A stretch of DNA of 62,504 bases from Nostocoides sp. Soil756 (GTDB taxonomy: Bacteria; Actinomycetota; Actinomycetes; Actinomycetales; Dermatophilaceae): assembly GCF_001428065.1 (NCBI RefSeq), contig NZ_LMSE01000004.1:183314-245817 (forward strand). The letters are read 5' to 3'. Below, piece after piece: positions 1 to 62,504 of the stretch. The notes under the pieces were generated by a model. It was given only the letters and a program-made list of their open reading frames with translations, made no database searches and was not told the origin of the DNA. The number at the start of each line of letters is the position of its first letter. Within the stretch, counting starts at the first letter, position 1. The position numbers and the translations under genes are program-made.

Positions 1-70
1 GGCGCACACCGGCCGGTGCCCCACAGGACGGCCGGTGCGACGGCCCTCGCCACGGTGCGAGGATGAGCCC

Positions 71-799
71 ATGTCCCGCGCCTCGCTCGATAAGGACCCC
101 CGCGACGTCGCCGCGATGTTCGACGACGTCGCCCGCCGCTACGACGTCACCAACGACGTCCTCAGCCTCGGGCAGGACCGGCTCTGGCGGCGGGCGGTCG
201 TCTCGGCCTGCGCCGCCCGCCCGGGCCAGCGCGTCCTCGACATCGCCGCGGGCACCGGCACCAGCAGCGAGCCCTTCGCCGACTCCGGCGTCGACGTGGT
301 GCCGGCCGACTTCTCCCTCGGGATGCTGCGGGTCGGCCACCGCCGCCGCAACGACCTCGGGTTCACCGCCGCCGACGCGATGCGCCTGCCCTTCGCCGAC
401 GACGCCTTCGACGTCGTCACCATGAGCTTCGGGCTGCGCAACGTCAGCGACCCCGACGCCGCCCTGCGCGAGTTCCTGCGCGTCACCAAGCCCGGCGGCC
501 GCCTCGTGGTCTGCGAGTTCAGCAGCCCCACCAACGCGGCCTTCCGCTCGGTCTACACCAACTACCTCATGCGCTCGCTGCCGCCGATCGCGCGTCGGGT
601 CAGCAGCAACCCCGAGTCCTACGTGTACCTGGCCGAGTCCATCCGCGCCTGGCCCGACCAGCGCGGGCTGGCCCGCCGCGTGGCCGACGCCGGCTGGGAG
701 GGCGTGCAGTGGCGCGACCTCACCGGCGGGATCGTGGCCCTGCACCGGGCCACCAAGCCCGGCGGCCACGACGCGGCCGCGCCCCACGTCGAGGGTTAG
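71..799 (+). CDS. menG: Demethylmenaquinone methyltransferase (MenG/UbiE family)
   Basis: SAM-dependent C-methyltransferase that converts demethylmenaquinone to menaquinone, the quinone used by the downstream complex I. Of 242 residues. Seen: family signature [13 protein letters not shown] near the N-terminus, SAM motif [11 protein letters not shown], and the typical FGLRNVSD and [12 protein letters not shown] segments. I chose the ATG at 71 because the protein from there matches the family start; an in-frame ATG at 35 would add 12 arginine-rich residues. It lies upstream of nuo on the same strand but is separated by a promoter region. Family certain; the quinone substrate is inferred from the actinobacterial context. 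Confidence 0.93.
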
Positions 800-833
800 G
801 CATACCTGAGTCCTGCCCCTCGGAGCGGCGTCC

Positions 834-839
834 TAGAAT
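834..839 (+). promoter_or_regulatory. Candidate -10 element of the nuo operon
   Basis: TAGAAT is the best TANNNT hexamer between menG and nuoA. No good -35 box is seen at the expected distance. A start about 7 nt downstream would place the Rex-like operator (849-866) on the transcription start, fitting repression by occlusion. The call is a pattern inference. Confidence 0.45.
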
Positions 840-848
840 TCGGGGCGA

Positions 849-866
849 TCGTGAAGACGTTCACAA
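849..866 (+). promoter_or_regulatory. Candidate Rex (NADH/NAD+ sensor) operator
   Basis: TCGTGAAGACGTTCACAA contains the perfect inverted repeat GTGAA-N4-TTCAC (851-864) and matches 15 of 18 positions of TTGTGAACGCGTTCACAA, the Streptomyces Rex operator as I remember it. Rex leaves DNA when NADH rises and is known to control respiratory genes. Its place just after a -10-like TAGAAT and ahead of nuoA is what such a repressor site should show. No rex gene is in the window. Confidence 0.68.
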
Positions 867-1039
867 GCGAAGGCCGTGGTGACCCGCACAATGCGCCCAC
901 AGCGCACCCAGCGAGGGGACGAGACGTCCCTGGATGCGGCGTACGTCACGGCCCCTAGGATGGCGGGGGTCCCGTCGGCGGATCCGGCGCCGCGCGCCCG
1001 GCCCACGCACTCGAGCAGCGAAAGGGAAGTTGTGCAGCG

Positions 1040-1402
1040 ATGAGCAACCCCTACGTCCCCCTCCTCATCCTCCTGGCGCTCGGCTTCGGCTTCGCGGCGC
1101 TGTCGGTGGGGACCAGCCTCGTGGTCGGCCCGAAGCGCTACAACCGCGCCAAGCTCGAGGCCTACGAGTGCGGCATCCAGCCCACGCCCCGAGCCCAGGG
1201 CGGCGGCCGCGTGCCGATCAAGTACTTCCTCACGGCGATGCTCTTCATCATCTTCGACATCGAGTCCGTGTTCCTCTACCCCTTCGCCGTGGCGTTCGAC
1301 CAGCTCGGCCTGTTCGCCCTCGTCGAGATGGTGCTGTTCATCGTCACCGTCTTCGTCGCCTACGCCTACGTGTGGAAGCGGGGCGGTCTCGAGTGGGACT
1401 GA
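1040..1402 (+). CDS. nuoA: NADH-quinone oxidoreductase subunit A
   Basis: Membrane subunit of complex I, 120 residues with three predicted transmembrane helices. The conserved first loop ([11 protein letters not shown]) and the [10 protein letters not shown] segment of helix 2, with its acidic residues, are present. First gene of a gap-poor 14-gene operon. The ATG follows AAAGGGAAG about 10 nt upstream. Normal family length. Confidence 0.97.
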
Positions 1403-1451
1403 CCGCCGCCGCCACCGTCCGCACCACCCGTACCGACGCCAAGGAGGCGTG

Positions 1452-2051
1452 ATGGGACTCGAGGAGAAGCTGCCCGCGGGGTTCGTCCTGACGACGCTCG
1501 AGAACGTCGCCGGCTACATGCGCAAGGCCTCGATCTGGCCCGCGACCTTCGGGCTCGCCTGCTGCGCGATCGAGATGATGGCCGTCGGCACCCCCGACTA
1601 CGACATCGCCCGCTTCGGGATGGAGCGCTTCAGCGCCACTCCGCGCCAGGCCGACCTGATGATCGTCGCCGGCCGCGTGAGCCAGAAGATGGCCCCCGTC
1701 GTGCGCCAGGTCTACGACCAGATGCCCAACCCCAAGTGGGTCATCTCGATGGGCGTCTGCGCCAGCTCGGGCGGGATGTTCAACAACTACGCGATCGTCC
1801 AGGGCGTCGACCACATCATCCCGGTCGACATCTACCTGCCCGGCTGCCCGCCCCGCCCCGAGATGCTGCTCAACGCCATCATCGAGCTGCACGACCAGAT
1901 CCAGAACAGCAAGCTCGGCGTCAACCGCGTCGCCGCCGCCCGCGCCGCCGAGGCCGCCGCCCTGCGCGCCACGCCCACCTCGCAGATGGCGCCCACGCAC
2001 GACCACCTCGCGCACCTCGCCGCGCCGGCCGGGAAGAACCTCCTGGCATGA
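1452..2051 (+). CDS. nuoB: NADH-quinone oxidoreductase subunit B
   Basis: Peripheral-arm subunit carrying cluster N2, the last [4Fe-4S] before quinone. Of 199 residues. The adjacent cysteines in [10 protein letters not shown] and those in GVCASSGG and PGCPPRPE supply the four N2 ligands. The ATG at 1452 is preferred because AAGGAGG at 1441-1447 leaves 4 nt of spacing; an in-frame GTG at 1449 would be almost on the ribosome site. The tail after NSKLGV is Ala-rich, as in other actinobacteria. Its stop overlaps nuoC by ATGA. Confidence 0.96.
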
Positions 2052-2874
2052 GCGAGAAGAAGGACGAGAAGCAGGCCGACCAGACTCCGGTCCAGCCGAT
2101 CCCCGACAAGGCGATCGACTCCCCGGCCACCCGCACCGACGACGACCCGCCGGCCGTCGACGTCGCCCACTCCTCGGGCGTCGGCCGTTGGGCCGAGGCC
2201 GAGGGCGACCAGGAGCCGGTGCAGATCGGCGAACGGCGCGGGATGTTCGGTCCCACCCGCGGCCAGGACACCTCCGGGTACGGCGGCCTGGTCACCCCGA
2301 CGCTGCTGCCCGGCGCCTCGGCGCGCCCCTACGGCGGCGACTTCGACGTCATCGCCGACCGGCTCGGTGCCGCACTCACCGGCGCCGTCGGCTACGACAC
2401 CGCCGTCGAGAAGGTCGTCATCGACCGCGGCGAGATGACCGTCTTCGTGCGCCGCGAGCACCTGCTGGCCGTCGCGCGGGTGCTGCGCGACGACCCCGCC
2501 CTGCGCTTCGAGATGTGCATGGGCGTCTCGGGCGTGCACTACCCCGGCGAGGAGGGGCGCGAGCTGCACGCGGTCTACCCGCTGCTCTCCATAACCCACG
2601 GCAGCCGCCGGCTGCGCCTCGAGGTCACCTGCCCCGACACCGACCGGCACATCCCCTCGGTCGTCGAGGTCTGGCCGGGCAACGACTGGCACGAGCGTGA
2701 GACCTGGGACATGTTCGGCATCGTCTTCGACGGCCACCCGGCGCTGACGCGCATCCTCATGCCCGACGACTGGCCGGGCCACCCCCAGCGCAAGGACTAC
2801 CCGCTCGGCGGCATCCCCGTCGAGTACAAGGGCGGGGTCGTCCCGCCGCCCGACGAGCGGAGGGCGTACAGCTG

Positions 2875-2875
<1 letters not shown>
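2048..2875 (+). CDS. nuoC: NADH-quinone oxidoreductase subunit C
   Basis: The 30-kDa subunit that packs between NuoB and NuoD in the peripheral arm; 275 residues. The signature [16 protein letters not shown] followed by [20 protein letters not shown] is intact. The first 75 or so residues are a charged, low-complexity extension seen in actinobacterial NuoC but not in shorter homologues. Start and stop overlap neighbours (ATGA with nuoB, TGATG with nuoD), so translation is probably coupled. Confidence 0.96.
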
Positions 2876-4274
<1,399 letters not shown>

Positions 4275-4275
<1 letters not shown>

Positions 4276-5477
4276 TGACCGGTCACTTCGGTCTGCAGTC
4301 CGCCTCCGGACACCTCACGGTGCCCGGAGAGTCCAAGGAGCCCTACGCCGCCGACGTCGAGGCGGCCTTCCGCGCCGACGCCGCGCAGGTGATCGCGCGC
4401 TACCCCGAGAAGCGCTCGGCGCTCCTGCCGCTGCTGCACCTGGTGCAGTCGGTCGACGGTTACGTCACCGGTCGCGGTATCGAGCTGTGCGCCGAGCTCC
4501 TCGACCTCACCACCGCCGAGGTCAGCGGCGTCGCGACGTTCTACACCCAGTACAAGCGCCACCCCAACGGCGAGTACACGGTGGGTGTCTGCACCAACAC
4601 GCTGTGCGCGGTCATGGGCGGCGACGAGATCTGGGAGGCCGTCTCCGAGCACCTCGGCATCGGCCACGACGAGACGACCGCCGACGGCAAGGTCACCCTC
4701 GAGCGGGTCGAGTGCAACGCGGCGTGCGACTACGCGCCGGTGGTCATGGCCAACTGGGAGTTCTTCGACAACCAGACGCCCGAGTCGACCACGCAGCTCG
4801 TCGACGACCTGCGCGAGGGCAAGGACGTGCGCCCCACCCGCGGGCCGTCGCGCGTGTGCACCTTCAAGGAGGTCAGCCGTACCCTGGCCGGCTTCAGCGA
4901 CGGCCTCGCCGACGAGGGCGTGGGTGCCGGGCCGGCCTCGCTGCTCGGCCTCGAGATCGCCAAGCGCAAGGGCTGGAGCGCGCCGCAGGGCGCCGGCTCC
5001 GCCGCCGCCGGGACCGCCGACGGTGGCGCCCCGGGCAACACCGAGGTCACTCCGGCCAGCGACGACGCCAAGGCCGAGAAGTCCGAGCCGGGCGCCGAGC
5101 GCGACGCCAGCGACGAGACCCCGGGCGAGAAGCACGACGCCGGCACCAGCACCGACAAGCCGGCCAAGAAGGCGGCCGCCCGCAAGGCGCCGGCCCGCAA
5201 GGCCGCCGGCCCGAAGAACGCGCCCTCCGCCGACGGGCCGCCCGTGGCCTCCACCGGCGACGGGGTCTCCGGTGTCGCCCGCCAGGAGGGCTCGCCCGCC
5301 GACCCGGTCGACATCGAGCCCGCCCAGGACGCCGACCTCGAGCACCCCAAGGACCGGGCGGCCAACGTCTCGGCCCAGAGCGCGTCGGTGCCCCCGGGCC
5401 ACGACGCGTCCGCCTCGTCCACCCTCTTCGACGAGCCCGACGGCGACGAGACCACCGACGCGAAGGGCGACCGATGA
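4275..5477 (+). CDS. nuoE: NADH-quinone oxidoreductase subunit E with a long basic tail
   Basis: The 24-kDa subunit of the NADH-dehydrogenase module; binds [2Fe-2S] cluster N1a through Cys106, Cys111, Cys147 and Cys151, all present. The catalytic fold ends near residue 238 of 400. The remaining 160 residues are low complexity, rich in Ala, Lys, Asp and Pro, with an AK-rich stretch (PAKKAAARKAPARKAAG) like histone H1 tails. Standard NuoE is 160-250 residues. Start overlaps nuoD (TGATG). Core function certain; the tail's role is unknown. Confidence 0.95.
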
Positions 5478-6802
5478 GCACCCCGCTGACCCCCGTCCTC
5501 ACCGCCTTCTGGGACGACCCGAAGTCCTGGACCCTCGAGACCTACCGGCGCCACGGCGGATACCGCGCGCTCGACAAGGCGCTCGGGATGGAGCCGGCCG
5601 ACATCCTCACCGCGGTCAAGGACTCCTCGCTGCGCGGCCGCGGCGGCGCCGGGTTCCCCACCGGCATGAAGTGGTCGTTCATGGCCCCGCCCGACGGTGG
5701 CGCCCGCTACCTCGTGGTCAACGCCGACGAGTCCGAGCCGGGTACGTGCAAGGACACCCCGCTGATGATGGCGAACCCGCACGTCCTCATCGAGGGCATC
5801 ATCATCAGCTCGATGGCCATCGGCTGCGAGCACGCCTTCATCTACATCCGCGGCGAGATCGTGCACGTCTACCGCCGCCTGATGCGCGCGGTCGAGGAGG
5901 CCCGCGCGGCCGGCCTGCTGGGCTCCGACATCAAGGGTTCCGGCCGCAGCGTCGACATCACCGTCCACGCCGGTGCCGGGGCCTACATCTGCGGCGAGGA
6001 GACCGCGCTCCTCGACAGCCTCGAGGGTCGGCGCGGCCAGCCCCGCAGCAAGCCGCCGTTCCCGGGCGCCGCCGGCCTCTACGCCCGCCCCACCTCGGTC
6101 AACAACGTCGAGTCCATCGCCTCGGTCCCCGGGATCATCCTCGAGGGCGTCGACTGGTTCACCAGCATGGGGACCGAGAAGTCCACGGGCTTCGGCATCT
6201 TCAGCCTCTCGGGGCACGTGAAGAACCCCGGCCAGTTCGAGGCCCCGCTCGGCATCACGATGCGCGAGCTCATCGACCTCGCCGGCGGGATGCGCGACCC
6301 CGACAAGGAGCTGAAGTTCTGGACCCCCGGCGGGTCCTCGACCCCGCTCTTCACCGCCGAGCACCTCGACGTCCCGCTCGACTTCGAGTCCGTGGCGGCC
6401 GCCGGCTCCATGCTCGGCACCCGCGCGCTCCAGGTCTTCGACGAGACCGTCTGCGTCGTGCGCGCCGTCGACCGCTGGACCGACTTCTACCAGCACGAGT
6501 CCTGCGGCAAGTGCACCCCGTGCCGCGAGGGCACCTGGTGGCTGAAGCAGATCCTCGGGCGCATCGAGCACGGGCAGGGCACCGAGGAGGACTTCGACAA
6601 GCTCCTCGACATCTGCGACAACATCCTCGGCCGCAGCTTCTGCGCCCTCGGTGACGGCGCGACGAGCCCCATCACGAGCTCGATCCAGTACTTCCGCGAC
6701 GAGTACGTCGCCCACCTCACCCACGGGGGCTGCCCGTTCGACCCGGCGGCCTCGACGCTGTGGGCGAAGGACGGCCACGCGAAGGAGAGCGTCTCCGTAT
6801 GA
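5474..6802 (+). CDS. nuoF: NADH-quinone oxidoreductase subunit F
   Basis: NADH- and FMN-binding subunit and electron entry point of complex I; 442 residues. [13 protein letters not shown] (FMN/NADH loop) and the N3 [4Fe-4S] ligands Cys344, Cys347, Cys350 (SCGKCTPC) and Cys390 are all present. ATGA overlap with nuoE and with nuoG. Normal length for the family. Confidence 0.97.
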
Positions 6803-9270
6803 CTGCCACGCCCGAGACCAAGGCCCCGGCCGACCTCGTCTCACTGACGATCGACGGCCTCGAGGTGTCGGTGCCCAAGGGCACCCTCATCATCCGCGCC
6901 GCCGAGCAGGCCGGGATCGACATCCCGCGGTTCTGCGACCACCCGGGCCTGGACCCGATCGGTGCCTGCCGCCAGTGCCTCGTCGAGGTCTGGATGCCGG
7001 GCCGCCCCGGCCCCGACGGCACCCCCGGCGAGCCCACCCAGATGCAGGGCCCTCCCGGCCGGATGAAGCCGCAGGCCTCGTGCACGATGACCGTCGCCCC
7101 CGGCATGGTCGTCAAGACGCAGTACACGTCCGAGGGTGCCGACAAGGCGCAGAAGGGCGTGATGGAGCTCCTGCTCATCAACCACCCCCTCGACTGCCCC
7201 GTCTGCGACAAGGGCGGCGAGTGCCCCCTGCAGAACCAGGCGATGAGCAACGGCCGCAGCACCTCGCGCTTCGAGGACGTCAAGCGCACCTACCCCAAGC
7301 CGGTCAACATCTCCAGCCAGGTGCTGCTCGACCGTGAGCGCTGCGTGCTGTGCGCGCGCTGCACCCGCTTCTCCGACCAGGTCGCGGGCGACCCGTTCAT
7401 CGCCCTCGTCGAGCGCGGGGCGCTGCAGCAGGTCGGCATCTACGAGGAGAAGCCCTTCGAGAGCTACTTCTCGGGCAACACCGTGCAGATCTGCCCGGTG
7501 GGCGCGCTCACCGGGGCGGCCTACCGCTTCCGCTCGCGCCCCTTCGACCTGGTGTCCACCCCGAGCGTCTGCGAGCACTGCGCGAGCGGCTGCTCGCAGC
7601 GCACCGACCACCGCCGCGGCACCGTCCTGCGCCGGATGGCCCAGGCCACCCCCGAGGTCAACGAGGAGTGGAACTGCGACAAGGGGCGCTGGGCCTTCGC
7701 CTACACCGGCGTCGGCGACCGCATCGAGCTGCCGCTGGTCCGCGACAACGGCGAGCTGCGGGTCGCGTCCTGGCGCGAGGCCCTCGAGCGGGCCGCCACC
7801 GGTCTGCGGGCCGCCTCCGCCGCGGGCGTGCTCGTCGGCGGCCGGGTCAGCGCCGAGGACGCCTACGCCTACGGCAAGTTCGCCCGCACCGTCCTGGGCA
7901 CCAACGACGTCGACTTCCGGGCCCGCCCGCACTCGGCCGAGGAGGCGCAGTTCCTGGCCTCCCGCGTCGTCGGCACCGGCCCCGACAGCGGCGCCGTCAC
8001 GTACGCCGACCTCGAGGCCGCCTCCACGGTCGTGCTGGTCGGGTTCGAGCCCGAGGACGAGAGCCCCATCGTCTTCCTGCGCCTGCGCAAGGCCTACCGC
8101 AAGAGCGGCACCCGTGTGTTCGGCGTCTCCGCCGCCGCCAGCCGTGGTCTGGCCAAGATGGGCGGCACGCTCATCCCCACCGCCCCCGGCACCGAGCCCG
8201 AGGTCCTGCGCGCCCTCGGCGAGGGCTCCGGCACCGACGCGGTCACGGCCGCCGGTGCCGCGCTGCGCGAAGGCGGCATCATCCTGGTCGGCGAGCGCCT
8301 CGCCATGGTCCCCGGCGCGCTGAGCGCTGCCGTCGCCCTGGCCGACAGCACCGGCGCCCGCCTGGCCTGGGTGCCGCGGCGGGCGGGGGAGCGCGGGGCC
8401 CTCGAGGCCGGTGCGCTGCCCACTCTGCTGCCCGGCGGCCGGCCGGTCGACGACGCCGGTGCCCGCGAGCAGGTCGCCTCGGTCTGGGAGGTCGCGGGCC
8501 TGCCCGAGACCCCCGGCCGCGACACCGCCGGCATCCTGGCCGCCGCCGCCTCGGGCGAGATCGGCGCGCTCGTCGTCGGTGGGGTCGACCCCGCCGACCT
8601 CGGTGTGGCCGACGCCGCCGCCGCGATCGCCGCCCCGTTCGTGGTCTCCCTCGAGCTGCGCCGCTCGACGGTCACCGAGGTCGCCGACGTCGTCCTGCCC
8701 GTCGCGGCGCACGCCGAGAAGGGCGGCACCTTCGTCGACTGGGAGGGCCGCCTGCGCCCGTTCGAGGTCGCCCTCGACACCGGCTACGTCAGCGACTACC
8801 GCGCCCTGGACATGCTGGCCGACGAGATGGGTGAGTTCCTCGGGACCCGCACCCTGCGCGAGGTCCGCACCGAGATGCAGACGCTCGGCCCGTGGGTCGG
8901 CCCGCGCCCCGAAGCCCCCACCGTCGAGGCCGGGGAGGTGCCCGAGCTGGCCGAGGGCACGTTGGTCCTCGCCACCTGGCGCCACCTGCTCGACCGCGGC
9001 TCCCTCCAGGACGGCGAGCCGTTCCTGGCGGGCACCGCGCCGCGCCCGGTCGCGCGGGTCTCGGCCACCACAGCCGCCGCGCTCGGGGTCGTCGACGGCG
9101 ACGAGCTCACCGTCCGCGCCGCCGGGGTCGCCGTCACCGCCCCGGTGGTGGTCACCGAGATGGCCGACCACGTCGTGTGGCTGCCGCTGAACTCGCAGGG
9201 CTGCGACCTGCGGCCCACCCTCGCCGGGGCGCCCGGCACGCTCGTCTCCGTCATCAAGGAGGACTCGTGA
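6799..9270 (+). CDS. nuoG: NADH-quinone oxidoreductase subunit G
   Basis: Large Fe-S subunit, 823 residues. N-terminal ferredoxin-like [2Fe-2S] domain ([15 protein letters not shown]), a His/Cys cluster region ([18 protein letters not shown]), a [14 protein letters not shown] cluster region, and the CEHCASGC...NCDKGRW ligands of the additional N7 cluster found in some bacteria. The rest is a degenerate molybdopterin-oxidoreductase fold without cofactor. ATG at 6799 overlaps the nuoF stop. Confidence 0.96.
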
Positions 9271-10646
9271 GCACCATCGCCGCGCTCCCGGGGCTGGTCT
9301 CCCTCGTCGCCGAGGGCACCGACAACCCGCGCGCCGACTTCAGCGACACCCCGCTGTGGCTGAGCCTGGTCAAGGCGCTGATCATCTTCGTCTACCTGCT
9401 GGTCTCGACGCTGCTGGTCATCTGGTTCGAGCGTCGTGTCATCGGCCGGATGCAGCAGCGCCCGGGCCCGAACCGCAACGGTCCCTTCGGCCTGCTGCAG
9501 ACCCTGGCCGACGGCATGAAGTCGATGCTCAAGGAGGACGTGCGCCCCAAGGCCGCCGACGCCTTCGTCTTCACCCTGGCCCCGCTGATCACCGCCACGA
9601 TGTGCTTCGTGTCGTTCTCGATCATGCCGCTGGCCGGTGAGGTCTCGATGTTCGGGCACACCACCCCCTTCCAGCTCACCGACACCCCCATCGCGGTCCT
9701 GCTGGTCCTGGCCGTCGCGGGCGTCGGCATCTACGGCGTCGTGCTGGCCGGCTGGAGCTCGGGCTCGCCGTACCCGCTGATGGGTGGGCTGCGCGCCTCG
9801 GCCCAGATGATCTCCTACGAGATCGCGATGGGCCTGTCGCTGGTGGCGGTCTTCCTCTACGCCGGCTCGATGTCGACCTCGCAGATCGTGAGCGCCCAGA
9901 GCGGGCTGTGGTTCGTGGTGCCGGCGTTCTTCAGCTTCTTCGTCTACGTCATCACGATGGTCGGCGAGACCAACCGCCTGCCCTTCGACCTGGCCGAGGG
10001 CGAGGGCGAGCTCACCGGCGGCTTCCACACCGAGTACGGCTCGATGCGCTTCGCCATGTTCTTCCTCGGCGAGTACATCAACATGTTCACCGTCGCGGCC
10101 CTGGCCACGACGATGTTCCTCGGCGGCTGGCAGGCCCCTCCCGGGATCGCGGCCATCAACGACGGCATGTTCAACGAGGGCTGGTGGGGCCTGCTCTGGT
10201 TCACCGCCAAGCTGTGGATGTTCATGTTCGTCTTCGTGTGGCTGCGCGGCTCGCTGCCCCGCGTCCGCTACGACCAGTTCATGCGCTTCGGCTGGAAGTT
10301 CCTCATCCCGGCCACCCTGGCCTGGGTCGTCCTCGTCGCGTTCTTCCGCGCCGGCCAGAACGGCTGGCTCGGCGGCACCGTCGACGTGGCGGGCCGCAGC
10401 TTCCCGGTCGTCTCGCTCGCGCTGGTCGGCATCATCGCCGCTCTGGCCCTGGCCGGCGGCTGGATGTGGGACGCGCGCGTCGAGCGGCGCGAGGCGCGGC
10501 TGCATCCGCACGTCCCCGACGAGATCGATCCCTACGCCGGCGGCCACCCCGTGCCGCCCATGCCCGGCCAGCGCCTGCGTGAGCCCTCGCTCACCGCGCC
10601 GGCCCTGACGTCGCGACCCGACACCGAGGAGGCCACTCGTGGCTGA
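9267..10646 (+). CDS. nuoH: NADH-quinone oxidoreductase subunit H
   Basis: Membrane subunit joining the quinone cavity to the proton-pumping arm; 459 residues and about eight transmembrane helices. [19 protein letters not shown] and the acidic loop [16 protein letters not shown] plus HTEYGSMRF, which line the quinone channel, are conserved. The hydrophilic tail of about 60 residues is longer than in E. coli. GTG start overlaps the nuoG stop. Confidence 0.96.
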
Positions 10647-11256
10647 CGAGCAGAGGAAGTCCGGCTTCTTCTCCGACCTGTTCGCCCCCGTGGCCGGCTT
10701 CGGGGTGACCTTCTCGACGATGTTCCGCAAGGTCGTCACCGAGGAGTACCCCGAGGAGAAGCGCCCGACCCAGCCGCGCTTCCACGGCCGCCACCAGCTC
10801 AACCGCCACCCCGACGGCCTCGAGAAGTGCGTGGGCTGCGAGCTGTGCGCGTGGGCCTGCCCGGCCGACGCCATCCTGGTCGAGGGCGCCGACAACGACG
10901 ACTCCGCGGGGGGCCTGGGCCGGTTCAGCCCGGGGGAGCGCTACGGCCGCGTCTACCAGATCAACTACCTGCGCTGCATCTTCTGCGGGCTCTGCATCGA
11001 GGCCTGCCCCACCCGCGCGCTGACGATGACCAACGAGTACGAGCTCGCCGACAACAACCGCGCCGACCTCATCTTCACCAAGGACCAGCTGCTCGCGCCG
11101 CTGCAGTCCGGGATGCTGCGCCCGCCGTTCCCCATGGCCGAGGGCATGGAGGAGCGCGACTACTACCTCGGCAAGGTCACCGAGGCCACCGACGCCCAGC
11201 GCGCGGTGGTCGGGGCCCGCTCCGGCAGCGGCGACGACACGGAGGTGACCTCGTGA
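10639..11256 (+). CDS. nuoI: NADH-quinone oxidoreductase subunit I
   Basis: Ferredoxin-like subunit with two [4Fe-4S] clusters (N6a, N6b) in the peripheral arm; 205 residues. Both CxxCxxCxxxCP motifs are complete ([12 protein letters not shown] and [12 protein letters not shown]). GTG start, overlapping the nuoH end by 8 nt, with AGGAGG about 6 nt upstream. Confidence 0.97.
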
Positions 11257-12023
11257 CCGGCACCGGCGAACAGGTGATGTTCTGGATCCTCGGCCCGCTG
11301 GCGGTCGTGGGGTCCCTCGGCCTGGTCTTCGCGAAGAAGGCCGTGCACGCAGCCCTCGGCATGGCGATGACGATGATCATCCTGGGCGTGTTCTACCTCG
11401 CCCAGGAGGCCGACTTCCTCGGCGTCATCCAGATCTTCGTCTACACCGGCGCCGTGATGATGCTCTTCCTCTTCGTGGTGATGCTCGTCGGGGTCGACTC
11501 CAGCGACAGCCTCGTCGAGACCCTCACCGGCCAGCGCTGGGCCACCGCGGTGCTGGCCATCGGGCTCGGCGGCATCCTCGGCGCGCAGGTCGGCAAGGCC
11601 ACCGTCGGCCAGAGCGTCGGCCTGGCCGCCGTCAACGCCCAGACCGGCAACGTCTCGGGCGTCGCACAGCTGATCTTCGGCCGCTACGTGTGGGTGTTCG
11701 AGGCCACCAGCGCCCTGCTGATCACGGCCGCCCTCGGCGCCATGGTCCTGGCGCACCGCGAGCGACTGGGCCGCGGGCCCGACCAGAAGGAGTGGAGCAA
11801 GCGCCGCTTCCAGGAGGGCAAGCACCTGGCGGGTCTGCCCGCCCCCGGTGTCTACGCGCGCCACAACGCGGTCGACACCCCGGCGCTGCTGCCCGACGGC
11901 ACCCCGTCCGAGCTGTCCGTCTCGCGTGTCCTCACGGCGCGCGACCAGAACCTGTCGCCCTCGACCTACACCGACGGTGAGCGCGAGATCGAGCGCGACG
12001 TGCGAGAGGGGAGTGAGCGATGA
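11253..12023 (+). CDS. nuoJ: NADH-quinone oxidoreductase subunit J
   Basis: Membrane subunit, 256 residues, five predicted helices in the first 170 residues. The helix-3 segment [18 protein letters not shown] is the family hallmark. A hydrophilic tail of about 85 residues follows, usual in actinobacteria and absent in E. coli. ATGA-type (GTGA) overlap with nuoI and ATGA with nuoK. Confidence 0.95.
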
Positions 12024-12319
12024 GCCTGATCAACTACGTCTACCTGGCGACGGTGCTCTTCTGCATCGGGGGAGCGGTCGTGCTCACCCGCCGCAACGCG
12101 ATCATCGTCTTCATGGGCGTCGAGCTCATGCTGAACGCCGCGAACCTGGTCTTCGTGACCTTCGCGCGGATGCACGGCAACCTCGACGGCCAGGTCATCG
12201 CCCTTTTCGTCATGGTCGTCGCGGCCGCCGAGGTCGTCGTCGGCCTGGCCATCATCATGGCGATCTTCCGGTCCCGCCGCTCGGCCTCGGTCGACGACGC
12301 GAACCTGCTGAAGCTGTAA
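12020..12319 (+). CDS. nuoK: NADH-quinone oxidoreductase subunit K
   Basis: Small three-helix antiporter-like (MrpC-type) subunit, 99 residues. The two functional membrane glutamates are kept, in FMGVELMLN and [13 protein letters not shown] overlap with nuoJ; 9 nt gap to nuoL. Confidence 0.97.
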
Positions 12320-12328
12320 GGAGCACTG

Positions 12329-14260
12329 GTGCACTCACTCATCACCGAGGGCGGCGCGATGACCGCGGGCGCCGCGAGCGGGATCTCCTCGCTCGCGTGG
12401 CTGCTCGTCGCGCTGCCCCTGCTCGGTGCCGCCGTCCTGCTGCTCGGCGGCCGGCGCACCGACACGTTCGGGCCCGGCCTCGCCACCGGCCTGTCCTGGG
12501 CGAGCTTCGCCGTCGGCGTGCTCGTCCTGGTGCAGCTGCTCGGGATGGCGGCCGAGGACCGGGGCATGCACCTGACGCTCTGGAACTGGGTCCCGGCGGG
12601 GTCGTTCAAGCTCGACCTCGGCCTGCTGGTCGACCCGCTGTCGGTGAGCTTCGTCCTGCTCATCACCTTCGTGGGCTCCCTCATCCACGTGTACTCGCTG
12701 GGGTACATGGAGCACGACCCGGACAAGCGGCGCTTCTTCGCCTACCTCAACCTGTTCGTCGCGGCCATGCTCCTGCTGGTCCTCTCCGACAGCTACCTGC
12801 TGCTGTTCGTCGGCTGGGAGGGCGTGGGCCTGGCCTCGTACCTGCTCATCGGCTTCTGGAACTGGAACCCGGCCTACGCCACCGCTGCCAACAAGGCGTT
12901 CTTCGTCAACCGCGTCGGTGACCTCGGGCTGTCCATCGCCATCATGACGATGTTCGTCACCTTCGGGGGGGTCGACTACGCCACCGTCAACGCGGGCGTC
13001 GCGAACGCCAACCCGGCCACCCTGACCGCCATCGGGCTGCTGCTGCTCGTCGGGGCCTGCGGGAAGTCGGCGCAGTTCCCGCTGCAGTCCTGGCTCGGCG
13101 ACGCCATGGCCGGCCCCACCCCGGTCTCGGCCCTGATCCACGCGGCGACCATGGTGACCGCCGGGGTCTACCTGGTGGTGCGCAGCCACGTCATCTACGA
13201 CGCGACGCCCGACGCGCGCCTGGCCGTCGCGCTGGTCGGAGCCGTCACCCTGCTCTTCGGGGCCGTGGTCGGCTGCGCCAAGGACGACATCAAGAAGGCG
13301 CTGGCCGCCTCCACCATGAGCCAGATCGGCTACATGATGCTGGCCGCCGGCCTCGGCCCGGTCGGCTATGCCTTCGCGATCTTCCACCTGCTCACCCACG
13401 GCTTCTTCAAGGCCGGGATGTTCCTTGGGGCCGGGTCGGTCATGCACGGCATGAACGACCAGGTCAACATGCGCCGCTTCGGCGGCCTGTCCGGGGTCAT
13501 GAAGATCACCTGGGGCACCTTCGCCCTGGGCTGGCTGGCCATCCTCGGGGTGCCGCCGTTCTCGGGCTTCTGGTCCAAGGACAAGATCATCGAGGCCGCG
13601 TTCGTCGGTGAGGGCTGGCAGCCGTGGGTCCTCGGCGGCGCCGCGCTCGTGGGCGCCGGCATCACCGCGTTCTACATGTCGCGCCTGTTCTTCATGACCT
13701 TCCACGGCCCGCGGCGCTGGACCGAGGACGTGCACCCGCACGAGTCGCCCCGGATCATGACCGTGCCGATGATCGTCCTCGCCGCCGGCTCGGCCTTCCT
13801 CGGCCTGGCGCTCGGCCCCACCGGTGCCATCCAGTCGTGGCTGGCCCCGGTCGTGGGCGAGCATGGCGAGGAGAGCCCGGTGATCGCGGTCCCGGTGCTG
13901 ATGGTGCTGACCCTGCTGTTCGTGGCGGGCGGGATCTTCCTGGCCTGGCGCGGCTACTGGCAGGCCGAGGTGCCCGAGGTCGCCCCGCGCGGCTCGGTGC
14001 TCACCCGCGCCGCCCGCGTCGACCTCTACCAGGACGCCGTCAACGAGGGCCTCTTCATGCGGCCCGGCGTCCACGCCACCCGGGCCCTGGTCTTCGCCGA
14101 CGCCCGCGGGGTCGACGGTGCCGTCGGGGGTCTGGCCGCCGCCGTCGGCGGCCTGTCCTCGAGGCTGCGTCGCCTCCAGACCGGCTACGCCCGGTCCTAT
14201 GCCCTGACGATGCTCACCGGTGTCGTCGCCGTCCTCGGTGCTCTGTGGGTGATCCAGTGA
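12329..14260 (+). CDS. nuoL: NADH-quinone oxidoreductase subunit L
   Basis: Distal proton-pumping, antiporter-like subunit with the long lateral helix; 643 residues, about 16 helices. [17 protein letters not shown] (helix-5 Glu) and [20 protein letters not shown] (helix-7 Lys) are present, followed by HAATMV. GTG start after TAAGGAG. Confidence 0.97.
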
Positions 14261-15798
14261 CCTCCCTGCCTCTGCTCACGCTGATGATGGTCGTGCCGCT
14301 CGTCGGCGCGGTCGTCGTGGCCGCGCTGCCCTCGGGCGCCGCGCGCCACGCCCGGCAGATCGCGCTCGGGGCCTCGCTGGTCACCCTGGCGCTCGGCGTC
14401 GCCGCGTGGGTCGCCTTCGACAGCGGCTCCGACGCGATGTTCCAGCTCACCGAGACCCACTCGTGGATCCCGCAGTTCGGGGTGTCCTACGCGCTCGGGG
14501 TCGACGGGATCGCCCTGGCCCTCATCGTGATGGCGGTCATCCTCACCCCGGTCTGCCTGCTGGCGGCCTGGAACGACGTCGACGAGGCCGAGACCGGCCG
14601 GCTCAAGCGCTACTTCGCGCTGATGCTGGTGCTCGAGGCCTTCATGGTCGGCGTCTTCGCCGCCACCGACGTCTTCCTGTTCTACGTGTTCTTCGAGGCC
14701 ATGCTCATCCCGGTGTACTTCCTCATCGGGTTCTACGGCGGCCCGCAGCGGCAGTACGCGGCGGTCAAGTTCCTGCTGTTCTCGTTGGCCGGCGGCCTGA
14801 TCATGCTGGTCGCGGTCATCGCGCTCTACATCGCGGGCCCCGGCGGCCAGGACGGCTTCCTGGTCGAGAAGCTCATCGGCAACGTCGACGGCTCCCCGGT
14901 GGCGCTGCGCTGGATGTTCGTCGGGTTCTTCATCGCGTTCGCCGTCAAGGCCCCCATGTGGCCGGTGCACACCTGGCTGCCCGACGCTGCCACCGAGGCG
15001 CGCCCGGCCACCGCCGTGCTCCTCGTCGGCGTGCTCGACAAGGTCGGCACCTACGGGATGATCCGCTTCTGTCTCCAGCTCTTCCCGGAGGCGTCGAAGT
15101 GGGCCACCCCCGTCGTGCTCACCCTCGCCGTCATCTCGGTGATCTACGGAGCCCTGCTGGCCATCGGCCAGACCGACATGATGCGCCTCATCGCGTTCAC
15201 CTCGATCAGCCACTTCGGCTTCATCGTCCTGGGCATCTTCGCGATGACCAGCGTGGGGGGTGCCGGCTCGACGCTGTACATGATCAACCACGGGTTCTCG
15301 ACCGCCGGGCTGTTCCTCATCGCCGGCTTCCTGGTCACCCGCCACGGCAGCAAGCGCATCCCCGACTACGGCGGTTGGCAGCGGGTCACCCCGGTGCTCG
15401 CCGGGACCTTCCTCGTCGCGGGGCTCTCCTCGCTGGCGCTGCCGGGCCTGTCGTCGTTCGTGTCGGAGTTCCTGGTCCTGCAGGGCACCTTCATGCGCTA
15501 CAAGGTCGCCGCGGTCATCGCCACCCTGGGCATCGTCCTGGCGGCGCTGTACATCCTGCTGATGTACCAGCGCCTGATGACCGGCCCCAAGCCCGCGTTC
15601 GCCGAGGGCGCGGCCCCGCGTGACCTGAACCGGCGCGAGAAGTGGGTCGTGGCCCCGATCATCGCCTCGTTCGTCGTGCTGGGCTTCTACCCCAAGCCCG
15701 TGCTCGACCTCCTCAACCCGGCCGTGGACCGGACGATGCAGATCGTCGGCGTCACCGACCCGGCCCCCACCGTCGCAGCCCCCGGGAGCTCGAAGTGA
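14257..15798 (+). CDS. nuoM: NADH-quinone oxidoreductase subunit M
   Basis: Proton-pumping antiporter-like subunit, 513 residues and about 14 helices. Key charged residues are in [14 protein letters not shown] (Glu, helix 5) and [17 protein letters not shown] (Lys, helix 7). GTG start overlaps nuoL; stop overlaps nuoN. Confidence 0.97.
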
Positions 15799-17345
15799 TG
15801 CCCGCCGTCTTCCAGGCCGTGACCGTCGACTACGTCGCGGTCGCCCCGATGCTGATCGTCGTCGCGGGAGCGCTCGTCGGCGTGCTCGTCGAGGCGTTCG
15901 CCCCCCGCGCTCGCCGGCACGGCATCGAGGTCGTGCTGACCCTCGCGGTCCTGCTCGCGGCCCTGGTGGTCCTGGCCGTCTGGAGCCGTGACCACCTCGC
16001 GGTCACCGTGGGGGGCGCGCTGTCGGTCGACGGTGTCGCGCTCTTCCTCCAGGGCACGCTGCTGGTGCTCTCGATCCTGTCGGTGCTGGTCATGGCCGAG
16101 CGTTTCGGCGGGGTCGGCTCCGACGCCTTCACCCCGATGGGTGCCTCCACCCCCGGCTCGGGCCAGGAGGACGCCGCCACCCGCGCCGGGTACGCGACCT
16201 CCGAGGTCTTCCCGCTGACCCTGTTCGCGGTCTTCGGGATGATGATCTTCGTCTCGGCCAACGACCTCATCACGATGTTCGTCGGGCTCGAGGTCCTCTC
16301 GCTCCCGCTGTACGTGATGACCGGGCTCTCGCGCCGGCGGCGGCTGCTGTCGCAGGAGGCGGCGCTGAAGTACTTCCTCCTGGGCGCCTTCTCGAGCGCG
16401 TTCTTCCTGTTCGGCTCGGCCCTGCTCTACGGGTTCGCCGGCTCCTCGGACCTCAAGGCGATCGCCCAGGCGATCTCGAGCAGCGCGGGCGGGCTCGACG
16501 GGCTGCTGCTCCCTGGCGTCGTGCTGACGCTCATCGGGCTGCTCTTCAAGATTGGCGCCGTGCCGTTCCACTCGTGGACCCCGGACGCCTACCAGGGCGC
16601 GCCCACGCCGGTCACCGGCTTCATGGCGGCCTGCACCAAGCTCGCGGCCTTCGGCGCCATCCTGCGCCTGGCCTACGTGGGCGTCGCCGGCAACCGCTGG
16701 GACTGGCAGATCGGTGTCGTCGCGATCGCCATCCTGACGATGGTCGTCGGGGCGGTGCTCTCGGTCACCCAGACCGACGTCAAGCGGCTGCTCGCGTACT
16801 CCTCGATCGCGCACGCCGGCTTCATCCTGGTCGGCGTCCTCGCGTTCTCGAAGGCCGCCATCGGCGGGGTCATGTTCTACCTGCTGGCCTACGGCGCCAC
16901 CACGATCGCCGCCTTCGCCATCGTCACGATGGTGCGCCAGGACGGTTCGGAGGCCTCACACCTGTCGCAGTGGGCCGGCCTCGGTCGGCGCCACCCAGTG
17001 GTCGCGGGATCGTTCGCCTTCTTGCTGCTGGCCTTCGCGGGGATCCCGCTCACCTCCGGCTTCACCGCCAAGTTCGCCACCTTCGCACCAGCGGTGGCCT
17101 CCGGCACGGCCGGCATCGTCATGGTCGTCGTCGGCGTGCTGGCCTCGGCCGTCACGGCGTTCGTCTACGTCCGCCTCATCGTGCTCATGTACTTCACCGA
17201 GCCCGTCGATGGTGTCGTGGCCCTGCCGGCGTCGATCGGCTCCAAGCTCGCGATCGGCGTCGGCCTGGCCGTGACCCTCCTGGCGGGGGTGGCGCCCACG
17301 TACGCGCTCCAGCTCGCGGGCAACGCCTCGCAGTTCCTCCTGTGA
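15798..17345 (+). CDS. nuoN: NADH-quinone oxidoreductase subunit N
   Basis: Third antiporter-like pump subunit, 515 residues and about 14 helices. FVGLEVLSLPLYVMTGL and LLFKIGAVPFHSWTPDAYQG carry the conserved Glu and Lys. ATG overlaps the nuoM stop (TGATG); its own stop overlaps the prenyltransferase GTG. Confidence 0.97.
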   Translation: MPAVFQAVTVDYVAVAPMLIVVAGALVGVLVEAFAPRARRHGIEVVLTLAVLLAALVVLAVWSRDHLAVTVGGALSVDGVALFLQGTLLVLSILSVLVMAERFGGVGSDAFTPMGASTPGSGQEDAATRAGYATSEVFPLTLFAVFGMMIFVSANDLITMFVGLEVLSLPLYVMTGLSRRRRLLSQEAALKYFLLGAFSSAFFLFGSALLYGFAGSSDLKAIAQAISSSAGGLDGLLLPGVVLTLIGLLFKIGAVPFHSWTPDAYQGAPTPVTGFMAACTKLAAFGAILRLAYVGVAGNRWDWQIGVVAIAILTMVVGAVLSVTQTDVKRLLAYSSIAHAGFILVGVLAFSKAAIGGVMFYLLAYGATTIAAFAIVTMVRQDGSEASHLSQWAGLGRRHPVVAGSFAFLLLAFAGIPLTSGFTAKFATFAPAVASGTAGIVMVVVGVLASAVTAFVYVRLIVLMYFTEPVDGVVALPASIGSKLAIGVGLAVTLLAGVAPTYALQLAGNASQFLL

Positions 17346-18367
17346 GCCACCCGGCACCGGCGGCCCAGCGCGGCACCCCGTCGGTGCTGTCGCTGCCCGG
17401 CGCGAGCGCCGGTCTGCGTGAGCGGCTGAGCGCCGGGCTCGCGGCCGTCGAGGACCTCATCGCGCGTCGGGTCGAGCACGACGACCCGTTCGTGGCGCAG
17501 GCGAGCTCGCACCTGACGCTGGCGGGCGGCAAGCGGTTCCGGCCGCTGCTGACCCTGCTGGCGGCCGAGGTCGGCTCGGGCGTGAACGAGCAGGTGGTGG
17601 CGGCCGCCACGGGCGTCGAGCTCACCCACCTGGCCTCGCTCTACCACGACGACGTCATGGACGAGGCCGACGTACGACGCGGCGCCCCCAGCGCCAACGC
17701 CCTCTACGACAACTCCACCGCCATTCTGGTCGGCGACCTGCTCTTCGGCACCGCGTCCGACATCGTGGCCGACCTCGGGCCCCAGGCCGTCAAGATCCAG
17801 GCGCAGACGTTCGTGCGGCTGTGCTCGGGCCAGATCCGCGACGACCGCCCGTGCCCCGCGGGTCAGGACCCGGTCGAGTACTACCTGCACGTGCTCGAGG
17901 ACAAGACCGGCGTGCTCATCGCCACCGCCGCGCGCTACGGCGCCATGTTCGGCGGCTGCCCGCCGGCGGTGGTCGAGGTGCTGCGCGAGTACGGCGAGCG
18001 GCTCGGGGTGGCGTTCCAGCTCTCCGACGACCTCATCGACATCGCCTCCGAGGCCGACGAGACCGGCAAGACGCCCGGCACCGACCTGCGCGAGGGCAAG
18101 CGCACCCTGCCGGTGCTGTTCGTGCTGGCCTCGCAGGACCCCGCCGACGCGCGGCTCCAGGAGCTGCTGCGCGGCGACCTGACCCAGGACGGCCCGCTGG
18201 CCGAGGCGCTGGCGCTGCTGCGGGTGCACCCGGCGATGGAGCGGGCCCGTGAGCACGCCGCCGCGGTGGCGTCGCGGGCGCAGGCCGTCCTCGACCCGCT
18301 GCCGCCGAGCGAGGCCAAGGACGCGCTGCGTGCGCTGGCGGCCGGCGTCGTGACCCGCGTCGGCTGA
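17342..18367 (+). CDS. Long-chain polyprenyl diphosphate synthase
   Basis: Trans-prenyltransferase that condenses isopentenyl diphosphate onto an allylic primer. Of 341 residues. First aspartate-rich motif at Asp103-Asp107 (HDDVMDEADVRRG) and second at Asp229-Asp233 (DDLIDIA), plus GGKRFRPLLTLL. GTG start overlaps the nuoN stop, so it is likely the last gene of the nuo transcript; with menG upstream it most plausibly builds the menaquinone tail (HepT/IspB role). Chain length cannot be read from sequence with confidence. Confidence 0.9.
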   Translation: MSHPAPAAQRGTPSVLSLPGASAGLRERLSAGLAAVEDLIARRVEHDDPFVAQASSHLTLAGGKRFRPLLTLLAAEVGSGVNEQVVAAATGVELTHLASLYHDDVMDEADVRRGAPSANALYDNSTAILVGDLLFGTASDIVADLGPQAVKIQAQTFVRLCSGQIRDDRPCPAGQDPVEYYLHVLEDKTGVLIATAARYGAMFGGCPPAVVEVLREYGERLGVAFQLSDDLIDIASEADETGKTPGTDLREGKRTLPVLFVLASQDPADARLQELLRGDLTQDGPLAEALALLRVHPAMERAREHAAAVASRAQAVLDPLPPSEAKDALRALAAGVVTRVG

Positions 18368-18737
18368 GCTGAACTTTTTCGCCCGGTGCGGGAACCTTCA
18401 CCCCAGCACCCCAACGGTAGGGGTGCGAACCGCAAGGTCCCGGTGCCCAGCCGTCCGGCAGCCCGCCGGCGCGCCCGCGCTCGTCCGGATGAGCGCCACG
18501 GGTCGGTGATGTCGCGCCTCGAGAGTGCGGTGCATCAGGTCCAGTCGTTCCTGGCCGACGTGGCGCGACCACTCCTTGAGCACCCGCTCGACCCCCGCGT
18601 CCGCGACGTCGGCCATGCGGCGGGTGGGGGCGTGCTGCTCACGGTTCCGCCCGGGGTGACGTCATGGTCAGCGCTCACGTGCGACGATGGCTGCCGCGCG
18701 GCGGGGGCCGAGCACTCACCTACCGGGAAGGTCCACC
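18368..18737. other. Intergenic region after the nuo operon
   Basis: This 370-bp stretch holds no gene I can support. It contains a 7-bp hairpin (18406-18426) shortly after the prenyltransferase stop and a GGGAACCTT sequence at 18390 that resembles an ECF-sigma -35 box without a convincing -10. One open frame runs through it on the plus strand but has no recognisable protein signature. Confidence 0.5.
18406..18426 (+). terminator. Hairpin after the nuo operon
   Basis: GCACCCC-AACGGTA-GGGGTGC forms a perfect 7-bp stem with a 7-nt loop, about 40 nt after the last gene of the operon. There is no T-tract, so it would be an atypical intrinsic terminator or simply an mRNA 3-prime end stabiliser. 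Confidence 0.35.
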
Positions 18738-18851
18738 GTGGCTCGCAAGCGATACGGCCTCTTGAGCTTCGCGTTCGACGCGATCCTCACGCTGCTGACC
18801 GGAGGTCTCTGGCTCATCTGGATCTTCGTCCGCGAGATGCGCAGCCGTTAG
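18738..18851 (+). CDS. 37-residue single-pass membrane peptide
   Basis: Begins at a GTG with GGGAAGG just upstream and encodes a basic N-terminus (MARKRYG), a hydrophobic stretch of about 20 residues ending LTLLTGGLWLIWIFV, then REMRSR. The layout (positive ends, one helix, GGLWLIWIFVRE) resembles small conserved actinobacterial membrane proteins of unknown function. It is short enough to be missed by routine gene calling. No partner is evident. The neighbour downstream starts 47 nt later. Confidence 0.6.
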   Translation: MARKRYGLLSFAFDAILTLLTGGLWLIWIFVREMRSR

Positions 18852-18898
18852 CCCCGACCGACCGACCGGCCCGCCTCCCCCGCTGCGATGATCGAGCG

Positions 18899-19351
18899 AT
18901 GAGCCCGGAGAGCGAGCCCCCGGACCCGGTCGCCGCCCGTCGCCGCCAGGCGCGGGAGAACGCCGAGTACCACCACGCGGTCGCAGCGCGGGCGGCGGAG
19001 GCCGAGGCGCGGCGCACGGCCCCGATGGTGGCGACCTTCGCCGAGGCGATGCGCTCGGCGGGGGTCGACGCCACGCGGCTGCGGGCACGCCCGTACAGCG
19101 GCGGCGGGAGCCTGCGCACCGACGTCGTCGGCTGGTACGTGCGGCGGGACCAGCGGGCCGCCGTCGGCACGGACGGCCGCTGGTACGTCCTCGTCGTGGC
19201 GCCCAGCCTGCGCGGGCGGGTGCTCGGCGTCCACGTCGAGCCCAGCGACGCCCCTCTCCAGGTCGGAGCGGGTGGCCGGGACGGTGACTCGGTGGCCCTG
19301 GACGTCCTGCTCCGACTGCGCCTGGATGCGGGCGCCGACTTCCCCTCCTGA
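18899..19351 (+). CDS. Hypothetical cytoplasmic protein
   Basis: A 150-residue protein, no signal peptide or membrane helix. The first 60 residues are charged and helical with many Ala, Arg and Glu; the remainder (GWYVRRDQRAAVGTDGRWYVLVV...) looks like a small beta-rich domain. I do not recognise a family. ATG at 18899 chosen because the frame upstream lacks any ribosome site or protein-like composition. Confidence 0.6.
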   Translation: MSPESEPPDPVAARRRQARENAEYHHAVAARAAEAEARRTAPMVATFAEAMRSAGVDATRLRARPYSGGGSLRTDVVGWYVRRDQRAAVGTDGRWYVLVVAPSLRGRVLGVHVEPSDAPLQVGAGGRDGDSVALDVLLRLRLDAGADFPS

Positions 19352-19394
19352 CGCCCCCGACTCGTCAGACCCGAGACCGGGCACCTCGTCCGCG

Positions 19395-20087
<693 letters not shown>

Positions 20088-20208
20088 GTCCGACACCTCC
20101 ACGCAGTCCGTCCGCGGGGCGGCTGCTGCCTCCTCCTCCGCGGGAGCGGCGCAGCGCGCCTGTGACCCACGAGGCGGACTTCCGCCATGAGGCGCAGGAG
20201 AGGTCGCC

Positions 20209-21009
20209 TCAGGCGCTCCGCTCCGGACGCGCGAGGATGACCGAGGTCGACGTGTGGCGCAGGAGGGCCTCGGTCTCGACCGGGAGCGGACCGTCGGTCA
20301 CCAGCGCGTCGATCCGGTCCAGCGGGCAGAGGAGGACGGGGGCCGCGGTGGAGAACTTCGAGTGGTCGGCGAGCAGGACCACCCGGTCGGCCACGTCGAT
20401 GAGGGCGAGCTTCGTGGGTCGCTCGTTGTCGGTGGCGACGTAGACGCCGCGCTCGTCGACCGCCGCAGCCCCGAGGAACAGGGTGCCGACCCGCAGCCCC
20501 TTGACCGCGTCGACCGTCATCTGCCCCGCGAACGCCTGGCTCTCGTGGAGGAGCTCGCCGCCGAGGGCCACCACCCGCACGCGCCCGCGGCTGAGCAGCA
20601 GCTGGATCACGGGCACCGAGGGCGTCACCACCGTGCCGGCGAAGTCGGAGGAGAGGGCGCGGGCCACGGCGTAGGCGGTCGTGCCGGCGTCGATGGCCAC
20701 GGTGTCCTCGGGGCCGACGAACTCGTGGGCCTCCCGGGCGATCGCCGCCTTCGCGGCCGACTCCAGGTCCGACCGCGCGGCGAAGGCGGGGTTGTGCATG
20801 GGCCCGTGGAGCAGGCTCACCCCGCCGTGGACCACGCGTACCTCACCGCGCTCCTCGAGCTTGCGCAGGTCGCGCCGGACGGTCATGTCGGAGACCGCGA
20901 GGTCCTGGGCGAGGCTGGCCACGGAGATGAAGCCGGTCTCCTGCAGGCGCTCCAGGATCCAGCGCCGTCGACGGGGCGCGCTGACGTAGCGCATCGCCTT
21001 CTCGTCCAC
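20209..21009 (-). CDS. DeoR-family repressor of the divergent sugar operon
   Basis: 266 residues. N-terminal winged helix-turn-helix (RRRWILERLQETGFISVA followed by DMTVRRDLRKLEERG), then the DeoR sensor domain related to sugar-phosphate isomerases (DAGTTAYAVARAL, VVALGGELL, FLGAAAVDERGVY). AGGAGG seven nt upstream supports the GTG at 21009. It is divergent from a ten-gene sulfosugar-type operon and shares its promoter region. In E. coli the comparable operon is controlled by the DeoR-type YihW; by analogy this probably releases DNA when a phosphorylated (sulfo)sugar binds. Ligand not shown by sequence. Confidence 0.85.
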   Translation of the reverse strand: MDEKAMRYVSAPRRRRWILERLQETGFISVASLAQDLAVSDMTVRRDLRKLEERGEVRVVHGGVSLLHGPMHNPAFAARSDLESAAKAAIAREAHEFVGPEDTVAIDAGTTAYAVARALSSDFAGTVVTPSVPVIQLLLSRGRVRVVALGGELLHESQAFAGQMTVDAVKGLRVGTLFLGAAAVDERGVYVATDNERPTKLALIDVADRVVLLADHSKFSTAAPVLLCPLDRIDALVTDGPLPVETEALLRHTSTSVILARPERSA

Positions 21010-21044
21010 CACTCCACCTCCTGAGGCTCCCTGAAGAATACTCG

Positions 21045-21077
21045 ACACAAAGTGTTGACTTTCCAACATTCGTTGTT
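21045..21077. promoter_or_regulatory. Candidate DeoR operator cluster
   Basis: Overlapping symmetric elements lie in this AT-richer stretch: ACAC-AAA-GTGT (21045-21055), GTTG-N6-CAAC (21054-21067) and CAAC-N4-GTTG (21064-21075). They overlap the -35 and spacer of the forward promoter, which fits repression by the divergent DeoR protein. The operator is inferred from symmetry and position only. Confidence 0.5.
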
Positions 21078-21082
21078 AGGCT
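21055..21082 (+). promoter_or_regulatory. Promoter of the sulfosugar-type operon
   Basis: TTGACT (21055-21060), 16-nt spacer, TAGGCT (21077-21082). This is a good housekeeping-sigma promoter for an actinomycete. It would give a leader of about 45 nt before the kinase ATG at 21135. Confidence 0.6.
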
Positions 21083-21134
21083 CCCCACATCGCCCGGGTC
21101 ACCGCCGACCGGGGAGTCTCGAAGGAGAGCCGCG

Positions 21135-22055
21135 ATGAGTCAGACCGCCACCCGCGACGGGAAGGCCCCGACCGTGTTCGTCGGAGCGGCCACCATGGAC
21201 TCCATCGCCGTCGTCGCCGGGTACCCGGGCCCGGACGAGCGGGTCGTGGCCGAGGGGCTGACGTTCGCGGGTGGGGGGCCGGCGGCGACCGCGGCCGTGA
21301 CCGCCGCGCGACTGGGGGTGTCCTCCGCGTTCGTGGGCACCGTGGGGGACGACCTCGACGGGGAGCGCATCCTGGCCGAGCTGCAGAGCGAGGGGGTCGA
21401 CGTCTCCGGCGTCACCCGTGCTCACGGCCGGAGGTCGGCGGCGAGTGTCATCGTCGTCGACCGCACCCACGGCACCCGTGCGATCTGCGCCCGGCCCGGC
21501 CCCCCGGTCGACACCTCCCGCGGCGCCGACCTCATCGCGGCGGCCGAGTGGGTCCACGCCGACCACCTGGGATGGGCCGCCGTACGGGCCCTGGTCGACC
21601 CCGGCTCGGACGGTCGACCGGCCCTGTCGGTGGACGCCGGCAACCCGATCCCCGACTTCAGCCCTCACGGGGTGGACCTCTACGTCCCGACCGTCGCCGC
21701 GCTGCGACGCGACCACGGCGATGTGCCACCCGAGGCGCTGGTCCGGGCCGCCCACGCCCAGGGCGCCCGGCGGGTGGTCGCGACCGACGGGGGGCGCGGC
21801 TCCTACGGCGCCGACCCGGGCGCCGACGTGGTCCACGTGGCGGCCGTCCCGACCGACGTGGTGAGCACCCTCGGGGCCGGCGACGTCTTCCACGGAGCGC
21901 TCGTCGCCGCCCACGTGCGCGGCGTGCCGCTCGAGGATGCCCTCCGCTACGCCAACGCGGTGGCGGCGGCGTCGTGCACCGGCATCGACGGCCGCTCGGC
22001 CATCCCCACCCACGACCGGGTGCGCCGTCACCTCGGCCCCGTCCCTCTCACCTGA
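21135..22055 (+). CDS. yihV: YihV-like PfkB kinase (probable 6-deoxy-6-sulfofructose kinase)
   Basis: PfkB/ribokinase-family sugar kinase, 306 residues. GGGPAATAAVTAARLG near residue 47 and the catalytic STLGAGDVFHGAL (Asp250) are nearly the same as in E. coli YihV, which phosphorylates sulfofructose at O1. The neighbouring YihT-like aldolase supports this substrate. First gene of the operon; AAGGAG lies 7 nt upstream of the ATG. A different keto-sugar substrate remains possible, since sulfonate recognition was not modelled. Confidence 0.78.
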   Translation: MSQTATRDGKAPTVFVGAATMDSIAVVAGYPGPDERVVAEGLTFAGGGPAATAAVTAARLGVSSAFVGTVGDDLDGERILAELQSEGVDVSGVTRAHGRRSAASVIVVDRTHGTRAICARPGPPVDTSRGADLIAAAEWVHADHLGWAAVRALVDPGSDGRPALSVDAGNPIPDFSPHGVDLYVPTVAALRRDHGDVPPEALVRAAHAQGARRVVATDGGRGSYGADPGADVVHVAAVPTDVVSTLGAGDVFHGALVAAHVRGVPLEDALRYANAVAAASCTGIDGRSAIPTHDRVRRHLGPVPLT

Positions 22056-22077
22056 CCCCGTCCGCAAGGAGACCCCC

Positions 22078-22968
22078 GTGTCCGCACCGACACCGACCCC
22101 CGCCCCGCCTGACCTGTCCCGGCTGACCCGACCCGGCGGCGGCTTCGCCATGCTCGCCGTCGACCAGCGCGAGGCGATGCGATCCATGTTCGCCGAGCAC
22201 CAGTCGGCCCCGGTCCCCGACGACCAGCTGCGGCGCTTCAAGGTGCTCGCCACGCGCATCCTCAGCCCCTACGCGAGTGCCGTGCTCGTCGACAAGCAGT
22301 TCGCCTTCGACGCGGTCGTCGCCGAGGGTGCCGTGGCCCCCTCGTGTGGGCTCATCGCGGCCGCCGACCACTTCATCGCGGGGAACGGCGAGCACGTCAC
22401 CGACGTCGAGATCGACGAGACGGTCGACCCCGAGGAGGTCCGGGCGCAGGGCGCCGTCGCCATGAAGCTCCTCGTCATCCACCGTCCCGACGGCGACCCG
22501 GACGTCCGCGCCGACATGGTCCGCCGGTTCGTCGACCGCTGCCACTCCGCCGGCCTGCTCAGCATCATCGAGCCGGTGGCGAAGGCCCCGCGCGACGGGC
22601 GCACCTGGGACTGGAACGCGTGCGTCATCGAGGCGGCCCGTGAGCTCGGCTCGCTGGGGGCCGACCTCTACAAGGCCGAGGTGCCCTACAAGGGGGAGGG
22701 GGAGGCGAGCGACATCCGCCGCGCCTGCGCCGAGATCACCGAGGCCGTGGCCTCGCCGTGGGTCGTCCTCTCCTCGGGGGTCCCGACCGAGCTGTTCCCG
22801 CGGGCCGTCGAGCTCGCCTGTGAGGCCGGTGCCTCGGGCTTCCTCGCCGGGCGTGCCGTGTGGGCCTCGGTCGTCGGGAGCGCCGACCTCGAGCAGGACC
22901 TCCTCCAGGTGTCGGTGCCCCGCCTGCAGCGGCTGGCCGAGATCGTCGACTCCGGGGTGTCCCGATGA
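22078..22968 (+). CDS. yihT: YihT-like class I aldolase (probable sulfofructose-1-phosphate aldolase)
   Basis: Schiff-base aldolase of 296 residues predicted to split 6-deoxy-6-sulfofructose 1-phosphate into DHAP and 3-sulfolactaldehyde. Compared with E. coli YihT from memory, long runs match: GGFAMLAVDQREAM, ILSPYASAVL, GADLYK with Schiff-base Lys199, LSSGV, and GASGFLAGRAVW. This makes it the strongest functional anchor for a sulfoglycolysis operon. GTG start with AAGGAG upstream; 22 nt after the kinase. The related LacD/tagatose-bisphosphate aldolases are a less likely alternative. Confidence 0.83.
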   Translation: MSAPTPTPAPPDLSRLTRPGGGFAMLAVDQREAMRSMFAEHQSAPVPDDQLRRFKVLATRILSPYASAVLVDKQFAFDAVVAEGAVAPSCGLIAAADHFIAGNGEHVTDVEIDETVDPEEVRAQGAVAMKLLVIHRPDGDPDVRADMVRRFVDRCHSAGLLSIIEPVAKAPRDGRTWDWNACVIEAARELGSLGADLYKAEVPYKGEGEASDIRRACAEITEAVASPWVVLSSGVPTELFPRAVELACEAGASGFLAGRAVWASVVGSADLEQDLLQVSVPRLQRLAEIVDSGVSR

Positions 22969-24413
22969 CCGGTCCCCGCCCCCGGGTGGCGCTGGTCGCG
23001 ACCGCCCGCCCCACCTTCGCCGTCGACGTCGCGAGGGAACGAGCCACGCAGGCACGCGAGCTCCTCGTCGCGCTCGGTGCCGAGGTGACGGGCCCGTCCG
23101 GACTCGTCATGACGCCGGAGGACCTGGACGAGGCCGCCGGCTACTCCTTCGACGACGTCGACCTCGTCGTCAACGTGTGCGCCAGCTTCTCCGACGCCAG
23201 CCCGGCCCTGCGCCTCTACTCCGAGGTGGACGTACCGATCCTCCTCTGGGCCTTCCGAGAGCCGGGCCCGGTCGGGGACCGGCTCTGGCTCAACAGCCTG
23301 TGCGGCGCGAACCTCTTCGGGCACGCCCTCGTCGTCCACGCCGGCCGGGTGCCCCACCTCGTCCACGGCGACCCGGGCGAACCCGCTGTCCGGGAGGCGC
23401 TCACCCGGGCCCTCGCGGGCGACCTCCCGGCCGCCCCCGCCCTGCCCGACGTCGTCGGCGAGCGCGCCGGGGACCCCGACGCGGTCGAGCGCGCGCTCGG
23501 GGCCCTGCGGGGTCGCACCCTCGGTCTCGTCGGCGACGCCCCCACCGGGTTCACCCCCAGCCGGTACGACGCCGACCTGCTCGATGAGTTCTTCGGCATC
23601 GGGGTCGACGAAATCTCGGTCGAGGACATGTTCCAGCGGGTCGCGGCGGTCGACGAGGGGCAGCGGGAGGACGAGCGCCGCGCCGCCGCCGCCGCCCAGC
23701 CGTCCCTCGCCACCCTCGATCCCGCCCAGGTGGCGCTGTCGGCGGGCGTCACGTCGGCGATGCGGAGCTGGGGGGAGGACTCCGGCCTCTCGGGGATGGC
23801 GATCCGCTGCTGGCCCGAGTTCCCGTCCTCGCTCGGCGTCTGCCCGTGTTCCTCGCTGTCGCGGCTCGCCGACGCCGGTACGCCCACGGCGTGTGAGCGG
23901 GACGTCTACGGGGCGGTCACGATGATGCTCCTGGAGGCGCTCGGGTCCGGCACCACCTACCTCGTCGACACCGTCGACCTCGAGACCGACGACAACCTCG
24001 TGCGCCTGTGGCACTGCGGGGCCGCCGCGACGTCGCTGGCCGCCGACCCCTCGGACGCCCGTCAGGACGTCCACTGCAACCGCAAGATCGGGGTCGCCGG
24101 GAACTTCCCGCTGCGCACCGGCCCGGTCGTGATGGCGCGGCTCACCGAGGACCCGGAGCGCGGGGGCCTGCGCCTCCTCCTCGCCTCGGGCGAGTCCGTC
24201 CCGGAACCGAACCGGTTCCAGGGCAACACCGCCGCCGTTCGCCTGGACACCTCCGCGGAGGCGTTCGTCCAGGCCCTCGTCACCGGCGGCTTCCCGCACC
24301 ACACGGTCCTCGCCTGGACCGACGTACGACCCGCCCTCCGCACCGCAGCCGACCGGCTCGGTGTCCCCGTCATCGAGTTCACCACCGCAGAGTCCACAAG
24401 GAGTGCCTCATGA
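22965..24413 (+). CDS. FucI/AraA-type isomerase (probable sulfoquinovose isomerase)
   Basis: 482 residues with the L-fucose isomerase fold. Likely metal ligands are the Glu of TACERDVYG, an Asp in VDTVDLETDDN and the His of LWHCG, matching the Glu-Asp-His set of FucI. In this operon it would interconvert sulfoquinovose and sulfofructose, the step done in E. coli by the unrelated AGE-fold YihS, which is not encoded here. The N-terminal half (residues 1-170) is a Rossmann-like domain. ATGA overlap with the aldolase. Aldose-ketose isomerase is secure; the substrate is inferred. Confidence 0.75.
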   Translation: MTGPRPRVALVATARPTFAVDVARERATQARELLVALGAEVTGPSGLVMTPEDLDEAAGYSFDDVDLVVNVCASFSDASPALRLYSEVDVPILLWAFREPGPVGDRLWLNSLCGANLFGHALVVHAGRVPHLVHGDPGEPAVREALTRALAGDLPAAPALPDVVGERAGDPDAVERALGALRGRTLGLVGDAPTGFTPSRYDADLLDEFFGIGVDEISVEDMFQRVAAVDEGQREDERRAAAAAQPSLATLDPAQVALSAGVTSAMRSWGEDSGLSGMAIRCWPEFPSSLGVCPCSSLSRLADAGTPTACERDVYGAVTMMLLEALGSGTTYLVDTVDLETDDNLVRLWHCGAAATSLAADPSDARQDVHCNRKIGVAGNFPLRTGPVVMARLTEDPERGGLRLLLASGESVPEPNRFQGNTAAVRLDTSAEAFVQALVTGGFPHHTVLAWTDVRPALRTAADRLGVPVIEFTTAESTRSAS

Positions 24414-25717
24414 ACAAGAACGCCTTCGGTCAGCCGCTCAGCCGCCGCACCGCACTGCAGCTCCTCGGGGTCGGCGGTGCCGGTGCCGCCCTCACCGCCT
24501 GCGCCGGCCCGGGGAGCACCGCGGGATCCACCAGCGCCGCGTCCGCCCCCGCCACCGGGAAGCCGACCGGGGCGATCTCCTTCGCCCACTGGCGCGCGGA
24601 GGACAAGGACGTCTTCGCCAAGCTCATCTCCGCCTTCCAGTCGGCCACTCCGGACGTGACCGTGCGCCAGGACATCTCGCCCTCGAACGACTACCAGTCC
24701 TCGGCCCTGCAGCGGATCCGGGGCGGTTCCGTCGGCGACGTCTTCACGGCCTTCCGCGGCGCGCAGTTCGTCGACATGGTCAAGGCCGGCGTGTACACGG
24801 ACATGTCGAAGCAGGCGGTCGTGCAGCAGTACGAGCCCTCGCTCATCACCGCGGGCCAGCAGGACGGCACGCAGTACGGCTTCCCGTACCAGGTCGTCTT
24901 CAACATGCCCGTGACGAACGAGGACATCATCGGCACGGCGACGGGCGGCACCCCGCCCAAGGACTGGCAGTCCTTCCTCGACCTCTGCGACAAGCTCAAG
25001 TCCCAGGGGCTGGTGCCGATCGCGTGGCCCGGCGGAGACCCCGGCAACGCCGGCCAGCTCTTCAACTCGATGGTCATGAACAACGCTCCGAGCGACGACA
25101 TGTGCGCGAAGATCGAGTCGGGCGAGTACAAGTGCACCGACGACTGGTTCCTCACGACGCTGAAGCAGTACCAGCAGCTCAAGCCCTACTTCCAGCCGAA
25201 CTCGACGGGCACGGCGGTCGAGCCCTGCCAGCAGATCTTCGCGACGAAGAAGGCGGCGATGCTCGCCACGGGCAGCTACCACATCGCGGCCATCCGCGCC
25301 CTCGGGGCGACGTTCCCGATGAACGTCATCTCCCCGATCACGACCTCGGCCGAGAAGGCGAAGTACGAGGGCATCTACAACGCCACCTTCATCCTGGGGG
25401 TGAACTCCCACTCCCAGCACCAGGCCGCGGCCTCGGCGTGGCTGGAGTTCCTCTCCCAGCCGGCGAACGCAGGGGAGTACGCGAACGGCACCAGCCAGCA
25501 CGTCACGGTCAAGGGCGTCGAGTACACGAACCCGGACCTGAAGGCCCTGGCGCCCTGGCTGCAGAAGAAGACCCTGCTCGCCCCCCGCTTCCAGTTCAAC
25601 AACCTCGACATCCGCTCCGCCGTCGAGGGTGCCTGCATCGCGGTGGTCGGCGGCAAGTCGCCCGACGCCGCGGCCGCGGACGCCCAGCGCGTGGTGGACC
25701 AGCAGCGCAGCCAGTAG
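24410..25717 (+). CDS. ABC sugar-binding lipoprotein (probable sulfosugar receptor)
   Basis: Extracellular solute-binding protein family 1, 435 residues. N-terminus has a twin-arginine signal (SRRTALQLLG) and a lipobox LTAC, so it is a membrane-anchored lipoprotein, probably Tat exported. FAHWRAEDKDVF and the following pattern fit sugar-binding CUT1 receptors. ATGA overlap with the isomerase, AAGGAG upstream. Ligand inferred from the operon; residues for a sulfonate cannot be assigned by eye. Confidence 0.85.
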   Translation: MNKNAFGQPLSRRTALQLLGVGGAGAALTACAGPGSTAGSTSAASAPATGKPTGAISFAHWRAEDKDVFAKLISAFQSATPDVTVRQDISPSNDYQSSALQRIRGGSVGDVFTAFRGAQFVDMVKAGVYTDMSKQAVVQQYEPSLITAGQQDGTQYGFPYQVVFNMPVTNEDIIGTATGGTPPKDWQSFLDLCDKLKSQGLVPIAWPGGDPGNAGQLFNSMVMNNAPSDDMCAKIESGEYKCTDDWFLTTLKQYQQLKPYFQPNSTGTAVEPCQQIFATKKAAMLATGSYHIAAIRALGATFPMNVISPITTSAEKAKYEGIYNATFILGVNSHSQHQAAASAWLEFLSQPANAGEYANGTSQHVTVKGVEYTNPDLKALAPWLQKKTLLAPRFQFNNLDIRSAVEGACIAVVGGKSPDAAAADAQRVVDQQRSQ

Positions 25718-25730
25718 GAGGAGGAGCGAG

Positions 25731-26684
25731 ATGACCGAGACCCTCCAGGAGAGGTCCCCCCGCGTCGGTGACGGCGAGGCTCGCACCGGGCGGCGGCGTC
25801 GGTCCGCCGCCGCCCGGACCCACCCGGGCCTGTGGCTGTTCCCCCTCCCGGCGCTCGTCCTCTACGTGGTGTTCTTCGCCGGGCCGACGATCCAGGCGTT
25901 CCAGTACTCCATCACCGACTGGGACGGTTTCAGCGCCGCCTACCAGAACGTCGGGGCCACGAACTTCGAGAACATCGCGACGAACGACGACCTCTTCCTG
26001 GGCGCGGCGACGAACAACCTCAAGTTCCTCCTCGTCGTCGTCATCGCCCAGACCGTCCTCTCGCTCCTCCTCGCGGTGCTGCTGCAGCGCAACTCCCGGT
26101 CGTCCACGACCCTGCGGGCCCTGTTCTTCCTGCCGGCGATCCTGTCGTCGGTGTCGGTGGCCTTCGTGTGGAAGTTCATGTACGACCCCAACTTCGGACT
26201 CATCAACCAGGTGCTCGGCGGGATCGGCCTGGACGGCTTGAAGAGCAGCTTCCTCGGCAACGCCTCGACGGCCATCTACTGGGTCGCGCTGACACAGGTG
26301 TGGGCGCACGCGGGCCAGCTGATGGTGATCTTCGTCGCCGGACTCCAGCAGATCCCGGAGGAGCTCTACGAGTCGGCGGCCCTCGACGGTGCGAGCCAGT
26401 GGCAGCGGTTCCGCTTCGTCACGTGGCCCCTCATCGCGCCGGCGACGGCGATCGTCGTGGCGTACACCACGATCCAGTCGTTCAAGGCCTTCGACCTCAT
26501 CCTGGGCCTCGGCGGCAACCCCCCGAAGGGCTCCCTCGACATCCTGTCCACCCGCATCTACACGACGTTCACGAACTCACGGTTCGGTTACGCGGCAGCG
26601 GAGTCCATCGTGTTCATGGTGATCATCGCCCTCGTCAGCTTCCTGCAGCGCAGGGCCGTGCGACTCACCCAGCACGGCGTTTGA
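25731..26684 (+). CDS. ABC sugar permease, MalF-like
   Basis: 317 residues, six predicted helices after a hydrophilic N-terminus rich in Arg. The cytoplasmic EAA loop is EELYESAALDGASQWQRF. Strong ribosome site GGAGGAGG directly upstream of the ATG. Partner of the next permease and the preceding receptor. No ATPase gene accompanies them; a shared MsiK-like ATPase or the one at 58404 would have to serve. Confidence 0.9.
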   Translation: MTETLQERSPRVGDGEARTGRRRRSAAARTHPGLWLFPLPALVLYVVFFAGPTIQAFQYSITDWDGFSAAYQNVGATNFENIATNDDLFLGAATNNLKFLLVVVIAQTVLSLLLAVLLQRNSRSSTTLRALFFLPAILSSVSVAFVWKFMYDPNFGLINQVLGGIGLDGLKSSFLGNASTAIYWVALTQVWAHAGQLMVIFVAGLQQIPEELYESAALDGASQWQRFRFVTWPLIAPATAIVVAYTTIQSFKAFDLILGLGGNPPKGSLDILSTRIYTTFTNSRFGYAAAESIVFMVIIALVSFLQRRAVRLTQHGV

Positions 26685-26697
26685 AAGGAGTGTCGTC

Positions 26698-27513
26698 ATG
26701 GCCGCTTCCCTCACCCGGCGCCTGGTCCTCGGCATCTACGCCGCCATCATCGTCGTGCCTCTCGTGGTCGTCGTCGCCGGCTCGTTCAAGACCACCCAGC
26801 AGCTGTTCCGCTCGCCGTTCGGCCTGCCGTCATCGCTGGCTCCGACGAACTACCGCACCGTCCTCACCGACGCGAGCATGTCGACGGCGTTCGTCAACAG
26901 CGTGATCGTGACCGGCGCCGCGGTGGCCCTGACCCTGGCCATCGGCAGCCTGGCCTCCTACGGCCTCGCCCGCATCCCCGGGTGGCGCGGATGGGTGCTC
27001 TACGGCTTCCTCGTCCTGGGGATGGCCGTTCCCGCCCAGTCGAACATGATCCCGCAGTACGTCCTCTTCCAGAACCTGGGGCTGCTCGACAGCCGTGTCG
27101 GGCTGATCCTGATCGAGATCGTGGCGGCCCTGCCGGTCGCGGTCTTCATCCTGACCGGGTTCATGCGCACGCTGCCTCGCGAGCTGTTCGAAGCCGGGCT
27201 CGTCGACGGCGCCGGCCCCTGGCGCACCTACCGCTCCATCGCGCTGCCGGTCTCGCTGCCGTCCCTGGCGGCCACCGCGATCTTCCTGTTCGTCATCCAG
27301 TGGAACGACCTGCTCTACCCCCTGCTCTTCATCCACGATCCGACGAAGACGACCCTCCCCCTGGCGCTGCTGAACTTCCAGGGCGAGTTCCTGACCAACT
27401 ACCCCCTGCTCTTCACGGGGGTCATCGTGGCCTCGACCCCCTTGGTCATCGCCTACGTCCTCCTCCAGCGCTACTTCGTCGCCGGCATGACCGCCGGCTC
27501 CGTGAAGGGATGA
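26698..27513 (+). CDS. ABC sugar permease, MalG-like
   Basis: 271 residues, six predicted helices, EAA loop RELFEAGLVDGAGPWRTY. Starts 13 nt after the first permease with AAAGGAG upstream and overlaps the glycosidase ATG at its end. CUT1-type permease; forms the transmembrane pair with the previous gene. Confidence 0.9.
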   Translation: MAASLTRRLVLGIYAAIIVVPLVVVVAGSFKTTQQLFRSPFGLPSSLAPTNYRTVLTDASMSTAFVNSVIVTGAAVALTLAIGSLASYGLARIPGWRGWVLYGFLVLGMAVPAQSNMIPQYVLFQNLGLLDSRVGLILIEIVAALPVAVFILTGFMRTLPRELFEAGLVDGAGPWRTYRSIALPVSLPSLAATAIFLFVIQWNDLLYPLLFIHDPTKTTLPLALLNFQGEFLTNYPLLFTGVIVASTPLVIAYVLLQRYFVAGMTAGSVKG

Positions 27514-29837
27514 CCCGGTCCATGGCCGACACCCTCCTCCTGCGGCACGTCCGGCAGGTCCGTACCGACCCCCACGGCTCGAGCGTGACCCTCGACGTCG
27601 ACGCGATCCGTGGCGTCCAGCTCGGGATCATGCCCGGCTGGCTCACCGGCGAGCCGCCGGAGGAGCAGGGGGTGGAGACGGGGATGCCCAACCTGCCCCA
27701 CCTGGACCTCCCACCCACGGACGTGACGCCCTACGCCCTTCGGGTCACGTCCCCCGCCCCGGCGACGGTGCGCCTCACCCTCGCTCCGTCCGACTCGGCC
27801 GCGCTGGACGACGACGGCACGGGCCTGGGCATCGTCGTCGACCCCGACCCCGCCCCGGTCCCGCTGCGGGTCGAGGAGGGTGAGGACGAGGTCGTGGTCA
27901 CCGCCGACCGGGTGCGCCTGCGGGTCGGCCGGCACCCGTTCACCCTCACCGTCGAGGACTCCGGCAGCGGGGAGGTCCTCCTGCGGTCCGCCCACCGACT
28001 GCGCCAGGTCGCGGGGCTGATGATGGCCCCGACCGCGCTCGTCGACGCATCGGGGCTGAGCCTGAACCTCGAACTGTCCCCCGACGAGGACGTCCTCGGC
28101 TTCGGGGAGCAGTTCGGGCGGCTGGTCAAGAACGGGCAGCGTCTCGTCCTGCGCAGCGAAGACGCCTGCGGCACCGGGACGGGCCTGGCCTACAAGCCGG
28201 TCCCGGTGTGGCACTCCACCACCGGGTACACCGGCTTCCTCAACACCGGGGCCGTCGTCACCGCCGACGTCGGGCACCAGCGGCCCTCCGTCCTCGGCCT
28301 CACGGTCGCCGACGACGCCCTCGACCTCTACGTCGTCGCCGGCCCCTCACCCAAGGACCGCCTGACGACCTACACGGCACTCACCGGCCGAGCCGAGGTC
28401 CCCCCGCTGTGGGCGTTCGGCTACTGGATGGGCCGGTGCCGGTACCACGACCGGGAGGAGATGCTCGGCGTCGCCCGCACGATGCGCCGCCACGCCGTCC
28501 CGCTCGACGTGCTCCACCTCGACCCCGACTGGCTCGTCGTCGACCGGCTCAACTGCGACTTCATCTGGAACGAGGAGCGGTTCGGGAACCGGCGCGACTT
28601 CGTCGAGGCCCTCGAGGAGGAGTCGGTCCGGCTCTCGGTGTGGGAGCTGCCCTACCTCGACCCCGCGAGTCCGCGGTTCGCCGAGGCGGAGGAGAAGGGC
28701 TTCCTCGTCCGGCGCACCGACGGCACGCTGGCCGCCATCCAGAAGACCCCCACGCCGGACGGCCGGATGCGCGCGCTCGTCGACTTCACCAACCCCGAGG
28801 CCGCGGCCTGGTGGCAGGCGATGCACGAAGCGTTCCTCGACGACGGGGTCGCGGTGTTCAAGACCGACTTCGGCGAGGCGCTGCCCGACGACGCCGCGCT
28901 CCACGACGGCACCCCGGCCCACCAGGCGCACAACCTCTACCCGCTGCGCTACAACGCGACGGTCAGCGACGCCATCCGCCGGTACACCGGTCGCGCCCCG
29001 CTCGTCTGGGGCCGCAGCGGCTGGGCCGGCTCGCAGCGCTACCCGGGGCAGTGGGGTGGCGACGCGGAGTCCACGGTCGTCGGCATGCAGGCGACCGTGC
29101 GGGGAGGGCTCTCCTACGCCCTCAGCGCCCCGGGGCTCTGGAGCCACGACATCGGCGGCTTCTTCGGGCCCGAGCTCACCCCGGGCCTCTACGTCCGGTG
29201 GACCCAGATGGGTGCGCTCTCGCCCCTGATGCGCGCCCACGGGCTGCGTCCGCGTGAGCCGTGGGCCTTCGGGGACGAGGCGCTCGAGGTGGCACGGCGA
29301 TGGGTGCGGCTGCGGTACTCGCTGCTCCCCACCCTGTGGCAGGTGGCGCACGAGGCGGCCTCCCACGGCTGGCCCGTCATGCGCCCGCTCGCCCTGGAGT
29401 TCCCCGAGGACCCGGTCGCGGCGCAGGTCGACGACGTGTTCATGGTCGGGTCGGACCTCCTCGTGGTCCCGGTGTTCGACGACGGCACGGCACCGGTGCG
29501 CCGGCGCTTCTACGTGCCGGAGGGGACCTGGCACGACATCGTGACGGGGGAGACCTACGACGGGCCCCGGTTCCACGAGGCCGAGCTCGCCCTCGATGCG
29601 ATGCCCGTCCTCGCCCGGGCGGGGTCCCTCATCCCCCGGATCGAGATCGACGAGGCGGTCCGTCACACCGACGACCTCATCGGGCGGCCGTGGACGCTGC
29701 ACGTGTTCGGGCCCACCGCCGAGAAGCACACCCTCGTCGGGTTCGACGGCGCCCCGCTCCACGTCACGCTCTCCGGCGACGCCGTCGCCGCCACCGGTGG
29801 CCAACCCGTCCAGACCCGTGCCGTGCGCCATGGATGA
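27510..29837 (+). CDS. GH31 alpha-glycosidase
   Basis: Retaining glycoside hydrolase, 775 residues. Beta-rich N-terminal domain, then a (beta/alpha)8 barrel with nucleophile Asp453 (FKTDFGE) and acid/base Asp518 (QWGGD), and a C-terminal beta domain. It lacks a signal peptide, so it acts in the cytosol. In this operon it would free sulfoquinovose from sulfoquinovosyl glycerol, but its motifs (KTDFGE, RSGWAGSQRYPGQWGGD, CDFIWNEERF) look closer to YicI alpha-xylosidases than to E. coli YihQ. Substrate is therefore open. The ATG at 27510 overlaps the permease stop; an ATG at 27522 is also possible. Confidence 0.85.
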   Translation: MTRSMADTLLLRHVRQVRTDPHGSSVTLDVDAIRGVQLGIMPGWLTGEPPEEQGVETGMPNLPHLDLPPTDVTPYALRVTSPAPATVRLTLAPSDSAALDDDGTGLGIVVDPDPAPVPLRVEEGEDEVVVTADRVRLRVGRHPFTLTVEDSGSGEVLLRSAHRLRQVAGLMMAPTALVDASGLSLNLELSPDEDVLGFGEQFGRLVKNGQRLVLRSEDACGTGTGLAYKPVPVWHSTTGYTGFLNTGAVVTADVGHQRPSVLGLTVADDALDLYVVAGPSPKDRLTTYTALTGRAEVPPLWAFGYWMGRCRYHDREEMLGVARTMRRHAVPLDVLHLDPDWLVVDRLNCDFIWNEERFGNRRDFVEALEEESVRLSVWELPYLDPASPRFAEAEEKGFLVRRTDGTLAAIQKTPTPDGRMRALVDFTNPEAAAWWQAMHEAFLDDGVAVFKTDFGEALPDDAALHDGTPAHQAHNLYPLRYNATVSDAIRRYTGRAPLVWGRSGWAGSQRYPGQWGGDAESTVVGMQATVRGGLSYALSAPGLWSHDIGGFFGPELTPGLYVRWTQMGALSPLMRAHGLRPREPWAFGDEALEVARRWVRLRYSLLPTLWQVAHEAASHGWPVMRPLALEFPEDPVAAQVDDVFMVGSDLLVVPVFDDGTAPVRRRFYVPEGTWHDIVTGETYDGPRFHEAELALDAMPVLARAGSLIPRIEIDEAVRHTDDLIGRPWTLHVFGPTAEKHTLVGFDGAPLHVTLSGDAVAATGGQPVQTRAVRHG

Positions 29838-30930
29838 CCGCTGGGCCGACCTGGCCGACAAGCTCGTCGTCGTCGCGCGGCTCGCGGACTCCGCGGGGGT
29901 GAGCCGGGTCGTCATCCGGGAGCCGGCCACCCTGGCGTGGTTGTTCGGCGCACGGGTCCACGTCCCCCAGACCCTCGACGCCGCCTGCCTCGACGTGCTC
30001 GTCGAGCCCGGTGTCGGCGGCGCGCCGCCCGGGCTGACCGTCGTGACCAACGCCATCGAGGCGCCGCGTCTGCGGGACACCGAGCTCGCGGGGCTGCCGG
30101 CGTCCTGGGTCGTCGTGCCGTGGTGGGAGCCGCGGGACACCCGGCTGCCCACCGGCGCGGGCACGGGCAGCGACCGGCCCCGCGGGGCCGACGTCGACCT
30201 GTCCGCCCGTCTCACCGCGGCGCGCCGGGTGCTCACCCCCGGTGAGCAGCGACGGCTCGCCCAGGTGGCCCGGGACGCGGCCGCCGCCGCGACCCGCGCC
30301 GCACACCGCATCACCCCGGAGCACAGCGAGTACGCGGCGGCCGGTGCCGTCGCCGACGAGCTGCTGTCCGCGGGTCTCGACCCGGTCGTCCTCATGGTCG
30401 CCGGCGGTGACCGGGGCGGGCGCCACCGGCATCCGCTGCCGACGACAGGACCCCTGGGCGAGCGCGCCATGCTCGTCTGCTGCGCCCGCCGCCACGGGCT
30501 CGTCGCGAGCGTGACGCGGTTCGTGAGCTTCGCCCCGCTCTCGGCGGCGGACCGGGACGCCTACCTGGCCCTCCTCGAGGTCGAGCGGGTCTTCCTCGAC
30601 CGTAGCCGCCCGGGCGCGCGCCTCGGCGACGTCGTCGCCGCCGGAACGGCCGCCTACGCCGGGGCCGGGCTGGAGCCCACCGAGTGGCACCGCCACCACC
30701 AGGGCGGCCTGACAGGCTGGCAGCCGCGGGAGTTCCCCGCGCACGCCGGCAGCGACGTGCGCCTCGCCGCGGGCATGGCCGTCGCGTGGAACCCCAGCAC
30801 CGACCGCTGGAAGGTCGAGGACACCGCCCTCGTCCGCGCCGGAGGTCCCGAGCTCCTCGTGGACGACCCGGCCTGGCCCGCCCTCACCGTCGGCGCCCGC
30901 CGGCGACCCGATGTCCTCGTCCGCACCTGA
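29830..30930 (+). CDS. M24 (pita-bread fold) protein, probably lacking peptidase metal sites
   Basis: 366 residues related to Xaa-Pro aminopeptidase/creatinase proteins: an N-terminal creatinase-like domain and a C-terminal M24-like domain. Active members need two Asp, one His and two Glu. Here the expected Asp positions read MLVCCARRHGLVASVTRF, without those Asp; the His (EWHRHHQGG) and a late Glu (KVEDTALV) remain. It is tightly coupled (stop of the glycosidase overlaps), so it belongs to the operon, but its role is unknown: perhaps a non-proteolytic hydrolase, a binding protein or an oligomer partner. Confidence 0.6.
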   Translation: MDDRWADLADKLVVVARLADSAGVSRVVIREPATLAWLFGARVHVPQTLDAACLDVLVEPGVGGAPPGLTVVTNAIEAPRLRDTELAGLPASWVVVPWWEPRDTRLPTGAGTGSDRPRGADVDLSARLTAARRVLTPGEQRRLAQVARDAAAAATRAAHRITPEHSEYAAAGAVADELLSAGLDPVVLMVAGGDRGGRHRHPLPTTGPLGERAMLVCCARRHGLVASVTRFVSFAPLSAADRDAYLALLEVERVFLDRSRPGARLGDVVAAGTAAYAGAGLEPTEWHRHHQGGLTGWQPREFPAHAGSDVRLAAGMAVAWNPSTDRWKVEDTALVRAGGPELLVDDPAWPALTVGARRRPDVLVRT

Positions 30931-30944
30931 CCCAAGGAGACCCC

Positions 30945-32384
30945 GTGACCGACCCCACGCCCACCGCAGCCCGCCACCTCATCGACGGGCGCTGGGAGGA
31001 CTCGGCCGGGACCGTCGAGGTCCGCAACCCCGCTGACGGGGGTCTCGCCGGCACGGTCGCCTGGGGCACGTCCGAGGACGTGCACCGGGCTGCCGACGCC
31101 GCGGCCGCCGCCCTGGACGCCTGGTCGTCGCGCCCGGCGCGCGCTCGCGCCGACGTCCTGCGGGCGGCAGCGGACGTGGTGGCGGAGCGGGCGCACGACA
31201 TCGGGCGCCTCCTGGCGATCGAGGCGGGCAAGCGGCTGCCCGAGGCCGTCGCCGAGGTGGGCTTCTCGGCGGAGTACTTCCGCTGGTTCGCCGAGGAGGT
31301 GCGCCGACCCGAGGGCGCCGTCGTGCCGCACGAGGTCCCGGGCCGGCGTCACCTCACGCTCCGCCGCCCGGTGGGCGTGGTCGCCTCGTTGTCGCCGTGG
31401 AACTTCCCGTGCTCGATCCAGGCGCGCAAGCTCGCCCCGGCGCTCGCGGCCGGGTGCACGGTCGTGGCGCGGGTCTCGGAGAAGGCGCCGCTGGCGGTGA
31501 CCGAGCTCGTCCGGTGCCTCGTCGACGCGGGCGTCCCCGACGGCGTCGTCAACCTCGTCCACGGCCCGGCCCGCGAACTGACGACCACCCTCGTGGGTCA
31601 CCGCGCCGTACGGGCCGTCAGCTTCACCGGCTCGACCCGGGTCGGGCGCGAGATCATGGCCACGGCCGCGGAGCGGGTCGTCCGGCCCCTCCTCGAGCTC
31701 GGCGGGGACGCCGCCTTCATCGTCTTCGAGGACGCCGACATCGATGCCGCCGTCGAGGGCGCGATGCTCGCGAAGTTCCGCAACACGGGGCAGTCGTGCA
31801 TCGCCGCCAACCGGTTCGTCGTCCACGAGCGGGTCTACGAGGAGTTCACCGGACGGTTCGTCGAGGCGATCGACCGGATGACCGTCGGGGACGGGCTCGC
31901 GGACCCCTGCCCGGACCTGGGGCCCGTCATCGATGCCGAGCGGGCCGACGCCGTCCGAGGGATGGTCTCGCAGGCCCTCGACGCCGGCGCGACGCAGCTG
32001 ACGCGGTCCTTCGACCTCCCGACCGGGGGAGCCTACGTCGCCCCGACCCTGCTCGCGGACGTCCCGACGAGCGCCGCGCTGGGGTGCGAAGAGGTGTTCG
32101 GCCCCGTGGCCGCCGTGTTCCGGTTCAGGGACGAGGAGGAGGCGCTCGCGCTGGCCAACGCCACCGAGATGGGCCTCGCGGGGTACTTCTGGTCCCGAGA
32201 CGTCGGGCGCATCTGGCGGGTCGCGGAACGCCTCGAGGTCGGCATCATCGGGGCCAACACCCCACTGCCGAGTGTCGTCTTCGCGCCCATGGGCGGGGTC
32301 AAGCAGTCCGGGCTCGGCCGCGAGGGTGCGGCAGCCGGGCTCGAGGAGTTCCAGGACGTGCGGTACCTCGCGCTGGGACTGTGA
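30945..32384 (+). CDS. GabD-like aldehyde dehydrogenase (probable sulfolactaldehyde dehydrogenase)
   Basis: NAD(P)-dependent aldehyde dehydrogenase of 479 residues. Catalytic Cys285 in GQSCIAANR and Glu in LLELGGDAAFIVFEDAD; both sites fit the succinate-semialdehyde dehydrogenase group, which includes known 3-sulfolactaldehyde dehydrogenases. It would oxidise the aldolase product to sulfolactate and give NAD(P)H, in place of the E. coli reductase YihU. GTG start with AAGGAGA upstream. Confidence 0.75.
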   Translation: MTDPTPTAARHLIDGRWEDSAGTVEVRNPADGGLAGTVAWGTSEDVHRAADAAAAALDAWSSRPARARADVLRAAADVVAERAHDIGRLLAIEAGKRLPEAVAEVGFSAEYFRWFAEEVRRPEGAVVPHEVPGRRHLTLRRPVGVVASLSPWNFPCSIQARKLAPALAAGCTVVARVSEKAPLAVTELVRCLVDAGVPDGVVNLVHGPARELTTTLVGHRAVRAVSFTGSTRVGREIMATAAERVVRPLLELGGDAAFIVFEDADIDAAVEGAMLAKFRNTGQSCIAANRFVVHERVYEEFTGRFVEAIDRMTVGDGLADPCPDLGPVIDAERADAVRGMVSQALDAGATQLTRSFDLPTGGAYVAPTLLADVPTSAALGCEEVFGPVAAVFRFRDEEEALALANATEMGLAGYFWSRDVGRIWRVAERLEVGIIGANTPLPSVVFAPMGGVKQSGLGREGAAAGLEEFQDVRYLALGL

Positions 32385-32385
32385 C

Positions 32386-33114
32386 GTGGCGGTCGACCAC
32401 CTGCTCCTGCTCCCGGTCGGGGTCCTCGCGGGGGCGCTGACCCAGCGGGTCACGGGGGTCGGCTTCGCGCTCGTCAGCGCGCCCCTGCTGGTCCTGGCCG
32501 CAGGCCCGTTCGAGGGCATCGTCCTGGCCAACCTGCTCGGTCTCATCGTCTGCGCCGTCGTCCTCGCCCGCACCTGGCGGGACGTCGAGTGGCGTCGCGG
32601 CATCCTCCTCGTGATCCCGGCGCTGGTCGTCATCCCGGTCGGCGCGTACGTGGCGCGCAACGTGCCGGGGCCACCCCTGCTCGTGCTCATCGGGAGCCTC
32701 GTCCTCGTCGCGCTGGCCCTGGTCCGGTTCACCTCCCGGCTCACCGCCCTCCACGGCCCGGGGGGCGCGATCGCTGCGGGGGCGTCCAGTGGCTTCATGA
32801 ACGTGACGGCGGGGGTCGGGGGTCCGGCGATGGTGCTCTACGCCAGGAGCACCCGCTGGGAGCACCACCGGTTCCTCGCGACGTTCCAGTTCTACTCGAT
32901 CATCGTCAACGCCGCGTCGCTGACCGCCAAGGGGGGCATCGGACAGCTCGCCCCGGAGGTCGTCGCGGTGGCCGTGGCCGCCCTGGCGGTGGGCCTGGTC
33001 GTGGGCGACCTTCTCGCGCGGCGGGTGAGCAGGGCGCGGGCCGGCCAGGCGGTCATGGTCCTCGCGGTGGCGGGGGCGGTCTCGACGGTCGTCAAGGGCC
33101 TGTTCGCGCTGTGA
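32386..33114 (+). CDS. TauE/SafE-family exporter (probable sulfolactate exporter)
   Basis: 242 residues, about eight transmembrane segments in two repeats; typical TauE/SafE features such as GFALVSAPLL and GFMNVTAGVGGPAMVLY. The family exports sulfite, sulfoacetate or other organosulfonates, so as the last operon gene it probably removes sulfolactate. GTG start 1 nt after the dehydrogenase stop. Confidence 0.78.
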   Translation: MAVDHLLLLPVGVLAGALTQRVTGVGFALVSAPLLVLAAGPFEGIVLANLLGLIVCAVVLARTWRDVEWRRGILLVIPALVVIPVGAYVARNVPGPPLLVLIGSLVLVALALVRFTSRLTALHGPGGAIAAGASSGFMNVTAGVGGPAMVLYARSTRWEHHRFLATFQFYSIIVNAASLTAKGGIGQLAPEVVAVAVAALAVGLVVGDLLARRVSRARAGQAVMVLAVAGAVSTVVKGLFAL

Positions 33115-33124
33115 GCGACGCCGC

Positions 33125-33166
33125 CCGGGTCAGACGGTCCGGGGCGGACGGTCCGGGTCAGACGGT
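33125..33166. repeat. Short direct repeat between convergent genes
   Basis: The 14-mer CCGGGTCAGACGGT occurs at 33125-33138 and 33153-33166. It sits in the 43-bp gap between the exporter and rarD and enters the rarD stop. No obvious function; no strong hairpin found here. Confidence 0.5.
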
Positions 33167-34191
33167 GGGCTCGGGCTGCGCCGGACCTGCCCGCCGCGCC
33201 CGCCGCGCGCTGTGCCCGGCCACCAGGGAGTCGTACGACAGCACGGCCAGCGCCACCCACACGATCCCGAACCCCACCCAGAGCCGCCCGGACACGTGCT
33301 CACCGAGCAGGGTCACGCCGACCGCGAGCTGGAGCACCGGAGTCACGAACTGGATGAGCCCGACCGTCACCAGGGGGATGCGCCGCGCGGCCGCCGCGAA
33401 CAGCAGCAGCGGCACCGCGGTGACCACGCCCGAGAGCACGAGCAGCGTCGTGTGGCCCGCCCCGTGCCCGGTGAACGTCGTGGCCCCTTCCGCGCCGAGC
33501 ACGACCAGCACCACCACGGCCACCGGCGAGAGGGCGGCGGTCTCGGCGGCCAGCGAGTGCATCGCCGGCATCGTGGCCCCGACCTTCTTCTTCACGAGGC
33601 CGTACAGCCCGAACGAGAACGCCAGCACCAGCGGGATCCACGGCACCACCCCACCGGCCACCGCCAGCCACACCGAGGCGAGGGCGCCGATGCCCACGGC
33701 CACCCACTGCAGGGGGCGCAGGCGCTCGCCGAGCACCACGACCCCGAGGGCCACGGTGACGATGGGGTTCAGGAAGTACCCGAGCGCCGCCTCGTACGTG
33801 CGCCCGGTGAGGACCGCGAGCACGTAGATCGTCCAGTTGGCCGCGATCAGCAGCCCGGCCAGCGTGATGCCGGCGACCAGCCGCCGGCGGCCGAGCACGC
33901 CGCGCACCCAGCCCAGGTCGCGCCGCACGGCGAGGACCAGGGCGCACACCGCGAGGGTCCACAGGATGCGGTGGGCCAGGATCTCGAACGCGCCGGCCGG
34001 AGCCAGGGCTGCGAAGTACAGCGGGAACAGGCCCCAGATACCGTAGGCCAGGAAGCCGTAGCCGGTCCCGCGGCGCACCTCGGCCGCGGCCTCGACAGCG
34101 GCCGCAGCCTCGAACGAGGCTGCGACCTCGGTGGCAGCGGCGTCGCCGGGCCCGGGGGCAGGCGTCGCGGAGGGCTCGGACGGGCCCCGGC

Positions 34192-34195
<4 letters not shown>
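33158..34195 (-). CDS. rarD: RarD-type EamA transporter
   Basis: Ten-helix drug/metabolite exporter family, 345 residues. After an acidic N-terminus of about 40 residues come GYGFLAYGIWGLFPLYFAAL and LAHRILWTLA, both hallmarks of RarD. Substrate of the family is unknown. GTG start overlaps the end of korB by 4 nt, so it is probably co-transcribed as the third gene of a korA-korB-rarD unit. Confidence 0.85.
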
Positions 34196-35276
<1,081 letters not shown>

Positions 35277-35280
<4 letters not shown>

Positions 35281-37142
35281 CGGACCTCCTCGAGGGTCTG
35301 GGAGATGACGTCCGCCAGCTCGACGGTCGTGAAGGGCAGGCCGCGCACGGCGGTGTGCGAGCGGATGTCGACGAGGTACTTCGCCCGCAGCAGCAGCGCG
35401 AGCTGGCCGGTGTTCATCTCGGGCAGGACCACGCGGTCGTAACGGCGCAGGACCTCGCCGAGGTTGGCCGGGAAGGGGTTCAGGTGGCGCAGGTGGGCCC
35501 GCGCCACCGGCCGCCCGGAGTTGCGGACCACGCGGGTGGCCGCGGCCACCGGGCCGTAGGTGGAGCCCCACCCGATGACCAGCACCCGGGCGTCGCCGGT
35601 GGGGTCGTCGACCTCGAGGTCGGGCACCGTGACGCCGTCGACCTTGGCCTGGCGCAGCCGCACCATCTTGTCGTGGTTGTCGGGGTCGTAGCTGATGTCG
35701 CCGGTGACGTCGGCCTTCTCGATGCCGCCGATGCGGTGCTCGAGCCCCGGAGTGCCCGGCACCGCCCACGGCCGGGCGAGGGTCTCGGGGTCCCGCAGGT
35801 AGGGGCGGAAGACCGGCTCGCCCGCGTCGTCGGTGGCGTTGGGCTCGGTGGCGAGGTCGACCGGGGCGCCGGGCAGCTCGGCCACGGACGGCACCGACCA
35901 TGGCTCGGAGCCGTTCGCCAGGTAGCCGTCGGACAGCAGGACCACCGGGGTGCGGTAGGTGGTGGCGATGCGTACGGCGTCCATGGCGGCGTCGAAGCAG
36001 TCGGCCGGGGTCCGGGCGGCGATCACCGGCACCGGTGACTCGCCGTTGCGCCCGAACATGACCTGCAGCAGGTCGGCCTGCTCGGTCTTGGTGGGCAGGC
36101 CGGTCGACGGGCCGCCGCGCTGGATGTCGACGACGACCAGCGGCAGCTCGAGCGAGACCGCGAGGCCGATGGTCTCGGACTTCAGCGCGATGCCCGGGCC
36201 GGAGGTGGTGGTGACCCCGACGGCCCCGCCGTAGGCCGCGCCGAGCGCGATGCCGATGCCGGCGATCTCGTCCTCGGCCTGCACGGTGGTGACGCCGTGG
36301 CGCTTCATCCCCGAGAGGGCGTGCAGGATGTCGGACGCCGGCGTGATGGGGTACGAGCCGAGCAGCAGCGGCCGCCCGGCGCGGTGGGCGGCGGCCACCA
36401 GCCCCAGCGCCAGCGCGGTGTTCCCGGTGATGTTGCGGTAGGTGCCCGGGGGCATCGGGGCGGGCTGCACGACGTAGCTGGAGGCGAAGTCCTCGGTGGT
36501 CTCGCCGTAGTTCCAGCCGGCGCGCAGCGCAGCGAGGTTGGCGGCCAGGATCTCGGGGCGGGCGCCGAACTTCTTCTCGAGGAATGCCTCGGTGCCGGCG
36601 GTGGGCCGGGTGTACATCCACGAGAGCAGGCCGAGGGCGAACATGTTCTTCGCCCGCTCCTTCTCCTTGCGGCTCAGGCCCTCGAAGGCGGCCAGGGCCT
36701 CGACGGTGATGGAGGTGAGCGCCAGCGGGTGCACGTGCCAGGAGTCGAGGCTGCCGTCGTCGACCGGGTTGCTGGTGTACCCGACCTTGCCGAGGTTGCG
36801 CTTGGTGAACTCGTCGGTGTCGAGGATGAGGGTGGCGCCGCGGGGCAGGTCGGCGAGGTTGGCCTTGAGCGCGGCCGGGTTCATCGCGACGAGCACGTCG
36901 GGGGCGTCGCCCGGGGTGAGGACGTCGTGGTCGGCGAAGTGCAGCTGGAAGCTCGACACACCCGGCAGGGTGCCCTGGGGGGCACGGATCTCGGCCGGGA
37001 AGTTGGGCAGCGTCGACAGGTCGTTGCCCAGCGCGGCGGTCTCGGAGGTGAAGCGGTCGCCGGTCAGCTGCATCCCGTCGCCGGAGTCGCCGGCGAAGCG
37101 GATGACGACGCGGTCGAGGGTCTGGACGGTCTTGCTGGTCAC
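35277..37142 (-). CDS. korA: 2-oxoglutarate:ferredoxin oxidoreductase alpha subunit
   Basis: 621 residues, a gamma-alpha fusion as in other actinobacterial KorA: N-terminal gamma domain (VVIRFAGDSGDGMQLTGDRF) and C-terminal pyrimidine-binding/CoA domains (AEDEIAGIGIALGAAYGG, TTTSGPGIALKSET). GTG at 37142 chosen because the family begins at this point; an upstream in-frame ATG at 37325 would add 61 residues of Arg/Pro-rich sequence. Electron acceptor is ferredoxin; no ferredoxin gene is nearby except Nuo subunits. Confidence 0.93.
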
Positions 37143-37207
37143 GGCGTTCCCTGGGGTGTCGGGAGTCGGGGTCGGGCGCCGACGGGAGCGAGGGCGCACC
37201 GCATCCC

Positions 37208-37213
37208 ATCGTA
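37208..37213 (-). promoter_or_regulatory. Candidate -10 of the kor operon
   Basis: TACGAT on the minus strand lies about 65 nt upstream of the korA start. No clear -35 is visible. A weak, position-based call. Confidence 0.3.
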
Positions 37214-37351
37214 CGTCCGGGGCGACTGCCGGCCCTCGCCCATCCCGAGTCGTGACCGGCGGTGTGCAGGCCGTCGGGGAGTGCTCCCCGTTGCCGGGCC
37301 GGGCGGCATCGGCCACGCTGGTCACCAGCCGACTCCGGGGAGGGGAACGAC

Positions 37352-37657
37352 GTGGCTTTCGAGGTCCAGCTCGGCGACCTGCGCGACGCGGCCGGCGCGG
37401 CCCGGGACGCGGCGCGGCTCGTCGACCGCTCGACCGCCCCCGATGACCTGCGCGGCATCGTCACGGGGATGCCCGGCGCCGCCGCGGTGGAGCTCGTGGG
37501 CGCGGTGGCCACCGGCTGGGAGGGCGACATCGACCGCTGGGTCGCGGCAGCGCGTCGGTACGGGCGGGCCCTGGACTCCGCGGTCGACCGGTACGAGGCC
37601 GACGACGAGGCGGCCCGCAGCGCGTTCCGCCCCGCCGCGCCGCCGGGCCCGCGATGA
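37352..37657 (+). CDS. WXG100-like small helical protein
   Basis: 101 residues, all-helical composition, with a central Trp-Glu-Gly turn (GWEGDIDRW) as in ESX/WXG100 type VII substrates. GTG start follows GGGGAGGGGAA. Its stop overlaps the start of the DUF1023 hydrolase, the usual pairing for small partner and large substrate. No signal peptide. No type VII machinery is present in the window, so secretion is an inference. Confidence 0.6.
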   Translation: MAFEVQLGDLRDAAGAARDAARLVDRSTAPDDLRGIVTGMPGAAAVELVGAVATGWEGDIDRWVAAARRYGRALDSAVDRYEADDEAARSAFRPAAPPGPR

Positions 37658-39384
37658 GCCCGACCTGGGGGGAGCTCGTGCGGTGGTCGGCCACGCCGTT
37701 CACGACCGCCGAGGAACAGCTGACGACCCGGCGTCGCGACCTGCTCGACGGCGCCGACGAGCTGCGGGCCATGGCCGGGCCGCGCCGGTGGACCGGGCCG
37801 GCCGCCGAGGCGGCCGAGGAGCGGCTGCGCCGGCTCACCGACGCCCTCGAGGTCCTCGTCGCCGAGGTGAGCGCGGCCCGGCGCGCAGTGATCGACGCCG
37901 GGGACGCGGTCACCGGCGTGGAGGCCGCCGTCGACGCCGCCACGGAGTATGCGAGGGCCCACGGCCTGCGGATCTCCGGCGACGGCACCGTCACCGACGA
38001 GACCGGCCTGACGGCCTGCTACGCCACCGCGCACGACGAGGACGTCGCCCGGGAGGAGCGTCGAGTCCTCGTCCAGGAGTGCGCGGCCCGGGTCGAGCAG
38101 GCCCTGCGCAAGGGCGCCGACGTCGATGCCGACCTCGTCGCGGTCCTCACCTCGATCCGCGACGGGACGGTCGCCGACGGCTCCGACCTCTCCCTCGCCG
38201 ACGCGGCGCGCGACGGCGACGCCGCCGGAGCGCTCTCGCTGCTGCCGCCGCCCCGGGGCGCCGCCCCGTCCGACAACACCGGCTGGTGGGCGTCGCTCTC
38301 GGCCGAGGAGCAGCAGCGCGTCCTCGCCGAGCACCCCGAGTGGGTCGGCGGCCGTGACGGCATCCCGATGGCGGTGCGCGACCAGGCCAACCGGGCCCTG
38401 CTCGGCGCCGCCGGCACCGACCTCACGGACCGCCGTGACGAGCTGCGGTCCGCGCTCGAGGCCATGGGCCCGTCGATCGGGGACCCGGCCTCCCTGCGCC
38501 TCCTCGACGAGCTGTCGACCGTCGAGGAGCAGCTGCGGGCGGTCGACGCGCTCCGGCGGATCCTCGACGACCCCGACCGCCACCTGCTCGTGTTCGAGCT
38601 CCCCGTGGGCCGGCGCCCCGAGGCCGTCGTCTCCGTCGGAGACGTCGACACCGCCGATCACGTCGGGGTCTTCACCCCCGGCCTCACGAGCACCGTCGAG
38701 GGGATGGGCGGGTACGTCAACGACATGAACGACCTGCGCGACGCCGCGCTCGACGAGCTCGCCCGCGACGGTGACCTCGGCGCCACCGTCGCGACCGTCG
38801 TGTGGCTGGACTACCAGGCGCCCCAGTGGGGCTCGACGTTCAGCGCCGACTCCGTCGCGCTCTCGGGGGCCGCGCAGGACGGGGGCGCCACCCTCGCCGA
38901 GTTCTACCGGGGGCTGAACTCCTCGCGGGACGTGGACCCCGACCTCACCGCGCTCGGGCACTCCTACGGCTCGACGACCACCGGCTACGGGCTCCAGCAC
39001 GAGGGCACCGGGGTGGACCGCGCGGTGTTCTTCGGCTCGCCGGGCATCGGCACCAGCGACGTGGGCGACCTGCGCGTGCCGAGCGGCAGCGCGTACTACG
39101 CCGAAGCGACGTGGGACCCGGTGGGTGACCTCGGCCGCTTCGGCCGCGACCCCTCGGCCCTCGACGAGCTCGGTCACCTCGAGACCGGGGACGCCACCGT
39201 CGACGGGCGCCACTACGAGGGCGTCTCGGGGCACTCGAGCTACCTGGCGGACCGGTCGACGAGCCAGTACAACATGGCCGCCGTGGTCGCCGGCCACCCC
39301 GAGGACGCCGTCACGGGCAACGACACCGGCATCACCGACGACCCCCGGGCCTGGGAGTGGTGGCCGTCGTGGCTGGGGGGCTGA
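37654..39384 (+). CDS. DUF1023-type alpha/beta hydrolase with WXG-like N-terminus
   Basis: 576 residues. N-terminal helical region contains RRWTGPAAEAAEERL, a second W-x-G motif. Residues from about 330 are an alpha/beta hydrolase of the DUF1023 type with nucleophile Ser437 in LGHSYGS, an Asp in ATWDPVGD and a His in VSGHSSYL as the probable triad. Proteins like this are found with WXG partners and are proposed type VII substrates. Substrate unknown. Confidence 0.72.
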   Translation: MSPTWGELVRWSATPFTTAEEQLTTRRRDLLDGADELRAMAGPRRWTGPAAEAAEERLRRLTDALEVLVAEVSAARRAVIDAGDAVTGVEAAVDAATEYARAHGLRISGDGTVTDETGLTACYATAHDEDVAREERRVLVQECAARVEQALRKGADVDADLVAVLTSIRDGTVADGSDLSLADAARDGDAAGALSLLPPPRGAAPSDNTGWWASLSAEEQQRVLAEHPEWVGGRDGIPMAVRDQANRALLGAAGTDLTDRRDELRSALEAMGPSIGDPASLRLLDELSTVEEQLRAVDALRRILDDPDRHLLVFELPVGRRPEAVVSVGDVDTADHVGVFTPGLTSTVEGMGGYVNDMNDLRDAALDELARDGDLGATVATVVWLDYQAPQWGSTFSADSVALSGAAQDGGATLAEFYRGLNSSRDVDPDLTALGHSYGSTTTGYGLQHEGTGVDRAVFFGSPGIGTSDVGDLRVPSGSAYYAEATWDPVGDLGRFGRDPSALDELGHLETGDATVDGRHYEGVSGHSSYLADRSTSQYNMAAVVAGHPEDAVTGNDTGITDDPRAWEWWPSWLGG

Positions 39385-39396
39385 GCATGGCCCGCC

Positions 39397-39402
39397 TAGG
39401 CT
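39397..39402 (+). promoter_or_regulatory. Leaderless-type -10 TAGGCT
   Basis: TAGGCT is 8 nt from the GTG at 39411, the same spacing as TAGGCT before nuoA2. This points to a leaderless transcript for the lipoprotein. Confidence 0.45.
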
Positions 39403-39410
39403 GGCGCCCC

Positions 39411-39986
39411 GTGAACGGGTTCCGGGGTGGGCGGCGGGCGTGGCCCGGGGCCGGCGCCCTCCTGGCGGCGGTGGCGCTCGCCGCGGTGACGGCACTGACC
39501 GGATGTTCGACGACGGGAGACACCATGGACGCGCGGGAGCAGCTGGCGCAGCGCCCCAGCTTCGAGCAGGCCGAGCAGGGCTACCTCGCCCTCTTGGCCG
39601 ACCTCAAGCGCATCGTCGACGAGAAGGCCCCCGGCCTCGACTGGCCGTCCGACCAGCCGGCCCAGCGCAGCCGCGGCGGCTGCTCGGCGCCGTTCGACCG
39701 GGTCGAGGGGGCCGAGAACGCCAACTACTCCATCGGGCGGGGCGCGCACGGGGCGGTCGGCGATGCCGTCTGGCAGCAGACCGTCGACGCGCTGCTGGTG
39801 CCGCTGACGGCCCAGGGCTTCACCGAGGTGACGGTCCTGCAGGACCAGCCGGGGGCGCACGAGATCAGCGTCGGCGACCCGGACACCGGCGCCCGGGTCG
39901 TGTTCGGGACCAAGGTCGGCACGGTGCTGAGCCTCTACGGCGCCTGCTTCCTGCACGAGGGCTCCCCGGCCGGCTCCACCACCTGA
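39411..39986 (+). CDS. Putative lipoprotein
   Basis: 191 residues: basic start, hydrophobic helix, lipobox LTGC at about residue 32, then a soluble domain with conserved-looking cysteines (GGCSAPF, GACFLHEG). It resembles small actinobacterial lipoproteins of unknown function. I prefer the GTG at 39411 because a TAGGCT -10 sits 8 nt before it; an ATG at 39387 in frame would place that promoter in the gene and add 8 residues. Confidence 0.65.
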   Translation: MNGFRGGRRAWPGAGALLAAVALAAVTALTGCSTTGDTMDAREQLAQRPSFEQAEQGYLALLADLKRIVDEKAPGLDWPSDQPAQRSRGGCSAPFDRVEGAENANYSIGRGAHGAVGDAVWQQTVDALLVPLTAQGFTEVTVLQDQPGAHEISVGDPDTGARVVFGTKVGTVLSLYGACFLHEGSPAGSTT

Positions 39987-40005
39987 CCGGCCCGGCGCGG
40001 CGGAC

Positions 40006-40011
40006 TAGGCT
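40006..40011 (+). promoter_or_regulatory. Leaderless-type -10 TAGGCT before nuoA2
   Basis: TAGGCT followed by 8 nt and the ATG at 40020. No ribosome-binding sequence lies between, so the transcript is probably leaderless, common in actinomycetes. Confidence 0.5.
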
Positions 40012-40019
40012 GGCGGCCC

Positions 40020-40385
40020 ATGGAGGGATACCTCGCGGTCGCGGCGGTCGTGCTGGCCGGTGTGCTCCTCGTGACCGCGGCCATGGTGGCCCGGCGCCTC
40101 GTCGCCCCGCGCGCGGTCACGGCCGCAGGCCGCACCACCTACGAGTCCGGCGTCGATCCGGTCGGCACGGGCTGGGCGCAGAGCCAGGTGCGCTACCTCT
40201 CCTTCGCCTTCCTCTACGTGGTGTTCGCGGTCGACGCGGTCTACCTCTTCCCGTGGGCCCTGGTGCTGCGCGACTCCTCGCTCGGGCTCGCCTCGCTGGT
40301 CGAGGTGCTCGTCTTCGTCGGCGTCGTCCTGCTCGGCCTCGTGCACGCCGCGCGCCGCGGGTTGCTGCGCTGGGACCTGCGGTGA
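40020..40385 (+). CDS. nuoA2: NuoA-like subunit of the second complex I
   Basis: 121 residues, three predicted helices. [22 protein letters not shown] and [16 protein letters not shown] correspond to the first loop and helix 2 of NuoA, but the loop Cys of nuoA (YECGIQP) is replaced by Ser. First gene of a ten-gene second nuo operon. Confidence 0.85.
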
Positions 40386-40388
40386 ACA

Positions 40389-40457
40389 CCCCACGAAGTT
40401 CCGCCCACGCAGAGCGTGGGACCCGCTCCGCTTCGCTCCCCTGGATACTTCGCGGGG
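40389..40457. repeat. Nested inverted repeat between nuoA2 and nuoB2
   Basis: Outer arms CCCCACGAAGT (40389-40399) and ACTTCGCGGGG (40447-40457) pair over 11 bp with one mismatch. Inside, CCCACGC-AGA-GCGTGGG (40404-40420) is a perfect 7-bp hairpin. It fills nearly the whole 79-bp gap, where the rest of the operon has overlaps. It looks like a mobile or REP-type palindrome or an RNA structure that tunes nuoB2 onward. Confidence 0.72.
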
Positions 40458-40464
40458 ACCCCGG

Positions 40465-41046
40465 ATGAGCGTCGACCTGCCGACCCCGCGCGTCGGTCCC
40501 GTCGCCGAGCACGCGCCCAAGCCCCTCCGGGTCGTCCTCAACTGGGGGCGTCGCTACTCGCTGTGGGTCTTCAACTTCGGGCTCGCCTGCTGCGCCATCG
40601 AGTTCATCGCCACCTCGATGGGCCGCCACGACTTCATCCGGCTCGGCGTCATCCCCTTCGCGCCCGGGCCGCGCCAGGCCGACCTGATGGTCGTCTCGGG
40701 CACCGTCACCGACAAGATGGCGCCCGCCATCCGCCGCCTCTATGACCAGATGCCCGAGCCCAAGTACGTCATCTCGTTCGGGGCGTGCAGCAACTCCGGG
40801 GGGCCGTACTGGGACTCCTACTCGGTCACCAAGGGCGTCGACCAGATCGTGCCGGTCGACGTCTACGTGCCGGGCTGCCCGCCTCGCCCCGAGGCGCTGC
40901 TCCAGGGCATCATCCGGCTCCAGGAGAAGATCGCCGACGAGCGCGTCTCGGGCGCCGCCATCGCCCAGCGCCGGGCCGGCCGGTTCGCCGGGCACCGAGC
41001 CGCCACCACTGCCGACGTCACCCGTGGGCTGGTCGCCAAGCCGTGA
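40465..41046 (+). CDS. nuoB2: NuoB-like subunit of the second complex I
   Basis: 193 residues. All four N2 cysteines remain ([27 protein letters not shown]), so it should hold the terminal [4Fe-4S] cluster. C-terminal tail is short. Only a poor ribosome site precedes the ATG; a structured palindrome separates it from nuoA2. Confidence 0.92.
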
Positions 41047-41094
41047 GCGCCCCGCCCGGCCGCCCCGCCCTCCCCGGCTGAGGCGGCCGCGCGG

Positions 41095-41110
41095 GCGCCC
41101 CCGGGGGCGC
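41095..41110. repeat. Perfect 16-bp palindrome
   Basis: GCGCCCCCGGGGGCGC, in the nuoB2-nuoC2 gap, immediately before the leaderless-type promoter of nuoC2. Could be a weak terminator or a protein site. Confidence 0.6.
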
Positions 41111-41120
41111 GGCGGCTCGC

Positions 41121-41126
41121 TAGGCT
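41121..41126 (+). promoter_or_regulatory. Leaderless-type -10 TAGGCT before nuoC2
   Basis: TAGGCT then 7 nt to the GTG at 41134. It suggests an internal promoter so that nuoC2 onward can be transcribed separately from nuoA2-nuoB2. Confidence 0.45.
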
Positions 41127-41133
41127 GCCCGAC

Positions 41134-41655
41134 GTGGCGGACGAGACGCGTGTGGTCGAGGCCGGCGGCTGGCCCCAGGCGGTCGCCGCCGCCCGCGGCG
41201 AGGGCTACGCCTTCTTCGACTGGCTCAGCGCCGTCGACCGCACCCATGACGCGACCGCCCCGGGCTTCGACGTCGTCTGCCACCTCTACGACGTCTCCGC
41301 TCCGGGGCGGTTGCGCGGCGTCCTGCTGAGCACCCGGGTCGCCGACGGCGAGGCGCTGCCCTCCCTCACGGGGGTCTTCGCGGGCGCCGCCTGGCACGAG
41401 CGCGAGACCCACGAGATGTTCGGCATCGGCTTCGACGGTTTCGACGACGGCAGCGGGCTCGGGCTGCGGCCCCTGCTGCTGCCCGACGGCTTCGAGGGCA
41501 CGCCGCTGCGCAAGTCCTTCCAGCTCGCGGCTCGGGCGTCCAGGCCGTGGCCCGGCGGCAAGGAGCCGGGGGAGGGCCACGAGTCGGTGCGCTCCCCGAG
41601 CCGCCGCCGGGTGCAGGCCGCCGGGGTCCCGCCGCCGGAGTGGGGGCCGCGATGA
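41134..41655 (+). CDS. nuoC2: NuoC-like subunit of the second complex I
   Basis: 173 residues. Has the family signature [18 protein letters not shown] and a following [17 protein letters not shown]. Shorter than nuoC and followed directly by nuoH2 rather than nuoD. The last 40 residues are Pro/Arg-rich and unlike NuoC. Confidence 0.88.
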
Positions 41656-42608
41656 CCCTCCTCGAGGCGGCCCTGCGGGCGGTCGCGGCGCTGGCCGCGT
41701 TCCTCGTCCTGCCGCTGCTGGTCGGCCAGGCCGAGCACAAGGTGATGGCGCACATGCAGGGCCGGCTCGGCCCGATGTACGCCGGCGGCTTCCACGGCTG
41801 GGCCCAGCTCGTGGCCGACGGGGTGAAGTTCCTCCAGAAGGAGGACATCACCCCGCGGGCGGCCGACCGCTGGGTCTTCCGGCTGGCGCCGGGCGTGGCC
41901 CTGGTGCCCTACCTGCTGGCCCTCGCCCTGCTGCCCGTCCACCCCGGGGTCGCCGCCGTCGACGTGCCGGGCTCGCTGGTCCTGCTGCTGGCCGCCACGT
42001 CGGTGGGGGCGCTCGGCACCCTGATGGCCGGCTGGTCCAGCGCCAACAAGTACTCGCTCATCGGCGGCCTGCGCGCCGCGGCCCAGCTGGTGTCGTACGA
42101 GCTGCCCCTCGTGCTGGCTGTCGCGTCGGTGGCGCTGGCCGGCGGCTCGCTGTCGCTGGTGGGGCTGGTCGACGCCTGGTCGCCGTGGTGGCTGCTCTGG
42201 CAGCTGCCGGGCGGCGTCGTGTTCCTGGTCGCGGCCGCCGCCGAACTGCAGCGGCCGCCGTTCGACATGCCGGTGGCCGACGCCGAGCTCGTCATGGGGG
42301 CCTGGACCGAGTACACCGGCCTGCGCTTCGCCTTCTTCCTGCTGGCCGAGTACGCCGGCATCGTCGTGATGTCGGTGCTGTTCGCGGTGCTCTGGCTCGG
42401 CGGCTGGCACGGGCCCTTCCCGGACGCCCTGGGCTGGCTGTGGACCCTGGCCAAGGGCTTCGTCGTGGCGCTCGTGGTCATCTGGGTGCGGGTGGCGTGG
42501 CCGCGGCTGCGCGAGGACCAGCTGCAGCGGCTGGCCTGGCTCTGGCTGGTGCCGCTCGGCCTGTTCCAGGTCGTGCTCACCGGGGTGGGGGTGGTGGCCG
42601 GATGGTGA
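41652..42608 (+). CDS. nuoH2: NuoH-like subunit of the second complex I
   Basis: 318 residues, about eight helices. [20 protein letters not shown] and the acidic loop [16 protein letters not shown] plus WTEYTGLRF match NuoH. ATGA overlaps nuoC2. The quinone-channel loop is retained, though NuoD, its partner, is not encoded here. Confidence 0.92.
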
Positions 42609-43258
42609 CGCCCGAGCAGCACGAGAGGCCCGAGCCGGCGGAGGACACCCGCGGCCGCGGGGGGCTACCCGGGGTCCTCAAGGGGCTTGCGACGACGGCC
42701 CGGACCGCGCTGCGCCCCACGCACACCCACGAGTACCCCGACGTCGCGCCCGACCTCCCGCCGCGCAGCCGCGGCGTCATCGCGCTGCTCGAGGAGAACT
42801 GCACCTCGTGCATGCTCTGCGCCCGCGAGTGCCCCGACTGGTGCATCTACATCGACTCGCACAAGGAGACGATCCCGGCCACCACCGAGGGCGGCCGCGA
42901 GCGCCAGCGCAACGTGCTCGACCGCTTCGCCATCGACTTCAGCCTGTGCATGTACTGCGGCATCTGCATCGAGGTCTGCCCGTTCGACGCCCTGCACTGG
43001 AGCCCGCAGTTCGAGTACGCCGAGGTCGACATCCTCGACCTGCTGCACGAGAAGGAGCGGCTCGGCGAGTGGATGGCCACCGTGCCGCCCCCACCGGCGC
43101 TCGACGAGAAGGCCGCCGAGCCGGCCGAGGTCGCCGCCGCCTCCCGGCCCGCCCGTGGGGCCCGCGGGCCGGCTGGGGGCCCCGGCGGAGCCGGCAGCAG
43201 CCGTCCGCCCCGCACGGTGCGGCCGCGGGTGGTCCGCGGCGAGGGGGACGGCACGTGA
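42602..43258 (+). CDS. nuoI2: NuoI-like ferredoxin subunit of the second complex I
   Basis: 218 residues with both [4Fe-4S] motifs complete ([12 protein letters not shown] and [12 protein letters not shown]). The 60-residue C-terminal tail is Pro/Ala/Arg-rich. ATG at 42602 overlaps nuoH2 by 7 nt; a GTG at 42605 is an alternative. In a complex lacking NuoEFG this subunit may be where ferredoxin gives its electrons. Confidence 0.93.
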
Positions 43259-43764
43259 CCGCCCTCGACACCGCCTTCGCCGCGTGCGGGGTGCTGGCGG
43301 TGGTCGGTGGCCTGCTCGCGGTGACCACCCGGCACGTCGTGCACGCCGCCCTGTGGCTGGTCGTGGCGTTGCTCGGGGTGGCGGGGTCGCTGCTCGTGCT
43401 CGGCGCCGAGCTGGTCGCGCTGGTCCTGGTCCTGGTCTACGTCGGGGCCGTCGTCGTGCTGGTGCTGTTCGCCCTGATGCTGACCCGCGCGCCCATCGGG
43501 CCCGACCGCGCGCACGCCGTCGGGGGATGGCGCTCGGCCGGCGCCGCCCTGCTGGGGCTCACCACCGCCGGGCTCCTCGCCACCGTGCTGGTCCCGCTGG
43601 CCGACGGCAGCGTGCGCCGGGCCGACGTGGCCTCCCGCCAGGTGGCCGCCCAGCTCTTCGGCACCTGGGTCTGGCCCTTCGAGCTGCTCTCGCTGCTGCT
43701 GCTGGCCGCCTTGGTCGGCGCCCTGGCCGTCGCCCGCCGCCCCGCCGCCGAGGGGGCGTCGTGA
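43255..43764 (+). CDS. nuoJ2: NuoJ-like subunit of the second complex I
   Basis: 169 residues, about five helices. [20 protein letters not shown] is the NuoJ helix-3 hallmark. Lacks the long hydrophilic tail of the first NuoJ. GTG start overlaps nuoI2 and stop overlaps nuoK2. Confidence 0.9.
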
Positions 43765-44102
43765 TCCACCTGGGCGGCCCCTACCTGCTGGCCTCGCTGC
43801 TCGTCGGGCTCGGAGTCACCGGGATCGCGGTGCGCCGCAACGCCGTCCTGCTCCTCATCGGGGTCGAGCTCGTGCTCAGCGGGTCCCTCGTCCTGCTCGT
43901 CACGACCCAGGCCGCCGGGGGCGACCGCTGGGCCGCCGGCAGCGTGCTGCCGCTGTTCGTCATCACCATCGCCGCCGCCGAGGTGGTCGTCGCGCTCGCC
44001 GTGGTGCTCACCGCCTTCCGGCTCCGGGGGAACATCGACCTCGACGCCCCGGCCGTTCCGGATGCCCCGAACGCTCCCGACGCACCCGAGGACGACCGGT
44101 GA
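43761..44102 (+). CDS. nuoK2: NuoK-like subunit of the second complex I
   Basis: 113 residues, three helices; membrane glutamates in LIGVELVLSG and IAAAEVVVALA. A 20-residue tail with PDAPNAPDAPED repeats is not typical. GTG start, overlaps with both neighbours. Confidence 0.92.
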   Translation: MIHLGGPYLLASLLVGLGVTGIAVRRNAVLLLIGVELVLSGSLVLLVTTQAAGGDRWAAGSVLPLFVITIAAAEVVVALAVVLTAFRLRGNIDLDAPAVPDAPNAPDAPEDDR

Positions 44103-45976
44103 ACCCCTGGCTGCTCGTCGGGCTGCCGGCCCTGGCCGCCGCGCTGGGCGTGGCGGTGCGCCGCGACGACCGGCTCGCCCGAGTGGTCGCCGTGGTGGCC
44201 GCCGGCCTCACCGGGCTGGGGGCAGCCGTGCTGTGGGCGCTCGACGACCGGGGCGCCATCACCGGCGGCCCGGGGCTGGCGGCCGGTGGGCTGTCCATCC
44301 CGCTCGACCTCGCCGTCGACCCCACCCGGTCCGCCATGGCCGCCGTGGTGGCCCTGGTCGTCCTGGCGGTCCAGCTGTACTCGACCTGGTACCTCGCCAC
44401 CGACGACCGCTACGGGCAGTTCGCCGCCACCGTCTCGCTCTTCGCCGCCGCGATGCTCCTGGTGGTCCTGTCGGGCGACCTCGTGCTCACCCTCGTCGGG
44501 TGGGAGGTCATGGGCTGGTGCTCCTACCTGCTGATCGGGCACTGGTCGCGCCGCGCCACCGCCCGGCGGGCCGCGCTCAAGGCCTTCCTGGTCACCCGTG
44601 TCGCCGACATCGGCTTCGTCCTGGCCGTCGTGGGCCTGGCCGCTGGGGCCCGCTCCACCTCCATCGCCGACGTGGTGGGCGCGTGGCGGCGGCCGGGGGC
44701 GTGCATCGATGCCGCCGTCGAGGGCGGCTCGGCACTGGGCACCGCCCTGACCGCGTGCGCGGCGCCCGACGCCAACCTGCGTGCCGTGCTGCTCGTGCTG
44801 CTCGTCATCGGGGTGCTCGGCAAGTCGGCCCAGGTCCCGTTCCAGGACTGGCTGGCCGACGCGATGGAGGGCCCCACTCCGGCGAGCGCCCTCATCCACG
44901 CGGCCACCATGGTCGCGGCCGGCACGGTGGTCATCGGTTCGCTGTTCGAGGTCTTCGCGGCCAGCCCGACGGCCCGCTGGTTCCTGGGCGTCTCGGTGTC
45001 GGTGACGATGCTGCTGGCCGCCGTGCTGGCCTTCGCGCAGAGCGATCTCAAACGGATGCTGGCCTGGTCGACGGTCAGCCAGGTGGCCGTGATGCTCTCG
45101 GCGCTGGCGACCGCTCCGCTTGCCGCGGGCCCCGGCGCCGGACTGCTGCACCTGTGGTCGCACGCGCTGTTCAAGTCCCTCCTCTTCCTCGCGATCGGTT
45201 GGGCCGCCCTGGCGGCCGGGGGCACCGCGGCAGCCACCCTGCGCGGGTCGGCCGCTGCCTCCCCGGTGCTGCGGGCCGCGTTCCTCGCCGGCTTCCTCTC
45301 ACTGGCGGGCGTACCGCTGGTGGTCGGCGGCCTGTCGAAGGAGCACGTGATCGCGGTGGCCTACGACGGGGCCGTCGCGGCCGACGGCCCGGGGGTCCTC
45401 GTCCTCGTCTCCCTCGTGCTGACCTCGGCCGTCACCGCCGCCTACAGCACCCGCGGCTACCTCGTCCTCACCGCGCACGTGCGCCAGCGCCCCGTGCTGG
45501 CCGGGGTGCCGCCGGTGGTGCCCGTCGTCCTGGCCGTCCTCGTGGCACTGACGGTGGTGGGCGGGCTCGTGGTCCTCACCGGAGCCTTCGCGGTCGGTGA
45601 GGTCTCGGTGTTCTGGCTGGTGCTGAGCCTGCTGGTCGTCGGGGTCGGCGTGGGCGTGGCCCTGCGCGGCGGCTTCGACCGCGACCCGGCCGAGGTGCTG
45701 GCGCGCCGGTTCACGCCCGCGGCCGACGCCGGCCTGGGCGTCGACCTGCTCTACCGCCGGGCCGTGGCCCGGCCGGTGCTGCGCCTGGCGCGGGTCGTGG
45801 CGTTCGTCGACACCGAGGTGGTCGATGCCTACGTCCGCGGCGCCGGCACGGCCGCCCGGGTGGCCGGCTGGGCGGGCACCCGCCTGCACCGCGGCCAGCG
45901 GCCGAGCGCCGGCGTGGGGCTGGTCCTGGGCGGCGTCGTGGTGCTGGCCGCCGTCGGGGTGCTCGCATGGTCGTGA
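44099..45976 (+). CDS. nuoL2: NuoL-like subunit of the second complex I
   Basis: 625 residues, about 16 helices. VGWEVMGWCSYLLIGHW and GKSAQVPFQDWLADAMEGPT keep the pump Glu and Lys; HAATMV follows. Helix-rich C-terminus with a lateral-helix region. GTG start overlaps nuoK2; the end overlaps nuoM2 by 10 nt. Confidence 0.94.
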   Translation: MNPWLLVGLPALAAALGVAVRRDDRLARVVAVVAAGLTGLGAAVLWALDDRGAITGGPGLAAGGLSIPLDLAVDPTRSAMAAVVALVVLAVQLYSTWYLATDDRYGQFAATVSLFAAAMLLVVLSGDLVLTLVGWEVMGWCSYLLIGHWSRRATARRAALKAFLVTRVADIGFVLAVVGLAAGARSTSIADVVGAWRRPGACIDAAVEGGSALGTALTACAAPDANLRAVLLVLLVIGVLGKSAQVPFQDWLADAMEGPTPASALIHAATMVAAGTVVIGSLFEVFAASPTARWFLGVSVSVTMLLAAVLAFAQSDLKRMLAWSTVSQVAVMLSALATAPLAAGPGAGLLHLWSHALFKSLLFLAIGWAALAAGGTAAATLRGSAAASPVLRAAFLAGFLSLAGVPLVVGGLSKEHVIAVAYDGAVAADGPGVLVLVSLVLTSAVTAAYSTRGYLVLTAHVRQRPVLAGVPPVVPVVLAVLVALTVVGGLVVLTGAFAVGEVSVFWLVLSLLVVGVGVGVALRGGFDRDPAEVLARRFTPAADAGLGVDLLYRRAVARPVLRLARVVAFVDTEVVDAYVRGAGTAARVAGWAGTRLHRGQRPSAGVGLVLGGVVVLAAVGVLAWS

Positions 45977-47448
45977 GCTTGCTCCTGGCGTTGCCGCTCG
46001 CGGTCGGTCTCTGGCTCCTCACCGGGGGCCGCGCGCTCCCGGCCGGCCTCGCGCGCCGCGTCACCGCGGGTACGGCGGGGCTGACGCTCGTGCTCGCCGG
46101 CGCCACGGTGGCCCTGGGGGCATCGGTCGACCGGGCCTGGCTGCCCGAGCTGGGCGTGCGCTGGTCCTTCGGGGTCGACGGCATCTCGGCGCCGCTGGTG
46201 CTGCTGACCGGCGGCATCGGGCTCCTCGTGGCCCTGCACGCGTGGGTCGAGCTGCCCGCGGGCGGCTCACCGGCCACCTTCCTGGGCTGCCTGCTGGTCG
46301 TCGAGGCCGGGGCGCTGGCCACCTTCACCGCGCGCGACGCGGTGCTGTTCCTCGTCGCCTTCGAGGTCGTCCTGGTGCCGATGTGGGTGCTCGTGGGCCG
46401 CTTCGGCGACGCCCACGACCTCCGAGCCCGCACCGACGCCGCGCAGCGCTTCGTGCTCTACACCGCCGTGGGCTCGACGACGCTGCTGGTCGGCATCCTG
46501 CTGCTGGTCACCAGCGCCGGGACGGCCGACCTGCGCCGCCTGGCCGACGCCGCCGGGGCAGGGCTCGGCAGCGGCACCCAGCTGGCGGTGGCGCTGCTGC
46601 TGGTCCTCGGGCTCGCGGTGAAGGTGCCGGTCTTCCCGCTGCACACCTGGCTCCCGCCCGCCCACACCACCGCGCCCACCGCGGGGTCGGTGCTGCTGGC
46701 GGCGGTGCTGCTGAAGATGGGCACCTACGGCCTGGTGCGCCTGCCGGTGTCGGTCGTCCCCGACGGGTTCGCCCGGATGGCGCCCGCGCTGGCCGTGGCC
46801 GGGGCCGTGGGCATCGTGTGGGGCGGCCTGGTCTGCCTCGTCGAGCGCGACCTGAAGCGGCTGGTGGCGTACTCGTCGGTGGCGCACATGGGCTTCGTCG
46901 TGCTCGCGCTGGCCAGCGGCTCCGACACCGGCCTCCAGGCCGCGCTCTACGCCAACATCGCGCACGGCGTCATCTCGGCGCTGCTGTTCGTCGTGGTCGG
47001 CGGCCTCAAGCAGCGCTGGGGGTCGGTCGACCTGGCGGTGCGGCGTCCCGCCCTGCGCGAGACCTCGCCCCGGCTGGGGTTCGTGCTACTGCTCGGCCTG
47101 GCGGCCGGCCTGGGCCTGCCCGGCCTGGCCGGGTTCTGGGGCGAGCTCCTCGCCGTGTACTCCGCGTGGGCACCGGCCGGTGACCGGCCGCGCGCGGTGT
47201 TCGTCGTGTGCGCCGTGGTGGCGGCCGTCGGTGCCGCTCTGGCCGCGGCCTACGCCCTGCGGGTGGCCGGGCTGGTCTGGGCCGGTGACCGCCCCGACCC
47301 CGAGGCCCCGCGCACCCCCGACACCACGGGCGTCGAGCGCTGGGTCCTGGGCGTGCTGGCGGCGGGCGTGATGGTCCTCGGCGTCCTACCGATGCTGCTG
47401 CTGTCGACCACGGCGGACGCCGTGGCGCGGATCGGCGGGGCGCGGTGA
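45967..47448 (+). CDS. nuoM2: NuoM-like subunit of the second complex I
   Basis: 493 residues, about 14 helices. Pump residues lie in VAFEVVLVPMWVLVG (Glu) and LAVKVPVFPLHTWLPPAH (Lys). ATG overlaps nuoL2. Confidence 0.94.
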   Translation: MVVSLLLALPLAVGLWLLTGGRALPAGLARRVTAGTAGLTLVLAGATVALGASVDRAWLPELGVRWSFGVDGISAPLVLLTGGIGLLVALHAWVELPAGGSPATFLGCLLVVEAGALATFTARDAVLFLVAFEVVLVPMWVLVGRFGDAHDLRARTDAAQRFVLYTAVGSTTLLVGILLLVTSAGTADLRRLADAAGAGLGSGTQLAVALLLVLGLAVKVPVFPLHTWLPPAHTTAPTAGSVLLAAVLLKMGTYGLVRLPVSVVPDGFARMAPALAVAGAVGIVWGGLVCLVERDLKRLVAYSSVAHMGFVVLALASGSDTGLQAALYANIAHGVISALLFVVVGGLKQRWGSVDLAVRRPALRETSPRLGFVLLLGLAAGLGLPGLAGFWGELLAVYSAWAPAGDRPRAVFVVCAVVAAVGAALAAAYALRVAGLVWAGDRPDPEAPRTPDTTGVERWVLGVLAAGVMVLGVLPMLLLSTTADAVARIGGAR

Positions 47449-48947
47449 GCACTCTGGTCACCCTCGACCCGCTCGTCCTGGCGCCCGCCCTGGCCCCGGC
47501 GCTGGGCGTGGTGCTCGTCCTCGTCGGCGACGCGCTGGGGCCGCGTCGCGCGGGGGGCCGCTGGGCCCTGCCCGTCGCCGCCGTGGTGCTGGTGGTCGGG
47601 GCGGTGCTGGCGGCCCGGGGGTCGTTCGGGGCGGAGGCCGAACCGCTGCGCTCGCTGTGCCTGCCGGCTCCGGACGGCGCCTGTCTCTGGACGGCGGGGC
47701 CACGCACCTCGAGCCTCCAGGCCGGCATCCTGCTGGCCGCCGCGGCCGCCCTGGCCCTCCTGCACGACGGGCGTCCGCGCCCCCGCGACGGCGCGGTCAC
47801 GGCCGCGCTCCTCCTGGCCGCCACCACGGGCGGGGTGGCCGTGGCCGCGGCCCGTGACCTGGGCACCTGGGTGGTGGCCCTCGAGCTCGCCACGGTGCCC
47901 GTCGTCGCGCTGGTCGCGCTGCGGGGGACGCGGGGAGCCGCGCACGCCGGGCTGAGCCTGCTCGTCACGTCGCTGGTGTCGTTCGCGCTGCTGGTGCTCG
48001 GGGTCGCCCTCTGGCTCACCGCCACCGGCGACGCGACCTTCTCCTCGGCCACCGTGGCCACCGCCTGGGAGGACCCGCAGCGCCGGGCCGTGCTGGTCCT
48101 CGCCGTCACGGTGCTGGTCTCGGGCGTGGGGTTCAAGCTCTCGCTGGTGCCGTTCCACGCGTGGACCCCCCAGGCCTACACCGGGGCCGACCTCGGCACC
48201 GCCCTGTACCTGGCCGCGGCCTCCAAGCTCTCGGCCCTGGCCGCGCTGCTCGCCCCCGTCGCGGCCTTCGCCGGCGCCGGCCTCGACGCCCCGGCGGTCG
48301 TGACCGTGCTGGCCGTGCCCGCCGTCGCCTCCCTGCTGCTCGGCACCGTCGTCGCCCTGCGCCAGGACGACCCCCTGCGCCTGCTCGCCTGGTCCACGAT
48401 CGCCCAGGCGGGCTGGGTCCTGGTGCCGCTGACCGCTCTCGACGGGGCCGGGATGCGGGCCTCGGTGGCCTACGTCCTGGTCTACGCCGCCGCCACCGCG
48501 GTGGCGTTCGCGGCGCTCGGCCGCATCGGGGCCGGCGCCGGCGCACGCACCCTCGAGGGGCACCGGGGTCTGCTCCGCCGCGACCCCCTGGCCGCCGGGC
48601 CGCTCGCGCTGGCCCTGCTGGTGCTGGCGGGGCTGCCGCCCGGCGTCGTGGGCCTCGTCGTCAAGATCCTCGCGCTGGGGCCACCGGTGGCCGCGGGGGT
48701 GTGGCCGGTGACGGCCGCCGGCATCCTGGCCGTGGTGGTCGGCATCGCCGTGTACCTGCGCTGGTTCGCCGTGCTGCTGGGCGGGCCCCCCGACCGCCCG
48801 GCGCCCGGGGAGCAGGCCGCCTCCGCGGACGGCCCCGGGACAGCGCGCCGCTCGGGCCGGTCGACGACGGCGGTCCTGGTCCTCGGCACCGCGGTGCTCG
48901 CCCTCACCAGCGCCCTGCCGCACCTGCTGCTCGGTGGCCTCGGCTGA
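47445..48947 (+). CDS. nuoN2: NuoN-like subunit of the second complex I
   Basis: 500 residues, about 14 helices; the conserved Glu in VALELATVPVV and Lys in GFKLSLVPFHAWTPQAYTG are present. More divergent from NuoN than the other second-set subunits are from theirs. GTG start overlaps nuoM2. Last nuo2 gene. Confidence 0.9.
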   Translation: MSTLVTLDPLVLAPALAPALGVVLVLVGDALGPRRAGGRWALPVAAVVLVVGAVLAARGSFGAEAEPLRSLCLPAPDGACLWTAGPRTSSLQAGILLAAAAALALLHDGRPRPRDGAVTAALLLAATTGGVAVAAARDLGTWVVALELATVPVVALVALRGTRGAAHAGLSLLVTSLVSFALLVLGVALWLTATGDATFSSATVATAWEDPQRRAVLVLAVTVLVSGVGFKLSLVPFHAWTPQAYTGADLGTALYLAAASKLSALAALLAPVAAFAGAGLDAPAVVTVLAVPAVASLLLGTVVALRQDDPLRLLAWSTIAQAGWVLVPLTALDGAGMRASVAYVLVYAAATAVAFAALGRIGAGAGARTLEGHRGLLRRDPLAAGPLALALLVLAGLPPGVVGLVVKILALGPPVAAGVWPVTAAGILAVVVGIAVYLRWFAVLLGGPPDRPAPGEQAASADGPGTARRSGRSTTAVLVLGTAVLALTSALPHLLLGGLG

Positions 48948-48990
48948 GCCGGGCCGGAACTGAAACGCACATCGGAGGCGTTCACCCCAC

Positions 48991-49878
48991 ATGCACAACC
49001 ACTTCAACGGCCTGAAGACGGCCGCCCTGCTGGGCGGGCTCTGGGCCATCCTGCTCGCCATCGGCTACGTCATCGCGGGCTCGACGGGCAACAGCGCGTT
49101 CATCCTGGTGTTCGCGCTGATCGGCCTCGGGACTACCGCCTACGGCTACTGGAACTCCGACAAGCTCGCCATCCGGGCCATGCACGCCTACCCCGTCACC
49201 GAGGCCCAGGCGCCGGCGATGTACCGCATCGTCCGTGAGCTCTCGACCCGCGCCGGCAAGCCGATGCCGCGCCTCTACGTCTCGCCCACCCAGGCGCCCA
49301 ACGCCTTCGCCACCGGGCGCAACCCCGAGCACGCCGCCGTCTGCTGCACCGAGGGCATCCTCGGCCTGCTCGATGAGCGCGAGCTGCGCGGGGTCCTCGG
49401 CCACGAGCTGATGCACGTCTACAACCGCGACATCCTCACCGGCTCGGTCGCGGCCGCCATCGCCGGTGTGATCTCCTCGATCGGCCAGTTCCTCGCCTTC
49501 GGCGCCCTCTTCGGCGGCGGCAGCAGTGACGAGGACCGCAACCCGATCGCGGGCCTGGCCCTGGCCATCCTCGCCCCCATCGCCGCGGTGTTCGTGCAGA
49601 TGGCCATCTCGCGCACCCGCGAGTACGACGCCGACGAGGACGGCGCCACCCTCACCCGCGACCCGCTGGCCCTGGCCGGCGCGCTGCGCAAGCTCGAGCA
49701 GGGCGTGGCCCGGGCCCCGCTGGCCCCCAGCCAGCAGCTGGTCAACGCCAGCCACATGATGATCGCGAACCCGTTCCGGGCCCAGGACGTGTCGCGGATG
49801 ATGTCGACCCACCCGCCGATGGCCGAGCGCATCGCCCGCCTCGAGCAGATGGCGTACGGGCACCGCATCAACCCGTAG
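48991..49878 (+). CDS. htpX: HtpX-family M48 membrane metalloprotease
   Basis: 295 residues: two N-terminal helices, zinc motif His138-Glu139-x-x-His142 (GHELMH), another pair of hydrophobic segments, and the third ligand Glu in REYDADEDG. Degrades damaged membrane proteins in membrane quality control. Lies 43 nt after nuoN2 with GGAGG 13 nt upstream of the ATG; it may be transcribed with nuo2, a neighbourhood also known from Streptomyces. Confidence 0.95.
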   Translation: MHNHFNGLKTAALLGGLWAILLAIGYVIAGSTGNSAFILVFALIGLGTTAYGYWNSDKLAIRAMHAYPVTEAQAPAMYRIVRELSTRAGKPMPRLYVSPTQAPNAFATGRNPEHAAVCCTEGILGLLDERELRGVLGHELMHVYNRDILTGSVAAAIAGVISSIGQFLAFGALFGGGSSDEDRNPIAGLALAILAPIAAVFVQMAISRTREYDADEDGATLTRDPLALAGALRKLEQGVARAPLAPSQQLVNASHMMIANPFRAQDVSRMMSTHPPMAERIARLEQMAYGHRINP

Positions 49879-49879
49879 C

Positions 49880-49935
49880 CCGCGAACGTGTGTGAAGAAC
49901 GTCGGCATATCGACGCTCTTCACACACGTTCGCGG
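49880..49935. repeat. Perfect 19-bp inverted repeat with inner stem
   Basis: CCGCGAACGTGTGTGAAGA (49880-49898) and its exact reverse complement (49917-49935) flank an 18-nt centre that itself forms CGTCG/CGACG. All 56 bp can fold. There is no T-tract, so it is not a standard intrinsic terminator. It lies just after htpX and 32 nt before the pepN start and may be a REP-type element or bidirectional transcription block. Confidence 0.85.
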
Positions 49936-49967
49936 TCGGCCGGCGGGTCGTCTGGTTGGGTGGGCAC

Positions 49968-52454
<2,487 letters not shown>

Positions 52455-52468
52455 TCCAGGAGGCCCGG

Positions 52469-53308
52469 ATGTCTCGCGAGATGGGGTCCACCCCGTCGTC
52501 CGCCGCCCCACGCGGGCGGGACGTCTGGGTGGGCACGAGCTGGAAGATGACGAAGACGCGCGCCGAGGCCCTGCACTGGGTGGAGGAGGTCAAAGCCGGC
52601 CTCGCGCAGCGGCCCGACGCCCACGTCCGCCCGTTCGTGCTCCCCCCGTTGACCGCCGTCGCAGAGGTCGCGGCCGCGTGCCGCGGCATCGCCGACGGCG
52701 CACCGCCGCTGCTCGTCGGGGCGCAGAACGCGCACTGGGAGGACGTCGGGCCGTGGACGGGCGAGGTCGCGGTCAGCCAGGTGGCCGACGCCGGGTGCAG
52801 CCTCGTCATGGTCGGTCACTCCGACCGGCGACACCACTTCGGCGAGTCGGACGAGATCGTCGCCGCCAAGGTTCGCGCGGTGTTGCGGCACGGACTCCGG
52901 GTGGTCCTCTGCGTCGGTGAGCCGGCGGCCGTGCGGGACGCCGGCCGCCACGTCGACCACGTGCTCGGGCAGGTCGCCTCCGCTCTCGATGGCGTCGACG
53001 ACGTCTCGTCGGTGCTGGTCGCCTACGAACCGGTGTGGGCGATCGGCTGCGCGGGAACGGTCGCCACCCCCGCGGACCTGGCTCCCGTGATGGCCGCCCT
53101 GGTCGACCGGTGGGGCGACGCCCTCGCCGGCCGGCTCTACGGCGGCTCGGTCACGCCGTCGAACGCTGCCGCCGTTCTCGGGGTGCCAGGTGTTGACGGT
53201 CTCTTCGCGGGCCGTTCGGCCTGGACGGCGCAGGGCTTCCTCTCGCTCGTCGACAGAGCTGCGAGCCGGCCGCCCACCGGTCAGGCCATGGGGTCCTCGG
53301 CGCCGTAG
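52469..53308 (+). CDS. Triose-phosphate-isomerase-like enzyme
   Basis: 279 residues, TIM fold. Catalytic Lys26 (SWKM), His117 (VGHSDRR) and Glu187 (AYEPVWAIG) are present, but the usual Asn of the N-x-K motif (NWKM) is Ser, as in TPI paralogues I recall from tetrose-phosphate catabolism (EryH/LerI). Thus it may isomerise another sugar phosphate. AGGAGG at 52458-52463 sets the ATG at 52469. The end overlaps the convergent SDR gene by 28 bp. Confidence 0.78.
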   Translation: MSREMGSTPSSAAPRGRDVWVGTSWKMTKTRAEALHWVEEVKAGLAQRPDAHVRPFVLPPLTAVAEVAAACRGIADGAPPLLVGAQNAHWEDVGPWTGEVAVSQVADAGCSLVMVGHSDRRHHFGESDEIVAAKVRAVLRHGLRVVLCVGEPAAVRDAGRHVDHVLGQVASALDGVDDVSSVLVAYEPVWAIGCAGTVATPADLAPVMAALVDRWGDALAGRLYGGSVTPSNAAAVLGVPGVDGLFAGRSAWTAQGFLSLVDRAASRPPTGQAMGSSAP

Positions 53309-54093
53309 GACCGCATCCGCAGCTGCCGGTCCGGACCGCTCGGGGTGAGGGCGGCGACGGCCTCCGGGAGGTCGACGCCAGCCCTGAGGAAGCGCCCGGC
53401 CCAGGCGTCGAGGCCGCCGCCGGCGACAGCGAGGACGAGCTCGGCGACCCGCTCGGGCGGGGTCCAGTTCGTGTGGCCGTCCCAGCGCGGCATCCCCGCC
53501 GTCATCTCGGTGCGGACGAGTCCTGGGGCGATGTTGAAGGCGTGCACGCCGCTGCCCTCCAGCGACGCCTCCAGACACTCGGTGAGACGGATCTGGGCCG
53601 CCTTGCCCACCGAGTACGCCGAGTATTCGGGTTCGGCCCGGGTCCCCATCCCGCTCGCGAGGTTGACCAGACGGCCTCGCCCGCGGGCGACCATGCCGGG
53701 CAGGACGGCTCGGGCGACGAGCTGGGCACCGCGGACATGGCTGGTCACCACCTCCCACCAGTCCTCCGGCGCGGACTCCCACAGCGGGACCTCCGCGCGG
53801 TCGACAAGACCGGCTGCGTTGACCACCACGTCGACCGGGCCGACCTGGCGCAGGGCCGTGGCCACGGCGTCGTCGACCGACGCCCGCGACGTGACATCGG
53901 CGGCCAGGGCGAGGGTGCGCGCTCCCGTCGAGCGGGCCACGTCGTCGAGCGTGGCGCCCAGTCGGTCCGCCGAGCGCGCCAGCCCCACGACGGTGCAGCC
54001 CTGACCGGCCAGGGCGGCGACGAGGTACGCGCCGATGCCCTGGGATGCGCCGGTGACGAGCGCCACCTGTCCGTCGAGTGTCGTCGGGGTCAT
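53281..54093 (-). CDS. Short-chain dehydrogenase/reductase
   Basis: 270 residues, classical SDR: nucleotide motif VTGASQGIG, VNAAG, catalytic Ser in LASG and the YSAYSVGK Tyr/Lys pair. Oxidises or reduces a hydroxyl or ketone with NAD(P). Divergent from the VOC gene, with a palindromic operator between them. ATG at 54093; a longer open frame upstream has no protein-like character. Confidence 0.85.
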   Translation of the reverse strand: MTPTTLDGQVALVTGASQGIGAYLVAALAGQGCTVVGLARSADRLGATLDDVARSTGARTLALAADVTSRASVDDAVATALRQVGPVDVVVNAAGLVDRAEVPLWESAPEDWWEVVTSHVRGAQLVARAVLPGMVARGRGRLVNLASGMGTRAEPEYSAYSVGKAAQIRLTECLEASLEGSGVHAFNIAPGLVRTEMTAGMPRWDGHTNWTPPERVAELVLAVAGGGLDAWAGRFLRAGVDLPEAVAALTPSGPDRQLRMRSYGAEDPMA

Positions 54094-54181
54094 GGGTCCA
54101 CCACTCTCTCGCGCCCTGCGGGCGGCTGTCGATCTGCCCCTCGGGCCGGCGTCGTCCATCCTGCCGGGCGGATCGCGCGAC

Positions 54182-54205
54182 CCTATGGGGGATTCTCCCC
54201 ATAGG
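54182..54205. promoter_or_regulatory. Palindromic operator CCTATGGGG-N6-CCCCATAGG
   Basis: Perfect 9-bp arms (54182-54190 and 54197-54205) with a 6-nt centre, in the 239-bp space between divergent SDR and VOC genes. G4/C4 tracts are also what the LuxR-type RamA of Corynebacterium recognises, as I remember. Its cognate regulator is not in the window. Confidence 0.65.
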
Positions 54206-54332
54206 CCCTCGATGAGGCGGCTGAGCACAATTCTCGCAGTCGCCGCGACATCCGCCGTCGCCGCGAGCGCCGTTCCGGAGTGGCGACCCCGGTTCGACCG
54301 CAGTATCCACTCGACGAGGAGAGGAACCCCCA

Positions 54333-54884
54333 ATGCCGATTCCCGGAGTCCGAGGCATGGAGCACATCGGCTTCACCGTGCCGGACATCAACGAGGCCTG
54401 CCACTTCTTCGAGCGCATCCTCGGAGCGGAGGTCCTCTACACGGCCGCCACCGACTTCCGGGGCGAAGGCGACTGGATGCCGGTCCACCTCCGGGTCGAC
54501 GCGGACGCCGTCATCAAGGAGTTCCGGTACCTGCGCCTCGGCAACGGCACGAACCTCGAGGTCTTCGAGTACGAGGTCGACGGCCAGGCCCAGGTTCCGC
54601 CGAAGAACAGCGACGTCGGCGGCCACCACCTCGCCTTCTACGTCGACGACATGGACGAGGCGATCGCCTTCCTCGAGGCCAACGACGTCGAGGTCCTCGG
54701 CGAGCCGACGGCCTACACCGAGGGGCCCAACCTCGGGCTCACGTGGTGCTACTTCATGGCCCCGTGGGGACTGCAGCTCGAGGTCGTCTCGGCCCCGAAC
54801 GGGACGACGTTCGACAACCAGGCCAAGGCGGCCGGCACCACTCGCCTGTTCCACCCCAAGTACGTCCTCGACACGCTCGTCTGA
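54333..54884 (+). CDS. VOC-superfamily (glyoxalase/dioxygenase fold) protein
   Basis: 183 residues, two beta-alpha-beta-beta-beta modules. Likely metal ligands are His in MEHIGFTV, Glu in NLEVFEY, His in GHHLAFYV and Glu in LQLEVVSA. Could be a lyase, isomerase or dioxygenase. First gene of the ABC/E1-E2 operon; GAGGAGAGG upstream of the ATG. Substrate unknown. Confidence 0.8.
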   Translation: MPIPGVRGMEHIGFTVPDINEACHFFERILGAEVLYTAATDFRGEGDWMPVHLRVDADAVIKEFRYLRLGNGTNLEVFEYEVDGQAQVPPKNSDVGGHHLAFYVDDMDEAIAFLEANDVEVLGEPTAYTEGPNLGLTWCYFMAPWGLQLEVVSAPNGTTFDNQAKAAGTTRLFHPKYVLDTLV

Positions 54885-54911
54885 GCTGACCCACCGATCC
54901 AGGAGATTCCG

Positions 54912-56435
54912 ATGACCTCGAGCAACCTCAGCCGTCGCCTCATCCTCGGTGGCGGACTCGCCGCCGGTGCCGCCGCCCTTCTCAGCGCGTGTAGTGATGA
55001 GGGGCCGAGCGCAGCCTCCCGGACCTTCGCCAACGACGCGGAGAGGTGGATGCAGGCAAAGGGCACCAAGCTCACCTTCATCACGGAGAACACCCCTCCC
55101 TCGACGGGCATCAAGCAGCTCGTCGACCGGGGCGACTTCAAGAAGCTCACCGGGATCGACGTCGAGATCCTTCAGTTCGACCTGCCGGTCATGTTGCAGA
55201 AGGCGGAGCTCGACCTCCGCTCGGGTGGCACCGCTTACGACCTGCTGTACGGCCAGGACAAGCCGGTGACCAGCGTCCTCGCCGACTACTTCGAGGACCT
55301 GCGTCCCTACACCAAGGACACCTCGCTGCCGCAGGCCGAGCAGGGCTACGCCGAGGACAGCTGGTACCCGAACTACCTCGCGGTGGCCGGCTACGCGTAC
55401 TCCGACCGCCTCATCACGCTGCCCTACGACGCCGCCGACTCGGTGTTCTGCTACCGCCGAGACCTGTTCGAGAAGTACGGCAAGCAGTTCGAGGACCAGT
55501 ACGGCTATGCGATGAAGTACGGCCCGGAGACGACGTACAAGAACGTCCTCGACTTCGGCACCTTCTTCAAGAAGCTCCACGAGCAGGATTCCACCGTCCC
55601 CTACGGGATGGGCCTGCACCTCGGCCAGTTCGCGTGGACCACCCAGCTCGACATCCAGCGGCTGCTCTACGCCCACGGCCAGTGGCGTGACTTCGACATC
55701 GACGACATCCAGGGTGCCAAGGACCCCGGCCCCACGAAGTGGGGGGATGAGCAGTCGGTCCTCGGTCTCGAGCTCTACAAGAAGCTGTTCGACACCTCCA
55801 CCCCGGACGCTCTCTCGCTCGGTACGGTCGAGGTCGCGGACGCCTACAACGCCGGCAAGGTCGCGATGCTCTCGCAGTTCCACGAGTTCGCGGCGTCGTT
55901 CGAGGACGACGCGAACCAGGGCGGGGGAACCAAGACCGCCTATGACGTCTGCCCGAAGGGTGACCCGGAGTACCTCGTGGGCAGCGGCAAGCTCGTCAAC
56001 GGCACGAACTGCGGCATCGCCGGCATCGGCATCAACGCGGCTGCCTCGGAGGAGCAGAAGCGCGCGGCGTGGCTCTTCGTGGTCTGGTCGACGCAGGTCG
56101 AGACCCAGAAGGAGAACCTCGCGATCTCCGGTGGTGCGCCCACCCGGGTCGCCGTCGGTGAGGACCCGAAGATCAAGGCCGCCCAGGGCAAGCCCTACGG
56201 CACCGGCGACACCGGCCGTATCGGCCCCTCGGACTTCCCGAACGCTCTCACCTTCCCCGCCGTCACCGTGGGTATGGGCTCGCCCAACGCCGTACTCGGA
56301 CCGAAGATCCCGAAGTTCAACCAGTACGTGACGATCGTCGGCAACGAAGTCCAGAAGATGTGCGCCGGCCAGACCTCGCCGGAGGCGTGCGCGAAGGCGA
56401 TCCAGACCCAGACCGACCAGCTGCACGGCGTCTGA
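54912..56435 (+). CDS. ABC carbohydrate-binding lipoprotein
   Basis: 507 residues; Tat-like signal (LSRRLILGGGLAAGAA) and lipobox LLSAC. Extracellular solute-binding family 1, larger than the receptor at 24410. Receptor of the complete importer encoded next. AGGAG 7 nt upstream. Ligand not recognised. Confidence 0.87.
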   Translation: MTSSNLSRRLILGGGLAAGAAALLSACSDEGPSAASRTFANDAERWMQAKGTKLTFITENTPPSTGIKQLVDRGDFKKLTGIDVEILQFDLPVMLQKAELDLRSGGTAYDLLYGQDKPVTSVLADYFEDLRPYTKDTSLPQAEQGYAEDSWYPNYLAVAGYAYSDRLITLPYDAADSVFCYRRDLFEKYGKQFEDQYGYAMKYGPETTYKNVLDFGTFFKKLHEQDSTVPYGMGLHLGQFAWTTQLDIQRLLYAHGQWRDFDIDDIQGAKDPGPTKWGDEQSVLGLELYKKLFDTSTPDALSLGTVEVADAYNAGKVAMLSQFHEFAASFEDDANQGGGTKTAYDVCPKGDPEYLVGSGKLVNGTNCGIAGIGINAAASEEQKRAAWLFVVWSTQVETQKENLAISGGAPTRVAVGEDPKIKAAQGKPYGTGDTGRIGPSDFPNALTFPAVTVGMGSPNAVLGPKIPKFNQYVTIVGNEVQKMCAGQTSPEACAKAIQTQTDQLHGV

Positions 56436-56445
56436 GGACCCGGCC

Positions 56446-57402
56446 ATGGCACTCCTCGACAGGGCATCGCCCGACGTCCACGACGTCGGGAACCCGCCGC
56501 TGGCGAACAGGCAGCAGCCGCGGCGATACCTGATCCCCCTCATCCTGCCCGCGGTGGCCGTCCTGGCCCTCCTGAGCATCTACCCGCTGGCCTGGCTCAT
56601 CTACATGTCCTTCCACCAGGTAGCGCTGGCGCCAGGGGCCCCCGACACGTTCGTCGGCACGGCCAACTGGACCCGGATGTTCGGCAACCCGCAGTACTGG
56701 GAGGGCTGGCGTCTCCTCGCGCTCTACAGCGGGGTGAGCATGGTGCTCGAAGTGGGTCTCGGTACCCTCCTGGCCGTGCTGCTCAACCGGAGCAAGCACG
56801 AGAAGCTCCTCATCACGGTCTTCCTCATGCCGATGATGGTCGCCCCGGTCGTAGCCGGGCTCCTGTGGCAGTACCTCTACAACGGCACCTTCGGCTGGTA
56901 CTTCTGGGTGCTGCGCAGCCTCGGCCTCCTCGACGGGGGGACGATCCTCGGCAGCTCGGACCACGCTCTCTGGGCCATCGTCCTCGTCGATGTCTGGGAG
57001 TGGACCCCGTTGGTCGCCCTCATCGTCCTGTCCGGGCTCAAGCTCGTGCCCAAGGACCAGATGGAGGCGAGCTGGATGGACGGCGCCGGCCCGGTGCGCA
57101 GCTTCTTCCAGGTGGCGCTCCCCAGCATCAAGGCTTCGCTCATCATCGCCGTCCTCCTGCGCTTCATGGACAACATCCGGATCATCGACCACTTCATCGC
57201 GCTGACCGGTGGGGGCCCGGCGAACTCCACGAAGGTCCTCCCGCTCTACCTGTACGAGCAGTCGTTCTCGTTCTTCGAGCTCGGCTACGGCTCGAGCATC
57301 GCCCTGACCCTTCTTCTCGTCACCATCATCGTCGGCAAGCTCGTCGTCGGCGTCTTCGAGACCCGTGAGGCGAAGGGCCCAATGTCAGAGGAAGAGGTCT
57401 GA
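56446..57402 (+). CDS. ABC sugar permease, UgpA/MalF-like
   Basis: 318 residues, six predicted helices; EAA loop KDQMEASWMDGAGPVRSF. Hydrophilic 25-residue start. 10 nt after the receptor. Confidence 0.9.
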   Translation: MALLDRASPDVHDVGNPPLANRQQPRRYLIPLILPAVAVLALLSIYPLAWLIYMSFHQVALAPGAPDTFVGTANWTRMFGNPQYWEGWRLLALYSGVSMVLEVGLGTLLAVLLNRSKHEKLLITVFLMPMMVAPVVAGLLWQYLYNGTFGWYFWVLRSLGLLDGGTILGSSDHALWAIVLVDVWEWTPLVALIVLSGLKLVPKDQMEASWMDGAGPVRSFFQVALPSIKASLIIAVLLRFMDNIRIIDHFIALTGGGPANSTKVLPLYLYEQSFSFFELGYGSSIALTLLLVTIIVGKLVVGVFETREAKGPMSEEEV

Positions 57403-57403
57403 G

Positions 57404-58345
57404 ATGTCCAGCTCCGTTCTCACCCGCCCGGACATCGACGACGACGACGTCGTCGCCGGCCCCTCGGGGAACGCGGAGGACCAGGTCGTCCGTGGTCGTG
57501 GCGCACGCCTCACCGGCTACGCGATCAGCTTCTTCCTGGGCATCTACGCGCTCTTCACCCTCGCGCCGTTCTTCGTCATGTTCACAGCCGCCTTCAAGGC
57601 GACCGGGTCGTCCTTCGACCTTCCCGCGGAGGGTGACTGGCTCGGGGCGCTGAAGAAGCTCTTCGTCTTCACCCCGACACTCGAGCACTTCACGAAGCTG
57701 TTCTCCGAGAGCAACTTCGAGCGATACTTCTTGAACAGTGCTCTTGCGGCGGGCGGTTCGGCGGTCATCTCGATCGTTCTCGGCACGACCGCGGCATACG
57801 CCATCTCCCGGGGACGGTTCCGGGGTCGCAGCGACCTCTACTTCTGGATCATCTCCACCCGCATGGCGCCGGTCGTGGCGGTCACCGTTCCCCTCTACGC
57901 GACCTTCCGCGCCCTGGGTCTCCTGGGTACGATCCCCGGGCTGATCCTCGCCTACACGGTGTTCAACCTCCCGTTCGCGATCTGGATCCTCAAGGGGTTC
58001 TTCGACTCGGTGCCGTATGACATCGAGGAGGCGTACATGGTCGACGGCCACTCCCGGTGGCAGGCGCTGTGGAAGATCGTCCCGCTGGTGGTCCCGGGGC
58101 TGGCGGCGGTCCTCGTCCTGTGTGTGCTGCTCGCCTGGAACGACTTCATCTTCGCCGCCGTCATGGGTGGGGAGCAGGCCAAGACGCTCCCCGTGGCGAC
58201 CCAGGGACTGAAGTCGGCGAGCGGTATCGACTGGGGCCAGATCATGGCGGCCGGGCTGGTCACCGTGGCACCCATGCTGCTGCTCGGCATCGTCATCCGC
58301 AAGTACATGGTCCAGGGCCTCACCATGGGTGCGGTGAAGCAGTGA
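57404..58345 (+). CDS. ABC sugar permease, UgpE/MalG-like
   Basis: 313 residues, six predicted helices; EAA loop YDIEEAYMVDGHSRWQAL. The Asp-rich N-terminus (DIDDDDVV) is unusual. GAGGAAGAGG upstream of the ATG; follows the first permease after one base. Confidence 0.9.
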   Translation: MSSSVLTRPDIDDDDVVAGPSGNAEDQVVRGRGARLTGYAISFFLGIYALFTLAPFFVMFTAAFKATGSSFDLPAEGDWLGALKKLFVFTPTLEHFTKLFSESNFERYFLNSALAAGGSAVISIVLGTTAAYAISRGRFRGRSDLYFWIISTRMAPVVAVTVPLYATFRALGLLGTIPGLILAYTVFNLPFAIWILKGFFDSVPYDIEEAYMVDGHSRWQALWKIVPLVVPGLAAVLVLCVLLAWNDFIFAAVMGGEQAKTLPVATQGLKSASGIDWGQIMAAGLVTVAPMLLLGIVIRKYMVQGLTMGAVKQ

Positions 58346-58403
58346 CCGCCGCCGTCCTCCGCCCGACCCCGACCACCCCCATCCCTACCCGAGGAGCCCA
58401 GTC

Positions 58404-59546
58404 GTGGCATCGCTGACCTTCAACTCCGTCTGGAAGCGCTACGACCAGGTGGAGGCCGTCAAGAACCTTGACCTCGAGATCCAGGACGGCGAGTTCCTCT
58501 GCCTCCTCGGCCCGTCCGGCTGCGGCAAGTCGTCGTCGTTGCGGATGATCGCCGGCCTGGAGTTCATCTCCGCCGGCGACATCCTCCTCGGCGGGGAGCG
58601 GATCAACGACCTCGAGCCGCGCCACCGTGACATCGCGATGGTCTTCGAGTCCTACGCCCTCTACCCGCAGAAGAGCGTGTACGAGAACCTGGCGAACCCG
58701 CTGCGTCTGCGCAAGCTGGGCAAGGACGAGATCGACCGCCGGGTCAAGGAGGCGGCGACCACGCTCGAGATCGAGCGTCTGCTCGAGCGGCGCCCTTCGC
58801 AGCTCTCGGGTGGCCAGAAGCAGCGCGTCGCCATCGGCCGGGTCCTGGTGCGGGAGCCGAAGGCATTCCTCTTCGACGAGCCGATCGCACACCTCGACGC
58901 GAAGCTGCGCGCCCGGATGCGTGGCGAGCTCAAGCACATCCAGAAGCGGCTCGGCACGACGACGGTCTACGTCACGCACGACCAGCTCGAGGGGATGTCG
59001 ATGGCCGACCGGATCGCGATCATGCGTGAGGGTGTCCTGCAGCAGGTGGGCACCCCGATGGAGGTCTTCAACGAGCCGGCCAACGTCTGGGTCGCGACCT
59101 TCGTGGGCGACCCGCCGATGAACGTCCTCGAGGGCGAGATGCACGGCGGCGACGGCGGCCTGAGCGTCGTGGGCGAAGGGTTCCGGCTCGACGTTCCGGC
59201 GAGCAGAGCAGGCGGCCTGTCGGACGCCGACCTCAGCGACCGCAAGGTCCTCGTGGGGGTCAGGCCTGAGGCGCTGACGCTGTCGGGGACCCCCGACGCC
59301 GCACACCCCATCACCGGTCGCGTCTACGCCGTGCAGCCGCTCGGCGACGTCGAGGTCATCGACGTCCGGGTGGGAAAGCAGCGTCTGCTGGTCCGCGCCG
59401 AGCTCGGCACGGTCGCCAACGAGGACATGGACGCAACCGTCTACGTGGGGTACCGCGCAGACAAGCTGCACTTCTTCCACCCCGGGACGGGCCTTGCCAT
59501 CCGTTCCTCGGCCGCCCGACAGACCTCCGTGACAACGACCGCCTGA
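58404..59546 (+). CDS. ABC transporter ATPase, UgpC/MsiK type
   Basis: 380 residues. Walker A GPSGCGKSS (36-44), signature LSGGQKQRV, Walker B AFLFDEPIAHLD, switch His in VTHDQLEGM, and a C-terminal OB/TOBE domain. The Q-loop Gln is replaced by Glu82 (MVFESYALYP). Completes the importer encoded just upstream. As the only sugar-type ATPase here, it might also drive the sulfosugar-type permeases. GTG start. Confidence 0.93.
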   Translation: MASLTFNSVWKRYDQVEAVKNLDLEIQDGEFLCLLGPSGCGKSSSLRMIAGLEFISAGDILLGGERINDLEPRHRDIAMVFESYALYPQKSVYENLANPLRLRKLGKDEIDRRVKEAATTLEIERLLERRPSQLSGGQKQRVAIGRVLVREPKAFLFDEPIAHLDAKLRARMRGELKHIQKRLGTTTVYVTHDQLEGMSMADRIAIMREGVLQQVGTPMEVFNEPANVWVATFVGDPPMNVLEGEMHGGDGGLSVVGEGFRLDVPASRAGGLSDADLSDRKVLVGVRPEALTLSGTPDAAHPITGRVYAVQPLGDVEVIDVRVGKQRLLVRAELGTVANEDMDATVYVGYRADKLHFFHPGTGLAIRSSAARQTSVTTTA

Positions 59547-59592
59547 CCGTTCTCACGCCCCAGCCCGCTCCGCGAGAAGGACGATCCCGACG

Positions 59593-61773
59593 ATGCCCAC
59601 TACGGCACCCCTCACTCCCTCGGCCCCTTGGGTCGAGCTGTCCACGACCGACGCCGACTGGGAGTCCGTCGCTCCCGGGCTCCTCACCACGATGCTCGCG
59701 CAGCTGCATCTCGTGCGGGCGTTCGAGGAAGAGGTGCTCGACCTCGCGTCGCAGGGTCTCATCCACGGCCCGGCGCACTCGAGCATCGGGCAGGAGGGTG
59801 GGGCGGTCGGGTCCTGCCTGTCACTGCGCAGCCAGGACCAGGTGACGGGGTCTCACCGCGGGCACCACCAATTCCTCGCCAAGGCCTTCGGGCACGTCGC
59901 GCCGAAGGGGATCGACCCGAGGAGCGACTTCTCGCCGGAGGTCGTCGAGGTCCTGACCCGCTCGCTCGCGGAGATCTGCGGGCTGGCCTCCGGCTACTGC
60001 CGAGGTCGCGGCGGATCGATGCACCTCCAGTGGGAGGAGGCGGGCGCGATGGGCACCAACGCCATTGTGGGCGGCGCCGTGCCACAGGCCGCTGGGTTCG
60101 CGTGGGCCGACCGGCAGGCCGGTAGCGACGCCGTGTCGGTGACGTACTTCGGCGACGGAGCCGTGAACATCGGTTCGGTCCTCGAGACCTTCAACCTCGC
60201 GGCGGCATGGAAGGTGCCGGTCTGCTTCTTCATCGAGAACAACCACTACGCGGTGTCGACGACGCCGGAGGAGGCGACGGGCGAACCGCGGCTCTCCGGG
60301 CGGGGACCGGGCTTCGGCATCCCGAGCTGGCGGGTCGACGGGATGGACCCGCTCGCGGTCCACCTGGCACAGGAGCAGGCGAACGAGGTCATGCGCTCCG
60401 GTGGTGGTCCCACCCTCATCGAGGTCGACGTCTACCGCTACTTCCACCAGAACGGCCCGTTCCCGGGCAGCGCCTTCGGGTACCGGACCAAGGACGAGGA
60501 GAAGGGCTACCGCGACCGCGACCCGATCGCGCGCGTCGCCGGCCATGTCGTCCGTCGCGGCATCCTCACCGAGGCCGAGGTCGCTGACCTCTGGACCCGG
60601 TCCAAGAGCGTCATGCACGAGATCTCGCAGGGGCTCCTCGAGGACGACCCGGACGGCAAGCCCGGCCGGAAGCGCTACCGCCCCGAGCTGCTCCCCGACC
60701 CCGCCTTCGTCGACGTCGGGGTGCGGGGCGACCTCTCCGAGCTCGCCGGGTTGCGGTACATGGAGTCGCACGAGTACAGCGGGGAGACGGTGACGAAGAA
60801 GTTCGTCGACGTTGTCGCCGACGTCATGCACCGACGCATGGAGCAGGACCACCGGATCGTCGTCATGGGCGAGGACGTCCACAAGCTCAAGGGCGGCCCG
60901 CGCGGGGCGACCCGCGGGCTCAAGGCGGCCTTCCCGGACCGGGTGCTCGGCACCCCGATCGCGGAGAACGCCTTCGTCGGCCTCGCTGGCGGGCTGGCCC
61001 TCGACGGCCGCTACCGCCCGGTCGCCGAGCTCATGTACGCGGACTTCATCTGGGTGTCCGCCGACCAGCTGTTCAACCAGGTCGGGAAGATGCGACACAT
61101 GTTCGGTGGCGACAGCCCCGTGCCCTACGTGCTGCGCATCAAGATCGGCACCGGGACCGGCTACGGGTCGCAGCACTCGATGGATCCGGCCGGCATCCTG
61201 GCCACGGCCGCGGGCTGGCGCATCATCGCCCCGTCCACCGCCTACGACTACATCGGTCTCATGAACACGGCCTTGGCGTGCGACGACCCGGTGGCCGTCC
61301 TCGAGTACGACACCGACCTCTACGCCCAGCTGAGCGAGGTCCCGGCCGAGGACCTCGACTACGCCCTTCCCGTCGGCCGGGCGGCCCTGCGCCGCGAGGG
61401 TGCGGAGGCGACGGTGGTGTCGTACCTGTCGATGGTCCCGCGGTGCCTCGACGCCGTCGACCGGTCCGGAGTCGACGCCGACGTGATCGACCTGCGCTGG
61501 CTCGACCACGCGAGCGTCGACTGGGACCTCATCGAGGCCAGCGTCAAGAAGACGGGGAACGTCCTCGTGGTCGAGCAGGGCGCGGCCGGCACCTCGTACG
61601 GCGCGTGGATGGCCGACGAGATCCAGCGCCGCTACTTCGACTGGCTCGACGCTCCTGTCGGCCGGGTCCATGGCGGAGAGGCGTCGCCCAGCGTGAGCAA
61701 GGTCCTCGAGAGGGCCGCCCTGGCCCAGACCGAGGACATCGCGGCCGCCCTCGAGATGCTGGTGCGGGGCTGA
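59593..61773 (+). CDS. Fused E1 alpha-beta thiamine-dependent dehydrogenase
   Basis: 726 residues. Residues up to about 370 are E1 alpha (HSSIGQEGGAVGSC, GRGGSMHL, ThDP motif GDGAVNIG ... IENNHYA); the rest is E1 beta (MGEDVHKLKGGPRG, PIAENAFVGLAGGLALDG). Fused E1 chains occur in acetoin and branched-chain oxoacid dehydrogenases. Gives acyl groups to the E2 encoded next. Substrate undefined: a 2-oxoacid or acyloin from the imported compound. Confidence 0.9.
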   Translation: MPTTAPLTPSAPWVELSTTDADWESVAPGLLTTMLAQLHLVRAFEEEVLDLASQGLIHGPAHSSIGQEGGAVGSCLSLRSQDQVTGSHRGHHQFLAKAFGHVAPKGIDPRSDFSPEVVEVLTRSLAEICGLASGYCRGRGGSMHLQWEEAGAMGTNAIVGGAVPQAAGFAWADRQAGSDAVSVTYFGDGAVNIGSVLETFNLAAAWKVPVCFFIENNHYAVSTTPEEATGEPRLSGRGPGFGIPSWRVDGMDPLAVHLAQEQANEVMRSGGGPTLIEVDVYRYFHQNGPFPGSAFGYRTKDEEKGYRDRDPIARVAGHVVRRGILTEAEVADLWTRSKSVMHEISQGLLEDDPDGKPGRKRYRPELLPDPAFVDVGVRGDLSELAGLRYMESHEYSGETVTKKFVDVVADVMHRRMEQDHRIVVMGEDVHKLKGGPRGATRGLKAAFPDRVLGTPIAENAFVGLAGGLALDGRYRPVAELMYADFIWVSADQLFNQVGKMRHMFGGDSPVPYVLRIKIGTGTGYGSQHSMDPAGILATAAGWRIIAPSTAYDYIGLMNTALACDDPVAVLEYDTDLYAQLSEVPAEDLDYALPVGRAALRREGAEATVVSYLSMVPRCLDAVDRSGVDADVIDLRWLDHASVDWDLIEASVKKTGNVLVVEQGAAGTSYGAWMADEIQRRYFDWLDAPVGRVHGGEASPSVSKVLERAALAQTEDIAAALEMLVRG

Positions 61774-61774
61774 C

Positions 61775-62504
61775 GTGGCCGCCGTGATCCGGATGCCGGG
61801 CGTCTCCGCGGACGCAGACTCGGCGACCCTCGTCGAGTGGTCGGTCGCGGCCGGCGACACCGTCGCCGCCGGTGACCTCCTCGCGACCGTCGAGACCGAC
61901 AAGGCCGTCGTCGAGATCGAGGCCGAGGAGAGCGGAACCCTCCTGCGACTGTTCGCCGACGCCGGCCAGGTGGTGGCCATCGGAGGACCCATCGCCGTCC
62001 TCCTGCACGAGGGCGAGGACGCGAAGGACGAGGACGCAATCGTCAGTGCCCTCGGGCTCGGCCCGCAGTCCTCGGGCCCGCTGCAGCCCGTCGACGAGGA
62101 ACGCTCGCAGGACGAGCTCGTCGCCGACGCCGCGACCCCCGTCGGTCACACGGCCGACGAGGTGCTCGAACCGTCCCCCGCTGTGACGGACGACGGCCAG
62201 GCCGGGACCGGGCGCGCCGGCCGGATCTTCGCGACCCCGCTCGTCCGCCGGCTGGCCCAGGAGGCAGGAGTCGGGCTCGAGGACATCCGGGGCACGGGCC
62301 CCAATGGGCGCATCCGCCGCCGCGACCTCGAGACGGCCCTGGCGCGGCGCACCCAGGAGCCCGAGCGGTTCGCGGTGACCCCGGCCCCGGCCCCTCCGCC
62401 GATGAGTCCGGGTGCCCCCGCTGCAGGGGCCGGGTACACCGACGAGCCGGCGAGCCGGTTCCGGCGGGCGGGCGCCGCCGCGCTCACCCGGAGCAAGCAG
62501 GAGG
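61775..62504 (+). CDS. Dihydrolipoamide acyltransferase E2 (cut by window end)
   Basis: GTG start 1 nt after the E1 stop. The first 75 residues are a lipoyl domain with lipoylated Lys43 (ETDKAVVEIE), then an acidic linker, and from about residue 150 a peripheral-subunit-binding domain (ATPLVRRLAQEAGVGLEDIR). The catalytic acyltransferase domain should follow beyond the window. At least 243 codons are visible. Partner of the fused E1. Confidence 0.9.
   Translation, partial: MAAVIRMPGVSADADSATLVEWSVAAGDTVAAGDLLATVETDKAVVEIEAEESGTLLRLFADAGQVVAIGGPIAVLLHEGEDAKDEDAIVSALGLGPQSSGPLQPVDEERSQDELVADAATPVGHTADEVLEPSPAVTDDGQAGTGRAGRIFATPLVRRLAQEAGVGLEDIRGTGPNGRIRRRDLETALARRTQEPERFAVTPAPAPPPMSPGAPAAGAGYTDEPASRFRRAGAAALTRSKQE

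Follow-up and report, generated by a model that had tools for sequence, protein, structure and literature searches.

The plant sulfosugar sulfoquinovose (SQ) constitutes a very large pool of organic sulfur. The systems for its degradation closest to the operon described here are the sulfo-EMP set of E. coli (yihOPQRSTUV), the cluster of Arthrobacter strains AK01 and AK04, and sulfo-EMP2 of Bacillus urumqiensis. According to the available portions of PMC8873060, the Arthrobacter cluster contains YihV, YihT, a GabD-type SLA dehydrogenase and an ABC importer, with TauE in AK04, and sulfolactate is the product in cultures of these strains. The AK strains differ from the present operon, in the same account (PMC8873060), by using YihS, by having no identifiable GH31 sulfoquinovosidase and by carrying a homologue of IolG (Gfo/Idh); the NAD-dependent glycosidase of AK01, SqgA, is classed as GH188 in the part of PMC10755693 available. 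An M24-like gene is not mentioned for either strain in the accessible text of these two papers. Sulfo-EMP2, as far as it is set out in the available sections of PMC9594981, PMC10599462 and PMC12890257, has an isomerase of the SqvD/SftI type, to which that of the operon may belong. Sulfo-EMP2 proper, however, uses SqiK (PfkA type), SqiA (class II) and a putative mutarotase, SqvB, and the genes of the operon are not of these families. 'Hybrid' clusters of sulfo-EMP and sulfo-EMP2 in Actinobacteria are already in print (PMC10599462, PMC12890257, both seen in part), so the operon represents a variation on a pathway type already known. PMC10599462 does not mention Phycicoccus, Kribbella or Streptomyces, and PMC12890257 does not mention M24.

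The window, ie the whole stretch of DNA analysed, comprises 62,504 nucleotides from Nostocoides sp. Soil756. Ten tightly packed plus-strand genes and a divergent regulator, a probable sulfosugar-responsive repressor, occupy positions 20209-33114 (Table 1). Adjacent genes in the operon lie at most 22 bp apart, several of them overlapping; the operon contains no ABC ATPase gene. The first-pass annotation of this DNA had described a tight operon that joins YihV- and YihT-like enzymes to partners other than YihS and YihU. That arrangement is real, the families being confirmed by Pfam, NCBIfam and PDB comparisons. One gene, at 29830-30930, had been omitted from it. As in E. coli, there is a YihV-like kinase and a YihT-like aldolase, and the proposed intermediates are the same. 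The difference from the E. coli set, which the annotation had placed in isomerase, C3 fate, uptake and export, is supported: no relatives of YihS, YihR, YihU, YihO or YihP were found in positions 10001-45000 of the window, and the operon has instead an SftI-like isomerase, a GabD-like dehydrogenase, an ABC importer, TauE, a YicI-like GH31 enzyme and the M24-like gene.

Table 1. Genes of the operon. Genes were placed from their reading frames, their start codons and the sequence immediately 5' of these; names are from Pfam and NCBIfam.
Feature	Position	Strand	Basis or remark
DeoR-family regulator	20209..21069	-	Pfam DeoRC + HTH_DeoR; divergent
PfkB-family kinase, YihV-like	21135..22055	+	best PDB match 7ag6; 36% identity to E. 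coli YihV
Class I aldolase, YihT-like	22078..22968	+	PDB 7ag7/1to3/7ag1; 52% identity to E. coli YihT
FucI-superfamily isomerase, SftI/SqvD-like	22965..24413	+	NCBIfam NF048012; Fucose_iso_C
ABC solute-binding protein	24410..25717	+	SBP_bac_1, SBP_bac_8; weak TAT_signal match, E 0.063
ABC permease	25731..26684	+	BPD_transp_1
ABC permease, MalG/UgpE type	26698..27513	+	NCBIfam GlcU/UgpE/MalG-type matches, below their cut-offs
GH31 alpha-glycosidase, YicI-like	27510..29837	+	PDB scores; residue alignment
Metal-less M24 'pita-bread' protein (eighth in row)	29830..30930	+	Pfam Peptidase_M24, 1.4e-10
Aldehyde dehydrogenase (ALDH), GabD-like	30945..32384	+	SSADH-type; SLADH-type residues
TauE/SafE-family putative exporter	32386..33114	+	PF01925, 6e-22

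Core enzymes and the proposed pathway

YihV is the closest relative of the kinase, whose top PDB match is a sulfofructose kinase structure (E 8e-34). The likeness of the aldolase to YihT, noted in the first-pass annotation, extends over 285 amino acids, and YihT entries are its best PDB matches (E about 1e-90). By Pfam the aldolase falls in DeoC/LacD; judged by sequence, both enzymes belong with YihV and YihT of sulfo-EMP, although the kinase shows only 36% identity to its best relative. The sole NCBIfam match of the isomerase is to the sulfoquinovose isomerase SftI model, at E 2.5e-79 and a score of 267 bits, which falls short of that model's cut-off of 700. The FucI metal ligands, which we take to be E337, D361 and H528 (the alignment confirms E, D and H there), correspond to E311, D335 and H446, which all 30 sequences in the alignment (that of the window and 29 others) retain. 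In the dehydrogenase R161, R279, C285 and E251 lie, by motif and a constant offset of 10, at the positions of Arg171, Arg289, Cys295 and Glu261 of RlGabD, as given in the available part of PMC10599462; the same source states that this Arg pair binds succinate semialdehyde in SSADH, so the pair is not exclusive to SLADH. The identity, order and conservation of the genes are established directly, as is the conservation of these key residues in the isomerase and the dehydrogenase.

The operon is best read as encoding import and sulfoglycolysis of SQ or its glycosides to sulfolactate by a hybrid sulfo-EMP route, with a probability of about 0.88. We infer the substrates and directions of all its steps, together with the roles of the GH31 enzyme, the M24-like protein and TauE. 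SQ glycosides would enter through the ABC importer, alpha-SQ would be freed by the GH31 enzyme, and interconversion of the SQ anomers may be accelerated by the M24-like protein. The SftI-like isomerase would then convert SQ to sulfofructose, the kinase would form sulfofructose 1-phosphate, and the aldolase would split this to DHAP and sulfolactaldehyde. Oxidation of the latter to sulfolactate is assigned to the GabD-like dehydrogenase, and exit of sulfolactate putatively to TauE. This reading is supported by the nearness of the kinase and aldolase to YihV and YihT, the SftI-model match, the retained FucI metal ligands, the SLADH-type residues and the gene exchanges among related loci described below. 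Points that weigh against it are the sub-cut-off score of the isomerase, the shared use of the dehydrogenase Arg pair by SSADH, a GH31 enzyme with little of the YihQ sulfonate signature, two related loci in which no kinase relative is visible, and the missing ABC ATPase. The hybrid reading of the first-pass annotation is well supported.

Related loci and alternative substrates

The comparison set consisted of 21 named actinobacterial loci found via the isomerase, several of them on short contigs, with gene presence taken from tblastn. A search for the same gene order in other actinobacteria had been suggested at the outset. Relatives of the aldolase are present in 20 of the 21 loci, of the kinase and the regulator in 17 each, and of the ALDH in 14; no kinase relative is visible in L065 or L072. 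The complete set recurs in three genomes (G004, G006 and G140), and in rearranged form in a fourth (G226), where TauE was not seen in a stretch that stops inside the ALDH gene. The arrangement is beyond chance. A TauE relative occurs in 14/21 loci, SuyA/SuyB-like genes with a 2-hydroxyacid dehydrogenase in 2/21, and neither in 5/21; in none of the 21 were TauE and SuyAB-like genes found together. The designation SuyAB-like goes no further than the family, the only NCBIfam match being galactarate dehydratase, far below cut-off. Similarly, 15 loci have GH31, two (Arthrobacter) a Gfo/Idh gene, four neither in view, and none of the 21 both. Such mutual exclusion, of TauE with SuyAB-like genes and of GH31 with Gfo/Idh, is what one would expect with sulfolactate as the C3 product, and the exchanges among these clusters would fit a C3-sulfonate product. 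Among nine Chloroflexota loci with a related isomerase, eight have SuyAB-like genes and eight the same kind of GH31. The metagenome-assembled locus L074 has a YihU-like reductase and a PfkA-family kinase, and its 14.9 kb contig shows no ALDH or PfkB relative. The L074 kinase scores above the cut-off of the NCBI model for PPi-dependent fructose-6-phosphate phosphotransferase, and may thus not act on sulfofructose.

The operon could instead serve a different sulfosugar or an acidic 6-deoxyhexose of related kind (eg sulfofucose or sulforhamnose), with SQ secondary, as a sulfofucose pathway is reported from Paracoccus (PMC12421959), FucI-family isomerases accept several aldoses and the GH31 enzyme is not of the YihQ type. 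This alternative is unlikely, since the isomerase matches no other NCBIfam model than that for sulfoquinovose isomerase and both the aldolase and the kinase are nearest to SQ enzymes; sulfofucose degradation is, moreover, not known to follow an EMP-type route. The breadth of the PfkB, DeoC/LacD and SSADH families would likewise allow an ordinary-sugar operon, tagatose- or inositol-like, in which the resemblance to YihT and YihV is incidental. This is very unlikely, given the SftI-like isomerase, the exchange of TauE with SuyAB-like genes across loci, and the PDB scores of the aldolase, 301-307 bits with YihT structures against at most 69 with tagatose-bisphosphate aldolases. A tagatose-type aldolase, named in the first-pass annotation as an outcome that would count against its pathway, is disfavoured by the same scores.

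The GH31 enzyme and the M24-like protein

The GH31 enzyme lacks most of the YihQ sulfonate signature, a point that the first-pass annotation had missed. It resembles YicI more closely than YihQ, both among PDB entries (344 bits with YicI, 131-146 with YihQ-type entries) and among NCBI models (482 bits with PRK10658, 245 with PRK10426, presumably YicI and YihQ, respectively). It shares with both the GH31 fold and the catalytic Asp pair, here D453 and D518. YihQ recognises the sulfonate through what we take to be Q288, R301, W304 and Y508. Three of these (Q288, W304, Y508) are replaced by D, C and F, and R346 aligns with R301 in a gap-flanked region of the alignment and is kept in 16/16 actinobacterial homologues. 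With only the R301 position matching among the four, an ordinary YihQ sulfoquinovosidase was rejected. The enzyme may be a sulfoquinovosidase from another branch of GH31, its sulfosugar role being suggested by gene context.

The AlphaFold model of the M24-like protein (pLDDT 90.6) has, by Foldseek comparison, the pita-bread fold, with matches to PepE, prolidase, creatinase and the ectoine hydrolase DoeA. It differs from M24 peptidases, creatinase and DoeA in loss of the metal site, in its invariant residues and in its sugar-gene context. At residue level the comparison was with E. coli PepQ and PepP, for which the alignment shows D, D, H, E and E at the positions that we take to be the PepP ligands. 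In 42 of the 43 members aligned, V/A, S/N/T/A/C, G and N take the place of the first four; the 43rd is a gapped fragment. Only the last, E330, is kept, and the members have a new set of invariant residues. Among 24 members scanned with Pfam, Peptidase_M24 was matched in 22, Creatinase_N in 13 and nothing else, ie no homology to PF01263 was seen in these 24.

The genes beside it repeatedly concern sugars, in both Actinomycetota and Chloroflexota. In the f34 family, 14 of the 16 genomes holding the M24-like gene have it near galK, and five of these galactose operons show GalT, GalE and GalK, which leaves GalM as the Leloir enzyme that is missing. In six f34 genomes lacking the M24-like gene, no PF01263 gene was found near the gal genes either. 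Elsewhere it adjoins arabinose genes, and 10/16 Chloroflexota loci have no recognised sugar gene beside it. At one locus, L128, it adjoins what by eye are oligopeptide ABC genes. Among SQ loci it is present in 11 and absent from six with visible flanks. Of 6 informative loci that lack it, 4 have a GH116 gene, against 0 of the 11 that hold it; the two may be alternatives, although shared ancestry may account for the pattern. Three Arthrobacter loci have the M24-like gene without GH31; two of them have a Gfo/Idh gene, and the sequence of the third, L071, starts within the kinase gene. A role as a substitute sulfoquinovosidase was set aside, since eight of the 11 loci have GH31 and in two more Gfo/Idh could be the glycosidase.

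The common need of these neighbours is the handling of free aldoses, and we therefore tentatively propose, at somewhat less than even odds, that this metal-less M24-fold family forms a class of aldose 1-epimerases (mutarotases) that is new and not homologous to the known one. It would serve SQ, galactose (taking the place of GalM in galT-galE-galK operons) and arabinose, and probably also uronate pathways or other oxidative routes of sugar use, in the two phyla. It would resemble GalM and YihR (PF01263) in function and in position beside galK, galT and galE, and differ from them in Pfam family and fold. A literature search, with sources seen in part, found no report tying M24 or creatinase folds to mutarotases. 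There is about an even chance that the protein is instead another hydrolase, a sugar-binding regulator, or an enzyme cleaving glycosylamines or esters in the same sugar operons. The M24 fold also occurs in creatinase, a hydrolase without a metal, and in Spt16, which is not an enzyme, the SQ loci without the gene and the Chloroflexota loci without sugar neighbours fit such a role, and all 17 of the named SQ-cluster genomes tested have a PF01263 mutarotase elsewhere, so that the SQ operon does not strictly need one of its own. Against it stands the recurrence beside free-aldose genes, including the galactose operons in which no GalM was seen. A working Xaa-Pro peptidase present by chance is extremely unlikely, and a peptidase was rejected on the replaced metal ligands; the prolidase-like fold, the Peptidase_M24 match above the Pfam cut-off and the L128 neighbours would suit it, but the new invariant set and the repeated placement beside sugar genes would not.

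Counts of the M24-like gene against PF01263 give weak statistics. PF01263 was found in 7/31 genomes with the M24-like gene versus 141/365 without in the Actinomycetota sample (p 0.08), in 8/33 versus 57/168 in the Chloroflexota sample (p 0.32), and in 7/32 versus 49/108 among Chloroflexota genomes with galK (p 0.02), the p values being uncorrected for relatedness or genome completeness and the M24-like counts being lower bounds (5 or 10 candidates scored per genome). A p of 0.0003 within f34 was discarded as invalid, since its 26 genomes had been picked mainly for holding one gene or the other and those with neither were mostly left out. Among the SQ-cluster genomes tested the comparison is uninformative, PF01263 being present in 17 of 17.

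Significance

Where operons of this type occur, as in Phycicoccus-like bacteria, Kribbella, Streptomyces, Pseudonocardia and others, sulfoglycolysis is probable. Pfam would label the M24-like family a peptidase despite its sugar-gene neighbours. Should it prove to be a mutarotase, it would supply the Leloir step that genomes lacking a PF01263 protein are missing, and many gene annotations would be put right.

The operon and its enzymes

Ten plus-strand genes lie between the DeoR gene and rarD in this 3.47 Mb genome, several of them overlapping and none more than 22 bp from its neighbour. The order is PfkB kinase, DeoC/LacD-family aldolase, FucI-superfamily isomerase, solute-binding protein, two permeases, GH31 enzyme, M24-like protein, aldehyde dehydrogenase (ALDH) and TauE; the operon has no ABC ATPase gene. 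The first-pass annotation had placed the four core enzymes, the ABC receptor and permeases, GH31 and TauE in one tight row, as found here, and had overlooked the M24-like gene. The operon is also present in the same-genus genome G004, and a second region with relatives of its aldolase (42%), kinase (42%) and ALDH (36%) was seen at locus L055 of G006, also of this genus.

Coordinates of features in the window and in the loci compared
Sequence	Coordinates	Strand	Feature
Window	2875-18367		Upstream of operon: respiratory complex I genes (49 kDa, NuoG-type and NuoL-type subunits), then polyprenyl synthase-like gene (by eye)
Window	20209-21069		DeoR gene, divergent from the ten-gene row
Window	29830-30930	+	M24-like gene, Pfam Peptidase_M24
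Window	54333-61773		Glyoxalase-family gene, solute-binding protein, ABC ATPase, E1/transketolase-type dehydrogenase; may form a cluster of their own for uptake and oxidation, unrelated to the operon
L065	5658-8105		GH116-family gene
L066	2993-5797		GH116-family gene
L068	2276-6116		SuyA/SuyB-like region
L070	4894-7410		GH116-family gene
L072	5742-8123		GH116-family gene
L074	6355-8413		YihU-like reductase and PfkA-family protein
L132	896-6969		Gene row in AT-rich genome, from DeoR-like gene (by eye) to class II aldolase

Aligned over 285 residues, the aldolase and E. coli YihT share 52% identity. In the PDB it matches the three YihT entries best, at 301-307 bits (E about 1e-90), followed by a DUF2090 protein at 73 bits and tagatose-bisphosphate aldolases at up to 69 bits. 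YihV was the top PDB match of the kinase, with 36% identity, and the YihT-like and YihV-like assignments made at first pass are borne out. No PDB sequence matched the isomerase within an E-value limit of 1, and NCBIfam offered a single model, NF048012 (sulfoquinovose isomerase SftI), which scored 267 bits where its cut-off is 700. In a weak profile alignment with E. coli FucI (probability 19.5, E 0.0012), the FucI metal ligands E337, D361 and H528 (residue letters agreeing with the E. coli sequence) pair with isomerase E311, D335 and H446. These three are invariant in 30/30 aligned sequences, ie the window's own plus 29, the number left from 32 loci after a length and frame filter. The dehydrogenase, earlier labelled GabD-like, has R161, R279, C285 and E251 at the positions of RlGabD Arg171, Arg289, Cys295 and Glu261 (PMC10599462, available text), in keeping with that label; because they are common to SSADH, these residues are necessary, not sufficient.

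The top PDB matches of the GH31 enzyme were 5f7c (351 bits) and the alpha-xylosidase YicI (344 bits), with YihQ-type entries at 131-146 bits; identity to E. coli YihQ was 28% over 566 columns. The catalytic Asp residues are conserved in an alignment of the window's protein with 24 homologues (16 actinobacterial, 8 Chloroflexota), YihQ and YicI. At the positions of the YihQ sulfonate-recognition residues Q288, W304 and Y508, the enzyme has D, C and F, the C position being T in 6 of the 16 actinobacterial homologues. R346 stands opposite YihQ R301 in a gap-adjacent, uncertain region of the alignment, in 16/16 actinobacterial and 0/8 Chloroflexota homologues. Membership of the YihQ family was rejected, as Q288, W304 and Y508 are not retained and the PDB scores favour YicI. 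We read the enzyme as a candidate for a second branch of GH31 sulfoquinovosidases.

Arthrobacter is known to have a sulfo-EMP pathway with SLA dehydrogenase, an ABC importer and TauE, in which the isomerase is YihS (PMC8873060), whereas the operon has a FucI-superfamily isomerase. As far as the available text of these papers goes, isomerases of the SqvD type are a feature of sulfo-EMP2, sulfo-TAL and sulfo-TK, and hybrid clusters have been described, Actinobacteria included (PMC9594981, PMC10599462, PMC12890257; the last cites Sharma et al. 2023). The Arthrobacter pathway and the actinobacterial hybrids being already described, the operon is a variant and not a new pathway type.

Gene exchanges across related loci

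The isomerase profile, run on named genomes through two short peptide patterns and so not exhaustively, picked out 30 loci, 21 actinobacterial (L057-L077) and 9 from Chloroflexota (L078-L086). The gene set proposed at first pass recurs in the actinobacterial loci, with the aldolase in 20/21, the kinase in 17/21 (all but L064, L065, L072 and L074), and ALDH and TauE each in 14/21. A SuyA/SuyB-like pair with a 2-hydroxyacid dehydrogenase is found in 2/21 (L068, L070), together with TauE in 0/21; five have neither (L064, L065, L066, L069, L073), all but L065 being short or one-sided stretches. GH31 is present in 15/21 and a Gfo/Idh gene in two (Arthrobacter L063 and L067), both in 0/21, and 4/21 have neither in view. 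Eight of the nine Chloroflexota loci have SuyAB-like genes, and 8/9 have a GH31 of the operon's YicI-like branch. The SuyAB label is family-level: the matches are Pfam GD_AH and SAF domains and, far below cut-off, NCBIfam galactarate dehydratase. These exchanges would be simply explained if the C3 product is a sulfonate: sulfolactate is either exported or cleaved, and sulfolactaldehyde either oxidised or reduced.

In L068 and L070 the SuyA/SuyB-like genes, ALDH and 2-hydroxyacid dehydrogenase lie near a hybrid sulfo-EMP core without TauE, and one organism may there both produce and desulfonate sulfolactate. L074 comes from a MAG under the name Propionibacterium sp.; ALDH and PfkB relatives are missing there, and in their place stand a reductase like YihU (31%) and a PfkA-family protein that scores above the cut-off of NCBI's PPi-fructose-6-phosphate phosphotransferase model. 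This set is possibly a fermentative, DHPS-forming version; the contig stops within GH31, so an ALDH may lie beyond. In the available text, Kaur et al. report an IolG (Gfo/Idh) homologue in Arthrobacter AK clusters (PMC8873060), and SqgA of strain AK01, the founding GH188 sulfoquinovosidase, resembles Gfo/Idh-type oxidoreductases in structure (PMC10755693). We infer that the Gfo/Idh genes of L063 and L067 encode GH188-type glycosidases; their NCBIfam matches are of inositol-dehydrogenase type only, below cut-off.

The M24-like family

The M24-like protein has no NCBIfam match. In local alignment with E. coli PepQ and PepP, 42 of 43 family members have V/A, S/N/T/A/C, G and N in place of the PepP metal ligands D261, D272, H355 and E384, only E407 being retained; the 43rd (L063) is a fragment gapped at the metal-ligand positions. 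W37, H201, H289, Q291, G292, G293, W320, N321, P322, K328 and E330 are near-invariant, and a 24-member alignment has 23 invariant columns with identities to the window's protein as low as 24%. An AlphaFold model from 11 sequences (pLDDT 90.6, pTM 0.89) matched mycobacterial PepE, prolidases, DoeA, creatinase and Spt16 in Foldseek. Searched against the PDB, the family profile scored highest with prolidases, at 69 bits, and thus turned up no solved structure of a family member. In the literature searched, largely open-access main texts, neither an M24 gene in sulfoglycolysis nor a mutarotase with the M24 fold is mentioned.

The gene is present in 11 of the 21 actinobacterial sulfoquinovose (SQ) loci, absent despite visible flanks from six (L065, L066, L068, L070, L072, L075) and undecided in L064, L069, L073 and L074, which are short or one-sided stretches. 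Genome-wide search for five of the six negative loci gave no match or weak, ordinary M24-type matches. A GH116-family gene adjoins the regulator in 4/6 informative loci without the M24-like gene (L065, L066, L070, L072) and in 0/11 with it. Members occur in at least 31/396 genomes of the Actinomycetota sample (above about 110 bits) and at least 33/201 of the Chloroflexota sample (E up to 1e-25). The family-level group f34 has 16 such genomes, namely 15 of the 31 and, with a fragment at a contig edge, G371. All but G432 and G185 have galK within about 2.2 kb of the M24-like gene (14 of 16; for G440 the call depends on 18 residues from the end of galK, next to the edge of a contig), and G185 keeps a short remnant of galT. 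Five (G344, G196, G302, G228, G389) have galT, galK and a galE-like gene (40-50% identity to E. coli GalE) with it, in orders including galT-galE-galK-M24 and galT-M24-galE-galK.

Elsewhere, the gene is flanked in L120 by araA and by an FGGY kinase on the other strand; in L189 and L200 its neighbour is an isomerase of araA or FucI type, accompanied by FGGY and class II aldolase genes. In Chloroflexota, galK or galT adjoins it in L186, L193, L198 and, by coordinates, G492. IlvD/Edd-family dehydratase and sugar ABC genes are near it in L131 (Pfam) and L130 (by eye), and glycerate-kinase, DHDPS-family, enolase-family, NAD-epimerase, Gfo/Idh or ALDH genes in L117-L119. In L132 a PfkB piece and a gene of the URO-D family precede it, and directly after it come a gene distantly related to the window's isomerase (at 22% identity and without a Pfam match) and a class II aldolase; this row is a possible further aldose or sulfosugar pathway. 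Among 16 Chloroflexota loci viewed, galK, galT or arabinose-type genes adjoin it in five, L190 has a glycerate-kinase-like gene (by eye), and ten have no recognised sugar gene beside it. L121 and L125 of Actinomycetota have none beyond a short galT remnant, and in L128 it adjoins apparent oligopeptide ABC genes (by eye).

We tentatively read the family as a mutarotase, with a probability of about 0.40. In f34, 12 of 13 genomes with the gene and a strong galK match have no match to PF01263, the family of GalM/YihR mutarotases (G371 has one), and six of these (G302, G082, G207, G239, G196, G261) are given as 93-100% complete. Six f34 galK genomes without the gene all have PF01263, which is no evidence of complementarity because they were picked for having it. 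The anticorrelation is weak or absent in the wider Actinomycetota and Chloroflexota samples, and in Chloroflexota galK occurs in 32/33 genomes with the gene versus 108/168 without (p 5e-5, uncorrected). Against a mutarotase count the PF01263 protein already present in 17/17 SQ genomes tested, the three encoded by the window's genome, and the many members without sugar-gene neighbours. Where the neighbourhoods can be recognised, they share one trait: a free aldose enters a first enzyme that is sensitive to the anomer.
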